Shown: positions 1 through 64,000 of the stretch, piece by piece
Layout: the number at the start of each line of letters is the position of its first letter
Position numbering within the stretch: the stretch's first letter is position 1
Assembly: GCA_021234155.1 (NCBI GenBank)
Contig: JAJEKV010000206.1
Span: 620,001 to 684,000 of the forward strand
DNA: 64,000 nucleotides
Direction of reading: 5' to 3'
DNA from: Isoetes taiwanensis
Lineage: Eukaryota > Streptophyta > Lycopodiopsida > Isoetales > Isoetaceae
The notes under the pieces: model-generated
The model's database searches: none
Seen by the model: only the letters and a program-made list of their open reading frames with translations
Told to the model about the DNA's origin: nothing
Position numbers and translations under genes: made by a program

Positions 1-14
1 AAAAGAGATTACAA

Positions 15-2018
15 GTGGATCATGGTAAGATTGCAGCCTTGGAGAAGGTCAAACCACCTACAAATGTATCCCAAGTGAGAAGCTTATATGGCCAACTCAG
101 TTTTAGTAGGAGGTATTTGCATAATTTTGCTAAAGTAACCCAGCCACTTGTGGATTGTATGAAGCCAGGGCAGCATTTTAGATGGAAGGAAGATGCTCAA
201 GAAGCATTTGAATGGTGCCTTGCACAATTAAAAGAGAGAACTTTGCTGATTCCTCCAAGAATGAGTGAGCCATTTCATTTATTCTTTACAGTTTGGGAGC
301 AAGCTTTGGCTGTCACACTATGTCAGAAAAATCAGCAAAAGCATTATGATGTGAATTACTATGCTAGCAGGTTGTTAACTCCACAAGAGCAGAAATGGAC
401 TCATGTGGAGCATCTTGGGTTGGCATTGAAGTGGGCCTTGAATAAGTTTAGACATTATCTTCTTCCTTCACAATGGAATTCAGCAAATGTACAGTATGTT
501 TACATTCATATGGATGTGAACCCATTGCCATGCATTTACAACAAGACTGTCCAAGATCCTAAGTTTACAAGATGGGCTCTTATCATACAAGAATTTGAAT
601 TGAAGTATATTAAGATGGCTCAAGGAGCTCATAATCCAAGTGCCTATTTGAGTAGTGGTGCTGAAATAGAAGAGGAAACAGACCAGCCAGTAGCAATTCA
701 GGATAATGGAGTATTACAAGGGTTCATTGAGACGGTGGATCTTTGGTATGCCAACATATACAGGTATTTGCAAGATCAGACTTATCCTTCATCATTTTCA
801 AAGCAACAAAAGCATGCTCTTAGAGTACAAGCAGCTGGTTATGTGGTGCATGAAGCTATTCTTTATAAGAGGACTATGGAAGGTCTCTTACTAAGATGTG
901 TTGTTGGTCAGCAAACTCATGATTTGTTGCAGCAAGCACATGATTGTCAGGGGCATTTTGCAGCCAGAACCACAGCTAGGAAGATCCTTCATTGGGGATA
1001 TTATTGGCCAACTCTTTACAAGGATACTAGAGACTTTGTTAGCAAATGTGAGAAGTGTCAAAGGCATAAACAATTAACAGGCCACAATAATATGCCATTC
1101 CATCCTATTTTGAGCGTTGGTCCATTTCATATGTGGGGATTGGATTACATTGGGCCTATCAATCCTCCATCTTCCAAAGGTCATAAGTATATCTTGGCAG
1201 CCACATGCATGTTTACGAAGTGGGTAGAAGCAATTCCAAAGAAAGCATGCTACGTAAAAATACCACAAAGAAGCTTCCTTTATCACAATTTGATTTCTCG
1301 GTTTGGTGTTCCAACCATTCTTTTGTCGGATAGGGGAACTCATTTCATGGGGAAAGTAGTAGCTCAGTTAACAGAAAAGATTGGTGTTCAACATGTGCAA
1401 GCTTCTGCTTATTATCCACAGGGCAATGGGCAAGCTGAGTCTACTAACAAAATTCTGAAAGCTATCTTGGCCAAAAAAAGTGAAGGATAATCAAAGAAAT
1501 TGGCATGAAGCCTTGACGGGTGCCTTATGGAGTTTCAGTGTGTACTTACAAGTTAGCTACGTGGATTTACACCATTTGAATTGGTTTATGGAGTGCAGGC
1601 TGTGATGCCTATTCATTTGGACATTCCTTTGTGTTCATTTGTGGAGCTACCTTATTATGAGAATTTAGGAGAAGTTCCAACTCCAAATCAAGTGCATAAT
1701 AGGATGGATGATTTGCTGCAATTGCAAGAGATGAGACAAGAAGCAGCAGACTTCAATATGAGGCATAAACAGAAAGTAAAGCTTATCAAAGACAAGTTAC
1801 AGGTTGTCAATCCATTTGAGGAAGGCCAATTGGTGTTGTGCAGGACCACTAAGAAGCATCTATCCAAATTTCAAAGCCCATGGGAAGGCCCATTTCTGAT
1901 TGATAAAGAGGTACCAGGTGGGGCTTTCTACTTGATGACTCCAGAAGGGGAATTGTTGCCTAATCCCAGAAATGGCAAGGATCTCAGGCCTTATTTTGAA
2001 AGAGAAGTGTTATTCTAA
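15..2018 (+). pseudogene. pol remnant of element E (RNase H, integrase)
   Basis: The first ~220 residues read as the end of RT and RNase H (for example YYASRLLTPQEQKW followed by a histidine-rich helix). Integrase follows, with an HHCC zinc finger (HDCQGHFAARTT then CEKCQRHK) and a core in which the three acidic positions can be seen in GLDYIGP, LSDRGTHF and GNGQAESTN. The C-terminal part (1581-2018) contains the GPF-type module FQSPWEGPFLI. The region would have encoded the polymerase and the integration enzyme of the element. It is broken (about two breaks) and presumably inactive. Confidence 0.85.
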
Positions 2019-2297
2019 GGGATTTGGATTTGGCATAGCTCCAATTACAGAGAATTGTGGAGAATTTTTGGGTTACAGCAGGTCATTTTTCTGTAAAAAC
2101 AGGTGGTGACAGTTCCATAATACTTCATCTATCCCACATCAAAGGATGTGTTTCGGCGATACGAATCCAACGAGCTATGGTGCAGGTCAAACGGAGGTCT
2201 GGAACTCAAGATATAAGCTTTCAAAGTTTGCCACAGTTACAAAGACTTTGTTTCGTCACTGTCATTTTGGACCAGTTTGGTTGTATTAGTCATTTGG

Positions 2298-2309
2298 ATT
2301 TGAGGAGGG
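2298..2309 (+). other. Polypurine tract of element E
   Basis: The run GATTTGAGGAGGG lies directly before the TG that opens the LTR, as expected for the plus-strand primer of reverse transcription. Assignment rests on position and purine content. Confidence 0.6.
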
Positions 2310-2423
2310 TGTAAATGTGTCATTTGGGGGCATGTCCCAAGGACCATATGAGTTTGTTTTGTTGTGGGTTCTCTGCCACGGAGTGGCACATTTTCCCACT
2401 GTGGTCGCCACTGTTGGGGTCGT

Positions 2424-2503
2424 CACCATTCACCACACCATTCACCACTCACCACACTCGTCACCACTCACCACACCATTCACCACTCACCACACTCATC
2501 ACA
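2424..2503 (+). repeat. CACCATTCACCACTCACCACACTCGT minisatellite in LTR (units abbreviated)
   Basis: Short units built from CACCATT, CACCACT and CACCACACTCGT repeat about twice at a higher-order period near 35 bp. It sits between the LTR start and its TATA-like box, so it falls in the U3 promoter region. Confidence 0.7.
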
Positions 2504-2508
2504 TACCG

Positions 2509-2515
2509 TATATAG
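2509..2515 (+). promoter_or_regulatory. TATA-like box of element E LTR
   Basis: TATATAG lies mid-LTR, about 200 bp after the LTR start, a normal place for the U3/R boundary promoter. No transcription evidence is available. Confidence 0.4.
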
Positions 2516-2860
2516 AGTGATATACGCGCATGCACGCGTGCAGGATATTTGCACGTATGCATTGTGGAGCCAGGATCATCATTGTATTATCGGAGCAGAG
2601 CAGAGGGAGAAGAACGGGGAGAGACGGTGTATTGGGAGAGATTATTTTCATTGATCTAGCTATGGAGATGGTGATTCTTTGTGTTGTGCATTGCCTTGTT
2701 CTGAGAGATTGAGCTTGGATTGTTGGGTTTTTCATCCTTCTTGCAAGGTTAGAGCCCAGGCTCTAACAATTATAATACTAGATGAAAGGTATACAATATG
2801 CTGGAAGGAAGTAACAAGCATCCAATGTCATTGAGTACTAACGAGAGTTTGTTTTTGTAG

Positions 2861-3972
2861 TGAACAAACCGTAAAAGTAAGCTTGTGGGGGCCGTTGGCA
2901 GTAAGAGATGAAGAGGTGTTGCTGGAGGTAGTGAATGATAATCCGATTATAGTGGTAACAAAAGTGCGAGCAAGTAGTTTCCACGGTCTATATGAGAATT
3001 GTTTCTTTAAAACTAAAAAGAATATAATGACCTTTGTTTATTAAATGTGATAGGAGTATCACTGTCAACAACCTCTAATAGCGTAGTCATTGTGCAACCA
3101 AATATAGAACGTGCTCATAATCTACGTTCATGGTAGTTGTTGTCATCTTCAGTCTTATTGAAGCGTGATATTTGAATACTGATATGATGCGCTGGTAATT
3201 CATTGAGGTATGAATCTCGGGAAAAAAGTAGAAAGTATGTGTCAACTGGTATGGTATCTACTCGTGCTGTTTTATTGGACATAAATTCAGTATCTACTAA
3301 AGCTCGTGAGGTACTTTGGTGGATATATTTATTCATTGTTAGTTGTCTAAAAGGTTAATGAAAGCTAATTTACACGGTGTATTTTTGAAGAGTGCATACT
3401 TTAATGTAAGAGTCCCAGTAACTTTTATTAACCCAAAGTAAGCCATGTGGTATGAGGCATGTATGTCGTGTACAAAGAAGCCAATTGAGCGGAACTCTGG
3501 GAAGTGGTGTGAAAAATGCCAACGAAATATTGAAACTAGGATTCTAAGTTTATTGCCGATTCAATTCTATATTTCTTAGGTATGTTTTCCAAGCAACGAT
3601 CGCAGATTCTACTGGAGATACGAGTGTAACTATCTTCAATGAGCAAGGAGAAGAGCTTCTTGGATGTACCGCTGAAGAATTATCAAATCGGAGATAAAGC
3701 AAGAATAATTCCGCAACTATTGTATTGATAGGTGAATTTGTCTTAACTATGTAAATTTACCCTTAAAAATCTGTAGTTGGTTGCAGGATCAAAACCAGCA
3801 TGTACACGTGTTAGAAAAAGCCACATGGGTTATGAAAATATTTTGGATATGTGTAGTTTATTCTGAATATAGAGGTTATAGCACAGCAAGGACAATCGTT
3901 CGAGATATGGCTTCCATTGATTGGGCATCTGAAAGCAGGCTCTTGAATACACAACTAGGAAGAGATGAATAA
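2861..3972 (+). pseudogene. RPA1: RPA1 (replication protein A 70-kDa subunit) gene copy, 5'-truncated, introns retained
   Basis: RPA1 binds single-stranded DNA in replication and repair. This copy begins inside DNA-binding domain B (VKVSLWGPLAVRDEEVLL) and continues through ASSFHG / VSLSTTSNSVVIVQ, AHNLRSW, the domain C zinc ribbon (WYEACMSC...GKWCEKCQ), the following OB strand (YVFQATIADSTGDTSVTIF) and the conserved end (TIVRDMASIDWASESRLL). Introns are visible: 2986-3053 and 3133-3207 have GT...AG ends and restore the frame exactly, and others lie near 3311-3370, 3532-3582 and 3700-3786. An in-frame stop occurs near 3438 and one donor site looks lost, so it is probably a pseudogene. The 5' half is missing at the element E LTR, 92 bp upstream. 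Retained introns exclude a processed copy; a host gene, a duplicated fragment or a Helitron-carried RPA are all possible. Confidence 0.8.
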
Positions 3973-4494
3973 ACTCAACAGTGGTAAAAAAAACTGTGAC
4001 TGTATACAAGAGTAGTGATGTTATATTGCCATCATTTTGAATTGTTATATACTGTTTTGTTTTGTCGACAAACAATGGTTTAGCTTTTTTGATTGCAGGT
4101 AGGGCGCAGTAAAGCACAATTTCATTAATTTTGGACAATACCTGAATTTATGGATCATTTTTTAATGCACTTGCATGAATGACTCTTTTTCATACACTAA
4201 TTGACATCCCCTGCGAGTACTGCATATGCCTTCACAGCTGCACGTATATCGTGATAGTATCGGGTATCTTCTTCTTGTTTGACGGTTCCCAAGCATAGTC
4301 GATAGTCTCTATCTCTATGTAGTCACTAGCAGTCATTGGCTTCCATCTCCCACGTTAGACACAAGACATCACCTGGGCATAGGTTTATCTTTTCAGGGAC
4401 CAATGCTTCTCGCAGTGAGGGCTTGACGCTTTGGTGGTACATGACTGGTCACTCAAACTCAAAAACTAGAGGCCCAATGTGCCCAGTCAACCTC

Positions 4495-4516
4495 TCATCA
4501 TCATCATCATCATCAT
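4495..4516 (+). repeat. (TCA)n microsatellite
   Basis: About seven perfect TCA units. It produces a run of serine or histidine codons in short spurious reading frames. Confidence 0.9.
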
Positions 4517-5199
4517 GTGCACATGTTATTGAAATATGTAAAAGATATGAAATCACATACCTATTTCTGTTTTGTACAAATGAATCGTCCAGTTGCAAGA
4601 GAGAAATCTCACAGTAAGAACTTCACAGATGGCTCGTCAAATGGACATTCATGTTCTTACAGTGAGACCGCCGATATACGGACAATAGATAGTGTCAACT
4701 TCGATGAATTCAGCTTCTTGTCAAAAAGTCCGGTAGCTCAACTCTTGGATGGCACATATACTTTTGTCATTGTCGTAGTCCATATATAATCTAAATAGTC
4801 CAAAATGAATGTTGAGATTGCTAGGCAGATGGAACCCTTGGGTGTCGAACACACCCATAGTATTCAATCCTAGAAGTGTGTCACATATCGTAATATCCGG
4901 ATCTCCAAAGGATACAAAACCCTTCTCCAAAGGTATTGTGATGCCATACCTCTATTTACGGGCATTTATCCGCTCCTAGAGTGTATGACCCTGACTTCAA
5001 ACACCCCTTACATTGTGTTCATATCTGCACATCAGCGAACGATATATCATTACAAATTAATTTCGCCTTCGTTTCCAAACACAAAACACATATGAAAATT
5101 ATATCAAAACTTGGTGAAATTGCATAAAACAAAACAGAGAAAGAGAGAGATTGAGCCTCAGCCCAATTTGATAAGCCCAAATTGGGATTTTCAGGTATC

Positions 5200-5221
5200 C
5201 AAATTGGGTGAGCCCAATTTG
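5200..5221. repeat. 22-bp hairpin, first member of the AAATTGGG family
   Basis: Nine-base arms CAAATTGGG and CCCAATTTG are separated by TGAG. A shorter palindrome CCCAAATTGGG lies just upstream near 5176. The same 9+4+9 architecture recurs four times between 6412 and 6739. A 19-base T tract follows at 5236-5254. Confidence 0.75.
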
Positions 5222-5259
5222 AGGTCTCCCCATCTTTTTTTTTTTTTTTTTTTGCCACT

Positions 5260-5730
5260 TAAATTAAGGCCCGTCCGCCCATTTGGGCTCCCCATATTTG
5301 TCGCCCACCCTGCAAGCTCCAAATTGGACCCCCAAACAACTTGCCTAACAACTTTTGGCCATGAAGTTGGGTGCGTGCTGAGCCATATATGTTCGTTTCC
5401 AAGCACCTCATCTGACAACAACAATATTTACACATGTCTAATACAAACTCTACCACAACTAGTTATGTGATTTCAAACTCTTACCTCATCTTCAAGCCTG
5501 CAGGTGGGCTCATCACCTCATGATCATCGTGTCACTGCAGGCTGTAATAAGCTTACAGAAACATGGGTACTTAGATTTTTGTCATCCGGAATGCTGAATG
5601 ACACATTAGAGTTACATTAAAAATACTCTAGAATTGCAAGAAAATGGCAACAAAACATGGAAGTACTAGCGAATTACACTAGCGCATCTACATACTAATG
5701 AAAACACGAAAATTTACGCTATGGAGGCAA
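5260..5730. other. No gene seen
   Basis: Low-information AT-rich DNA. Short open frames here have no recognisable domains and overlap on both strands. Confidence 0.5.
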
Positions 5731-5796
5731 AGCGCCTAGTTGAGAGCCGTCCACAAGCGCCTAGTTGAGTGCCGTCCACAAGCGCCTAGTTGAGGG
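5731..5796 (+). repeat. 25-bp tandem repeat, about 2.6 copies
   Basis: The unit AGCGCCTAGTTGAGAGCCG plus TCCACA is repeated at 5731, 5756 and (partly) 5781, with a single A/T difference between the first two units. Confidence 0.85.
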
Positions 5797-5850
5797 TTGC
5801 AATGACAGATGGCGAGATGCCTGGAGGCAATATTGAGTTGAGGGGGGAAA

Positions 5851-5877
5851 TTGAATTTGAATTTGAATTTGAATTTT
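5851..5877 (+). repeat. (TTGAAT)n hexanucleotide microsatellite
   Basis: About four and a half TTGAAT/TTTGAA units in a row. No coding significance seen. Confidence 0.85.
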
Positions 5878-6411
5878 GACAACCACGTGAAAGGTCGACG
5901 TGGCCACTTTAATTTGAAATTTGAAATGCTCATGAAAAGGTGGGCCCACTAAATATGCCCTATACCTTTTACTACGTTCCACGTATCCATCATGCAGGCA
6001 GTCTTTTTGGACTTGTTTTTGCTCATGTTAAGACTTCATTTGGAAGGTGCAAGATCATCTTTTCTTCCTCCTCCATTCTGTGGTCCTCCTTCAGCAGGGC
6101 GCCTATCATTTAGAAGACATTTTGAAGTGTTTTTTCATGTTCAAGACTGCCAAAAGGTAGGCGCATCTCCTTTGTTTATTGTTTTCTATTCTTTTCCTAT
6201 AGATGTCCACATCTTCCTTGCATTTTGGCTTTTAGATTGGAAAGTGTTGAATGAATGATTGAAGTGTGCTCCGGAGTCGTCCGAAACGATATCTATATCT
6301 AGCATTCTGATATCTAGCATACTGAGTACAAATGTATGAAGAAACTAAATAATGTGCGCAAATTTTTTTTAGTACCTTTACTTTTATATCTTGTAGGTCA
6401 TTTATATATAA

Positions 6412-6739
6412 AAATTGGGCGGGCGCCCAATTAACTTAATGTTTGCCTGTGCCAGACCTTCTTGATCCTTCTTGATATCTGCCAAGCATATTTTTAACTT
6501 GATTCCTGGCATATTTTTCCTTAGAATACGCATCCAAATTGGGCGGGCGCCCAATTTTGCCTCCCCAATTATAATGGTGGCCAATTATAATGGTGGTAAT
6601 TCGATCTCTCCATGCAAGACACATTTTTAACTAGGGCACATTTTTTCTTATCCTGGGCATCGAAATTGGGCGGGCGCCCAATTTTTCTCACCAATTTCTC
6701 TTATACTGGGCATCGAAATTGGGCGGGCGCCCAATTTTG
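6412..6739. repeat. Four copies of a 22-bp GC-cored hairpin
   Basis: At about 6412, 6536, 6663 and 6716 the arms AAATTGGGC and GCCCAATTT flank a GGGC spacer. The last two lie in a ~52-bp tandem unit that also contains CTTATACTGGGCATCG. Between copies two and three, CCAATTATAATGGTGG is duplicated in tandem (about 6568-6597). No gene overlaps. The arms could form a cruciform or bind a dimeric protein; function unknown. Confidence 0.8.
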
Positions 6740-6997
6740 GTGGTAACATGATGTCTGCTTGCCTGTGTCTGCCTGCCTGTGCCAGTAGGTGAATGAAGGC
6801 ACATTTTTTCTTAGACCAGTCATGCAAGCTCAATTTGCCTGCCTAATTTGATCTTTGGAACTCATCATGCATGCATTAGGCATATCTGATAGCATATCTG
6901 ATAGCTTCATTCGATAGCATATCTGATTTCACCTCCTTGTTAGCTTCTTTGCTTTACTAGTTAACCCTGTTACTTTGCCAAAAGCCCGATCTAAACA

Positions 6998-7590
6998 ACA
7001 AAATTCACTGCCGAAGCCAGCATTAGTCTCATTCTCTGTTGAAGCCAAAAATTCACTGCCCAAGCCAGCATTAGTCTCATTCTCTGCCGAAGGCAAAGCC
7101 AGCATTCTCTGCCAAAGCCACCGCATGAAACAGAGGATATTTCTGAAGTAAAAGAAACAAAACTTCGATGAAGCAAGGGATGCAGATGCAGTAGGAATCG
7201 TCCCAGCAAATGCAGTGCAAACTTCGATGAAGCAGGGGATGCAAATGCAGCAAAACTTGTTCCATCAGGAAAACTGGATGAGCAAAAACAAGACCCTGCT
7301 GCGGTGCTGCCTCTACTCCGAAACCCTCTATTGCAGCAATCCGGCCCTGCACATCGATCCCTGTTCTATCGAAAATCACGACGTCCTCCTGTTTTCTTTC
7401 TTCTGCAAGCATCCCCTGCCATAGCTCATTGCCCAAAACTGCCGCCATCAAACTGCCTGCAAGAATCTCCTGCCATAGCTCGTCTCCTGCAAGCATCCCC
7501 TACCATAGCTCGTTGCCTGAACTGCCGCCATGAAATTGCATGCAAGCATCGTGAGCCATAGCCCCTGCCATAGCTCAAATCCCTTGCCAT
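6998..7590. repeat. Cluster of degenerate minisatellites
   Basis: Three families lie side by side: a ~57-bp unit containing GAAGCCAGCATTAGTCTC (6998-7120), a ~68-bp unit containing CAAACTTCGATGAAGCA (7157-7262), and scattered units with CCTGCCATAGCTC (7415-7590). Long open frames across them come from the repetition and are not convincing genes. Confidence 0.7.
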
Positions 7591-7599
7591 ACTTCCCGT

Positions 7600-7636
7600 T
7601 AGGGTTAGCCATTAGGGTTAGGTTAGGGTTAGGTTA
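7600..7636 (+). repeat. Short interstitial telomere-like repeat
   Basis: Degenerate GTTAGGG units (GGTTAGGGTTAGG and neighbours) occur five or six times just before the left border of element B. The run is short and imperfect, so it is not a chromosome end. Confidence 0.6.
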
Positions 7637-7637
7637 A

Positions 7638-7642
7638 GATAG
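7638..7642. other. Target-site duplication of element B, left copy
   Basis: GATAG, matched exactly at 18350-18354 on the other side. Confidence 0.9.
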
Positions 7643-9288
7643 TGTGACGCTCCCTGCTAAATATACGGCGCCCAACCGTACACTCCGCAGGAAATCCCCC
7701 ATCCGGTCCTTCGACCGCACGGGCCCTCCGTCTATCCCGCACTCTGGGATCACCGTAGTGCGGGAAGGGGACACGAAGGTGTCTTGCGCGCCCTTCCCCT
7801 ATGGGCTCCTATCACAGCGGAAGCATAAACAACGTCAGAACTAGCAATAACAGTACATCATACTACCTCGAAGGGTAGCTCATCCACATATCCATAGGTG
7901 CAAAGAACATAATCATATGCCATAAAACATGAGAGATCCTACCCATGGCTCCGACTCATAAGGAGGATGACTGACCGGCTAGGCCTCAAGATAGAGCAGA
8001 CCGAGTCATGGCAATGGCGAGGGCTGGCATAGAACAATGGCTAGGGTTGACCACTTCATCCGCCCCTCCTGTGCATACTTTGCAGATGGGCAAAATCAGG
8101 CTCTGGCATGACTCTAGCCTTCCGGATACGCAATCCCATGGCATCACCCATCAGGACTACTCCAGGTTGCATCTCCCTGGTCCGATGAGGCAGGAAGGGT
8201 TGCATCTCCCCTTCCCAGGGTCTAGAGGTTCCGTGGGCGGCTAGAGAATCGTGGCGACACACGATTCATACCCGACTTAACCCCCCAAAACGAAAGCCAA
8301 GCCAACACTTGCAGCTCTCGAGAGGCAGGGCGACACCATTGCCCCAGGAGGTGTCGGACCCATGCTCGGCCCACACGAAGTGACCGACCATAAGCCTAGC
8401 CCGCTATGGGATCCCCCGAAGCCCCCACTCGGCAGGGATCCTCCCTCCACATTCCCTCTAGCCCCGTTATGTGGTGCTGAGTCACATCATAGCCTCGATA
8501 GCCTGGTGGGCTCCTATGCACAGGCCGCATCTAATAGGAACTAAGGGATCTACTCTAGGAGCATACTACATATGGCTCTAGGTCTCTACCCCCCTTCCCC
8601 ATACAAGAGGAGCAAACATGATCAACCAACATCACATAATCATCATATCCTAAGAATGATCATAAGAAGAACATCTTAACCTAATCATACAATCTAACTA
8701 ATGGTTAGGGTTCATTGATTAGGGTTCAAGATGTTGAATACGTGTTCTAGGATGGCTCTACTCTAGATACAAGATACTAGCACATCTGGAATGCTAATTC
8801 CAGATGAGCTATCACAACTACTACCTTACATACCGCCCCCGATGCTCTCCCTCCGGATCCAGGGTGCCTCCATGGCCTTCGACTCACGTGATGCTGCTCC
8901 CTGCCCAAGAACGAAGTCTACCCTACGGGGCCGCCGCACCAGTCTATGCCACGTTAGGCGATGTTCAAAACGGGTTTCAACGCAGTAGATGAGTCTCTGG
9001 GTGCTAGGGCTGGAAAGAGGCCTAGGGTTAGGGTTCCAGCCTATATAAGTTAGGTCCACCTAAGATGCCACGTGGCACCAATCGGGTGAGTCTCGTGTGG
9101 CAGTTGCCCAATAGGTTAAGGCAACGTGGAAAATGGTCTTAACCTAAGATTGGCTAAGTTATATGAATAACTTAGTCATGCCCCCCTAGTGCCACAATCT
9201 ATGGTATACAAGGCTATGAAGATAGACTTGTATAGTGACGGGTCCGTGAATACATTATTCATAGCGTATATTCCCCTGGAACGTCACA
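7643..9288 (-). repeat. Element B 3' LTR
   Basis: On the minus strand it runs TGTGACGTTCC...GGGAGCGTCACA, 1646 bp. A TATA-like motif (9042-9050, minus strand) is followed in the sense direction by AACCCTAACCCTAGG, a telo-box arrangement also found in element A. It matches 16776-18349 closely at both ends, with a patch of stronger difference around 8050-8540. Confidence 0.92.
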
Positions 9289-9303
9289 TTCTCCCCCCCT
9301 TAG
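9289..9303 (-). other. Polypurine tract of element B
   Basis: Read on the minus strand it is AAGGGGGGGAGAA immediately before the LTR start TGTGACG. This fixes the orientation of the element. Confidence 0.85.
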
Positions 9304-10160
9304 GACAATGTTGTCCTCAGCATTGCGCTAAGGTGACTAACCTACCTTATGCCTGCAAAACAACATAACATACTCTTTAATTCAATTTAAACGGTCAACT
9401 TCCTATTAAAAGTTAAGTGTCAAAATTTAGGCTATATTTGTACTTATACAAAATTATACAACCTTAACAAGTTACTTCTTATAATAATTAGGAAATATTA
9501 CTATAAGAGTTATTAGGGTTCATAATCTAAATTATGGCTCCCCTATCCTCCTCGTGAATCGCCCCTCCCTCGATGCCCACCTCTAACTTGCCACGCACAA
9601 GGAGCACATTACATTAGTTTAATTAATAAATTTGTGGTTTTGGGGACCACCCCCTTACCTACCTCCTTGAGCCGAACTACTAGCTCAAGGTTACCCTACT
9701 ACCTTGCACTCGATCATGGCCCCATAAGGATTTGAGCTTAAGGACCATTTAAGATGATCCTATCATCGCCCATGATCAAGTGCTACCTTGTACACGATCC
9801 CCCCCAGATTGAGTACACCCCAGTGCATCATGCCCCAAGGGTTTTAAGCTAGGGAACGCCTCTCCGATCCCATCATCACAAGATGATCACTTTCACCTTC
9901 ACCATGACCCTCCTACGGCCGGTGTAAGGCCCCCAGATCGCGGCATAGAGAGCATCCGATCGATGTCTCATCATCGCCCACCATGCCTCATTCCTCACTC
10001 ACATGACCCTAATGGTCATGCGCACCTCTTGGTGCGTGTTGGCCTAGAGAATGCCTTAAAGGCGTATCCCATCATCGCCCACACGTTCCAAGATTCTGGC
10101 ACATGCACTCTACTAACTAGAATACATGAGCCAGAACTTAAGGCTAACTAAGAAACATAC
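9304..10160 (-). other. 3' untranslated part of element B
   Basis: The stretch between the integrase end and the polypurine tract has no convincing frame. It shares ATGATC/GATCAT-rich wording with the equivalent stretch of element A (57010-57740), so it is element sequence and not host DNA. Confidence 0.55.
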
Positions 10161-10164
10161 TAAG

Positions 10165-11351
10165 CTAACCTCCTGGCAAGTCGACGTCGATTAGTTCGGA
10201 GACAACTCGCCCATCAAACTCCTTCGTAAACTCTGGGTATTGCTTCTCCAAATCTTGCTTCAATACCCATGTTGCGTCTTCCACGGGTAAGTGCTTCCAC
10301 TTAACCAAATATTGGAGGAACTGAGACCTCCTAGTCCTCTTGAATGACTTATTAAAAAGTAATTCAGGCACTATTTCTACTTGCTCCTCCGTCATTTCCA
10401 ACAAAGTTGGGGTATCCAAAACCGCCTCAGGGTTAGGATCGTGCCTTTTCAATAAACTCACATGGAAGACCTTAAGGTGGCCAAGAGAGCCCACTCTTCT
10501 CCAAGATCGTGAATGGACCGGCCCACCCAGGGGCGAGCTTCTTACAATTGCCGATGCGAAGCTTCCCTTGCTTAACCTTTACTTGAGCCAACTTTATCTG
10601 CCACAACAAAACAACTCCCAAGGAGTTTTACCTCTATCCGCTTGACTCTTCAGATATGCCCATGCTGTTGAAGATACTCCCACACTTCTACCAAAAGCTA
10701 CCGCATATATGCTGTCGTTGTTGAGAAACTTCCACCTTGGGCACTAAATTATGCCACATAACTAGGGTCAAGCATTGATAACTGTAACTGATCATGGGGG
10801 AGACATCTTCGATAACTCTTGCTTCATATTATTGTACGTAATTGACCAGGTGGATGTACTCGGCCCATTTGGATTACTTGTTCCAATCATAGTTTCTCAA
10901 CGTGCTCTCTAAATTTGTGTTGGTGCGGTCCCTTTGCCGATTTGACTGCAAATGATGAGCAAAACTCATCAACAAGTTGGTGCAGCTCGCGTTGAAGAAG
11001 TCTTGCTAAACGTCGCTAAAGAACTTCGGATCTCTTTTGGTGATGATCGACCTGTGCCTTCTATGCAGCCTAAAAGAACTCTTATTTAGACCACACGGCT
11101 AGGTCCAAGGCGGTGTCTATGGTGTGGCATGGCAAGAATGTGCCCTTTGATAAACTATATACCACAACCATCAAGGCTTCAAAGCTTCTTGTTGTCCTTG
11201 GAAGGCCCGCTATGAAAACCATGCTGAAAACTTGCCACTTGGCGTCTGGCACCGCCCAAGGTTCCAAAACTCCTGGAATTCGAAGTTGTTCCGCCCTTGT
11301 TTGCTGGCTCCACTGACATTCTTGGGTATGTCTGATTATCTGCTTCTTCAT
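10165..11351 (-). pseudogene. Element B integrase with C-terminal chromodomain
   Basis: The end of the frame (10165-10494) contains HLKVFHVSLLKRHDPNP and the chromodomain FLQYLVKWKHLPVEDATWVL. Chromodomains at integrase ends are the hallmark of chromoviruses and in studied cases recognise methylated histone H3. Upstream pieces near 11082-11351 match the integrase core of element A (TRAEQLRIPGVLEPWAVPDAK). Broken, with many breaks. Confidence 0.85.
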
Positions 11352-11564
11352 ACCTGGCCAGACGTAGCTACTTCTAATCTTGAAGTAGGCCTTTATAAAT
11401 TTTGCATGGCCGGAAATAGGGCTTATTATGCGTGTCCTGGAAATTTTTTTTCTTACTCCTTATGCTTTGAGTATAATTGTTCTTTGATATTAAAGATTAC
11501 CTTCCTTTTTTTAAAATATTTGAAGGTTTCTCTTTCTTAATCCGTTCTTGCATTCTTGTAAGGA

Positions 11565-12064
11565 CTAGCCCATCATGTGCTTGAACTCCATGTTGGGGAA
11601 GATGGCTTCTTCTATCTTCTTGCCGAATTCGCTGTCAAGTGGAGATGGCATTGCAAATTGCTGCTTCAAAAGCTTGCCAATGAGTGGCGACGCCTTAACA
11701 TCTCCACGGCTGCATGCTCTTCCATTGATTTGTTTGTAGGTCACGATGCCGTCGAAGAGAATTGATGAAGAAATCATCCAAGGAATCTTCAAGATGTCGC
11801 CCCTCAAATGCATACAAGTTGGTGGAGCATTCCATAGACTCAAGGGCATCACCGCGGAAGTGATAGTGCCCATACCAAGTTCTGAAGGAGTCTTATAATT
11901 ATCTTCCCCTTCATCCTTATTTGTCGATTGCCCGAGCTTAAGTCCATTTTGTAGAAGAATCCCGCTTTTTGGGGCTGATCCATTATGTCGTTGCTTGTTG
12001 AGCTGCCGGGGTTGATATACATCTTTAGACTTCCATCCGGCGAAAAAGGATCGAAGTTGATCAA
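11565..12064 (-). pseudogene. Element B reverse transcriptase / RNase H remnants
   Basis: Pieces such as YKMDLSSGNRQIRM and VMPLSLWNAPPTCMHL match the RT of element A ([28 protein letters not shown]). The region is short compared with element A and heavily decayed. Confidence 0.75.
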
Positions 12065-12187
12065 CTCCTACAACCGCTTCTTGAGCTCGCTAGCTCGGAA
12101 GTGCTGATTCTATAAAGAGCTTTGCTGATCGGCTCGCCCAAAGGTAAGAGTGATTTCAAACTCTATGCCTCTATAGAGCAAAAGCTC

Positions 12188-12370
12188 TCAAATTTCACCT
12201 GGAGATATATCATGGGACTTCTTGATTAACTTAGAAATTGGCCGAGGCAACTGTTTCGAAGTAGCATCTTCCTTCTTACTCTTGTAGTCGGGGTCGACAA
12301 CTTGTAGCTTGTGTACGACCTCATTCCTCATGATGTACTTAAGTAATTGCTTTACTGACATGCGTTGCAC
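12188..12370 (-). pseudogene. Element B protease C-terminal remnant
   Basis: The piece LPRPISKLIKKSHDISPGEI matches LPKPIAKIIREFYDVFPDDI, the linker between protease and RT in element A. The DTG active-site part is not recognised. Confidence 0.6.
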
Positions 12371-13484
12371 GATTGGAATTACTTCCTTAACTTAATTATA
12401 AGGTACTTGCTCTTTGGTGCTGGGATAAGTATCTCTTGCTTATGATAATAAATTATTGCCTTAGCCAGCTTTAATATTGCATGCTTATTATGAGGTCATA
12501 GTTGCCAATGTACATAAGTTGGTGCCGATGCTCTACTTTGCTTCGCTTAAGGTTGATGTCGAACTTGACTCTTGTTCCGTTGGTGCTGCTAATTACTTGG
12601 CCCTGGCTTAATTACTGGCCTAGATTTAGACTTAAGAGTCTTGCTCTTAAAGATGTCTGTCATCTAGGAGGTGCAAAATTACAAGTTAAAGAACTACTTA
12701 CATAAATCCTATGGCCACAAGTTAGTCGGCATGACATTACTTTTGGGCACACATAGAAAACTATATGGTTAGATAATTATTCTTGTTTTAGATCTAATCT
12801 ATACTCTAGGATCTACCCTTTCTTATTTATTGCCCTCTTGAAATAGCCCCACCTTTGCGTTGATGCCATCTAAGAAGTTGGCCGGACTTATTAGATTGCT
12901 TCCCTTCATTTGGTCGGATTATTCCTTATGCTGCGGAAGTACTCGTCATATACATGGTCGACGATTATCCTATTATTGAATTCTTCTTAGCGAGGTGATC
13001 AAGCTCACGAAGAGGTTCCAATATATTGGATATCTGCCAGCAATGTATACAATTATTGTACTCCATACATTTTCTTCCCAATACTTGAAGCTTTGCTCCA
13101 TTCTTGGGTCCATCTTTCTAAAGGAAAAGACAAAAAAAATCTACCCGAAATTTCGTCCCCATCCCATCATGGATGTTATCACCCATAATTCTAAGAAACT
13201 CAACTATCTGATAGGTCCTCTAGCTTGCTCAAAGCTGGTGTAGTCATTAGTCGTTGGAGTAGCAAGGCGATGATCCATAATTTGTTGAAAAATATCTGGT
13301 ATCCTTGGAGTTGTTGCATGATCATTCAAGTGCCCTGCTTTCTTTTAATGCACATATTCTGACTCTGCTCGTCCTTAATGTTGATGCTGACTACCTTTAT
13401 TAACATTATCCCTCTTAGTGGACTTGCTGATGTAGATAACATAACGCTCGGTGTCGCATCCCAAAAGCTTGAAGATAATGTTCT
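12371..13484 (-). other. Element B interior where gag is expected; no gag recognised
   Basis: This position corresponds to purine tract plus gag in element A. I find neither a CCHC zinc knuckle nor the purine-rich strand bias here. Confidence 0.5.
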
Positions 13485-13740
13485 TCACATTCTAAAATCT
13501 TTCATGTCGCTCATCTGCCTTGGAGGTATGTCCAGTCTCATCCTTAGGGCTCTTGATATCCTAAGTCGATGAAGTCGTCTACTTGTTGGTGGCGTAGTTA
13601 TGACATTAGTCATCGATGTCGGCCCTTCCTCGAGACAATATGGCACTTGGAGAGTATCCTTGACTAGGAGATGTTCCTCCCCTAATGTGATCAATTTTGT
13701 AAGTGCCACGATGCCCATTGGTTGTTGCATAGCCCTCTTG
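13485..13740 (-). pseudogene. Element B remnant of the second accessory frame
   Basis: The stretch PMGIVALTKLITLGEEHLLV...LQVPYCLEEG matches PIGITALSPIIVEGEEYLLA...LHLPYYLEQG in the accessory frame of element A (28720-30250). Presence in two diverged elements argues that this frame is a regular part of the lineage. Function unknown; broken here. Confidence 0.7.
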
Positions 13741-14638
13741 GGAATTCTTATGTCTAATCTTGATGTCGCAATCGTTCTTCCTATAGGCTCTCCTTTATTT
13801 TTCGTGTTCGGGCTTCCCTGTACACCTTCTTGGCCTTTGATTTGCTGAAGCTTCCTCCATAAGTTTGCCCTCTGCTTTCAATTCGTTGATGTTATCAAGT
13901 GGCTCCACCGTCGAGGCTCGAGGATCTGCAACGAAGGTTCTCCTGACCTGTTTTATTGCCCTAAGCACAAGGTAACTAATACTACCACAAGAACAATTAT
14001 TTATATCTACTAACTCTACAAACCCTATTTTTATGCCTTTATCCACTCTACCTCAAATGACCCACTTGGCATTTGGCACTCTACTAGGCACTGAGAAAGC
14101 TACTTATTTACTGTTATGGGGTGGTAGAAGGAGACTCATTCACTGGGTGTACCTGGTGTGCTAGATTGAATTACTTAGATAGAATTAATTCCTAGACAAT
14201 TATCTATGATACAAGGCATGGCTGAAGACACTTGATGATAGTGCACCTATGACATGTGTTGGTGTATCATACCAACGTGTGACAACAATTTCTAAGGCCT
14301 TGGCAACTAGCTGGGTTTCTAAGAAAAGGTTTAATTATACTACCTATATGTAGACAAGAAGACACTTAGCAAGATAAGAGCGACAACTAAGCTGTGATGA
14401 GTGCAGATGCCGTCTCTATCTAGCTTAAGGTTCTTGGTTCTAAATCTAAGGCTTGGCCATTACTATTATCTATCATTATTAAAGCTTAAATCTAATTAAG
14501 AATCCTAATTTAAACACAAACGATGCCCGCCCTCATGACTAATTGGGCAATTCTTATCTAACTAGCAACTTTTTCCATGCTAAAAAGATATCTAAGAATA
14601 CAAATATGGGCAAATCGAGTCAGAGCGCGCAGATGAGG

Positions 14639-14657
14639 CCTGCGTCGCAAACGCAGG
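14639..14657 (-). other. Hairpin in the leader region of element B
   Basis: CCTGCGT and ACGCAGG pair around a five-base loop. The flanking words (CAACTCGGGTC then GACCGC on the sense strand) match the flank of the hairpins of element A near 28160, but the stem sequence differs. Confidence 0.5.
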
Positions 14658-15056
14658 ATCGTTTTGTGCGGTCAGACCCGAGTTGACCGTTTCTTACTGT
14701 TTTTAGATATTTTTAACAAATTTAAAGTGCTACACTGCATTTTTAGACAATTTCTAAGCATTCTAACATCTTTTTGTACGAAATTTGGATCAATTTTGCC
14801 CTAATTTAAGTGACTTGGATGGGTTCGCCGATTTCGAGGCAATTTTTTTTTATTTCTATGTCAGAATTTTATGCTACTTAGCCAATTAAGAGCATTCTAA
14901 GTAAGATGCAAAGGATTCTACTACAAGTAATTTATACAAGAACATTTTTTATATCTTACAAGCAATTAATTTTTAGTAAATTTACTTCTAATGAGTAAAA
15001 ACAATGTACAGGAAAACTTATATTTATATAATTTGCTAGACTGGGGCTCTTCACGG

Positions 15057-15290
15057 CTTCTCCTTGCGAATTCTTTTTCGCCAGTGGAAGTCTTTGGGCC
15101 TGCTTGGTATATCGCGCAGAAGTTTGCCTTCTTCAAAAGTTGTACCCCCGCCCGCCTCCGCTCCTCCGTCAAGGCTCGGACCATTAAGGGTGCAGATCTT
15201 GGCCTCCTTCGGCTTTGGGCGATTCCTGGCGAGACCCCGCCGTCGTTGATGTGGCTCGGTAGTCGCAGCCCATCTTGAACTCCTGGATAG
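15057..15290 (-). pseudogene. Element B histone H3-like remnant
   Basis: On the minus strand APLMVRALTEE and, in another frame, KDFHWRKRIRKEK correspond to [11 protein letters not shown] and [13 protein letters not shown] in the H3-like frame of element A. The DNA aligns over about 230 bp, including CAGGAGTTCAAGATGG against CAGGAGTTTAAGACGG. It is a decayed fossil with several breaks. It shows that the H3-like segment predates the split of elements A and B. Confidence 0.7.
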
Positions 15291-15589
15291 ACCTTTGATG
15301 TAGGCACTCGAAAAAAGAGTTTCTGGATCATCAGGCTGGTACGCCGTTGGCAATGCCGAATATGCTGAGCAGCTCTACTGTCCTGGGGATTTGGCCCATG
15401 GCAGACCTTCTTCAGAGAATCGAGTCGAGGTGGTGGAGGCTGGCTTTTCGACCCTGGTCGGCTACCTTGTCAGATCCATTGGCGGAGATAAATCTTGCAT
15501 GCTGCCTTCTTCTTCTCGTACTCCATATCTTGCTTCAGCTTTAAGTAGCTTCTCGCTGATGTTGCCCTCCTTTGGACTGCATTGGATAT

Positions 15590-15990
15590 GGTTGCCGAGT
15601 GTAGACCGCGTCTGTTCTTCGGCCTCCTCCTCCTCCTCTTATTCTTTAGCCTCTTGCTCCCTTCTCTTGTTGGTGTGGTCTTTCCTCCTCGAGCTCATCC
15701 TCCTCTAGTTCGTCCGGCTGTGGTTCTCTGATAACCACACTCTCCCTACGCCTAGCTTTACGCCTCCTCGTTCGCTTCTCCCTTGCCTACTTCTCTTCCT
15801 TCCTTTTCTTCCGCATTGATTGCTCGCTCCCCTTTCTGCTGTTCCTGCCGCTGGAGTTGCTCGTATTGCCGAGATTGCTCCTACTGCTTGCTGCTCACCT
15901 ACACTTCCTGGTGTTGGGGTTGCTCCTGTTGTCGAGGTTGCTCTTGTTATTTGCTCCTCATCTCCAGAAGCAGCTCCACGATCTCACTTT
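15590..15990 (-). pseudogene. Element B acidic region upstream of the H3-like remnant
   Basis: Sense-strand GAG/GAA-rich sequence (seen as CCTCCTCC and GCTCCT runs on the plus strand) sits where element A has its glutamate-rich segment. Plus-strand serine-rich frames here are antisense shadows. Confidence 0.5.
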
Positions 15991-16762
15991 CCCCTGAACT
16001 TTGCGATCATCCACCTGAAGTGCTAAGTCATTGCTCCTCCACGAGTGAAACGATTCGTCTGAAGAGCTTGAATGGCTAAGTTCTTCATCTGGCCTAGGTA
16101 CCAACAGCTTAGCTTCCTTGATGGTGGCCTCTTCGAGCGATCTTGCCTCTATCAATGGTCGACTATGTCTATTCGCGGCTCCTTTGAGTCGATCTCGTCG
16201 GCTGTTCGTTCGGTGGACACTTTTATGGCAGCTTCGGAATGGCAGCTTCGGAGATTAGCTTATAATTCGCCTCGCAAGGGTAAAGGGAAGGTTCAAGCTA
16301 CTCTTTGGGAACTTCTAAGCAGTAGAGGTGCTTCTATAGGTTTAATAGCTACTTTTTCTTAAGAGTAAATTTTATTATAACTATGGGTTATTAATTAAGG
16401 TACTTCCCCCTAATCACTTAAACTATTTCCCAAAATTTCCTAATTCTTTTTGGGCCAAGTAGTGGTCATTTCACGCCATTTTCTTTCAAGCTTTATTTTG
16501 AGCGATTTCTCATTCAATTTTTCACTTGAAAGGTGCGGTTCATGAACAACTTGAGCTCAAATTTACTAGAAGGTTTCTTTGACTATCTTATTTCTACCAC
16601 TTAGACTATACCTAATCTAATTACGACCCTACTAATGGGAAAAATTTTCTCCCACATTTCGCGGTTCAAGACTGGAATTCTCATTCCATTCATTAGCTAG
16701 GCCAGTTAGTCTACATATTCAGGGATATGGTCAGTGCTAGCTCTTGGTCAACCAAGAACATT

Positions 16763-16774
16763 GCTCTGATACCA
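16763..16774 (-). other. Primer-binding site of element B (initiator tRNA-Met type)
   Basis: On the minus strand TGGTATCAGAGC starts one base after the LTR end. This 12-mer matches the 3' end of plant initiator tRNA-Met and is the common primer site of plant LTR elements. Confidence 0.93.
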
Positions 16775-16775
16775 T

Positions 16776-18349
16776 TGTGACGCTCCCTGCTAAATATACG
16801 GCGCCCAACCGTACACTCCGCAGGAAATCCCCCATCCGGTCCTTCGACCGCACGGGCCCTCCGTCTATCCCGCACTCTGGGATCACCGTAGTGCGGGAAG
16901 GGGACACGAAGGTGTCTTGCGCGCCCTTCCCCTATGGGCTCCTATCACAGCGGAAGCATAAACAACGTCAGAACTAGCAATAACAGTAGATCATACTACC
17001 TCGAAGGGTAGCTCATCCACATATCCATAGGTGCAAAGAACATAATCATATGCCATAAAACATGAGAGCTCCTACCCATGGCTCCGACTCATAAGGAGGA
17101 TGACTGACCGGCTAGGCCTCAAGATAGAGCAGACCGAGTCATGGCAATGGCGAGGGCTGGCATAGAACAATGGCTAGGGTTGACCACTCCATCCCCCCCC
17201 CCGTGGCATACTTTGCGGATGGGCTAAATCAGGCTCGGCATGACTCTAGCCTTGGGACACGCAATCCCATGGCATCACCCATCAGACTACTCCAGGTTGC
17301 ATCTCCCGGGTCCGATGAGGCGGGGAAGGGTTGCATCTCCCCTTCCTGTGGTCTAGAGGTTCCGTATGGCTAGAGAATCGTCACACACACGCATTTCGCA
17401 CGGACTTAACCCCCAAAACGAGAGCCAAGCCAACACTTGCGGCTCTCTCGAGGGGCGGCGACACCATTGCCCCGGGAGGTGTCGGACCCATGCTCGCCCC
17501 CACCTAAGTGACCGACCATAAGCCTAGCCCGCTATGGGATCCCCCCGAAGCCCCCACTCGCGGGGATCCTCCCTCCACATTCCCTCTAGCCCCCGTTATG
17601 TGGTGCTGAGTCACATCATAGCTACTACATATGGCTCTAGGTCTCTACCCCCCTTCCCCATACAAGAGGAGCAAACATGATCAACCAACATCACATAATC
17701 ATCATATCCTAAGAATGATCATAAGAAGAACATCTTAACCTAATCATACAATCTAACTAATGGTTAGGGTTCATTGATTAGGGTTCAAGATGTTGAATAC
17801 GTGTTCTAGAATGGCTCTACTCTAGATACAAGATACTAGCACATATGGAATGCTAATTCCAGATGAGCTATCACAACTACTACCTTACATACCTGCTCCT
17901 GATGCTCTCCCTCCAGATCCGTGTGCCTCCATGGTCTTCGACTCACGTGATGCTGCTCCTGCTCCAAGAACGAGTCTACCCTACGGGGGCTGCTGCACCA
18001 GTCTATGCCACAGCAGACGATGTTCGAAACGGGGTTTCGAACGAGTAGATGAGTCTCTGGGTGCTAGGGCTGGAAAGAGGCCTAGGGTTAGGGTTCCAGC
18101 CTATATAAGTTAGGTCCACCTAAGATGCCACGTGGCACCAATCGGGTGAGTCTCGTGTGGCGGTTGCCCAATAGGTTAAGGCCACGTGGAAAATGGTCTT
18201 AACCTAAGATTGGCTAAGTTATATGAATAACTTAGTCATGCCCCCCTAGTGCCACAATCTATGGTATACAAGGCTATGAAGATAGACTTGTATAGTGACG
18301 GGTCCAGGAATATACGTATTCATAGCGTATATTCCCCTGGAACGTCACA
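16776..18349 (-). repeat. Element B 5' LTR
   Basis: Partner of 7643-9288, 1574 bp, same ends. A TATA-like motif lies at 18102-18110 on the minus strand. The first ~250 bp differ from the partner by only about two bases, but 17180-17640 shows clustered substitutions and a missing block of roughly 70 bp. Confidence 0.92.
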
Positions 18350-18354
18350 GATAG
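18350..18354. other. Target-site duplication of element B, right copy
   Basis: GATAG, identical to 7638-7642. Confidence 0.9.
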
Positions 18355-18359
18355 GAAAT

Positions 18360-19442
18360 GGATTATTTGTAAACTTTCTTTACTTATGCAATGCTTTTTT
18401 ATCTTATCTAATGGAATTCTTTTCGTATATTGCCCCTTTATGGAACACACTTACACAACATTAAATCTGTCATCAGACGTGAAGCTAGTCTTAAATACGG
18501 CGGTCGCCCAATTTCACACTTGTATGTCCCTCTCGATAACCTATTACAATACAAACATTTACATGAGTATATGCAGGAAAACAACATTATTCCCATAAGA
18601 GCCTAGAATAATCTCCCAGCTATAAGGAATTGCAATCACATAACATGCAGATGGATATTTGAAACTTTAACATTGTCAATAACATTAGCTTTATACTTTT
18701 AATTGCTATCTGGGAACTTTGGAAACTGTCTGATATCTTAATGGAATTATGTAAAATTTAATACCCCAAAGTTGTTCTTCTTCATCATGTTGTGCACAAT
18801 ACGCTACATTTTGTAGATGTCGTAGTCATCTGGGACATATGGCCCCCAAACTAAGATTCCTTTCATCTTTCTTCATCATCATTTGTCTATGTTGGACGTG
18901 CTAGTCCTTGCCCATATGACAAACAGTAGCACTGGGCCTGCCTAATTTTGTCGCCTCAAAATGGAATCATGCTAACATATTCCATTATTTTGCTCCTAGG
19001 AACTCTGTATTCTTAACATTAGCTACCATTTGAGACACATATGGACTTGCGAAAAGTCCATATATAATGAAATTGTGCTTAGTACTTTGCGGAGCAAACT
19101 TTGAGAGGCCATAACTTTGGCGTTCGGAGTCAGAATTTAGTGTTCTTTACACCGTTGGAAAGCTCTTTTCGAGCCATTTCCATTGGTATATTATATGAAT
19201 GCTTTTACAGAAGATTACTGGTGCAAGTCAAGAGTCTTTCAGTTTCGGCCATATTACAGAATCTTGCCTGAAATCCTCTGAGGATTGGAGGTAGTAGCAG
19301 GGTTGATTAGGCTCAGCGGAGCAACCTGCACTATTCTCTTGGGTGGATCTCTGTTTCTTAGGGGCTTTGTTGCAGCAGGGGTTTTACCGCAACAGGGCGT
19401 GGCGTAGGTTTTGGTGAAGGGGCTTTCCCTTCAGAAGTCTCA
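18360..19442 (+). other. Upstream region of the LINE ORF1; no gene
   Basis: No protein-coding signal. The sequence GGCCATAACTTTGGCGTTCG near 19108, common in plant repeat leaders, suggests repeat-derived untranslated sequence. Confidence 0.4.
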
Positions 19443-20905
19443 ATGTCTGAATCTTCTATCAAGGATAATGTTCGGTGGAAGGATTTAGCACGAAAGTATG
19501 ACTTTCGGCCTATGAGTCAAATGGAGAAAGCTGGTGGATTTCCAGAAATTTTTTGCTTTTATACTCCTTTAGGCTCAAGCCATGCAGGTGAAGTAGCAAA
19601 GATGCATAAGCAGGTAAATACATCAACTGTTTCAATTGCAAAGGCATTGCAACCCTTGAAATCTTTGTTTACAGTGACTGAGGAAGTAACTAAAATGACA
19701 AATGATAAAATAGTGGGCAAAACAAGTATGGAGATACTAGCCAATGTTTCTGAGGATTTGCCATGTGCTGAGGCTTTACAAGTGGAGAAAGGAGATGCTG
19801 AGGCACCTAAAGCTACCGAAAGTAATAATGGTGGGTTTGCAGATTTGAGGTCTAATCCTGTTCGCCAAGATCCTCCAAATGCTTGGAGATCAAATGACAC
19901 AGTTAACAGATTGAGGAATGCTCATTTTGGTACTTGGGTGCGTAAAGATCTTGTTCATAATTATCAGAGTTCACGTGTGCAGGAAGCGCTTACTTTCTTG
20001 GATCAGGGTAATAAGCAGGATTTTTTTGAAGTGTTGAAAGAGAGGAAAGGGGAGTTTTCGCATTCTGGTTGTGTGGAGGACCTTGTTCAAGGCATTAATG
20101 GTTCTACTGTTGGAAACAAAGTTTGTGGCATACCAGTTATAGAAGTGGATCAATTGGAGCATCGAAAGTGCGTGGCTAAACTGGTGGCACATTCTGTAAT
20201 TGGGTACTAAAATTACTAATCTACTAAAATTACTGGATGGATTGGTTCTATGCTCAGAAGGATGTCTATTGCACCTTTTAATTCTTTCAAAGTGTTAGGC
20301 AATAATTTCTTTTTGCTGGGGTTTGAAGACGAAGCGCCTGTTAATAGATTGACTTCAAGAGGTGTTTTCTCAATAGGAGGCTCATGTGTCATTTTTCAGC
20401 ATTATTCACCAGGCTTTTCTGCTGATAATCCTTATAAAGCAATGTTGCCTTGCTGGTTTCAAATTCATGGTTTGCCACCGGATCTATTGCTTCCAAAGTT
20501 CCTTATCTCTATTGCTAATGGTATTGGTAAGCATATATCTCATTCAATTCTCAGAGGTGCTCGTGTTTGTGTAGCATTACCAATGGACCAGAGTCTTCCT
20601 AAGGAGGTAATAGTGAAGAGTGGGGAGTTTTTCTCGCGCTTTAACTTAGAGCTTTTGAATGGCAGTGAGTTAAAGTGTTGATTTCCTTCTTTGAAGATAT
20701 TGAATGTAGATGTGCAGAAGGAATATCCCATTGGTGATAAACAACAAAATATGGATATGTCTGCAAATCCTACAGAAGTTGCTCCAGAGAATCTGGATGA
20801 AAAGAAGGTATCTGGTTCGCAAGAATGTGGAAAAGATATAGAAGCAGTTCCAATGGTGGTTGGTGAGGATGTTCATGATTCATCACCAGATGAAGAGATG
20901 GTAAA
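19443..20905 (+). pseudogene. LINE ORF1 with DUF4283-like domain, interrupted
   Basis: ORF1 proteins of plant LINEs bind the element RNA. The first part (19443-20210) is hydrophilic. The second (20250-20681) contains FNSFKVLGNNFFLLGF and CWFQIHGLPPDLLLPKFL, the pattern of the DUF4283 domain that opens plant L1 ORF1. The parts share one frame but are separated by stops near 20208, where a 17-bp tandem duplication (TACTAAAATTACTAATC) is visible. Another in-frame stop lies near 20679, after which protein-like sequence continues to the element A LTR. A following C-x-C...H cluster in the next frame may be a decayed zinc knuckle. Confidence 0.65.
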
Positions 20906-21015
20906 TGTGACGTTCCCCTAAAATATACCGTATGTATACGTATATTTTGGGCTACGTCACCATACAATCCATCGTATTTAGATTGGTATGTCAATTAGAT
21001 AGATGCAAGTCACAT
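20906..21015 (+). repeat. Element A 5' LTR, left piece
   Basis: Matches 57753-57862 with about three differences in 110 bp. It ends at ...AGTCACAT where element D is inserted; the LTR resumes at 26585. Confidence 0.9.
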
Positions 21016-21489
21016 TCATTAGAGGAAATTTGAGATCTCATTTCATCCCCATAAGAATCCTCCAATGGAATGGCTACCCTCTATTAACTGCAATTAATGC
21101 AGCACCAACAACTTCATTGCCGTCGTTTTTCCCCCATAACTTTTGATCCATTTGTCAAAATGTTGCGGCGTTTGTTGCATTAGATGCGGAATGAAAAGAT
21201 CTTTCCAGTGATATATGGTTATGATGTATTTCAATATGGTCATATGTATTAACCTTAAAAAAATATGATTTTTTTGCTTATTTCTTATATATTTATATCG
21301 TAAAAGATATATGAATGGGTTATCATTAGATAGATCTTGTGAAGACGAACCCATTGCTACAAAAAGTTTTTGAATCAGAGTTCTGGATCAAAAGTTATAA
21401 TGAAAATATGATACTACAGAAGTTAGTTGCAGCTGCATTAATTACAGGCTGCCACATAATACTGGAATGAGATATACTGGAGCTCTTCT

Positions 21490-21514
21490 CTTATCTTATC
21501 TTATCTTATCTTAT
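21490..21514 (+). repeat. (TTATC)n microsatellite
   Basis: Five TTATC units inside element D. Confidence 0.9.
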
Positions 21515-22161
21515 GGACAGTTTAAAAAGCTGACATGGCATTTTAAGCATCCCTTAATGGGACAAAATGTGATCTCATTTCACAAGGCCTCCAAAAAATA
21601 ATTGTTATTAGTTTTTCACAATAATTTTTATATGAACCCACTATAAGAAACTAATGTTACTTTGTGGGTTAATACGTTGAATTACTACTAACAGTTATAT
21701 AGCGTGGTTCCTATGCATGATTTATTTTGCTAATTCATTACTATAGTTCATCATCGTGGTTCTTCATGGTAGTTATTTGGTTTGGTTCATAATAATGTGT
21801 GTTTTATGTATGTGGCTTAATTAATAATGTAAGCCATAAACCATTAATAAATACTGCAAATGAAATTGGTTTTCTAACAAAATTATCTTACACCTTTTAG
21901 TAAAAACTATGCATCTTTTTGTAAAAACTAGTGTTTTTTCATAGGAACCATTCGCGTTATGAAGGTGTAATGAACAACCAATTGTTATGAGTTTCTCTAT
22001 CAAACTCTTAATGTTTTGTTTGGTGTAATCTGCATCGTTTAAATGACAAATTTAGAAATGTTCATTAAGCATTCCATTGTTATTTTATAGTGAAAAGACT
22101 TAATGGCTTTTTGGAAATCTTATGTGTGGTCATGAAGTAATAATGACTTGTCTTTGTAATT

Positions 22162-22235
22162 TATAAGAATGGGTGCAGGGATTTGAACCCTGATATATTT
22201 CCATTTTTCCAATGATAAACTAGCAATGAGGGCAT
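22162..22235 (-). other. tRNA-like / pol III promoter-like segment (possible SINE head)
   Basis: On the minus strand CAGGGTTCAAATCCCTG forms a perfect T-arm stem-loop containing a B box. An A-box-like TAGTTTATCATTGG lies about 33 bases upstream. A convincing acceptor stem and anticodon arm are missing, so this is not a functional tRNA; a tRNA-derived SINE head or tRNA fossil is possible. Confidence 0.3.
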
Positions 22236-22874
22236 CACTTCGCAACAAAGCAACAGAGTATGATTTGATAGCAGCATCTTCTAATTTGCAACAGAATCAC
22301 ATAAGAAGCACCAATACCATTATATGCGGAGAGCATGCTTACCTTTAGAATGAGCACCATCTATGATGAACTATTTTAACACACCAATGGCAATCTACAA
22401 AACTTCATAGGACCATTTGTAAACCTTCGAAAGATCAAAGAGTGTGCATCTCTGGAACAATCTTTGAGAGTATTAGAACCAACACAATACCTTTATCTAC
22501 AAAAAAAACATTAACAGAAAAATTCATGATACAAATGAGATGATTATGGCTGCACAAAGTTCACAATCAACATTTGCAAAGTCCCTAAACATTAAGATTC
22601 CTTCGCACTTCAGCCATAACAATTACCCTCTTATTAAGGATGGGTGTTAAAATAAAAAGAAACGGCACTAATAATCTTCTTAACTTCAAGAGTGATGATT
22701 TTAATCTTCTAAAACTTGAAGAAAATAATAAGGTCAAATCAAACAGGATTATCACAATATTACTTAAGCCAAGCAGAAAATAAAACTTGAAGAGCTGCCT
22801 CACACCTTTAAATTATAACAATCTATTACCCTTGTTTCACATGCATGAACTCATTAAGGCAACGTAAAACCATT

Positions 22875-24745
22875 ACATACCATGTGGAAAAGGTTAAGAA
22901 GACATTGAAGGACTTCCACAATTTCGCATCTAACAGTATTCTCTGTCATACAAATTGGAATCATTGCAGCAATTTTCTTTGGCAGTCTGTATAGCCTATA
23001 AAACATATCATCCAATTCAAGGACTCTAAAGACAACTCCAATGATAAAAGCACATAAAAAGAAGTAAATTCTCGTTCTAAGAAGAAACAAAATAATAAAA
23101 ACTATATGCTTTCAGGAAATGAGACGAAGCGTTTTTGATCCAAAAAATTTCATTGCATTGCATCCTCCTGTAAGCAAAGTGTAAGGAAGGTATATTTAAG
23201 CACAATATTGTAGCAAAGACAAAAAAAACATAAGAGCATCATAACTTGAGAAATGACAGACAAAATGAAAGAATCAAATGCTGAAAACAACTCTGATCAT
23301 AAAGACAACTTGGATAATCAAGACATGCAATTTCTTGTCGTGCACAAGATTTCTATCAGATTTGCCCATGAACTCAAGCTGTTGATGGAGGTAACAGTGT
23401 CTGGGTTAGCAAATTATTGGAAAAGGATAAGAGCATTCTGATTCTACTCATTTTGTGCACATGCTGCAATCATGGTATTCAAGATGGCACATTCATCGCA
23501 TTGCATGTGCCTAAATACTACCTCAACACTATTCTTACATCCATAATTTGAAAAGCACTGGTTCTAAAGCAACACTTGATTCTTACCCACTGCTTATCAT
23601 ATAAACATGGATCCATGTCCCAGCAGCAAAGTCTGCTCCACTGGAAAAGCTTGTTAGAAGTGTACTGAAGGTAAATTTATTAGATGATATACCTTCTACA
23701 GAGCCCGAATAGAATAGAATAGAATAGAATAGTTTATTGCCCGAAACAGCAATAAAGTTTGCTCTTCTGCCTCAAGCACCTAGCATAATTTTCCATATCA
23801 TTATGTTTCAACCATTAATTTGATCAAATATTCATTCTGCAAACAACAAATTACTACATTTGGCATACATTTGTATCAGAAAATCCCATGTCATTATGTC
23901 ACTTGCATGTCCACTATTAAGAATGTCATTTTCCGTTGCGTAAATGCCTGCTATTATATAAAATATTATCGTACTAAGAAATGGCAATAGAAAATATGCA
24001 CATGTCATAGATTTTGATTCCGGATTGCAGATTGGCACCGAATGAAAGGTCATTGCATTCTTCTGTCTATCTCCAATAGCCGATTCTAAGAGCTCATCTT
24101 GATCTGGAAGTTGAGGAAAAGGCCTTGGGTGCACAGCGACCCCATGAAGACCAACGGAAGAAATCCTGCAGCGCAAACATTCACCTGGGCCACACCGCAG
24201 CCCTCCAAATGGCCGCTTCCTTCCTTTTGCCCTACGTTTTCTTTTACATTTAGGGATTTAACTTTGACCGTTAGATCGATCTTCAAGACTCAATCCTGGC
24301 CTTAGACATTTTTCTACATGAATGGGGCTCTTTCTGTAGTTAAAAAAACTGTTTGACATAATTTCTTTGCACCCGTATTGCATGTCAATGCATATTTATG
24401 CGTGTTGCTCCACTTCAATGGCATCAGTCAAGACGCGCCTACTTGATTTAAATTTTAGTTTTAGCATGTAACATCGATAAAAATTACGCATAATATCACA
24501 AGAAATTTATCGCATCAGCCTTTCCTGACTCCCCTACATTTGGGAAGTGGTACAGAAGGGACGTCCAAGCAAACATTTTCCAATGAATGCTTGTTAGTTT
24601 AAGAAGATGCAGGATTTGACCTACGAGCCATTGCCTTGTGTTCTGGTGCCTATTAGATATGCAGTTTCGGTTCATAACAGCTATGGTATTTCCACTATTA
24701 AGTAACCTCAAGTGGTTCAGAACAAACAACGAGAAATATAACAAC
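22875..24745 (-). pseudogene. Exon-like pieces of an unrecognised host gene inside element D
   Basis: The minus strand holds short protein-like stretches bounded by plausible splice signals. Examples are LPKKIAAMIPICMTENTVRC...LLNLFHM (about 22880-22990, followed by GTATGT) and LHLLKLTSIHWKMFAWTSLL (about 24540-24640). The amphipathic leucine-rich style resembles helical-repeat (HEAT/ARM-type) proteins, but I do not recognise the gene. They look like fragments carried by the transposon and are unlikely to be expressed as a protein. Confidence 0.35.
23707..23732 (+). repeat. (AGAAT)n microsatellite
   Basis: Five AGAAT units inside element D. Confidence 0.9.
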
Positions 24746-26289
24746 CAAGGTCTTGTCTAAATATTTTTCTCATAATAAAGATAAGATGATTTTTTACGTC
24801 CACACTGAACCAATTTACCAACGATGGTTAGGAATGACTCTAACAATGTGAACGAGTACTGCAAAAGTGTAGTAATGAATATTTATTTAATGACTAATGC
24901 TTCATGGGAATCTTTATGTTGCTGGTATCAGGCCGATTTGGCCTGGGTGTCCCTTTATAAGGGGTTTGGGTGCTCCAAGCAAGGGTAGGGTAGTCTGGGC
25001 ATTCGAAGCACACGAACTAGTACAGGATACTAGAAATTTCAGACATTATTATATTTGAAGTCGACCCCATAGCAAATGCTAGACATACAGTTGCCCACTA
25101 AATCCCTTGCACAATATCATAGCATAGCCTTCTAAAATGTTTCTGTTAATTCCAGAATCGCATGGTCTGCTGTTAAAAAGAACAATATTTATGTATGAGC
25201 ATGCTCATCTTCGCGTTGCAGCGGCAGAGGAACATTTTCTTAATATGCAAACAAACCCATTTGCGAAAGTCTGCTTGGCTTTCTACCCTTTTTGAAAGGT
25301 GCTTGGGGTATTTATGACCATTTTCAGTGGGTGCAGGAGTGGAAGAAACAGAACCGCTAAGGAAATGTCCTTACAATTCTAGGATCAAGCCACGAACGAC
25401 TGGATCCATGCCTGTGGGCGGCTCCGCCACAATCTAGCATAATGTTGCTATATAATTTCATCAAGAACATATGTTATTTTAGTGTCACTTTCGATGACGG
25501 CGCAGAACAAAAAAAAAGGGAAAAAGAAAAATTACTATATATGTTTAGAAAATCCTATATTTGCATTGAAAATGTTCACCATTGTTCCAAAATTTGCGTT
25601 TTGAATGTTGGACATCTTTCCTATGCTCTTTCTATATAGACAGGTTTATGATTTACCTGTTGGTTCTTTTGCTATGATGTTTCAAGGTCTCAAAAAAAGG
25701 ATTCATAGCTTCTATTAAACACAAAAAATGGACTTCAAAATATTGAAAATCTAGGGACATGTCATCTTTTAAACAGCTACTGGGGGCATCGATTTGGTAG
25801 CCTCTCTAATCTCGGCTATGGAAGTGATAAATATGAGGAGCTATGGGTTGCGAAAATTAACTACTACCAAGATGTTGATCTAATGGTGGATGATTCTGCA
25901 ATTTGATTCACATGGCACCACTTGTTTAAGAACATTTACACATGAAAAAAGATGGAGATTTTGCCCCGAAACCAAGAAATAGTTGACTTGATTTATAGTA
26001 ATGATTAAAGTCGAAATCTAGCAATGAAGTATTTGGAATTCCAAGCAAGAGACTATGGTTTAAATGTCCAACCTTCAACTTATATATACTTCAAATCGTA
26101 AACCATAAAATAATTAACCTCTATATCCAAAAACGCTTTTCATTGTATTGATTCTACCAACTTTGTCAAGTCGTGTTATGAGCTCCTGGCAATTCAGGAC
26201 GAGATGCCTCCCTCGGAGGAGTGGGCTTTGCAAGTCCAATGAGATCACTAGAGTCAAATGTGGAAGTGGGTTTGGAACCCAAATTTACT

Positions 26290-26465
26290 ATTTAATGAAC
26301 TATTATATATACATGAAACTATCACATAAACCACTATTAATTTTAACGAACGACTATAGGATTGATAACCAACATAGAAAACCATTACCACTTTTAGTAA
26401 ACCACTATAGGATTAATAACCAACAGAGAAAATCACTATCAGCTTTAACAGACCACTATGGCATG
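26290..26465 (+). repeat. ~51-bp subterminal tandem repeat of element D
   Basis: Units with AACCACTATAGGATTRATAACCAAC recur about three times (motif given in part), close to the right end of D. Related words in the opposite sense lie near 21650-21790 at the left end. Arrays of this kind often bind transposase. Confidence 0.55.
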
Positions 26466-26584
26466 TGGTTTTCTTCTGTCAAATAAATTCATGCATAAGA
26501 AACCACATATATCATGGTTTTTAGACAATATAATAATGGTTAAATATAGTAGTTCATTTTTGGGGGCCTTGTGTTTTTCCTCTA

Positions 26585-26920
26585 ATGATAATGTAACTTG
26601 ATCAACCTTAGGAAAGGTTAATTCCACGTGGCACTACCTGATTGGAGTAGTTAGCCATGTGTTCGCATCCCATTGGACAAGGTGTCAACCCTAACCATAA
26701 CTTTGCCTATAAATACCTAACCCTAACCCAGAAGACACTTTTGCTCCTCCCACTCTTGAGGCTATTGTCACGCCCGAAGTTTAGAATCAAGATCCGTTTG
26801 CGGCATAGCACGGTCTATCGGCATAAGAAAGCGGCGTGGGCGTGTTAGATTGATTGCGGTAATCTTGAACCCTCAAGAATCGATGGAGACCCCGGGATCG
26901 GGGAGGCAATGCGCCGAGCA
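26585..26920 (+). repeat. Element A 5' LTR, right piece
   Basis: Matches 57861-58190 with few differences, then homology to the 3' LTR is lost near GGCAATGCG. The final part of this LTR and the primer-binding site are not recognised. Confidence 0.85.
26708..26715 (+). promoter_or_regulatory. TATA box and telo-box of the element A 5' LTR
   Basis: TATAAATA is followed within a few bases by CCTAACCCTAACCC, a plant telo-box arrangement. The same pair is at 57984 in the 3' LTR and, with altered wording, in element B. Confidence 0.65.
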
Positions 26921-26936
26921 GTCTCAATAAAAAAAC

Positions 26937-28037
26937 ATGGCCGTAACCAAATCCATCGCCAGAGTTTCAGGCCCATACGCAAAGACAAATTCACGAGTGA
27001 AGGGCCTAGCAAAGCAGCCGCCACCCACCCCTCATGAAGAAGAAGTAGTTGAAGAAGAAGGGGAAGAAACAATTGAGGAATAAGAGGAGGAATCAAGTGA
27101 AGAACGGGAGGTTGACGAAGAACGGGCCGAAGAAGAAGCAGCCACTAGACCCACAACAGGTGGGAAACAGCTGCCGAAAAGTATGAGACCCGACCCCCAG
27201 GAGCGACAAGTGCCACCAAGAAAGAAAGGCAAGGAAAAAGTATCCGAATGGGCCTCCGAAAGGAGGGAGAGAAAGAGAAAGGAGAGAGAGGAGGAGGCCA
27301 GAAGGCAAGAAAGGAGGACGAAGAGGAGGCAGGATAGGCCTAGGGGGACAATTACCATTGAAGAACCCCCTAGGGATGAAGAACCAACGGAAAAACAAGA
27401 GGAGGAGGCCGAGGAAGAGGAGGAGGAAGAATCCGTGGTCGAAAAATCAGGAGATGAGGCCGAACCCTCCGACCCCAATGCCCCTCCACCATACCCAACA
27501 TGGCCCAAGGCACAGAAGAGCAAAAAGAAGCAAAAGCCGGGCGAAAGGGCGTTCAAATTGAGTCACGACGCCCAATTTGAGAGAAAGAAGGTGGCGTATA
27601 AAATATATTTTCGCCACTGGTACCTTTACCACGAATGGTATTGCAAGCAGAACTTCCCAAGGACGGTAAAGGGGGGCAGACCCAAGAAAAATCAGCCGAA
27701 ACCGCCCCCACCATACCCCAGAGAGCCGAAGAGGAAACACCATGGACCCAACTCGAAGCACTCCCGTGCGTTTAGGGAGATTAGGCACTTCCAACAGTGC
27801 ACAAATCTCCTTATACGTAAGGCACCCTTCGAGCGGCTGCTCAGAGAAGTGTTACAGGAGTTTAAGACGGACTATCGAGTCACGCCTTTGATGGTTCGTG
27901 CTCTGCAAGAAGCTTCGGAGGCGGAACTGGTCCAATTATTTGAAGAAGGTAACCTCTGTGCTATTCATGCCAAGAGGGTTACCGTAATGCCTAAAGATAT
28001 TCACTTGGCAAGAAGAATTAGAGGGGCAAAGTTCTAG
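26937..28037 (+). CDS. Histone H3-like accessory frame of chromovirus A (copy 1)
   Basis: The main open frame is 27183-28037 (284 codons from ATG). Residues 1-55 are basic and acidic mixed; 56-95 glutamate-rich; 96-190 proline- and lysine-rich with [14 protein letters not shown]; 194-284 a histone H3 fold. The fold reads [52 protein letters not shown] and [17 protein letters not shown], ending ARRIRGAKF. Canonical H3 has [20 protein letters not shown] and [17 protein letters not shown] at the same spacing. Loop 1 has the length of canonical H3, not the longer loop of CENH3. A short stretch from an ATG at 26937 begins [15 protein letters not shown], resembling the H3 tail ARTKQTARKSTGGKA. It lies between LTR and gag, where plant LTR elements may carry extra frames. 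Role unknown; nuclear chromatin contact is inferred. The region has about one break. Confidence 0.88.
27762..28034 (+). other. Histone H3 fold domain (alpha-N to alpha-C), copy 1
   Basis: Ninety-one residues align without gaps to canonical H3 from about residue 48 to the end. The buried cysteine and the CAIHAKRVT strand are kept, and the C-terminal ARRIRG is identical. Differences cluster at surface positions, such as AEAEL for the canonical EAYL region. Confidence 0.92.
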
Positions 28038-28168
28038 GTAGTTACATAATTGTCTAAAAATTTTGTAATTTTGGATTCCAAAGCTATAGAAAGATGTTTT
28101 ATTACGTGTTAAAATTAAAATTTTATGAAAATTGGAAAAGTCAACGGTGGCAAAAGTCCACTCGGGTC

Positions 28169-28221
28169 ACACCGCGCCAAACGGCCTTCCGAGGGGCTCG
28201 GAAACCCCTTTCGCACGGTGT
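28169..28221 (+). other. Leader hairpin 1 of element A
   Basis: Outer arms ACACCG / CGGTGT and inner arms TTCCGAG (28187-28193) / CTCGGAA (28197-28203) form a nested stem with a 3-base loop. It lies just after the H3-like frame. Confidence 0.7.
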
Positions 28222-28361
28222 AACCGGAGTGGGGTAAGTTAAGAGACAAATAAGTTAGATTTTAAGAAATAAACATGCTAGGTTGTCTATTTTTGGGAAA
28301 TAAATGCAAGTTTTAATATCAAAATCGAGGTCTTAGAAATAGAGTTGACCCGAATTCGGCC

Positions 28362-28414
28362 ACACCGCGCCAATCGGCCTTCCGAGGGACTCGGAATCCC
28401 CTTTCACGCGGTGT
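28362..28414 (+). other. Leader hairpin 2 of element A
   Basis: Nearly the same structure as hairpin 1, 193 bp downstream. Outer arms ACACCGCG / CGCGGTGT pair perfectly; inner arms are TTCCGAG (28380-28386) and CTCGGAA (28390-28396). Confidence 0.75.
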
Positions 28415-28719
28415 AACCGGAGTCGCCCGATTTCATCTAAAACGTGTTCAAATTTGTGCAAACAAAAAGATTTAGCATGTTTTCCACCTTGTTCTAACTA
28501 CCTTAGCATTTCTTATCTCTTAGATTGGTCAAACATAGCTCATAAAAGTTAGAAATTTCTAAATACTTATGATTGGCACGAAAACCTAGGAACCCAAATC
28601 GCTATAAAAGGAAGGTCATTTTCTATTTTTCCTTCTTGGAGATAGCTCCTATCCCTTTAGGCGATCTTTCAGGCCTTTTGCAATTTTATAAAACCGTCTT
28701 TTACACCTACCTTGCATTA

Positions 28720-30250
28720 ATGGCGCCTACAAACTTCATCGAATGGTATAACAGCTCCGAGCACAAGGGAGAAGTACCCGTTCAGCAGGCCTTTGAGGTG
28801 TTTGATCATACTTTTGATCTATACGCAACACTAACAAGAACACCATTCTATACAGAGATAATGGCCCAGTAAGATCAACAGATATTGCCATGGGAAGTTA
28901 ACATTCCACCCAGATCAGGAAACTGGGTTCCACTGGAAGCACTCTCCCGAGTATTAGGCAATACCTCAAAAATCAAGAAACAGATATGGGAAAGAGCAAG
29001 CAACATGCCGGATTATATGAGTTGCACAGTACAAAGGCATAGGCACGTCTCAGCTCAAGCAGCACTTGCAATTTTTATGCAATTTAACGCCATCAATCAG
29101 GTAGGGGAACCTTCAGTTCAGCCCCTAGACCTTGCACCCTTGAACACAAGGGTTAATCAAGATGATATCATCGAACTCCACCGAGTACGTGACCCAGGGC
29201 ACATCACATGGAATACTCAAGCTACAGGAAGATTATGAAGAAACTGGTGAGCTAGATGAAGAAGAAGAAGCAAGATTCGCTGAAAGATGGGAAAGGCAAG
29301 TCACTATGCACGAAGAACGGGTGATAACAGCAAACCCGCAACCAATAGGCATCACTGCCTTATCTCCAATAATTGTCGAAGGAGAAGAATACCTCCTTGC
29401 AAATGACATATTGCACCTACCTTACTACTTGGAACAAGGCCTAAGTATTGATGAACTCCTAGGCATCATCTCTGAAGGACAGCAGCATGACCTCATCGAC
29501 TATTCTTATCAGGAGATTCCTCGTGAAGTAGCAGAGCACCATTCTTATACGGGTAAAACAATGTCCGATATTGAAGCCTACCAATACATAAGGGAATTCT
29601 ATAAGCAAAATGAATCCATTATATCGGAAGAAGAATTCCAAGCAATTCAAAGTACCTTGTATAAACCAGGCAGAGAACCTAGCGCGAGTAATCCCAAGAG
29701 ATCATCAAGTATCAGGGAGAGCACCAGCATCAATCTTGAAAATGCGACGACAATGATGAGAGACCATGATGATCTCCTAGCACTTGACATAGTGGGATCT
29801 GCAGCAGCAAGAAAAGGAACAGGCAAAGGAAAAGCACCAATGGGGCATCAAAAAGGCAAGGCCTTGAGATACTATCTCCCAACCCTGTGTCAAGGCCAAA
29901 TGTTAGTCTTTCACAAAGAATTTAGCCAAAGAGGGGAAGAAGCAGTGGCATTGCTCATGGCACTCACAGGTTTCGGGCAACATGCCAAAATACGAGAAAA
30001 TATCGATCACGTTATTCTTATTAAAAGATCGGTAGCTCTCTATAGTTTGGATTTTGCCCGAGGCCATATGCGAGATGGACCACTTACAGTTGTAGCAGAT
30101 ACGGCACCGGAACTCCCGGCACCACAAATGCAGCAAGCCTTAGAAGGAGGGTCGGCACGAAATATCCTGCGAAATACGGGCAAAGGCCTCAGACTCAAAC
30201 ATATTAGGGATTTCTTCAAATCCAAGACGGGATCCAGCTCCAAGAAATAA
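28720..30250 (+). CDS. Second accessory frame of chromovirus A (unknown function), copy 1
   Basis: Open stretches begin at an ATG at 28720 (MAPTNFIEWYNSSEHKGEV) and continue to 30250. The last and longest (29162-30250) encodes an acidic segment (EETGELDEEEEARF), a middle conserved in element B (PIGITALSPIIVEGEEYLLA), a lysine-rich low-complexity part near GKGKAPMGHQKGKAL and a basic end (RLKHIRDFFKSKTGSSSKK). No CCHC, protease or RT motif is present, and I do not recognise the fold. A pyrimidine-rich CTTTCAG before 28671 could be a splice acceptor. Position between H3-like frame and gag is kept in both units of the duplication and in element B. The region has about two breaks. Confidence 0.6.
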
Positions 30251-30414
30251 ATTATCAATTTCATGTTTAGCTTTCTTCAAATTATGTCAAGTATTTACCT
30301 CCTAAGGATAATCTTATATTATAATGTTTTAGCGTGTTATATCAAGCCCTAATTTAAATGGATGAGATCTTTATTGCACAGCTTCCAACCACCATGATTC
30401 ATAAAGCTTAAATC

Positions 30415-32103
30415 TCTTACGGGGAAAGGGAAAAAAAAGGGGAGCAAAAGGAAAAGGAAGAAGAAAATGCGGAATGTGAAGGGCGAAAAGGCAAGAGGAA
30501 AAGGAAAAAAAAAAAGAGAAAGGGAAAAAGGGAAGGGAAAAAGGCAAAGAGGGAAAGGATGGGAAAAAAAAATAGAGAAGGGAAAAAGGTAAATAGGAAA
30601 AGGGTGGAGAGAAGAGAAGTGAAAAAGGGCATGCGGAAAGGCAAAGGAAAAAGAAAAGGGGATAGGAAAGGGGGAAAGGGAACCTGAGAAAAAGGACATG
30701 ATAAAAAAGAAAGAGAGAAAGGGGAAAAGGGAGAGGGAAAAGGGCATATGAAAAGGGAGAAAGATAGAAAGGGTGAAGCAAGGGATAAAAGAAGCAAAAA
30801 AGCATGAGAAAATGCAGGGAAAAAAGGGCATAGAAAAAAGGAGAAGAGGGAAAGGGTGAGGAAAGAGTAAAAGGTAAGGAAACAATGACATGGGAAAAGG
30901 AAAAGAGAAAATCAGAGGGAAAGGGAAAAGAAAAGTTCAGGAGAAAAGGGAAGGGAAAAGGGTACGAAAGAAAGAAAAAGGGGAACATAAAAAAGACAGA
31001 AAGAGGGAAATGGAAAAAGGGAAAAGGGAAGGCAAAAGAAAAGGGAAGGAGAGGAGGATGAAAGGGAATTCGGAAAAAAGGGCCTGAGGAAAAAGGGAAG
31101 AGAGAAGTGGGAATAGGGAAGGAGGAAAGGGCACAGTGAAGAGGGAACTGGAAAAAGGAAGGGGAAAAGGGGATGAGCTAAAGGGTAAATAAAAGGGAAG
31201 AGGGAAGAAAGATAACAATCGAAAAAGAGAAAGGAAAAAAAGAGTGGGGAAAGGGTGCAGAAAAGAGGAAAAATGGTACAGGAAAAAGGGTAAGAGAAAG
31301 AACGTGTTGAAAAGGGCATAGGAAAGAGGAAAGTCAAAAGGAAATGAAGGGGGCATGGGGAAGAAAAGGGAAAAGAGCACGCCAAAAATGGAAAGAGGGA
31401 AAAGGTCGGGCAAGGAGAGAAAAAAGTTCATCAGAAAAAAAGGAAAGTGAAAAAGGACATGGAAAAAGGAAAAAAAGGGAAAGAAGATAAGGAAATCTTT
31501 AACGAAAATAAGAAAAAAGGAAAAAGAAAATGGGTAATGTGTACGGAAAAGGAGTTAAAGAAAAAAGAAAAGAGGGTGAAAGCAGGGTAGAGCAAATGAC
31601 AAAGGAAAAGAGAAACGGTGTCAAATACTTTAACAATGGAGTAAGGGGATGAGCTAAAGGGTAAAAAAAGGGGAAGAGGGAAGAAGAAAAACAATGGAAA
31701 AAGGGAAAGGACAAAAAGAATGGGGAAAGGGTGCGGAAAAGAGGAAAAGGTGTACAAGAAAAACAGTAAGAGGAAGAATGTGTTGAAAAGGGCATGGGAA
31801 AGAGGAAAGTCAAAAGGAAATGAACGGGGAGTGAGGAAGGAAAGGGAAAAGACCACGCCAAAAATGGAAAGAGGGAAAGGATTGGAAAAGGCAAAAGGAG
31901 AAGAAAAAATTCATCAGAAAAAAGGAAAGTGAATAAGGGCGTGAAAAAAGGAAAAAAAGGAAAGAAGATAAGGAAATGTTTAAGGAAAATAACAGAAAAG
32001 GAAAAACAAAACGAGGAGGAAAATAAAAAAAAAAAAAAAGAGGGTGAAAGCGGGGTAGAGCAAATGTCAAAGGGAAAGAGAAACGATGTCGAATAGTTTA
32101 ACA
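30415..32103 (+). repeat. 1.7-kb purine-rich (G/A) tract, copy 1
   Basis: The plus strand is almost only A and G, in words such as GGGAAAAGG and AAGAGAAAGG, with few pyrimidines. A ~476-bp internal repeat is visible (GATGAGCTAAAGGGTAAA near 31172 and again near 31648). Long minus-strand frames rich in F, S, P and L are by-products of the composition. Position between accessory frames and gag suggests an untranslated or intronic part of the element. Confidence 0.9.
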
Positions 32104-32490
32104 ATGGAGTATGTTTGGGTTATTCATGTTCTCTTCTCTCATTACTATAGTATATCATTTACAAGGTTCAAATTTTATGCCCAAGAAATTTGGCAATCGC
32201 TCCTAGTAATATTATAATTTTATGTACCCATGTGTTTTGAATAGAAAAAATTATCTTATGATCATATAAATCATTTTCTATTTTATAATCTTTTATGGTT
32301 TATTTGAAGCAAGATAACAATATCATAACACCAATCTAATATTGCATAAACAATGTATTTTGATAAAATCTTGCAAAGAGGAATATTCGGGCTTGCCACC
32401 TCAGAACAAGAATTTCAAGGCTAAACAACGAAACCGGGTTGCCAAGAAACTTTATTCGGCCATGACAATGATGAAGAAGTCGAGGATGAC

Positions 32491-33702
32491 ATGTCACCCG
32501 AAGCTATAAACCGACGATTAATGCGCATGAGAAATCAAATGACATGTATAGTCAACTGGGCAACACCACTGATGCAAAACCAGGAGTGTGCACCTCTACC
32601 ACCACAAGTTCCAGGAGTTGATCAACAAGTTCACCAAGGGCAGAATCCACCACCGGAAGTTCCAAAAGAGAAAAAGAGAAAGAAAAGACATAGGAGAAGT
32701 GTAACTCCTTCAAGCTCAAGTGCAGACAACACCAAATCAGGTACAGCTAGTAACAGTAACTCCGACACTGAATCTGATAGTTCCAATGATAGGAACAGAC
32801 ATCGAAGAGGAGGAACAATATGTCGAGCGGAAGATTACCAGAAGAAAATAGATATTGCTATGAGCAATGTCTGGAAAACAAGGAAACTGGGGCAGTTCTC
32901 TGGAAAGGACAGATCCGGCATGGAAGCAGAAGCATGGCTTGATGAGATGGAAGAATTTGGCAACTCCTATGGGATGAAGGATAAGGACATAGGAAAGGTA
33001 GCAACAACAAATTTGAATGGTCCAGCCAGAATATGGTGGAAGGGATATGCCAAATCTAATAAACTGAAAAGAAATAATTGTAAGTTCAAAACTTTCAGTA
33101 AAGCATTTCGCAAGCACTATGTACCTCGATCGCATACAAGCAGGCAGATTCAACAATTTTATAGGTTGGATCAAGGAAACTTAACCGTAGCCAAATATAC
33201 AGAAGAGTTCATGAGGCTACGATTAAATGTGCCAACAATAACAGAAAGGCAAGCCGTAGATGGATACATTGAGGGACTAAACCCCAACATCAAGAGACTT
33301 GTGCGGGCCATAAACCCAAAAACAGTTGGGGAAGCTGAAGATAAAGCCTTAAGTTTGGAAGAAACTCTACAAACACCTGGGCCAAAGCAGAGCAACTATT
33401 CAAAGAACAAGTCAATAGCTCCATATACTCCAAGGCAGCAGGGAAATCAACCTGCTACCCAGCAGTTTCAAGGGAAGAATGACAGGAAGGGACCATACAG
33501 AAACCAGTCAGCTCAAGGATCTTCATCTGGCAGGTCAATCAAAAGCTTCCTAGACAGCATTCCAAAGGAAAAGAGGGATGAATGCATCAAGAAACAACTC
33601 TGTTTCAAATGTTTCCAACCGAGCCACAGAACACATACATGTCCTTTTGTCATGCAGGCAGCTTTGGCAGAGCTAGATGGATGGGAATCACCTACTGAAT
33701 AA
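32491..33702 (+). CDS. gag: Element A gag, copy 1
   Basis: The protein has a basic, serine-rich N-terminal part, a retrotransposon gag domain (WLDEMEEFGNSYGMKDKD, ARIWWKGYAK, FRKHYVPRSHTSRQIQQF) and one CCHC zinc knuckle, CFKCFQPSHRTHTC (C-x2-C-x4-H-x4-C). Gag forms the cytoplasmic particle that packages element RNA. It differs from copy 2 by about five residues in 403. Element state as given for element A. Confidence 0.92.
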   Translation: MSPEAINRRLMRMRNQMTCIVNWATPLMQNQECAPLPPQVPGVDQQVHQGQNPPPEVPKEKKRKKRHRRSVTPSSSSADNTKSGTASNSNSDTESDSSNDRNRHRRGGTICRAEDYQKKIDIAMSNVWKTRKLGQFSGKDRSGMEAEAWLDEMEEFGNSYGMKDKDIGKVATTNLNGPARIWWKGYAKSNKLKRNNCKFKTFSKAFRKHYVPRSHTSRQIQQFYRLDQGNLTVAKYTEEFMRLRLNVPTITERQAVDGYIEGLNPNIKRLVRAINPKTVGEAEDKALSLEETLQTPGPKQSNYSKNKSIAPYTPRQQGNQPATQQFQGKNDRKGPYRNQSAQGSSSGRSIKSFLDSIPKEKRDECIKKQLCFKCFQPSHRTHTCPFVMQAALAELDGWESPTE

Positions 33703-33739
33703 GATGAAGATGATGATCAGGAGGAAGCTCAAGATTACA

Positions 33740-34370
33740 TAGATGGTGAGTGTAAGATTTGTCAGCTATTGAGACTGATAATGTTGCAAGTCAGTCCACA
33801 GTCATCTCAGCTGATGCTATAATAGATGATAAACCGTATGTAATCCTAATAGACACAGGTAGTTCACACAATTTTGCATCTCCTAAACTGGCAGCATTAT
33901 TAAAGTCAAAGACCCTGAAAACTAAACCCAGACCAGTCAGCATGGCAAATGGGGCAATTCGACATACAAAGGGAAGAAGAGGTAACTTTGACGTCGGATT
34001 GACCGGAATTAAGTTCACCATGGGAGCTGAGGTAATGGATATTGGTAAATATGACTTGATAGTTGGAATGGAATTCCTCAAACCAGCTAAGGCAATCATT
34101 GACTGCGACAATAAAGAAATAGCAATCACCGCACCAGACGGCAAACGAATAGTGGTCAGAGGTAAGGAAATTCCTTCAGTAATGCAGTGTATAACTTTCA
34201 GCCAGTTGAATAAATACAATTTAAAGAAGGAGATTGAATATATCCTTAGGCTAGAAGCAATACAACCTGATAGTAAGAATAAAAAGCAGGGGGAAAGCAT
34301 AGATAAATTGCCTAAGCCTATTGCTAAAATCATAAGAGAATTTTATGATGTTTTTCCGGACGACATTTGA
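33740..34370 (+). CDS. Element A aspartic protease, copy 1
   Basis: The DTGSS active-site motif lies in VILIDTGSSHNFASPKL, followed by the second lobe motif YDLIVGMEFL. The enzyme would cut the gag-pol product. After it, this unit runs directly into the start of the duplicated 5' segment. Confidence 0.88.
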
Positions 34371-34681
34371 GAACTACCACCCTATAGAGGTGTGGAACGT
34401 GAACTCTAGCACCAGATGCTCAGCCTACCAGCAAGGCTCCCTACAGGATGAGCACACCGAAACTTGGAGAGCTCAAGAAACAGTTGAAGGAGTTGTTAGA
34501 AATTAGTTTTATAAGACCAAGTGTATCACCTCATGAAGAAGAAGTAGTTGAAGAAGAAGGGGAAGAAACAATTGAGGAATAAGAGGAGGAATCAAGTGAA
34601 GAACGGGAGGTTGACGAAGAACGGGCCGAAGAAGAAGCAGCCACTAGACCCACAACAGGTGGGAAACAGCTGCCGAAAAGT

Positions 34682-35539
34682 ATGAGACCCGACCCCCAGG
34701 AGCGACAAGTGCCACCAAGAAAGAAAGGCAAGGAAAAAGTATCCGAATGGGCCTCCGAAAGGAGGGAGAGAAAGAGAAAGGAGAGAGAGGAGGAGGCCAG
34801 AAGGCAAGAAAGGAGGACGAAGAGGAGGCAGGATAGGCCTAGGGGGACAATTACCATTGAAGAACCCCCTAGGGATGAAGAACCAACGGAAGAACAAGAG
34901 GAGGAGGCCGAGGAAGAGGAGGAGGAAGAATCCGTGGTCGAAAAATCAGGAGATGAGGCCGAACCCTCCGACCCCAATGCCCCTCCACCATACCCAACAT
35001 GGCCCAAGGCACAGAAGAGCAAAAAGAAGCAAAAGCCGGGCGAAAGGGCGTTCAAATTGAGTCACGACGCCCAATTTGAGAGAAAGAAGGTGGCGTATAA
35101 AATATATTTTCGCCACTGGTACCTTTACCACTTAATGGTATTGCAAAGCGTAACTTCCCAAGGACGGTAAAGGGGGCGACCCAAGAAAAAATCAATTAAA
35201 ACCGCCCCCACCATACCCCAGAGAGCCGAAGAGGAAACACCATGGACCCAACTCGAAGCACTCCCGTGCGTTTAGGGAGATTAGGCACTTCCAACAGTGC
35301 ACAAATCTCCTTATATGCATAAAGGCACCCTTCCAGCGGCCGCCGAGAAGTGTTACAGGAGTTTAAGGCGGACTATCGAAGTCCACGCCTTTGATGGTTC
35401 GTGGCTCGCAAGAAGCTCGGAGGCGGAACTGGTCCAATTATTTGAAGAAGGTAACCTCTGTGCTATTCATGCCAAGAGGGTTACCGTAATGCCTAAAGAT
35501 ATTCACTTGGCAAGAAGAATTAGAGGGGCAAAGTTCTAG
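34682..35539 (+). pseudogene. Histone H3-like accessory frame, copy 2
   Basis: The acidic first half (34682-35110) is nearly identical to copy 1. The H3-fold part (about 35250-35539) is recognisable by [17 protein letters not shown] and ARRIRGAKF, but lies in a patch of clustered differences and is broken (a few breaks). Confidence 0.85.
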
Positions 35540-35862
35540 GTAGTTACATAATTGTCTAAAAATTTTGTAATTTTGGATTCCAAAGCTATAGAAAGATGTT
35601 TTATTACGTGTTAAAATTAAAATTTTATGAAAATTGGAAAAGTCAACGGTGGCAAAAGTCCACTCGGGTCACACCGCGCCAAACGGCCTTCCGAGGGGCT
35701 CGGAAACCCCTTTCATGCAGATTATAAGGAGGAGGGGTAAGTTAAGAGACAAATAAGTTAGATTTTAAGAAATAAACATGCTAGGTTGTCTATTTTTGGG
35801 AAATAAATGCAAGTTTTAATATCAAAATCGAGATCTTAGAAATAGAGTTGACCCGAATTCGG

Positions 35863-35916
35863 CCACACCGCGCCAATCGGCCTTTCGAGGGACTCGGAAT
35901 CCCCTTTCACGCGGTG
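35863..35916 (+). other. Leader hairpin 2, copy 2
   Basis: Same nested stem as 28362-28414 with one base change. The copy of hairpin 1 (from about 35671) keeps the inner stem but its right outer arm differs. Confidence 0.65.
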
Positions 35917-36222
35917 TAACCGGAGTCGCCCGATTTCATCTAAAACGTGTTCAAATTTGTGCAAACAAAAAGATTTAGCATGTTTTCCACCTTGTTCTAA
36001 CTACCTTAGCATTTCTTATCTCTTAGATTGGTCAAACATAGCTCATAAAAGTTAGAAATTTCTAAATACTTATGATTGGCACGAAAACCTAGGAACCCAA
36101 ATCGCTATAAAAGGAAGGTCATTTTCTATTTTTCCTTCTTGGAGATAGCTCCTATCCCTTTAGGCGATCTTTCAGGCCTTTTGCAATTTTATAAAACCGT
36201 CTTTTACACCTACCTTGCATTA

Positions 36223-37765
36223 ATGGCGCCTACAAACTTCATCGAATGGTATAACAGCTCCGAGCACAAGGGAGAAGTACCCGTTCAGCAGGCCTTTGAG
36301 GTGTTTGATCATACTTTTGATCTATACGCAACACTAACAAGAACACCATTCTATACAGAGATAATGGCCCAGTAAGATCAACAGATATTGCCATGGGAAG
36401 TTAACATTCCACCCAGATCAGGAAACTGGGTTCCACTGGAAGCACTCTCCCGAGTATTAGGCAATACCTCAAAAATCAAGAAACAGATATGGGAAAGAGC
36501 AAGCAACATGCCAGATTATATGAGTTGCACAGTACAAAGGCATAGGCACGTCTCAGCTCAAGCAGCACTTGCAATTTTTATGCAATTTAACGCCATCAAT
36601 CAGGTAGGGGAACTTCAGTTCAGCCCCTAGACCTTGCACCCTTGAACACAAGGGTTAATCAAGATGATATCATCGAACTCCACCAGCACGTGACCCGAGG
36701 GCACATCACATGGAATACTCAAGCTCTGAGGAAAATTATGAAGAAACTGGTGAGCTAGATGAAGAAGAAGAAGCAAGATTCGCTGAAAGATGGGAAAGGC
36801 AAGTCACTATGCACGAAGAACGGGTGATAACAGCAAACCCGCCACCAATAGGCATCACTGCCTTATCTCCAATAATTGTCGAAGGAGAAGAATACCTCCT
36901 TGCAAATGACATATTGCACCTACCTTACTGCTTGGAACAAGGCCTAAGGATTGATGAACTCCTAGGCATCATCTCCGAAGGACGGCTGAAGATGACCTCA
37001 TCGACTATTCTTATCGGGGAGATTCCTCGTGAAATGAAAGAGCACCATTCTTATATGGGTAAAAACAATGTCAGATATTGAAGCCTACCAATACATAAGG
37101 GAATTCTATAAGCAAAATGAATCCATTATATCGGAAGAAGAATTCCAAGCAATTCAAAGTACCTTGTATAAACCAGGCAGAGAACCTAGCGCGAGTAATC
37201 CCAAGAGATCATCAAGTATCAGGGGAGAGCACCAAGCATCAATCTTGAAAATGCGACGACAATGATGAGAGACCATGATGATCTCCTAGCACTTGACATA
37301 GTGGGATGCGGCTGAGCAAGAAAAGGAAGCGAGGCAAAGGAAAAGCACCAATGGGGCATCAAAAGGCAAGGCCTTGAGATACTATCTCCCAACCACGTGT
37401 CAAGGCCAAATGTTAGTCTTTCACAAAAGAATTTAGCCAAAGAGGGGAAGAAGCGGTGGCATTGCTCATGGCACTCACGAGGTTTGGGCAGCATGCCAAA
37501 ATACGAGAAAATATCGATCACGTTATTCTTATTAAAAAGATCGGTAGCTCTCTATAGTTTGGATTTTGCCCGAGGCCATATCTTGAATGGACCACTTACG
37601 GTTGTAGCGAGATACGGCACGGAACTCCGGCACCACAAATGCAAGCCTTAGAAGGAGTGGTCGCCACGAAATATCTGCGAAATACGGGCAAAGGCCTCGA
37701 GACTCAAACATATTAGGGATTTCTTCAAATCCAAGGCGGGATCAGCTCCAAGAAATAAATTATCA
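36223..37765 (+). pseudogene. Second accessory frame, copy 2
   Basis: Matches 28720-30250. Protein stretches such as PLEALSRVLGNTSKIKKQIW and PIGITALSPIIVEGEEYLLA are kept; the remainder lies in a patch with many small differences and is broken. Confidence 0.7.
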
Positions 37766-37914
37766 ATTTCATGTTTAGCTTTCTTCAAATTATGTCAAGT
37801 ATTTACCTCCTAAGGATAATCTTATATTATAATGTTTTAGCGTGTTATATCAAGCCCTAATTTAAATGGATGAGATCTTTATTGCGATTTTCCAACCACC
37901 ATGATTCATAAAGC

Positions 37915-39556
37915 TTAAATCTCTTACGGGGAAAGGGAAAAAAAAGGGGAGCAAAAGGAAAAGGAAGAAGAAAATGCGGAATGTGAAGGGCGAAAAGGCA
38001 AGAGGAAAAGGAAAAAAAAAAAGAGAAAGGGAAAAAGGGAAGGGAAAAGGCAAAGAGGGAAAGGATGGGAAAAAAAAATAGAGAAGGGAAAAAGGTAAAT
38101 AGGAAAAGGGTGGAGAGAAGAGAAGTGAAAAGGGGCATGCGGAAAGGCAAAGGAAAAAGAAAAGGGGATAGGAAAGGGGGAAAGGGAACCTGAGAAAAAG
38201 GACATGATAAAAAAGAAAGAGAGAAAGGGGAAAAGGGAGAGGGAAAAGGGCATATGAAAAGGGGAAAGATAGAAAGGGTGAAGCAAGGGATAAAAGAAGC
38301 AAAAAAGCATGAGAAAATGCAGGGAAAAAAGGGCATAGGAAAAAGGAGAAGAGGGAAAGGGTGAGGAAAGAGTAAAAGGTAAGGAAACAATGACATGGGA
38401 AAAGGAAAAGAGAAAATCAGAGGGAAAGGGAAAAGAAAAGTTCAGGAGAAAAGGGAAGGGAAAAGGGTACGAAAGAAAGAAAAAGGGGAACATAAAAAGG
38501 ACAGAAAGAGGGAAATGGAAAAAGGGAAAAGGGAAGGCAAAAGAAAAGCGAAGGAGAGGAGGATGAAAGGGAATTCGGAAAAAAAGGCCTGAGGAAAAAG
38601 GGAAGAGAGAAGTGGAATAGGGAAGGAGGAAAGGGCACAGTGAAGAGGGAACTGGGAAAAAGGAAGGGGAAAAGGGATGAGCTAAAGGGTAAATAAAAGG
38701 GAAGAGGGAAGAAAGATAACAATGGAAAAAGAGAAAGGAAAAAAAGAGTGGGGAAAGGGTGCAGAAAAGAGGAAAAATGGTACAGGAAAAAGGGTAAGAG
38801 AAAGAACGTGTTGAAAAGGGCATAGGAAGAGGAAAGTCAAAAGGAAATGAGGGGGCATGGGGAAGAAAAAGGGAAAAGAGTGATTTTTAAAAATGGAAAG
38901 AGAGGAAAAGGTCGGGCAAGGAGAGAAAAAGTTCATCGAAAAAGGAAAGTGAAAAAAGGACGTGAAAAAAAGGAAAAAAGGGGAAAGAAGATAAGGAAAT
39001 CTTTAACGAAAATAAGAAAAAGGAAAAAGAAATGGGTAATGTGTCACGGAAAAGGAGTTAAAGAAAAAGAAAAAGAGGGTGAAAGTTGTGGTAGAGCAAA
39101 TGACAAAGGAAAAGAGAAGCGGTGTCAAATACTTTTAACAATGGAGTAAGGGGATGAGCTAAAGGGTAAAAAAAGGGGAAGAGGGAAGAAGAAAAACAAT
39201 GGAAAAAGGGAAAGGACAAAAAGAATGGGGAAAGGGTGCGGAAAAGAGGAAAAGGTGTACAAGAAAAACAGTAAGAGGAAGAATGTGTTGAAAAGGGCAT
39301 GGGAAAGAGGAAAGTCAAAAGGAAATGAACGGGGAGTGAGGAAGGAAAGGGAAAAGACCACGCCAAAAATGGAAAGAGGGAAAGGGTTGGGAAAGGCGTG
39401 AAAAAAGGAAAAAAAGGAAAGAAGATAAGGAAATGTTTAAGGAAAATAACAGAAAAGGAAAAACAAAATGAGGAGGAAAAGAAAAAAAAAAAAAAGAGGG
39501 TGAAAGCGGGGTAGAGCAAATGTCAAAGGGAAAGAGAAACGATGTCGAATACTTTA
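37915..39556 (+). repeat. Purine-rich (G/A) tract, copy 2
   Basis: Second copy of 30415-32103, slightly shorter. A TTTGATAAAATCTTGCAG just before gag (ending about 39829) resembles a 3' splice site, which would fit an intronic tract; that is inference. Confidence 0.88.
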
Positions 39557-39843
39557 ACAATGGAGTATGTTTGGGTTATTCATGTTCTCTTCTCTCATTA
39601 CTATAGTATATCATTTACAGGTTCTCAGCTTATGCCCAGCAACGCTGGGCACTGTTCCTAGTAATATTATAATTTTATGTACCCATGTGTTTTGAATAGA
39701 AAAATTATCTTATGATCATATAAATCATTTTCTATTTTATAATCTTTTATGGTTTATTTGAAGCAAGATAACAATATCATAACACCAACGAATATTGCAT
39801 AAACAATGTATTTTGATAAAATCTTGCAGCAGGAACATTCGGC

Positions 39844-41151
39844 TTGCCACCTCAGGAACAAGAATTTCAAGGCCGACAACGAAACTGGTTGCCAAGAAAC
39901 TTATTCGGCCATGACAATGATGAAGAAGTCGAGGATGACATGTCACCCGAAGCTATAAACCGACGATTAATGCGCATGAGAAATCAAATGACATGTATAG
40001 TCAACTGGGCAACACCACTGATGCAAAACCAGGAGTGTGCACCTCTACCACCACAAGTTCCAGGAGTTGATCAACAAGTTCACCAAGGGCAGAATCCACC
40101 ACCGGAAGTTCCAAAAGAGAAAAAGAGAAAGAAAAGACATAGGAGAAGTGTAACTCCTTCAAGCTCAAGTGCAGACAACACCAAATCAGGTACAGCTAGT
40201 AACAGTAACTCCGACACTGAATCTGATAGTTCCAATGATAGGAACAGACATCGAAGAGGAGGAACAGTATGTCGAGCGGAAGATTACCAGAAGAAAATAG
40301 ATATTGCTGTGAGCAATGTCTGGAAAACAAGGAAACTGGGGCAGTTCTCTGGAAAGGACAGATCCGGCATGGAAGCAGAAGCATGGCTTGATGAGATGGA
40401 AGAATTTGGCAACTCCTATGGGATGAAGGATAAGGACATAGGAAAGGTAGCAACAACAAATTTGAATGGTCCAGCCAGAATATGGTGGAAGGGATATGCC
40501 AAATCTAATAAACTGAAAAGAAACAATTGTAAGTTCAAAACTTTCAGTAAAGCATTTCGCAAGCACTATGTACCTCGATCGCATACAAGCAGGCAGATTC
40601 AACAATTTTATAGGTTGGATCAAGGAAACTTAACCGTAGCCAAATATACAGAAGAGTTCATGAGGCTACGATTAAATGTGCCAACAATAACAGAAAGGCA
40701 AGCCGTAGATGGATACATTGAGGGACTAAACCCCAACATCAAGAGACTTGTGCGGGCCATAAACCCAAAAACAGTTGGGGAAGCTGAAGATAAAGCCTTA
40801 AGTTTGGAAGAAACTCTACAAACACCTGGGCCAAAGCAGAGCAACTATTCAAAGGACAAGTCAATAGCTCCATATACTCCAAGGCAGCAGGGAAATCAAC
40901 CTGCTAACCAGCAGTTTCAAGGGAAGAATGACAGGAAGGGACCATACAGAAACCAGTCAGCTCAAGGATCTTCATCTGGCAGGTCAATCAAAAGCTTCCT
41001 AGACAGCATTCCAAAGGAAAAGAGGGATGAATGCATCAAGAAACAACTCTGTTTCAGATGTTTCCAGCCGAGCCACAGAACACATACATGTCCTTTTGTC
41101 ATGCAGGCAGCTTTGGCAGAGCTAGATGGATGGGAATCACCTACTGAATAA
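39844..41151 (+). CDS. gag: Element A gag, copy 2
   Basis: Same protein as copy 1 with a longer open N-terminus (PPQEQEFQGRQRNWLPRNLF). The gag domain and the CCHC knuckle (CFRCFQPSHRTHTC) are present. This unit is followed by protease and RT, so it is the gag in normal position. Confidence 0.92.
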   Translation: MPPQEQEFQGRQRNWLPRNLFGHDNDEEVEDDMSPEAINRRLMRMRNQMTCIVNWATPLMQNQECAPLPPQVPGVDQQVHQGQNPPPEVPKEKKRKKRHRRSVTPSSSSADNTKSGTASNSNSDTESDSSNDRNRHRRGGTVCRAEDYQKKIDIAVSNVWKTRKLGQFSGKDRSGMEAEAWLDEMEEFGNSYGMKDKDIGKVATTNLNGPARIWWKGYAKSNKLKRNNCKFKTFSKAFRKHYVPRSHTSRQIQQFYRLDQGNLTVAKYTEEFMRLRLNVPTITERQAVDGYIEGLNPNIKRLVRAINPKTVGEAEDKALSLEETLQTPGPKQSNYSKDKSIAPYTPRQQGNQPANQQFQGKNDRKGPYRNQSAQGSSSGRSIKSFLDSIPKEKRDECIKKQLCFRCFQPSHRTHTCPFVMQAALAELDGWESPTE

Positions 41152-41207
41152 GATGAAGATGATGATCAGGAGGAAGCTCAAGATTACATAGATGGTGAGT
41201 GTAAGAT

Positions 41208-41820
41208 TTGTGCAGCTATTGAGACTGATAATGTTGCAAGTCAGTCCACAGTCATCTCAGCTGATGCTATAATAGATGATAAACCGTATGTAATCCTAAT
41301 AGACACAGGTAGTTCACACAATTTTGCATCTCCTAAACTGGCAGCATTATTAAAGTCAAAGACCCTGAAAACTAAACCCAGACCAGTCAGCATGGCAAAT
41401 GGGGCAATTCGACATACAAAGGGAAGAAGAGGTAACTTTGACGTCGGATTGACCGGAATTAAGTTCACCATGGGAGCTGAGGTAATGGATATTGGTAAAT
41501 ATGACTTGATAGTTGGAATGGAATTCCTCAAACCAGCTAAGGCAATCATTGACTGCGACAATAAAGAAATAGCAATCACCGCACCAGACGGCAAACGAAT
41601 AGTGGTCAGAGATAAGGAAATTCCTTCAGTAATGCAGTGTATAACTTTCAGCCAGTTGAATAAATACAATTTAAAGAAGGAGATTGAATATATCCTTAGG
41701 CTAGAAGCAATTCAACCTGATAGTAAGAATAAAAAGCAGGGGGAAAGCATAGATAAATTGCCTAAGCCTATTGCTAAAATCATAAGAGAATTTTATGATG
41801 TTTTTCCGGACGACATTTGA
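41208..41820 (+). CDS. Element A aspartic protease, copy 2
   Basis: Contains VILIDTGSSHNFASPKL and YDLIVGMEFL as in copy 1. It is placed normally between gag and RT. Confidence 0.88.
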
Positions 41821-41897
41821 GAACTACCACCCTATAGAGGTGTGGAACGTGAACTCTAGCACCAGATGCTAAGCCTACCAGCAAGGCTCCCTACAGG

Positions 41898-42470
41898 ATG
41901 AGCACACCGGAACTTGGAGAGCTCAAGAAACAGTTGAAGGAGTTGTTAGAAATTAGTTTTATAAGACCAAGTGTATCACCCTTTGGGGCACCTATTCTCT
42001 TCGTGAAGAAGAAAGATGGAAGTCTAAGAATGTGTATAGATTACCGACAACTCAATAAACAAACGATAAAGAATAAATACGCATTACCAAGGGCAGATGA
42101 TCTAATGGATCAACTTCAAGGGGCAAAGATATTCTCCAAAATTGACTTAAGGTCAGGATACCACCAAATAAGAATAAAAGAAGAAGATGTTCATAAAACA
42201 GCTTTCAGAACACGCTATGGTCATTATGAATTTACAGTTATGCCCTTTGGCCTATCAAATGCACCAGCAACGTTCATGAGGTTGATGAATGATATTTTCA
42301 GAGAGTTTTTGGATGATTTTGTAATAGTGTTCTTCGACGACATCCTCATTTATAGTAAGTCATCGAAGAACATGAACACCATCTAAGAAAAGCCTTACAG
42401 AAACTAAGAAGGCATAAGCTATTTGCCAAATTTTCCAAGTGTCACTTTGCCACCCCCAAAGTTGATTACT
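41898..42470 (+). pseudogene. Element A reverse transcriptase
   Basis: RT motifs are visible in order: [53 protein letters not shown] and the catalytic [13 protein letters not shown]. It would copy element RNA into DNA. Broken. Confidence 0.93.
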
Positions 42471-43222
42471 TGGGGCATATTGTATCAACAGAAGGAATTG
42501 CAATAGATCCAGCAAAGATAGAAGCCATCATTGATTGGCCAGCACCAAGAAACGTTCCTGAAGTAAGAAGTTTCCTGGGTCTTGCAGGATACTATATAAA
42601 ATTTGTAAAGGACTTTGCTAAGTGGGCAGCTCCTTTGACAGACCTCACAAAGCAACAGAAGGTAAAGAACTGGATGGACAATTGGATGCAAGGAGTACAA
42701 GTTTCTTTTGATAAGCTCAAAGAAGTCTTGACAACAGCTCCAGTTCTAACCTTACCTGACCCCGAAAAAGATAAACTTGTAGCAACCGATGCAAGCATGA
42801 TTGCCACAGGCGGGGTACTTATGCAGGAAGGAAGGGTAGTTGCATATGATTCAAAGAAAATGAATGAAGCAGAACAACGATATCCGACTCATGATCAAGA
42901 ACTATTGGCAGTAGTGAGGGCACTACGCATTTGGAGACATTACTTGTTAGGAAAGAAGTTTCAATTAGACACAAACCATCAGAGTTTGCAATACATATTC
43001 ACACAACCACTTCTAAATTTGAGACAAAGAAGGTGGATGGAGTTTTTAGAAGAATACGACTTTGATATAGTCTGTAAGCCCGGCAAATTGAATGTAGTTG
43101 CTGATGCTCTCTCTCGCAGGCCAATAGTCACAAGAACACACTGCAATGCCATATCAACTTTATCAAGTGAATTCGGCAGGAAAATTGAGGAGGCAATACC
43201 CTCTAGTATGGAGTTCCAATAG
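42470..43222 (+). CDS. Element A RT connection and RNase H
   Basis: [14 protein letters not shown] and [16 protein letters not shown] mark the RT tail. RNase H follows with [14 protein letters not shown], the [18 protein letters not shown] helix and [10 protein letters not shown], then [12 protein letters not shown]. RNase H removes the RNA strand during reverse transcription. Confidence 0.93.
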
Positions 43223-43321
43223 GTTTGGGCAAGTCTTTGCAAGGATGCAAGAACAAACAAAGAAAGGGAACTTTTTAAGAATTATAAGAAGGAAGGCAAG
43301 CTTCTTTACCATAAGGACAAG

Positions 43322-44129
43322 TTGTGTGTCCCAGAAGCATCAGAAGTGAGAAAATTGATTCTCAATGATACTCATAATAGCCCGATTGCAGGTCATGCAG
43401 GCTTTATGAAAACTTACTTCAAAATAAGAAGTGGTTACTTCTGGCCAGGTATGAAGAAGGACATCGCCAACTACATTCGGCAATGTCAATTATGTCAGCA
43501 AACCAAGGCTGAACAACTTCGCATTCCTGGAGCCCTAGAGCCATTAGCAGTTCCAGATGCCAAGTGGGAAATAGTAAGCATGGATTTCATCAAAGGCTTT
43601 CCAAGAACAACAAGGGGGCATGACGCACTTATGGTAGTGGTCGATAAACTTTCAAAGATGGCACATTTCTTGCCATGCAGAACAATAGACACTAGCCTGG
43701 ATACAGCCTTGCTCTTCACTAAAGAAATTTTCAAACTTCATGGCATGCCTAGAGGAATAATATCGGATAGAGATCCGAAATTTATAAGTGCATTCGGAAC
43801 CATCGGAACAAAGCTTGGTATGAGTACAGCTTATCATCCTCAAACAGATGGTCAAACAGAAAGAACAAACAGAATTTTGGAAGATATGTTGAGACATTAC
43901 GTGTGGAACAAACAGACGAAATGGGAGGACTACATATACTTGGTATAATTTGCATACAATAGTACCAAGCAAGAATCATCACAGATGTCCCCGTTTATGA
44001 TTAATTATGGATACCAATGTCTCACACCTGACATGTGGCATAATCCTGTGTCAAAAGTTGAAGTCTCTCAACAAATGTTAGAAGATACGCAACAACTAGT
44101 GCAAGAAGTTCGGGAATATTTGATAGTAG
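43322..44129 (+). pseudogene. Element A integrase, N-terminal and catalytic part
   Basis: An HHCC zinc finger (HNSPIAGHAGF...CQLCQQTK) is followed by the D-D-E core, seen in VSMDFIKGFPRT, ISDRDPKF and TDGQTERTNRILED. The region is interrupted at 44130 by the insertion of DNA transposon C; the chromodomain end lies beyond it. Confidence 0.93.
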
Positions 44130-44160
44130 AACCATCATTCAATTAAATTGGGTTTATGTC
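44130..44160 (+). repeat. Element C left terminal inverted repeat
   Basis: Begins AACCATCATTC, then AATTAAATTGGGTTTATGTC. Pairs with 56405-56435 (two mismatches). Confidence 0.9.
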
Positions 44161-44349
44161 TTAATTTTGGGACAAATTTCATATTGCATGTTTTTAGTAG
44201 CATATTCAAATTCACACATTTCACCTCAAAATTATGAAAACGTAATATCATGTTATTTACAAAATAGTCAATATTTCACAATATAGCACCATATCATAAA
44301 AACGTGATAACAAAAATTTACATAGTTATTCAACTTTCTTCAAGCACCC

Positions 44350-47214
44350 CCAATGATATCATAGCCTTCTTCCTGACATCCTGAGGTATTGTAATTCTCG
44401 CATTTCTAGCTGGAATAGTGTTTGGAGTCCATGAGTACAAAACACTTTCATAGTCTAGCCAAAGATCAGGATCACTCGGATTTCTCCTCCATTTCTTTGT
44501 CCAACAATCGAGTACCTTTCTTTATCCGACACGTTGGTCAACTGATGATGCAATGGACACCACCATTCCACCCGCACATGGTTGAAGTTAATATTACCTT
44601 CTTCTTTGCAAATATCAGAGATAGTGAACCCCAACCATTAATTGGATATGTATCTAAATCTTGCGGCTTTTACTACCACAAATTGGTGGCATTCCAAGTC
44701 GGTGGAAGGTTCATAAGCATCCATGCCTAGAAACTTTGGCCTATTGTTCTTAGGACCAACATAGTGTTTGTCGAAGGAGGAGGAGCATATTGTTTGCGAA
44801 TGCTACTTACAGTGTCATCAAAATCCTCAAGCATCCGCTAAGGTCTTCCACCTAGTTTTAGGCAACCACCCTTCTTTCAATTCATCGAGGATGTGTCTAT
44901 CTCCCCACACGGGTTAATCACCTTCTTCCAAAGAAGCCACCAAGGCACGGTTGGTGTCATCCGGATTGGTTTGCCAATGCTTTATATAGTCTTGGATTCC
45001 TTCCTTAGTCAATCCCAATTGCTTCACTTCTTGATGGGTTTTAAAGCTTTTGGTTGACCTAGAGGTATCATAGGCTTGCCATTCTCATCTCTACGCCATA
45101 TTTCCTCCCTCCTCTCCACTCATCCTCTGAAGGTCTCATCTTCCATTGGAAGATTGGAATCCCATCTCTCACCCAAAAAGTGAACCGCAGAGGCCTGGAA
45201 TGACCTTCAAGATCCAATGTATAACCATCCACAAAGCTCTTCCAATCAGGCACTTCTTCTATGAGAGAAGCTATAGGGTTTGGAGTAGTGCATTCATGCA
45301 AGATTTCCATTAGCCTAGGAAAGTTGGTCACTTGTTTGTCGCTTCCGTTATACAACTATATTTGCCAAATAATGCATCCACATCCTCATGGGTATGCCCG
45401 GCATAAGAAACCCTAAATTAACTCTTTCAAATATCCCCACCTGTTAAGTAGGATAGGAAAGAAAACATCCACTGTTCTTATTTTGGCCAAAGACAATTAT
45501 CAAGTTGCAAGAGAAACCTTTTGGGTAGATCTTGAGGTTTAGCACGTGAAGTTGAAGCTCCAACACGCTCATTAGACCCATGCTTCCTAAACCTTGCCTT
45601 GCTGAACTTTTCAATATTGTTAGGTTTCCATCTAACAATGCTCTATGTAGTGCCCGGCTAGTCAGAAGGTCCTGGAGGTGACCATTGTATCCATTTTCAT
45701 AGTTTCTCAAACACCTCATGATACTCCCAATATGAAAATCTGGACCATCACTCCACAACTCCAAACTAAAATGGCCGTAGTAGGTTTGATTCTCGCCCAT
45801 GCAAGATTGACCATTGAGATCTCAGAAAGGGTATGATCTTCCACATGACTTTGGTATGTGTACTTGAATTGTGGAAGACAAGTCTTTTGCTGGTCCATCT
45901 TGTCATGTATAATACATAAATAGTTATTGGGTTCCAATGCAAATAAAGTCCTCCACATCCAATAACATGATCTACATGATAGTTGGTGGGTCATATGGTC
46001 CTTCATATGCTCCCTTATCCTAGCCCTTTGGCTAGGTTGCACGATCTTATCAAGAGTCTCCTTCAACTTAGCACATAAATTGCACTTTGCAAAGTTGTTT
46101 GAAGTTGCTATGGTGACATGATTGAAATGCTTCTTCCATAACCTACTAAAGCTAGGTTGGGATATTGGAAGAATTCCCAATTCTCAAGTAGGGAATTCAC
46201 TTCTTCCAAAATACTCTTTTGAGTACAATGTGATGGCAACCTTTTCTCAACAACCGCTCTTCCCTTTTCATCTCTTCTCTTTTGTGTGGCATAGACTCGC
46301 ATTGAAATCAATATATTTTTCAAATATCTCCTTGGCAGCCAGGGGTCCTAGCCGTTGGTCTCAACAAACCATTATTTCCATGTAAAGCAATCCCTGTTCC
46401 CCTCACTTTTTTTTTTGCCAATTATGCCATGAAGAAGTTGGAATTGCATGGATACTCCGCCATGCTTTTGCACATATCCATTTGCCTAGCAAAGGGTATC
46501 TTTTTTTTGTTTGGGTTTCTTTCATCTTGAAGTGCATGCTCAAGATTGTGTACATGTAGGTCCTCCTCTCATCAACAGTGTACTCTTGAAAAGTGGCTCT
46601 TGCTTCCACCAATTGTTCTATTGTGAAGAATTGCATACAATCACTCCAACAACAATCTGAGCCCCTAACCTTCACCATTGTCTCACGTTTGGTGTCACTA
46701 ATCAACTTGGCTCTTTTGCTAGGATAATGTCTGGCAACTGATACTTCTCCCCTTTTGCCTAGGTTTAGAGTTCCAACCGCCAATGGATCAATATCAAGAC
46801 AATCATTGTCCCCAACAACCTCAAGCTCGGAAAAATATAATCCTCCACAAATTGAACACTACTACTTATAGGCCATGCCATGATGCAAGGAACCTCCAAT
46901 TGCTTGACACAACCAAAACATTCCTTGTCACCCAAACCTTTACCTTTCCAGTTGTCTTCCAACATCGAAATTGCAATACCAATATTGTCTTCCCCTAGCC
47001 TTTCATCATTAACTTGACTTGACCGGGATCCGCTAGCACAATGACTCCTTGGCCTACTATTTCCTTGTTGCACTTGTGCATGATTCTCACCTTCTTGTTC
47101 CTCCATTGCACCCTACTATAGAGGACTAATTGTTTTTCTTCAACATTCTTGCTAGGAGTTGGTTTTTCATTGATATTGCTCTTTTCACCATCTTGAGTTG
47201 GAGGGGGCACCATT
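44350..47214 (-). pseudogene. Element C transposase (DDE-type, GHTHED family), decayed
   Basis: Read leftward from an ATG near 47214 (MVPPPTQDGEKSN). Ordered pieces: FFTIEQLVEARATFQEYT, KRYPLLGKWICAKAWRSI, then FSRLWKKHFNHVTIATSNNF and a C-x2-C pair (AKCNLCAKLK), YLCIIHDKMDQQKTCLP, then LPKRFLLQLDNC and, in shifted frames, GHTHEDVDALFGKYS, then DWKSFVDGYTLDLEG and FQWKMRPSEDEW. The three acidic blocks (D in HDKMDQ, D in QLDN, E/D in GHTHEDVD) are the expected catalytic set of a widespread eukaryotic transposase-like family with DUF7869-type cores. At least five frame changes or stops are present (around 46985, 46390, 45700, 45460 and 45380), so it is inactive, though sequencing errors could explain some. 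Confidence 0.75.
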
Positions 47215-47229
47215 GACCTAGGCAAATTG

Positions 47230-47566
47230 CACCCTTTTAGTCAATGAGTAAGAAAAAATTATTACACCATAAGATAAAAAAAGCATTACATTTATGGAAT
47301 ATGTAGAGGTAAATCAAATTTTTTAAAAGCAAGAAATTCCTTGGAAATAGGTTTAATATAATAATAACAATGGGCGAAATGAAATCATTTAAAACAAGAA
47401 TTTTCATGGCAACAACAAGGAAATGACATTTATATAAATATATCCAAATTTTAATTATCGAAAATTTGGATATATGATTACTAAAAAGACATATAACTAA
47501 TAGACGTGAGAATTTATTATCCATAATAATATACCCTAGATAATATAGTCATGGGAATTTCGATTA
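47230..47566. other. AT-rich spacer between the divergent genes of element C
   Basis: No gene. It separates the leftward transposase from the rightward genes, so both promoters probably lie in or next to it. Confidence 0.5.
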
Positions 47567-47645
47567 CCGGGCGTGTTATTTGAGGCAATAAATTATTCAC
47601 GCTTAAGAGCTAATTAACCCTATATAAATCCCGGTTCACGCCTCA
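47567..47645 (+). promoter_or_regulatory. Promoter module 1 of element C
   Basis: GGGCGTGTTATTTGAGGCAA, then AATTATTCACGC, then CTATATAAATCC (TATA box at about 47621-47628). A diverged copy of the whole ~80-bp module lies at 48792-48872. Confidence 0.6.
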
Positions 47646-47684
47646 AGACCATTCTGTCCCAATTTTTTTTTTTTACGCCCATGA

Positions 47685-48071
47685 AGCGTTCAGCCTCGGC
47701 CGCTTCATGAAGAACCCGAGGTCTCGCCAAAGAGACGCGGGTTGAAGAACCCCTCTTCCCCGCCATCGATTTCCTTGCCCAATTCTCCTCCGATTCGATT
47801 GGAGGATGATGCTGATTTTGAAGAGGAGGAGTTGAGCTCCTCTCGATTCTCTCCGATTCAAGAGGAGGAAGAGGAGGAAGAGGAGGAGTTGGAGGAAGAG
47901 GAGGAGATGTCCTCCCAAGAGCATGAAACCGCTCTGCTTCAGGGTTGGCTTGACCCTGAAACAGAGAATGAAATCTCGGAGGAGGAGGAGGAGGAGGAGG
48001 AGGAGGAGGAGGAGGATTCGGAAGAAGGTCGACAATTCGACCAATTTTTGGAGTGGTTAAGAGATGAACCA
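47685..48071 (+). pseudogene. Element C acidic protein, first exon
   Basis: The open stretch encodes a strongly glutamate-rich segment (EDDADFEEEEL, then runs of E) ending QFDQFLEWLRDEPG. A GT at 48072 and CTTTGTTGCAG ending at 48153 delimit an 82-bp intron, after which AWKKSDADPGRP follows. No in-frame ATG opens it: the only nearby ATG (47681) is in another frame, so the start is lost or lies in an unseen exon. Acidic exons of this kind have no fixed function; family not recognised. Confidence 0.45.
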
Positions 48072-48791
48072 GGTTTGCATGTGATTTCTTTTTGTTTTTT
48101 GTTTTTGCACCTTTCTTTCTTTTCTAACACCTTTCTTTCTTCTTTGTTGCAGGCGTGGAAGAAGAGTGATGCAGATCCCGGGCGGCCCATTTTTTGTTTC
48201 CATTCTTACAGAAGTTTTGGACACGCCCAGGGCAATTTTTTTTCTCAGAATTGTGTGAAAAGCCTCGGGCAATCGCTGCTTCCAAGCCGGGACATCTGTA
48301 CATACAACTGTTTTTAATGAAATCAAACAGTTTTCTTCATAAACTTTGTCTTCAAACAGTTTTCTTCAAACAGTTTTTCTGTACATAAATTTTTTTGGAT
48401 AAAATCAAACTGTATTCTCCAATTATTTTGGCTCCAAGCTGTTTTCTCTAAAATTTTGTCTCTCTAGAATTTTGTATCTGCAAATTTTGTCTCAACAAAG
48501 TCTCGGGAACACTATAAATCAACCACATGAGAAATCTCTGATTCGTCACAGTAACCATAGGAAATTTTCCTATACGACCTAAAACAATTCCCCAACCTTA
48601 CAAGTCATTTTTTAGCCTTCATAATTTTGCCTTTAAAATCATTTTTAATGTAGCCTATATAAAATTTCTAAATTCTATTTTTTCGAATGCAATAAATGGA
48701 ATAAAATGCCGTGAGAATTTATTGCATGAAATGCAATATTCTCCATATATACCATATACATGTCATGTCTGGCGGGAAGACCGTACGCCAG

Positions 48792-48872
48792 GCGTGTTAA
48801 TTCAAGCAATCAATTATTCACGCTAACTTTTTTCTAATTGTGCCTATATAAATCCATTTTACGCTCTCAAAG
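48792..48872 (+). promoter_or_regulatory. Promoter module 2 of element C
   Basis: GGCGTGTTAATTCAAGCAAT, AATTATTCACGC and CCTATATAAATCC repeat the order and spacing of module 1, 1.2 kb downstream. A second transcript start is therefore likely. Confidence 0.6.
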
Positions 48873-49427
48873 TTCCTACATTTTCTTCCTTCCTTCATAC
48901 GATTTGCCGGTTGGCTTTCTTTGTGTTTGGATCCGTCCGAAATCTTGGTGAGCAGATTTATATTCATCAATGTTAGATGTTTGGTTTCGCAATTCCTAAC
49001 TTACTAAAAAGACTCGCTTTTTTGTCTCACCAGCATCTCAGAGAGGAAATCGGAGACTAATTAAAACCAAAAGCAGGAGAGGACTAAGGTCTGCGAATCG
49101 AAAAGCCTCGGAATTAAAACCACAAGCATAGTCCTCCGTTCTTCGAATCCTTCCAGCCTCTGAACTCAAGGTTAGTTTTCATTTAGTTTTAAGTTGCATC
49201 TCAATGGCAGGTTTAATCCAAGAAGACAAGCTTTTGCATTTGCTCGAGGGTAGAGGAGCAAGATGATGTTTATGAAAACCAGAATAGTTTTTATAAACTT
49301 CATCCGCTTCTTTTGTTTCGAGTAAATTCTTGAGTTTCTCTTCCGAATTAATCATGCTATTGCATGCAAGTTTCTATTATGAATGTGTAGTAGAAAGCAT
49401 TAGAAAAATCTGAAAGATAATATTTGA

Positions 49428-49444
49428 AACACGCTAAGCGTGTT
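49428..49444. repeat. Perfect palindrome AACACGC-TAA-GCGTGTT
   Basis: Best single example of the CACGC...GCGTG palindrome family of element C. Others lie near 48785, 49474, 49712, 51671, 51709, 53065, 53136, 53178, 55279, 55317, 55360 and 55394. Confidence 0.85.
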
Positions 49445-49768
49445 TTAGGGTAATCTTAGCCTTCAACATGAATACACGCTCGGCGTGCATTCAGCAGGGA
49501 GGAAAAAAAAAAAACACATACGGATAGATAAGTAAATAGATAAAGGCCGGGCAATTATTTACACGGCGGTTATCGAATGCGCCGGCGTGTATAGTTTTTT
49601 CCATATAGCGGTTTACACCGGAGTGCAAACAATTGTATCCCTACTTTCAACTTTTACGCTAAACACGGGGGGTGTCTCTTAGTTTCTAAGTTTATAAATA
49701 AAGAAATATAACACGCCAGCGTGAATACCGATACTCCGCCACTTCCTATTGATAGATGCAGGTTACAT

Positions 49769-50105
49769 TAATCACCCGGTTGGTGACGAAGATGGATTGG
49801 AATTACATTTGGGCCAGCAATCACACGGCCCAGCCCGATTTCGCTCCAATCTCCGTCCGGTTGAACAGCCGAGCACCCGGTTCGGGCCGGAGCACCTGAT
49901 CTTGCAACCCCCGGAGTACTTGGATCAAGTAATGATGATGGCAGAGAGCGCAGGCAATGATAGATCTGGGCTCGGGGCCTTTGCAACCGCACGGAGGTCG
50001 CCCTCTTATCTAATCACCGAGAATGCAAGACATGCATTGATCGAGAGTGAATCTCGCATCCGTCGACTCAAGATTCAAAATGAGGCTGCGTTTCTTAGTG
50101 GTTAG
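49769..50105 (+). pseudogene. Element C exon-like stretch, unknown
   Basis: After TTGATAGATGCAG (a good splice acceptor) an open stretch reads GYINHPVGDEDGLELHLG through LITENARHALIESESRIRRL to FLSG. No known domain recognised. The intron-like DNA before it carries five CACGC palindromes. Confidence 0.4.
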
Positions 50106-51190
50106 CCTCTATGCCCGGATGCCCCAAACTAACCACTACCACAAAGCAGATAATGATGCAATGGAGATGGCTCAACCAATGGAACCACTACCGAGGGCGC
50201 TATAATGATGCATTGGAGGTTCAACCAATGGAGCAGGAGGTGGGAGGGGAGAGGAGGAGGGAGGTGGAGGTGGAGCAAAGGGGTGGTGGAGCTAGAGCCC
50301 GGTGTTTTTGCCGGGTTTTTACTTTAAGAATTCACTATGCCCCGCAATGCAAATGGGAATATCGATATGACTACTCGATGGCCCGGGCTTGAAACAAGAG
50401 GTCTGGGATTTTGTCCGGTTTATCCGGTTTATCCAGATTATATACAATTGTAATCTTTTTCCAATGAATACAACAAATTTTGTCTACTTCTATATTTTTA
50501 CAATGTAATACATGTTACATACCTTTTTAAGCGGTTTCTTGGCCATGCAACAAATGTTCCAACACTTTCTCCAACCGTATCCCCACCGGGGTGTCTGAGG
50601 TAAAGCTTCATCCATAGCGCAGTGATTAATCATCAGTAACTCGGACATACTTATCCCCGAAAGCGGAATTCCATGACAAGCATGATCGGATCGATGGAGT
50701 CGATCTTGCATAATCCTACTTTCCTTTTCTCGATTTGTAGTTAACATGAAACATTCATCTTCGACCGCAGAAAATTGCTATTCGAGACACCTACTATTGG
50801 AAATTAATGTTCAAGCTATTGGAATGAGATGAGTACCGCATCAGAGCCATTCTTGAGAAGCTGATTTGAGTCTCCGAAGGTTGATTTGAGAAGTCAAGGA
50901 AACTGTGGAAACTCCGCGGTCGGGAAAATTCAATTAGAAGAAAGATTAGGTTAACTACGTTTAGGCGAGGGATAAATTTGGCGGATTTTAAAAACTTAAT
51001 GAAAGAAGTCGGGCGGACGGGTCTTCGCCATTATTATTTGTATGTGTCAAGAATATTTCAAACCGCATTTTGTGTTTTCTTGAAATTCAAATTTCTCTAT
51101 TTCTCGTCTGGTAAAAAAAGCTATTTCTTCGAAAGCAGCTCGAAAGGCCAGATCCGAGCGACCTTCCGACTGTTACTAGGCGACTCGGAG
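50106..51190. other. No assignable gene inside element C
   Basis: A repeat-like GGAGGTGGGAGGGG purine run lies near 50215-50290. Short frames here have no recognisable domain. Confidence 0.4.
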
Positions 51191-51191
51191 A

Positions 51192-51326
51192 TGTCTTCTA
51201 AAGCGAATCGAGGTCGAGGCGGACGGGGGCAGGAAGCGGTGGAAGAGGAATCTCTAAACCCGGCTCTTCTCAAGTTTCAGAGGACGTTGATCAGAATACA
51301 CAGAATACACAGAACCCTATTCAAGG
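51192..51326 (+). pseudogene. Element C candidate first exon of a second gene
   Basis: An ATG opens SSKANRGRGGRGQEAVEEES, then LLKFQRTLIRIHRI, closing at AAG|GTATTTAATT, a plausible splice donor. RG-rich starts are typical of nucleic-acid-binding proteins. A possible acceptor lies near 51766. Confidence 0.4.
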
Positions 51327-51769
51327 TATTTAATTTGCCACAGAATACACACTGTGTGGAGAGTATTATGCTTGCATGAATTTGAGATATTTCCTTTCAC
51401 TTAATATGCTTTGCATGAGTTTGAGTTATTATGCTTTGCATGAATTTTTAAGTATTAACATCGAGTTAATGCTCGATTGTCCGCTCTGTAGAACATAATT
51501 TTGCTCGCTTTTTTATATATAGAATATAGCGTTAGGCAGGTTGGAGATATCAATGTTCAATGAGGTTAAATAGTGTGAAATATGCATTCATGAAGGGTAT
51601 GTAGCTTAAAATGTGGATGCAAAATAATTTAGTTTCAAGTTAACGCATGGTCAATAATAGGAGATACCAACACGCCAAGCGTGATTTGTACTAATTTAGG
51701 TTTAAATGCACGCCGTGATCTCTTGTTCTGAAAAGTACTCTAAAAGTGCTCATCTTCATTTGCAAAGGC

Positions 51770-52830
51770 TCAAGAGGAAGAAAACCCCTACTAATTGGGT
51801 TCTAATCCACGCCAAGAAAGCAAGGGACGCGAACTGCGACCGTGATGCAAGCACCATATGATCTCACCTTAGATGATGAAGGGCCGATTCTTATAGCAAC
51901 CACCGACCCCGCCTGCCTCAAGAGGAAATGGACGAGGGTGCGAGTGGTACGTTGACCTTGCCAAGACAAATGGCAAGCTCGACTTAACTCTCTTCTCGAG
52001 GAAAAAGGAAGCGATAAGATGGCCAAACAAGGGATCCTAATCTCTTGTGAGGAAGAGGATGACACCAACCGCAAATTGCTCTTGGAGATTACATGGGGCG
52101 GTAAGAAAGATCCGCCGGACTTACTCCTTTGTAGAGCTATCAGATACAAGGATACGCTCATGAAGGCAGATGTGAAGCGGTGAGACATGTTTTAAGTATG
52201 GTTGGCCAACCAATGTAGCGCTTACGCCAATATCTATTTGCCAAGGGGTTACAAAATTGTGAGAGGCATGTTCACTAAACCGACACCAAGTCACTATTTG
52301 CGCAAGCTAGGAATTAGCTGACTTGAAAGCTTCTAAAAGGGTCCTAGATCTAGGGAAGAATGTTCAACCTGCAGGTTGTCGAAGGCATGGAGGCTTCGCT
52401 TTTTAGAATGAACAGAATGAGTGGCGTAGCTAGAGGCCATGAACAAGTTGAATAAGTGCGCCCGACCATTATCCATTGGGTCTTAAGGAAACTTTTGCGA
52501 TCCATGTGAAGTCCCTCATCCATTCACCAAGCTCCATTTATGTTAGTAGGAGATATGATCCGGCACATGCCATGGAGATTGTTGAGAGCATGATTAGTAA
52601 TCGAGGTCAAATGCCTATGCGGCGGATGTGCTACCTTGGGATATGATCTCGAACAAGCTGCTTTGTGTGGACTAACGTCCAGAGCTATTATCAAGTGATG
52701 ATATTAAATATGTCATCATCGACGGCAGCATTCCGTTGAGGCACAAAAGGCCATCATCAGCAGCGAGAACAAACAGGCAAAAAGTGTTCTACAATCACTA
52801 TGCATTATAGGAGGTGTCGTGATCTTGGAT
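51770..52830 (+). pseudogene. Element C coding remnants, unknown family
   Basis: Stretches such as YDLTLDDEGPILIATTDPAC, KQGILISCEEEDDTNRKLLL, LLLCRAIRYKDTLMKADVKR, YANIYLPRGYKIVRGMFTKP and HAMEIVESMISNRGQ look protein-coding but are separated by stops in one or another frame. I do not recognise the protein. They lie between two palindrome-bearing introns. Confidence 0.4.
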
Positions 52831-52930
52831 GCCAATACTTCACTGGGCAGATTTGGTCGAGATTAGTGCAACTTTGAATGAAATGGGAAGACATTTCTAT
52901 ACAAAAGGTAATCAACCTGGTTTCATAAAT

Positions 52931-53113
52931 TGTATTCCGCCAGCGGTGCTTTCAAATCAAACCAATTCCGCCCGGCGTGTTTTGAAATCAATCAATTCCG
53001 CATGCGTGTTTTCAAGTCAACCAATTGATTTGAAAAACACCGCTGGAATCGATTGATTTGAAAACACGCGGGCGTGGAATTGGTTTGATTTGAAAGCACA
53101 CCTGGCGTGAATT
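52931..53113. repeat. ~183-bp fold-back (long hairpin)
   Basis: Left arm CTTTCAAATCAAACCAATTCC and right arm GGAATTGGTTTGATTTGAAA pair, and complementarity continues inward (TTTGAAATCAATC against GATTGATTTGAAA) and outward to CCGCCAGCGGTG / CACACCTGGCG (first arm quoted in part). The centre is near 53022. Both arms contain CACGC-type palindromes. Confidence 0.75.
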
Positions 53114-53234
53114 GCATTAGTAACTTTATTCATTTCACGCCAGGCGTGATTTTTCTCTTCATCAATTCTATTCAAATCACGCCCGGTGTGTTTCTATTCT
53201 ATGATACTGATTCAATGTCTGTACTATTGCAGTC

Positions 53235-54595
53235 CATACGTTGAACAATTGCGCCACGCTCTTCAACAGCGATGGGTGGAATATGGCTGCCCATTGCCCA
53301 CCGCATGTATGGGTCTAAGTCCGAGGCATTCAAAGCTCTTTGGAGCCGGACAAGGTCGCAGCAACAATTATACAGAGAAGAAGAAGAAGACTGCAAGAAA
53401 ATCAAAGAAAAAAGGTGGTGATGACATTGCAGATCCTTCTGAAAGCTCATCCAGCAGGTCAGGACCAACAGACTCGTATAAGATTGTGTTTTGTAAGGAG
53501 GCAGTATGGCTCAAGTGGAATGAATTCTGGGACGCTTATGCACAAGGGAAGCTGCCAGATACTATGGGTAGGGTGCCTCCGTTGATGTAAGCATCTTTGA
53601 CTTGAATGTGACAGAGATGAGAAAGACTCGGGGGGCTAGACGACTTTGAGACCATTTGGGTTTTTAGACGGTGCTTAAAGAAGGAAGTCTTATACAAGAA
53701 GGGTGCTTTCACCAAGGATAGGATGTCCTTCGTTGAGTGCAGTACCATGTAAAGGATGTATCGTGACAATGAAGTCACTGGTGTAGGAGCCGAAGTTACA
53801 AAGGCTATCGGGGGATGTGGCATTATCCGAAAATGGATTGCCGGACAAATACAAGGTCGTGAATGATGACATCAAGAAGTTTGTATTCGGTCAAAGGACT
53901 TCCTAAAGAATTGGAAGGCTAAAAATACAAAACATAAGGAGACTCTACCCCTAAGGTACCGGGCTGAGTTGAGAAGAAAAGTGGCCCTTGTGAAGAAGAT
54001 TATCGGAGAAGACTATTAATCGGTCCAAAAAGATTCGGTCTCCATTGGGTACAAAGGTCTCTTGCCGATTCAACTTCCGGCCTTAAAAAATATATCACTC
54101 TTTGTGTTGGGGCCAGGGTGGGAGAGGAGATATGGGCATGAACCGAAGGACTACAAAGAGCTTCTTTACCAGTCAGATAGGATTGACAACCGAGAGGTCC
54201 TTCACTATTGTCATCGTTTGTCCTTCGGTGAGTCACATCCAGATGCACTATCTGCTGCTCATGATCTGGAGTGCCTCAAAGTTATTAGGGAGGGATGCCT
54301 AATATATGATGTTAAGGATAATGAGCTGCGAACAGAACGGAAGATGGCACATGTGATCTTTATTATGATATCCATGCTGTCAGACGAGGAATATGATATT
54401 GCTAAGGCCAAGGGTGACAATAGCAGTGCATGGGAATGTTTTCTTCTAGATGATCCAGACTTAAGAACTATATTCTTTCATACGGATCAGGATCAGTCCG
54501 AAACGGGGATGAGTCAAGAGGATGAGGATCGGGACCCCCTCCTAAGTGGGGAAATCAAGCACGAGCTACAAACTAAGGAGAAGGGCCCTTAAATA
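53235..54595 (+). pseudogene. Element C large exon-like region, unknown family
   Basis: After TACTATTGCAG (acceptor, about 53232) the sequence reads PYVEQLRHALQQRWVEYGCP, a lysine-rich segment (EKKKKTARKSKKKGGDD), then KIVFCKEAVWLKWNEFWDAY. From 54062 another open stretch contains FVLGPGWERRYGHEPKDY, LHYCHRLSFGESHPDALSAA and DDPDLRTIFFHTDQDQ. Stops lie in the intervening sequence. No domain is recognised. It could be part of the same gene as the phosphatase exons that follow. Confidence 0.45.
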
Positions 54596-55276
54596 AAATG
54601 GATTTCCCATCTATGGCTGCTTACCTCGCCGAGGCATTTGCTCCAATTGATACAACCCGCTTTGGAGCTTCATGTTGGAGGTTATATTGCCCGAGAGGCT
54701 CTTATGGGTGCAAGAAGATGTCACCGCTTTGTGAGTGATGAGCGTGCCAAAGACTTTCTTTGAACCATTCCTCATGCATGTGCTTGCCAAGTCTCCTAAA
54801 GGCCCTTATGGCAACCCTCGAAATCATCAGCAATCAAAAGTCTCGTAGACTTGTCCAATTCAAAGTGGACGTTGTTCCCGGAGAGGGAACTAGTAATCTG
54901 CAACTCGATAAGGAAAGCAAGAATGAACAAATAGTCGCTAAACCGGTTGCTCAAAGTACCGTGGATGGCGGCGAACTTAGGGAATATCCTTGCCCACATT
55001 GCGGGTGATGCAAGCAACAATAGAGTAGATTCACAGGTTAACAATGAAATAATTGACAGGGAAACCAAAATGAAGGCAACGGCGGCTCTAGTGATTCATG
55101 TGTTTGCCAAATCAATAGTAAAATAATGTCGGGTTGTGAAGGACGCAATGAACTAATAGAAAATAACAATTCTAACAAATGTAAGAAGACGAAGATTAAG
55201 GGTGGCGGAGGGGAGAATGACGCCGATGACGGCAGCGAAACTGAAGATGATAGGTATGGCCTTGCCGACGAAATAG
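54596..55276 (+). pseudogene. Element C exon-like stretch before the phosphatase exons
   Basis: ISHLWLLTSPRHLLQLIQPA, then LELHVGGYIAREALMGARRC and HRFVSDERAKDFL can be read, with later interruptions. The phrase HVGGYIARE is reminiscent of the zinc-binding end of some transposases, but the match is too weak to name. Confidence 0.35.
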
Positions 55277-55461
55277 CGCCACGCGTGATTTAATTTGTAT
55301 TACCTTTGAATTAAATCGCGCCAAGCGTGCTTTGATTATTTTTCGTTGTCAAACTAAATCACGCCGAGCGATTTGGTTATGACTATTTCAAATCACGCTT
55401 GGCGCGTTTGTATTGTTTGTGTTATCGTATCTTGCTGACCGGATACATGTTTGATGTTTCA

Positions 55462-55970
55462 GCTTCCATTGCGTTTCTAAGAAGGTTGTGGTGTTCGACC
55501 TAAACGGAGTCCTTTGCAAGACTTTTCCGAAAAATAAAGTGGCTAGAGAACAGTTTCATCAGACACCAGTAGAATCAAACACCAAGTGAATCTATCCGCG
55601 GCCGCGACTTGAAGGAGATGCTAGACGAGGCATTCAGGTTATTTCGAGTTGGTATTTGGTCATCCATGGAACTAAGGAACATCAAGGATACTTTGGAGGC
55701 ACTGGGGGAAATGCGTAGAAATTGGTTGACCCTTTGGGATCAGAACAAATGTGTGAAGTTCACTAATCCCAAGGATCCAAGTGCAAAAGCCTATCTTCAT
55801 CAAACACTTGAGTAACATGATGGATTTAACTTGGTATCGAGAATAAGGATGATATAATCATAGTGGATGATGATGCTCTCAAATGCTTCTACAATCAAAC
55901 ACAGTGCCCCGAATCCACCATCTTACGATCCAAAAACTTTGGGATGATGATTTTCGGTGAAGTTTGTGTC
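55462..55970 (+). pseudogene. NLI-interacting factor / FCP1-like phosphatase domain in element C
   Basis: Family members are HAD-fold phosphatases, several acting on the RNA polymerase II C-terminal domain. After TTGATGTTTCAG (acceptor, about 55461) the sequence reads KKVVVFDLNGVLCKTF, where DLNG replaces DxDx(T/V); plant relatives with LDINGLLA are known. Next come LDEAFRLFRVGIWSSMELRN (matching FxVGIWSS) and LTLWDQNKCV (matching LFCWDQSHC), and later IVDDDALKCFYN, matching LLVDDSPYKA. Stops near 55589 and 55815 break the reading, so this copy is probably defective. Its place at the 3' end of the rightward genes of C suggests captured host sequence or a native second protein of the transposon. 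Confidence 0.75.
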
Positions 55971-56404
55971 TATTATGCATAATTTGGCTATGGGGATGAC
56001 GGTGGGTGAAGTGTTAGATTCGTACCTTAACCGGATAGAACGGTGACATGGAACCACACCTTGTTAAATACGTGGAAAAACATGGATTGATCCCTTAATG
56101 TTTTATTGGAATATATGATATTTTTGTATGATATTTGTGCCATGTATCGATAATTTCGAGTCTGGAATTGCCTCGCAAATAATGCAATTTGTTATTATCA
56201 AACCTAATATTATCATCTATTGAGCAAGCAATATTTGTCTCATCTATGTTAGCAACTTGCTCTTCATTTCTGCATATTTCAATTCGCATATGAAAAGTCA
56301 CACGTGAATCGCAACCTTATGTTATTTTTGAAGTCCAAAAAAAAAGATTAAAAAAAACAAAAACCCCCTAGAAGACAATAGCAGGTTGGCGTGATTTTGG
56401 AGTT

Positions 56405-56435
56405 GACATAATCCCAATTTAATTGGATGATGGTT
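56405..56435 (-). repeat. Element C right terminal inverted repeat
   Basis: GACATAATCCCAATTTAATT followed by GGATGATGGTT; inverted partner of 44130-44160. Confidence 0.9.
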
Positions 56436-56439
56436 GTAG

Positions 56440-57008
56440 CTAGGAGCCGTCAAAAGAGCTTAGCAGATAAGCATAGAACAATAAGAGAATTTCAAGTTAG
56501 CGTATGGCTAAAGATCAAAGTTAAGCAAGCCAAGCTCAGAATAAAAAATTGCAAGAAATTGGCACCAAGATGGGCAGGACCATTTAAAATTATTGAGAGA
56601 GTTGGGAATCAGTCCTACAGATTAGACTTACCCGCTCATCTAAAGGTTCATAAAGTCTTTCACGTTAGTCTGCTTAAGAGGCATACCCCAAATCCGGATG
56701 AGATTTTGGAGACTCCAACTTTATTGGAAATGACAGAGGAACATGTTGAAATTGTTCCTGAACTCATCCTTGACAAAGCACTCAAGAAAACACGGGGATC
56801 GGAATTTCTTCAGTACTTAGTCAAATGGAAGCACGTGCCAGTGGAAGACGCAACTTGGGTACTGAAACAAAATTTAGAAAGACAATACCCAAAATTTATG
56901 AACCAATTCGACGGCCAAGTCATCTCCGAAATGGCCAACATCGAATGCATAGGTCTGCCATTGATTAAAATCTGTAATAGATTAAATAAGTTAGTGAATA
57001 CTTTGTAG
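56440..57008 (+). pseudogene. Element A integrase C-terminus with chromodomain
   Basis: Begins RSRQKSLADKHRTIREFQVS, continues with the GPF-type module (APRWAGPFKIIERVGNQSYRL) quoted in part, HVSLLKRHTPNPDEILETP and the chromodomain FLQYLVKWKHVPVEDATWVL. Aromatic and acidic residues of the chromodomain are kept. The same end is found in element B with about 70% identity by eye. Confidence 0.92.
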
Positions 57009-57739
57009 TTAGCTATGATAATTACAAAGTATAGATTATCGTGTTTTAGATAAGTCTAGAAGAGAGTGTTGGCGATGATGAGATCATCCATAAGACGTTC
57101 TCTATGCCATTACGCACTGCAAAGTGTACATGACCATAATGGGGGTCATGTAAAATAAAAGTGATCATGGGCAATGAAGGATTCAATTGCATGTTCCTAA
57201 GCTTAAACCATGAAACCATGAAGCATAGTGGGGTGCATGATCAACGGGGGAAGGTCATGCACAAGGTAGCTACTATCATGGGCAATGATAGGATCATCTT
57301 AAATGATTCTTAGCTTAAACCGTATGGCCATGATCGTATGCAGTTAGAGAAAAGTATAGTGAGTAATTAGGGGGGTGGTCCCCTTAAAACCACAATTTAT
57401 AATTTAAACTAACGTAATGTTCTACTCATTGCAGGGAAGTGAACTCAAACAAATACGAGGGAGCGCATTACGAAAAGTTAGGAGTTAAGAATTTTGTAGC
57501 TAGCTATAAACTCCTAAACTTAAATTATGAATTGATGTGTCCAATTCATAATGTGTTGATAAATAAACTTTATATTACTTTTGTATAAGCTTGCAAGGAT
57601 ATTCTTACAAGCTACCTTTATAAAAACAAATATATATCGGAAGTTATCATTTTAATAGATGTTAATTCAATCTAATACTAATCGAGTATATAAGATTATG
57701 CAGGTTCGAAAAACCTTACTCTAATGCTGCGGACAAACA
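57009..57739 (+). other. 3' untranslated part of element A
   Basis: No frame. Repeated words such as GATCATGGGCAATGA and ACCATGAAGCATAG; similar wording is found in element B 9304-10160. Confidence 0.6.
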
Positions 57740-57752
57740 TTTTAGGGGAGAA
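57740..57752 (+). other. Polypurine tract of element A
   Basis: TTTTAGGGGAGAA directly before TGTGACGTTCCCC, the LTR start. Confidence 0.85.
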
Positions 57753-58353
57753 TGTGACGTTCCCCTCAAATATACCGTATGTATACATATATTTGGGGCT
57801 ACGTCACCATACAATCCATCGTATTTAGATTGGTATGTCAATTAGATAGATGTAAGTCACATGATAATGTAACTTGATCAACCTTAGGAAAGGTTAATTC
57901 CACGTGGCACTACCTGATTGGAGTAGTTAGCCATGTGTTCACATCCCATTGGACAAGGTGTCAACCCTAACCATAACTTTGCCTATAAATACCTAACCCT
58001 AACTCAGAAGACACTTTTGCTCCTCCCACTCTTGAGGCTATTGTCACGCCCGAAGTTCAAAATCAAGATCCAGAAGCTGGAGCACGGTCTATCGGCCCAA
58101 ACAGTGTGGACGTGTTAGATTCAGTTGCAGTAATCTCGAACCCTGAAGAATCGATGGAGACCCCAGGATCAGGAGGCAATGCGTCAGGAGCAGGTATTTT
58201 GAAGCAGTTTCAGCTATAGAGATGTAGTAGAGTCATGTATTCTAGTAGAGCCTTCCTAGAATCACTATTTCACCTCATGAACCGAATCAATGAACCCTAA
58301 CTCCCTAGTTAGATTCATGTGATTAGGTTAGATCTTATTCTTGTTGTTCCACA
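57753..58353 (+). repeat. Element A 3' LTR
   Basis: Opens TGTGACGTTCCCC and contains the TATA/telo-box pair at 57984-57997. The end at TTGTTGTTCCACA is placed by the CA rule only, because the 5' LTR copy lacks this part. The flanking bases do not repeat GTAAA found before 20906. Confidence 0.8.
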
Positions 58354-60080
58354 CTGACCCCAATTTTTGGTCCACAGCTGTTTTTTCCTTGTACGGAAGT
58401 GTTGTTTTATGCCAAAAACAACACCAAAATGGCCCCAAAAGTCCACGTGGCCCGTTTATCCGGATTTGCACAAAGAGACAGTGGTTTTTGGCAGAAATTT
58501 TCCACGGTGGTCTTTTGGCCATTTTTGTCAATGTGTCCTTTTTTTTCACTATTGTTTTTATCATTTTTTTTCTACGTGTGGTTTTTTTGTCACTGTTGTT
58601 TTTGTAAGAAGTCATGCGTTGTTTTTTTTGAAAAGTACATGCGTAGATTTACATATTACTACTAATGAAGAAGTAAAAAAAATATATCTTTTTATTTTTT
58701 TCTATGCGTTTTGTTTTTTTCCTCTACTTGTAGTTTTTAAAAGTTGACATTGTTTTCTTAGAGAAAGATGTGTAGTTTTTAAAGAAATTCACATGTTGCA
58801 TTTAAAAATAATTACTATTTTCAAATATTGTTTTCCTCAATATTATATGTAGCTATTAAAAAGTACGACACGTTATTTCTTAAATTGGTTGTTTACAAGT
58901 GTTGTTTTTGCAAGAAAATCAAAATAAAATATCCGTGGACTTTTTTTAACTTTACAAAAACAACACGTTTGGTTTACACGTAGACATGTTTTTAAGCAAT
59001 CAAATCTTGACACGTGGCACTCATTCTTATATGTGGATATCTTTTTAACTAATCAAACCTTGACACGTGGCAACCACATTCTTTAAAAAAAAAACTCCGC
59101 TTCTACTTTTTTTCTTTTTAGTGATAATTTCAATCTACAAAATATAGAGCACACAACATTTGAATGCAAACACAAGCAAAATGAATAGAGTCTTTTAGGG
59201 AAGGCTTTAAGTATCAAACCCAAACATTAACACATATATTATTATGTATGATAATTATATTGCAATCTAAATTTTAGATTTACATTGAAACATTCAATGG
59301 TAAAACTCATATCTGATTAATGGTTAAAGGTTCAGAACAATTAAATTAAAACATTGACTTATTATAATTTGAAAACACTGTAGCCCGGGTATTGACTCAG
59401 TTACTGTAGCACAGTTGACCGTGCCAATGGGGTTACATCCGATCCGACCATCTTATATGTGGTATTCTCCCATGGAGTGGGACCTCCCAAAGATGCCAAA
59501 GACGTGATATATGGCTGCTTCCAATCTTATGAGCAACCAATCTTATGGCTAGTTCCAATCTTATGCCAGAGACACTGACCTTGAAGCTTCTACCAGAAAA
59601 ATGTATCACAGGAAAAGGCAAACCAACATATCCTTCCTTGCAGCCATGAGTGAATTTATTCTGTGATAAAAAAGAGTTGTATTGATTCAATAATAATAGA
59701 CGATGCAAAACTAAAATAGACTAAAATATGCTTTTGCAAAACAGAAAGGAAAGGAGCTAAGGAGGCCGAGATTTGCCTAAGACAATGCTATGCTAAAACA
59801 TAGCCACTTCAGAATAAATCAAAGTCTGATGAAAGCATATTACCTTAAATCTTGCTAACAGATGAACACTGACTGTGTAACCTGTATATCATATACGGAG
59901 ATCAGATTAGTTTTAAAAAATACCAATGCCATTAAAAGGGCATATTGAAAGCATTGAAAATAGAGAAAACCTTCATTAAGGGATTTGCCATAGGGCCGAA
60001 ATCACCCTTGTGCCAAGCTCCCTGTCATTCTTCACTTCATGGTAGAGTAGCCCAACAGCGAAGCACATAAAGCGTAAAAC
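58354..60080. other. Intergenic DNA, no assignable gene
   Basis: T-rich DNA with many TGTTTTT words. A ~55-bp direct repeat with TTGACACGTGGCA (G-box-like CACGTG core) lies at about 58993-59080. The sequence CCCGGGTATTGACTCAGTTACTGTAGCAC near 59385 (quoted in part elsewhere) is low-copy looking. Short frames at 59433-59708 show no known domain. Confidence 0.4.
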
Positions 60081-60109
60081 AGATTCGGCCAACATGGGAA
60101 GAGTAGCCC

Positions 60110-60325
60110 ACAGCAGAAGCAGATTCGGCCAAAGGAAAAGCAGAGGTGGATTGAGAAAGCAGACAAGAGAAAAACATGGCAAACAGAGAGGTCGCAGCAG
60201 ATTCGGCCAAGAAACAAGAAGGATTCGGCCAAGAAGCAGAAGCAGAAGCAAATTGGGCCAAGAAACAGAAGCAGAAGCAGATTCGGCCAACAACTAAAAG
60301 CAGATTCGGCCAAGAAAACAGGCCT
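60110..60325 (+). repeat. GATTCGGCCAA minisatellite
   Basis: About eight units of GATTCGGCCAA(G/A) spaced by variable AGAAGCAGAAGCA words. Both-strand open frames across it are repeat artefacts. Confidence 0.8.
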
Positions 60326-60640
60326 AGAACAGGCCGCAAGCTCCTAGAACAGGCCGCGAGCTCACCAACCAAAGGATTCGCGGCTGAACTTTGCCATCGC
60401 CATAGCTGGAAGGAGCAAGAAATTGCCATAGTTGCTGCAGCACAAGAAAAGCGCGAAAGAAGGGAAAGAAACACAAAATGGCCCCAACCAATAGGATGAT
60501 ACGACCTGGATCAAAATCCAGGCCGTTCATCTCGACCCATCTCGGCCGTTGAATTGTTTCACATTTTTTAATTCCCCTTAATTTGCATGGTTCCTAAATG
60601 TGGTAAACAATTTTGCATGGTTCCTAAATGTACTATATAA

Positions 60641-60778
60641 TTTAGGAAAGCCATTGCAGGGGATAATGTTGTTGCGGTGCTTCTAGCTGAGGCAGAGGGC
60701 CGTGAGCCCTCTGTGGTGGCACCGCCGAAGCATCTTGCCATGCAATGGCCCGAAGCAAACAAAAAAAGGGATAGGTGT
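60641..60778 (+). pseudogene. Short exon-like fragment, possibly DIS3/RRP44-related
   Basis: RKAIAGDNVVAVLLAEAEGR resembles the [R/N]RAxxGDxVAVELL segment of the exosome ribonuclease DIS3/RRP44 family. Nothing else of that family is visible nearby, so this is a weak suggestion. Confidence 0.25.
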
Positions 60779-60919
60779 AATAACTTCAGTTGAGCACTAT
60801 GTTTTTGGCGGGAATCGCCTCCTCTGGAACATATGCTCCCATTTGGCTCACTATTATTCCACAAAAGTTGTAAATACTAGGCAAAATGATCTATGTAATC
60901 TGCCAAGTTTCTAGCACTT

Positions 60920-62300
60920 GATTTGTCGAAATTATTAGGATACATCACTCCACCAGGGTTGACTATTTTATAGTCAAATATGGGATCTTAGATAGTAAGT
61001 ACCCCACAGTCTACAAAAGTTGGCATGGAATATGATGATGTGGCACTTCAAGCGGTGACATGCCATGCCAAGAGTAGGCAAGACCAACTTTGACTAGGCA
61101 AAAAATGAAGCGATGTACAACTTTTGCTTTCCATGGGTGATGGGCAATTTTTGGCTGACATGGCAAGATATGAGTGACATGAACTTGATGACTAGGCATT
61201 CTTATAAGAAATATGATGACTTTTTAGGATGTTTGTATAGGAATTTGGCAAGGAATATGTTTCGAAAGAGTTAAAAATAACTAGTAAAATTTTATTTTTG
61301 AAGTTGCCATGTCATTGCCACATCATTCCAGGACCAAACTTTCATTGCGCAATATAGCAAAACCAACTTTCATTTATTAACAATTATCATGGCTCAACCT
61401 ACACTACCATGTTTGCCCCTTTGAGCAACAAAATCTCATGAAGTTTGTTCAATCTCAGATGGCTTGAAGATATCATTAAGGCACATTGATCAACAAGCCA
61501 TAATTAAAAATTGACGGTTTGAGCTAGAGTGTTGAATATATGAACAAAAGTTGGTTGAAAACCTAAGTACATTTGAAAAAAACTTGATTGAAGATTGAAA
61601 GACCATGCGCCCTTCTCCATGCAAAGTGGTGTCAATTTATAAAAAGCCCCACATGTCAACCACGGCCATGGTGGACATGGTCAGAACCTCCAATTCACTT
61701 AAGCTAATCACTCTTTTTTGAAAAACAAAAGCTGGAACCAAAAGGGTTTAATTTGTGATATTTACCATATGATTGGCATTACAGATTGTTAAACAATACA
61801 TTTGTTTGGCGATGGATGCACATTGAACAGTCTTTGTGAAGTGTTGTTTACTGAAATCTAGGTCTAGTGTGATCCTATATTGTGCTACTTATGTGATAAT
61901 ATTGGAAAGATAGATTTGGTGACTTCGATTGGTCACAAATGGCTAACTGTAACCTGATACCAGTATTAATGCATGATAAGATTTTAATGTCACATTGTGG
62001 GTTGTTGGAGCATAGTGTTATGCACATAAGTTAATAAGTGATGTTACATTTTGTAAGCTAATAAAGATCAAGGGATATATATGGTACATCTACACTGTCG
62101 ATCGCAGAACGCTTCGCGTTTTGATAAGTTCTCCTGGACCGATCTTGGATTTTTTTGAACCTGCTCGAAGCAAGTTACTTGAATGCCGGATTCAACTGTC
62201 GGATAGGGAAACCGAGCTCCGGGAGGGAGGGGGGACATTGGCATTTGCCCTACAATAACGGCAAGGCACGTGGTTTGCGTTTTGGAGGCCATACCCCAGC
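60920..62300. other. Intergenic DNA, no gene seen
   Basis: AT-rich sequence with scattered short frames; no repeat or domain recognised. Confidence 0.45.
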
Positions 62301-62339
62301 CCGATTGGACCGGGGATCTTGCACAATGTCATGAGGTAG

Positions 62340-64000
62340 TGGGAGGGCATTGGCGCGGGAAGGCCTGAGCCCTAAAACCTTTCGGGAAGAAGTTCGTCCC
62401 AAAGATCCTCTCTGGAGGGTCCTTGGCCGGGACGGGCAACTCTCCCACCCGGGCCGGGTGGATCGACTCTTCCAACGGAACTCGAAACATCGACATTACC
62501 TTGGAGACCAAGTTTGGGGGCGTAAGACCACCCACGCTCGGGAAGTGCCAAAGTAGCTCCCCTAGGGTAACTTGTCCCCTAGGGTAATTTCGGCGTTCAG
62601 ATGACATGGAGAGGTGGGATCGCCAATCCGGGGCCTCCTCCATGCCCCAAAATAAAAACGTGGTCTAAACTTAGTCCCAGGGGCCAGCGGTGGCCATCCC
62701 AATCAAAAATCGAGGGTCTAAAGCTCACCCGAAATACCGGGATTTTCTCAGACGCTTCGGGGCCACTTGGCAAGCCAGCTGGCTGAAAACCATGATTTTT
62801 TCCCGCCCCATGCATTAATCATGAATTTGGGATCATAAACACAAAGGTGGATATAAAAATCCGGTCTCGAAAAAGGTGAAATCTTGGCGGGATGTCATGA
62901 CGCCGCATTACACGCGCAAGAGAAAATGCAACGGCAATAGAAGCACAAGCGGGAGGCATGAGACGAAGCTTCGAGCCAACCCTTTAGGAGGCCACTGGGG
63001 TCCAGAACGCCCCTACCGGGCAAAGTGGAGCTAGCTTTGCTTCTGGTAGTCACATGTATACCACCTAGCAGTCCTAGTGCTGCTATTCTCACTCCAATCT
63101 TCTACCGTGGCCCGGGGGGTGACCCCAAGTATCTTGTTCTCAATGAAGCTAGTCCAAGCCGGGGGCCGAGGACGGGCCGACCCCCCACCCGGGCCCGAGA
63201 ACCGGCTCGCCAATGGACCCGGAACATCCCCATTACCTAGGAGACCAAGTTTCGTGGGCAGAAGACCACCCCTTCTCCAAGAAACGCCAAAGTAGGTCGT
63301 TTACTACACACTTGTAGTCAATTGGCATGGAGGTGGATCTTTGAATACCTCCTAGCTCAAGCATGGCAAGGTGGGGGTAAGTGATTGATCCCACAGGAAA
63401 CTGGTAGTGGAACTTGTCCTCTAGGGTAATTTCAGCGTTCAGGCATCCGATGTGGAGAGGTCGGATCGCCAATCCGGGCCTCCTCCATGCCCCAAAATCG
63501 AATAAAAACGTGGTCTAAACCACTCGCCGGGGGCCAGCGGTGGCCATCCCAATCAAAAATCGAGGGTCTAAAGCTCTTGAAAATACCGGGGATTTTCCTC
63601 TCGCTCATGGCCACTTGGCAAGCCAGCTGGCTGAAAATCAGGATTTTTCCCCGCCCCATGCATTAATTATGAATTTCCGGAGCATAAACACAAAAAAAAC
63701 ACAGATAAAAATCCGGGTCTCGAAAAAAGGTGAAATCTTGGCAGGATATGCAACATGACGCTGCACACGCAAGAAAAAATGCACGACAATAGAAGCACAA
63801 GCAGAGGCATGAGACGAAGCTTCGGAGCCAACCCCTTCGGAGGCCACCGGCCGGTAATGTCCTCTTGGCAAATTGGAGCTAGCTTTTCTTCTCCGTGGTC
63901 ACATGTATACCACCTAGCAGTCCTAGTGCTCCTATTGTCACTTCAATCTTCTACGGGGGCCTCGGGTGAACCCCAAGTATCTTGTTCTTCTTGAGGCTAA
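62340..64000. repeat. ~0.85-kb tandem repeat array, two units visible
   Basis: Anchors recur at a constant offset: GGTAATTTCGGCGTTCAG (62582) and GGTAATTTCAGCGTTCAG (63424); TGGCCATCCCAATCAAAAAT (62691 and 63540); GTATACCACCTAGCAGTCCT (63056 and 63905). The second unit has about 105 extra bases near 63300-63410. The array is GC-richer than its surroundings and continues past the right edge. No protein is recognised; it may be a satellite or the tandem end of an unknown element. Confidence 0.85.

Follow-up and report, generated by a model that had tools for sequence, protein, structure and literature searches.

A family of Ty3/gypsy chromoviruses in Isoetes taiwanensis encodes a histone H3 fusion protein upstream of gag

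The genome of Isoetes taiwanensis contains a large and old family of Ty3/gypsy chromoviruses that carry a histone H3 as part of their first gene, ORF1, which is located between the 5' LTR and gag. We have characterized this arrangement in a stretch of 64,000 nucleotides from contig JAJEKV010000206.1, referred to as the window, and followed it through the entire assembly (1,658,258,908 bases in 1110 sequences), where the position of the H3 gene, its architecture, its copy number and the selection acting on it are directly apparent. A preliminary description of the window had claimed a Ty3/gypsy chromovirus with an H3-like protein between its 5' LTR and gag, a view that is upheld by the recurrence of this protein upstream of gag throughout the family.

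The H3-encoding gene of the window comprises the following features:

26937..28037, plus strand: ORF1, encoding the H3-fusion protein, with an ATG at 26937 and a stop codon at 28035-28037
26937..26966, plus strand: degenerate H3-tail start, defined by translation and by comparison with sister copies and the next subfamily
27768..28034, plus strand: histone H3 core of 89 residues extending without gaps from alpha-N to the C-terminus, defined by comparison with Pfam, PDB and host H3

The gapless alignment of the end of ORF1 to H3, noted earlier from the letters of the window, was borne out over about 88-89 residues. Its similarity to H3 is far above chance, as reflected in a significant match to the histone-fold profile PF00125 (1e-30, 106.9 bits at a cut-off of 26.4) and in the match of the core to solved H3 chains in the PDB, which covers 88 residues with 0 gaps (1.4e-34). 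The core shares 69 % identity with that of the H3 genes of the host. An assignment as CENH3, whose loop 1 is longer than that of H3, was rejected because the alignment of the 89-residue core with host H3 contains no gap. In translation, the window copy of ORF1 is interrupted by one in-frame TAA at codon 49 (27081-27083), and the remaining stop-to-stop frame (27084-28037) encodes 317 residues; stop-free frames of related ORF1 copies span 337-405 residues.

The longer copies of ORF1 share a common layout, in which a tail-like N-terminus is followed by a long insertion and by an H3 fold of canonical length, with a stop codon placed directly after the H3 C-terminus. The protein thus departs from H3, where a short conserved tail directly precedes the fold. 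This combination of start, insertion and fold implies either that an insertion split an H3 between its tail and its fold or that the tail was retained and the remainder replaced. In the subfamily of the window and its sister subfamily, tail and core are separated by a charged insertion of 200-250 residues. Their proteins start with MARTKQT-RK (seven rows), MARTKRTYRK (one) or MARTKS-ARV (five), the degenerate start being common to five sister copies of the window and MARTKQT-RK being found in seven of eight rows of the next subfamily, and MARTK is invariant in all 13 rows that reach the start codon, among 16 examined. At the position of K9, the subfamily of the window carries a valine (5/5 rows). 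The PHRYRPGT segment is lost from both subfamilies, and their cores are 63-69 % identical to host H3, compared to 82-88 % in the other four subfamilies. In the latter, a domain of about 200 residues (59 % mean column identity) is followed by a linker, and a stretch reading KPHRYRPGTVALREIR or near it precedes the H3 core. M1 and K5, which corresponds to K4 of H3, are kept in all 17 rows of these other subfamilies and the full MARTK in two, whereas proteins of the large A group start with MPRFK or MSRFK and retain only K4 of the H3 tail. The linkers of ORF1 include basic ones. Among the rows of the window's two subfamilies, the first nine residues of H3, ARTKQTARK, are perfect in L041 and L044. 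A further ORF1 subfamily (L082-L084) combines a perfect ARTKQTARK start with the insertion KIYERKMREHEAYMKKWEAYN.

The same arrangement was found at many places in the genome. The best 150 of 8705 loose candidates from a genome search with PF00125 were scored, of which the top eight (L001-L008) are canonical host H3 genes; in a search with the ORF1 protein of the window, the best 125 of 28102 loose candidates all have E-values of 1.8e-102 or lower. From the lower rows of the PF00125 search we extracted 30 loci, ten with 20 kb of surroundings and 20 as short pieces. An H3 core ends an element-type ORF1 in 29 of the 30, the one exception being L067, where the frame breaks inside the core. All ten long loci contain a gag homologous to that of the window on the 3' side of H3, which is followed by reverse transcriptase (RT), RNase H, integrase and chromodomain in this order in six; L027/L028 is devoid of RT and RNase H, and L009, L017 and L019 show truncation or rearrangement. 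Seven of the ten are enclosed by paired LTRs about 1.6 kb long, which are 90-97 % alike in their main match and have ends that read TGTGACGT..AGCGTCACA where resolved. The 5' LTR is followed by GTGGTATCAGAGC, which we take to be a match to the initiator tRNA-Met, in six of the seven loci with paired LTRs, and by a degenerate version in L021. Exact target-site duplications of 5 bp flank L011/L012, L023/L024 and an element on the minus strand of the window, and duplications with four of five matching bases are found at L015/L016 and L025/L026; the same search at L013, L021 and L027 resolved none. With paired TG..CA LTRs and target-site duplications, the order gag-PR-RT-RNaseH-IN and a chromodomain at the integrase C-terminus, the family is a Ty3/gypsy chromovirus by every structural test made, and the H3 belongs to the element.

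The plus-strand copy in the window is a damaged and partly duplicated representative of this family, whose remaining parts are:

26585..26913, plus strand: probable 5' LTR, a 330-bp direct repeat with 57861-58183 (91.2 %)
28573..30250, plus strand: accessory ORF2, broken, in three frames (blastp 9e-11 with L027:5724-6470)
32425..33702, plus strand: gag, first copy (Ty3_capsid 1.5e-17, Retrotrans_gag 2.4e-17)
33756..34370, plus strand: protease, first copy (RVP_2 5e-11)
34529..35539, plus strand: ORF1/H3, second copy, frameshifted (97.4 % over 1020 columns, 14 gap openings)
39820..41151, plus strand: gag, second copy (98.8 % to the first over 416 residues)
41152..41820, plus strand: protease, second copy (RVP_2 4.9e-11)
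41853..43222, plus strand: reverse transcriptase followed by the RNase H region, in two overlapping frames (RVT_1 8.6e-31 on 41853-42383)
43223..43948, plus strand: N-terminal and core part of the integrase (Integrase_H2C2 8.6e-22; rve 6.4e-4, below its cut-off)
56412..57008, plus strand: integrase C-terminus with chromodomain (SH3_Tf2-1 2.2e-21, Chromo 1.6e-10)
57861..58183, plus strand: probable 3' LTR, the direct repeat of 26585-26913

The direct repeats at 26585-26913 and 57861-58183 likely constitute an LTR pair; clean TG..CA ends and a target-site duplication were sought and not found at this pair. ORF1 and gag are 4.4 kb apart, and the intervening ORF2 is homologous to an ORF found at the equivalent position in other elements and shows no Pfam match above cut-off. 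The element has undergone a tandem duplication of 7.5 kb from ORF1 to the start of RT, in which 27030-34530 is repeated at 34529-41980 with 97-98 % identity. Only the second unit continues into RT and integrase, and the 3' piece of its ORF1 is still recognized by the Pfam Histone profile (1.1e-13). The junction of the duplication has CACC in common, which may reflect unequal exchange or an effect of the assembly. The frame at 42359-43219 is 79 % identical to the RNase H region of L011, which in that locus matches RT_RNaseH with 6e-33. An insertion of 12.5 kb (43949-56411) splits the integrase from its chromodomain, and five ORFs taken from it gave no Pfam match of known type at 0.01. Between ORF2 and gag, both units contain a purine-rich tract of 1.7 kb with runs of G and A (30400-32100 and 37890-39620) and internal repeats of about 476 bp. 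A short ORF outside of the element (20220-20681, plus strand) contains a DUF4283 domain (4.3e-13).

A second member of the family resides on the opposite strand of the window:

7643..18349, minus strand: second H3-bearing chromovirus with LTRs, target-site duplication, degraded H3, protease, integrase and chromodomain

Its LTR pieces of about 1.6 kb (16776-18349 and 7643-9288) are 94.2 and 95.8 % alike, ATGGTATCAGAGC follows the 5' LTR, and the exact 5-bp duplication CTATC is found on both sides. The decayed H3 is located at 15544-15107 (tblastn 9e-17) and the chromodomain at 10585-10171.

The abundance of the arrangement was estimated from gag and from short H3 motifs. A search with the gag of the window yielded 16894 candidates, of which the best 100 were considered and 98 used, leaving out two fragments of one place. 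At 21 or more of these 98 places an H3 is found upstream on the same strand, in 17 of them at a distance of 2.4-2.6 kb, and three H3 neighbours within 20 kb are otherwise placed, one of them reflecting the duplication in the window itself. Among 12 randomly drawn gag places without such a partner, a fixed 700-bp upstream window contained an H3 in eight. The core motif IHAKRVTxM[PT]K[DE] has 2347 exact matches in the genome and the tail start MARTKxTxRK 1598, host H3 genes included in both cases, with 0 matches for either pattern read backward. For the 67 tail matches located on contigs common to the listings of both motifs, a listed core motif is found at a distance of 336 bp, as in ordinary H3 genes, in two and at the element spacing of 0.9-1.7 kb in 12; the other 53 have no listed exact core motif within 5 kb. 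Five tail matches chosen for differing codon spellings all belong to ORF1 of an element and all have broken frames, with H3-core remnants recognizable in four, the fifth (L082) sharing the insertion of L083. Three tail-start matches that are identical over 30 bases are spaced 5.8 kb apart on the minus strand at G000:C217:120970-132589, and one of them has a core motif at element spacing; this region is possibly a tandem array of elements.

The H3 fold is the most constrained part of ORF1. In four groups of element copies, dN/dS values from Nei-Gojobori counts have medians of 0.029 (11 rows), 0.022 (4), 0.060 (9) and 0.041 (8) for the H3 core, compared to 0.106 and 0.106 for the N-terminal domain, 0.190 and 0.123 for the linkers and 0.117 and 0.197 for tail and insert, all of which lean toward conserved copies since the rows were picked by high score. 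Within groups, dS amounts to 0.36-0.89, and most pairs between groups are saturated at synonymous sites. A sample of eight H3 copies reached through gag, and thus free of this bias, contains four open, three broken and one partial copy, and dN/dS of the four open cores to their nearest relative is 0.05-0.08 in three and 0.42 in one. When host H3 is aligned with 38 distinct sequences from elements, 34 of the 89 core columns are invariant, including R49, R69, R72, R83, H113, K115, R116, T118, D123, L126 and R129, with invariant runs at A111-T118 (AIHAKRVT), K122 and D123 and L126-R131. We presume that these residues act as DNA contacts or form part of the H3-H3' bundle. The grouping of all element H3s in one clade is disfavoured (AU test, p 0.0147) in a tree that contains long branches, a result that may point to two captures of H3 rather than one.

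The chromodomain of the element is recognized by the Pfam Chromo profile in the window (1.6e-10) and in L011 (6.3e-8). By eye, it looks similar to the plant CHD_II type, which, according to the accessible part of a previous report, is devoid of the aromatic residue Y24 and usually also of Y48 of the cage (PMC3350952). The integrase-chromodomain part shows at most 52 % identity to any of the 120 database matches listed and could therefore not be assigned to a published lineage. Judged from these sequences, the CHD_II-like character of the chromodomain and the replacement of K9 by valine in the subfamily of the window would weaken the simple idea that the element reads its own H3 with its own chromodomain, an argument that is qualified by the retention of K9 in the sister subfamily (8/8 rows). 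A third conserved ORF (AEETLEEYEERIT...RRLFNLLI) is located between ORF2 and gag in near-canonical subfamilies (L009:6367-6744, L027:6842-7339 and L025:6111-6629); its copy in L027 has no Pfam match.

The recurrent position of H3 upstream of gag, its copy number, the selection on its fold and the invariance of core and tail residues speak for a role of ORF1 that works through the H3 fold. We consider it probable, with some reserve, that the H3 fusion encoded by ORF1 forms a pair with host H4 and thereby anchors element sequence in chromatin. In such a mechanism, the protein would be made from element RNA, it would pair with host H4 via the conserved H3 interface and it would enter chromatin either as an H3 variant or as a DNA-bound H3-H4 complex, by which the inserted domain and the H3-like tail would become fixed on element or target chromatin. 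The element might in this way gain from being held in a transcribable state or from a placement of its integration; the preliminary description had suggested more broadly that it could mark, recognize or package its own DNA or target sites. Rather tentatively, the products of ORF1 could be envisaged as retrotransposon-coded H3 variants residing in plant nucleosomes, whose own tail with K4, and in some cases K9, would together with the inserted domain establish a chromatin state of the element's own making. The proposed mechanism has to contend with the stop in the window copy, with three broken and one partial copy among the eight sampled through gag and with broken frames in all five copies obtained from the tail motif, as well as with the divergence of the subfamilies of the window to 63-69 % identity with host H3, their missing PHRYRPGT segment and the lost K9 in the window's own.

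Alternatively, the protein could remain unassembled and serve as mimic or decoy, with the tail baiting histone readers and writers of the host or the fold baiting chaperones, thereby blunting silencing. The protein truly begins with an H3 N-terminus, in which MARTK is invariant, and 68 of the 100 tail matches listed read exactly MARTKQTARK; host genes are among these matches, two of the 14 that could be paired with a core motif having the host spacing. These features would be in line with such a role, which we nevertheless judge unlikely in light of the stronger constraint on the fold (0.041-0.060) than on tail and insert (0.117-0.197) and of the reduction of the tail to K4 in the A group and the loss of K9 in the group of the window. 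Quite unlikely, in our view, is a function in packaging, where the protein, alone or with host H4, would coat element cDNA or the integration complex in the particle: ORF1 is the first gene and precedes gag, residues that in H3 contact DNA have been conserved and the linkers are basic, but no H4-, H2A- or H2B-like partner was found among the element ORFs scanned with Pfam and nothing links ORF1 to Gag. That the H3 would be a functionless passenger, a captured host copy amplified with the element as reported for fungal hAT elements, appears improbable. Transposon-borne H3 exists in fungi according to the accessible parts of two studies (PMC3538342, PMC6710886) and many Isoetes copies are broken; this reading fits badly because of the low dN/dS of the H3 core, which amounts to 0.02-0.06 over a dS of 0.36-0.89 with most between-group pairs synonymously saturated, and it is also at odds with the conserved N-terminus and with a stop codon that immediately follows the end of the H3 fold. 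Finally, the stop in the window copy and its location within a tandemly duplicated stretch of an assembly from long reads might have pointed to a local host H3 pseudogene, a chance similarity or an assembly artefact, an explanation that is almost certainly wrong and that we regard as refuted by the repeated occurrence of this arrangement across many contigs and by motif counts of 1598 and 2347 compared to 0 in the controls. A unique pseudogene at this locus, the case in which the preliminary description would have fallen, is likewise ruled out by the recurrence of the H3 segment upstream of gag across a large family under purifying selection.

We know of no chromovirus with a histone H3 fusion, and a literature search of open-licence PMC papers found no histone-bearing retrotransposon. 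The accessible parts of the genome papers of I. taiwanensis (main text, PMC8566536) and I. sinensis (PMC10541799) contain no occurrence of the word 'histone'. As far as these searches reach, the described family would be the first case of a core histone encoded by a retrotransposon. It shares with plant CHD_II chromoviruses the order gag-PR-RT-RNaseH-IN, the chromodomain at the end of the integrase, the LTRs and a primer site of the TGGTATCAGAGC type, and differs in that gag is preceded by two additional reading frames, the H3-fusion ORF1 and the accessory ORF2. Mobile elements that carry and multiply an H3 sequence have been described in fungi, namely H3L in Pyrenophora tritici-repentis, where the carrier is a hAT DNA transposon (PMC3538342), and H3-carrying hAT elements in Pseudocercospora and relatives (PMC6710886). 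As described there, these are DNA transposons with TIRs, whose copies are near-identical in one case and inactivated by RIP in the other, whereas the Isoetes element is an LTR retrotransposon with an H3 split by a large insertion, diverged subfamilies and strong purifying selection. An H3L transduplication of the fungal type was rejected, since LTRs, gag, RT and integrase are found instead of TIRs and a hAT transposase. A core histone encoded by a mobile or viral genome is also found in the bracovirus protein CpBV-H4, which is reported to join host nucleosomes and to exert an effect via its N-terminal tail (PMC5423620), although in this case it is an H4 rather than an H3 and the carrier is a wasp polydnavirus and no LTR element. 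Histones of non-cellular genomes are equally encoded by giant DNA viruses (Marseilleviridae, Medusavirus), whose histones are reported to self-assemble and, in Medusavirus, to comprise all four core types, whereas only H3 was found in the Isoetes element.

Accounts of how retrotransposons are silenced and how they integrate usually centre on the histones of the host and their marks. An H3 fold that is kept by an element through the diversification of its subfamilies raises the question whether a selfish element supplies part of its own chromatin, and it makes a direct test possible, namely whether the H3 of the element is found in nucleosomes, and where. The family also provides a naturally occurring set of H3 proteins in which a large insertion separates the tail from the fold. 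Collectively, the preservation of an intact H3 by selection suggests that a selfish element may be making part of the chromatin of its host.
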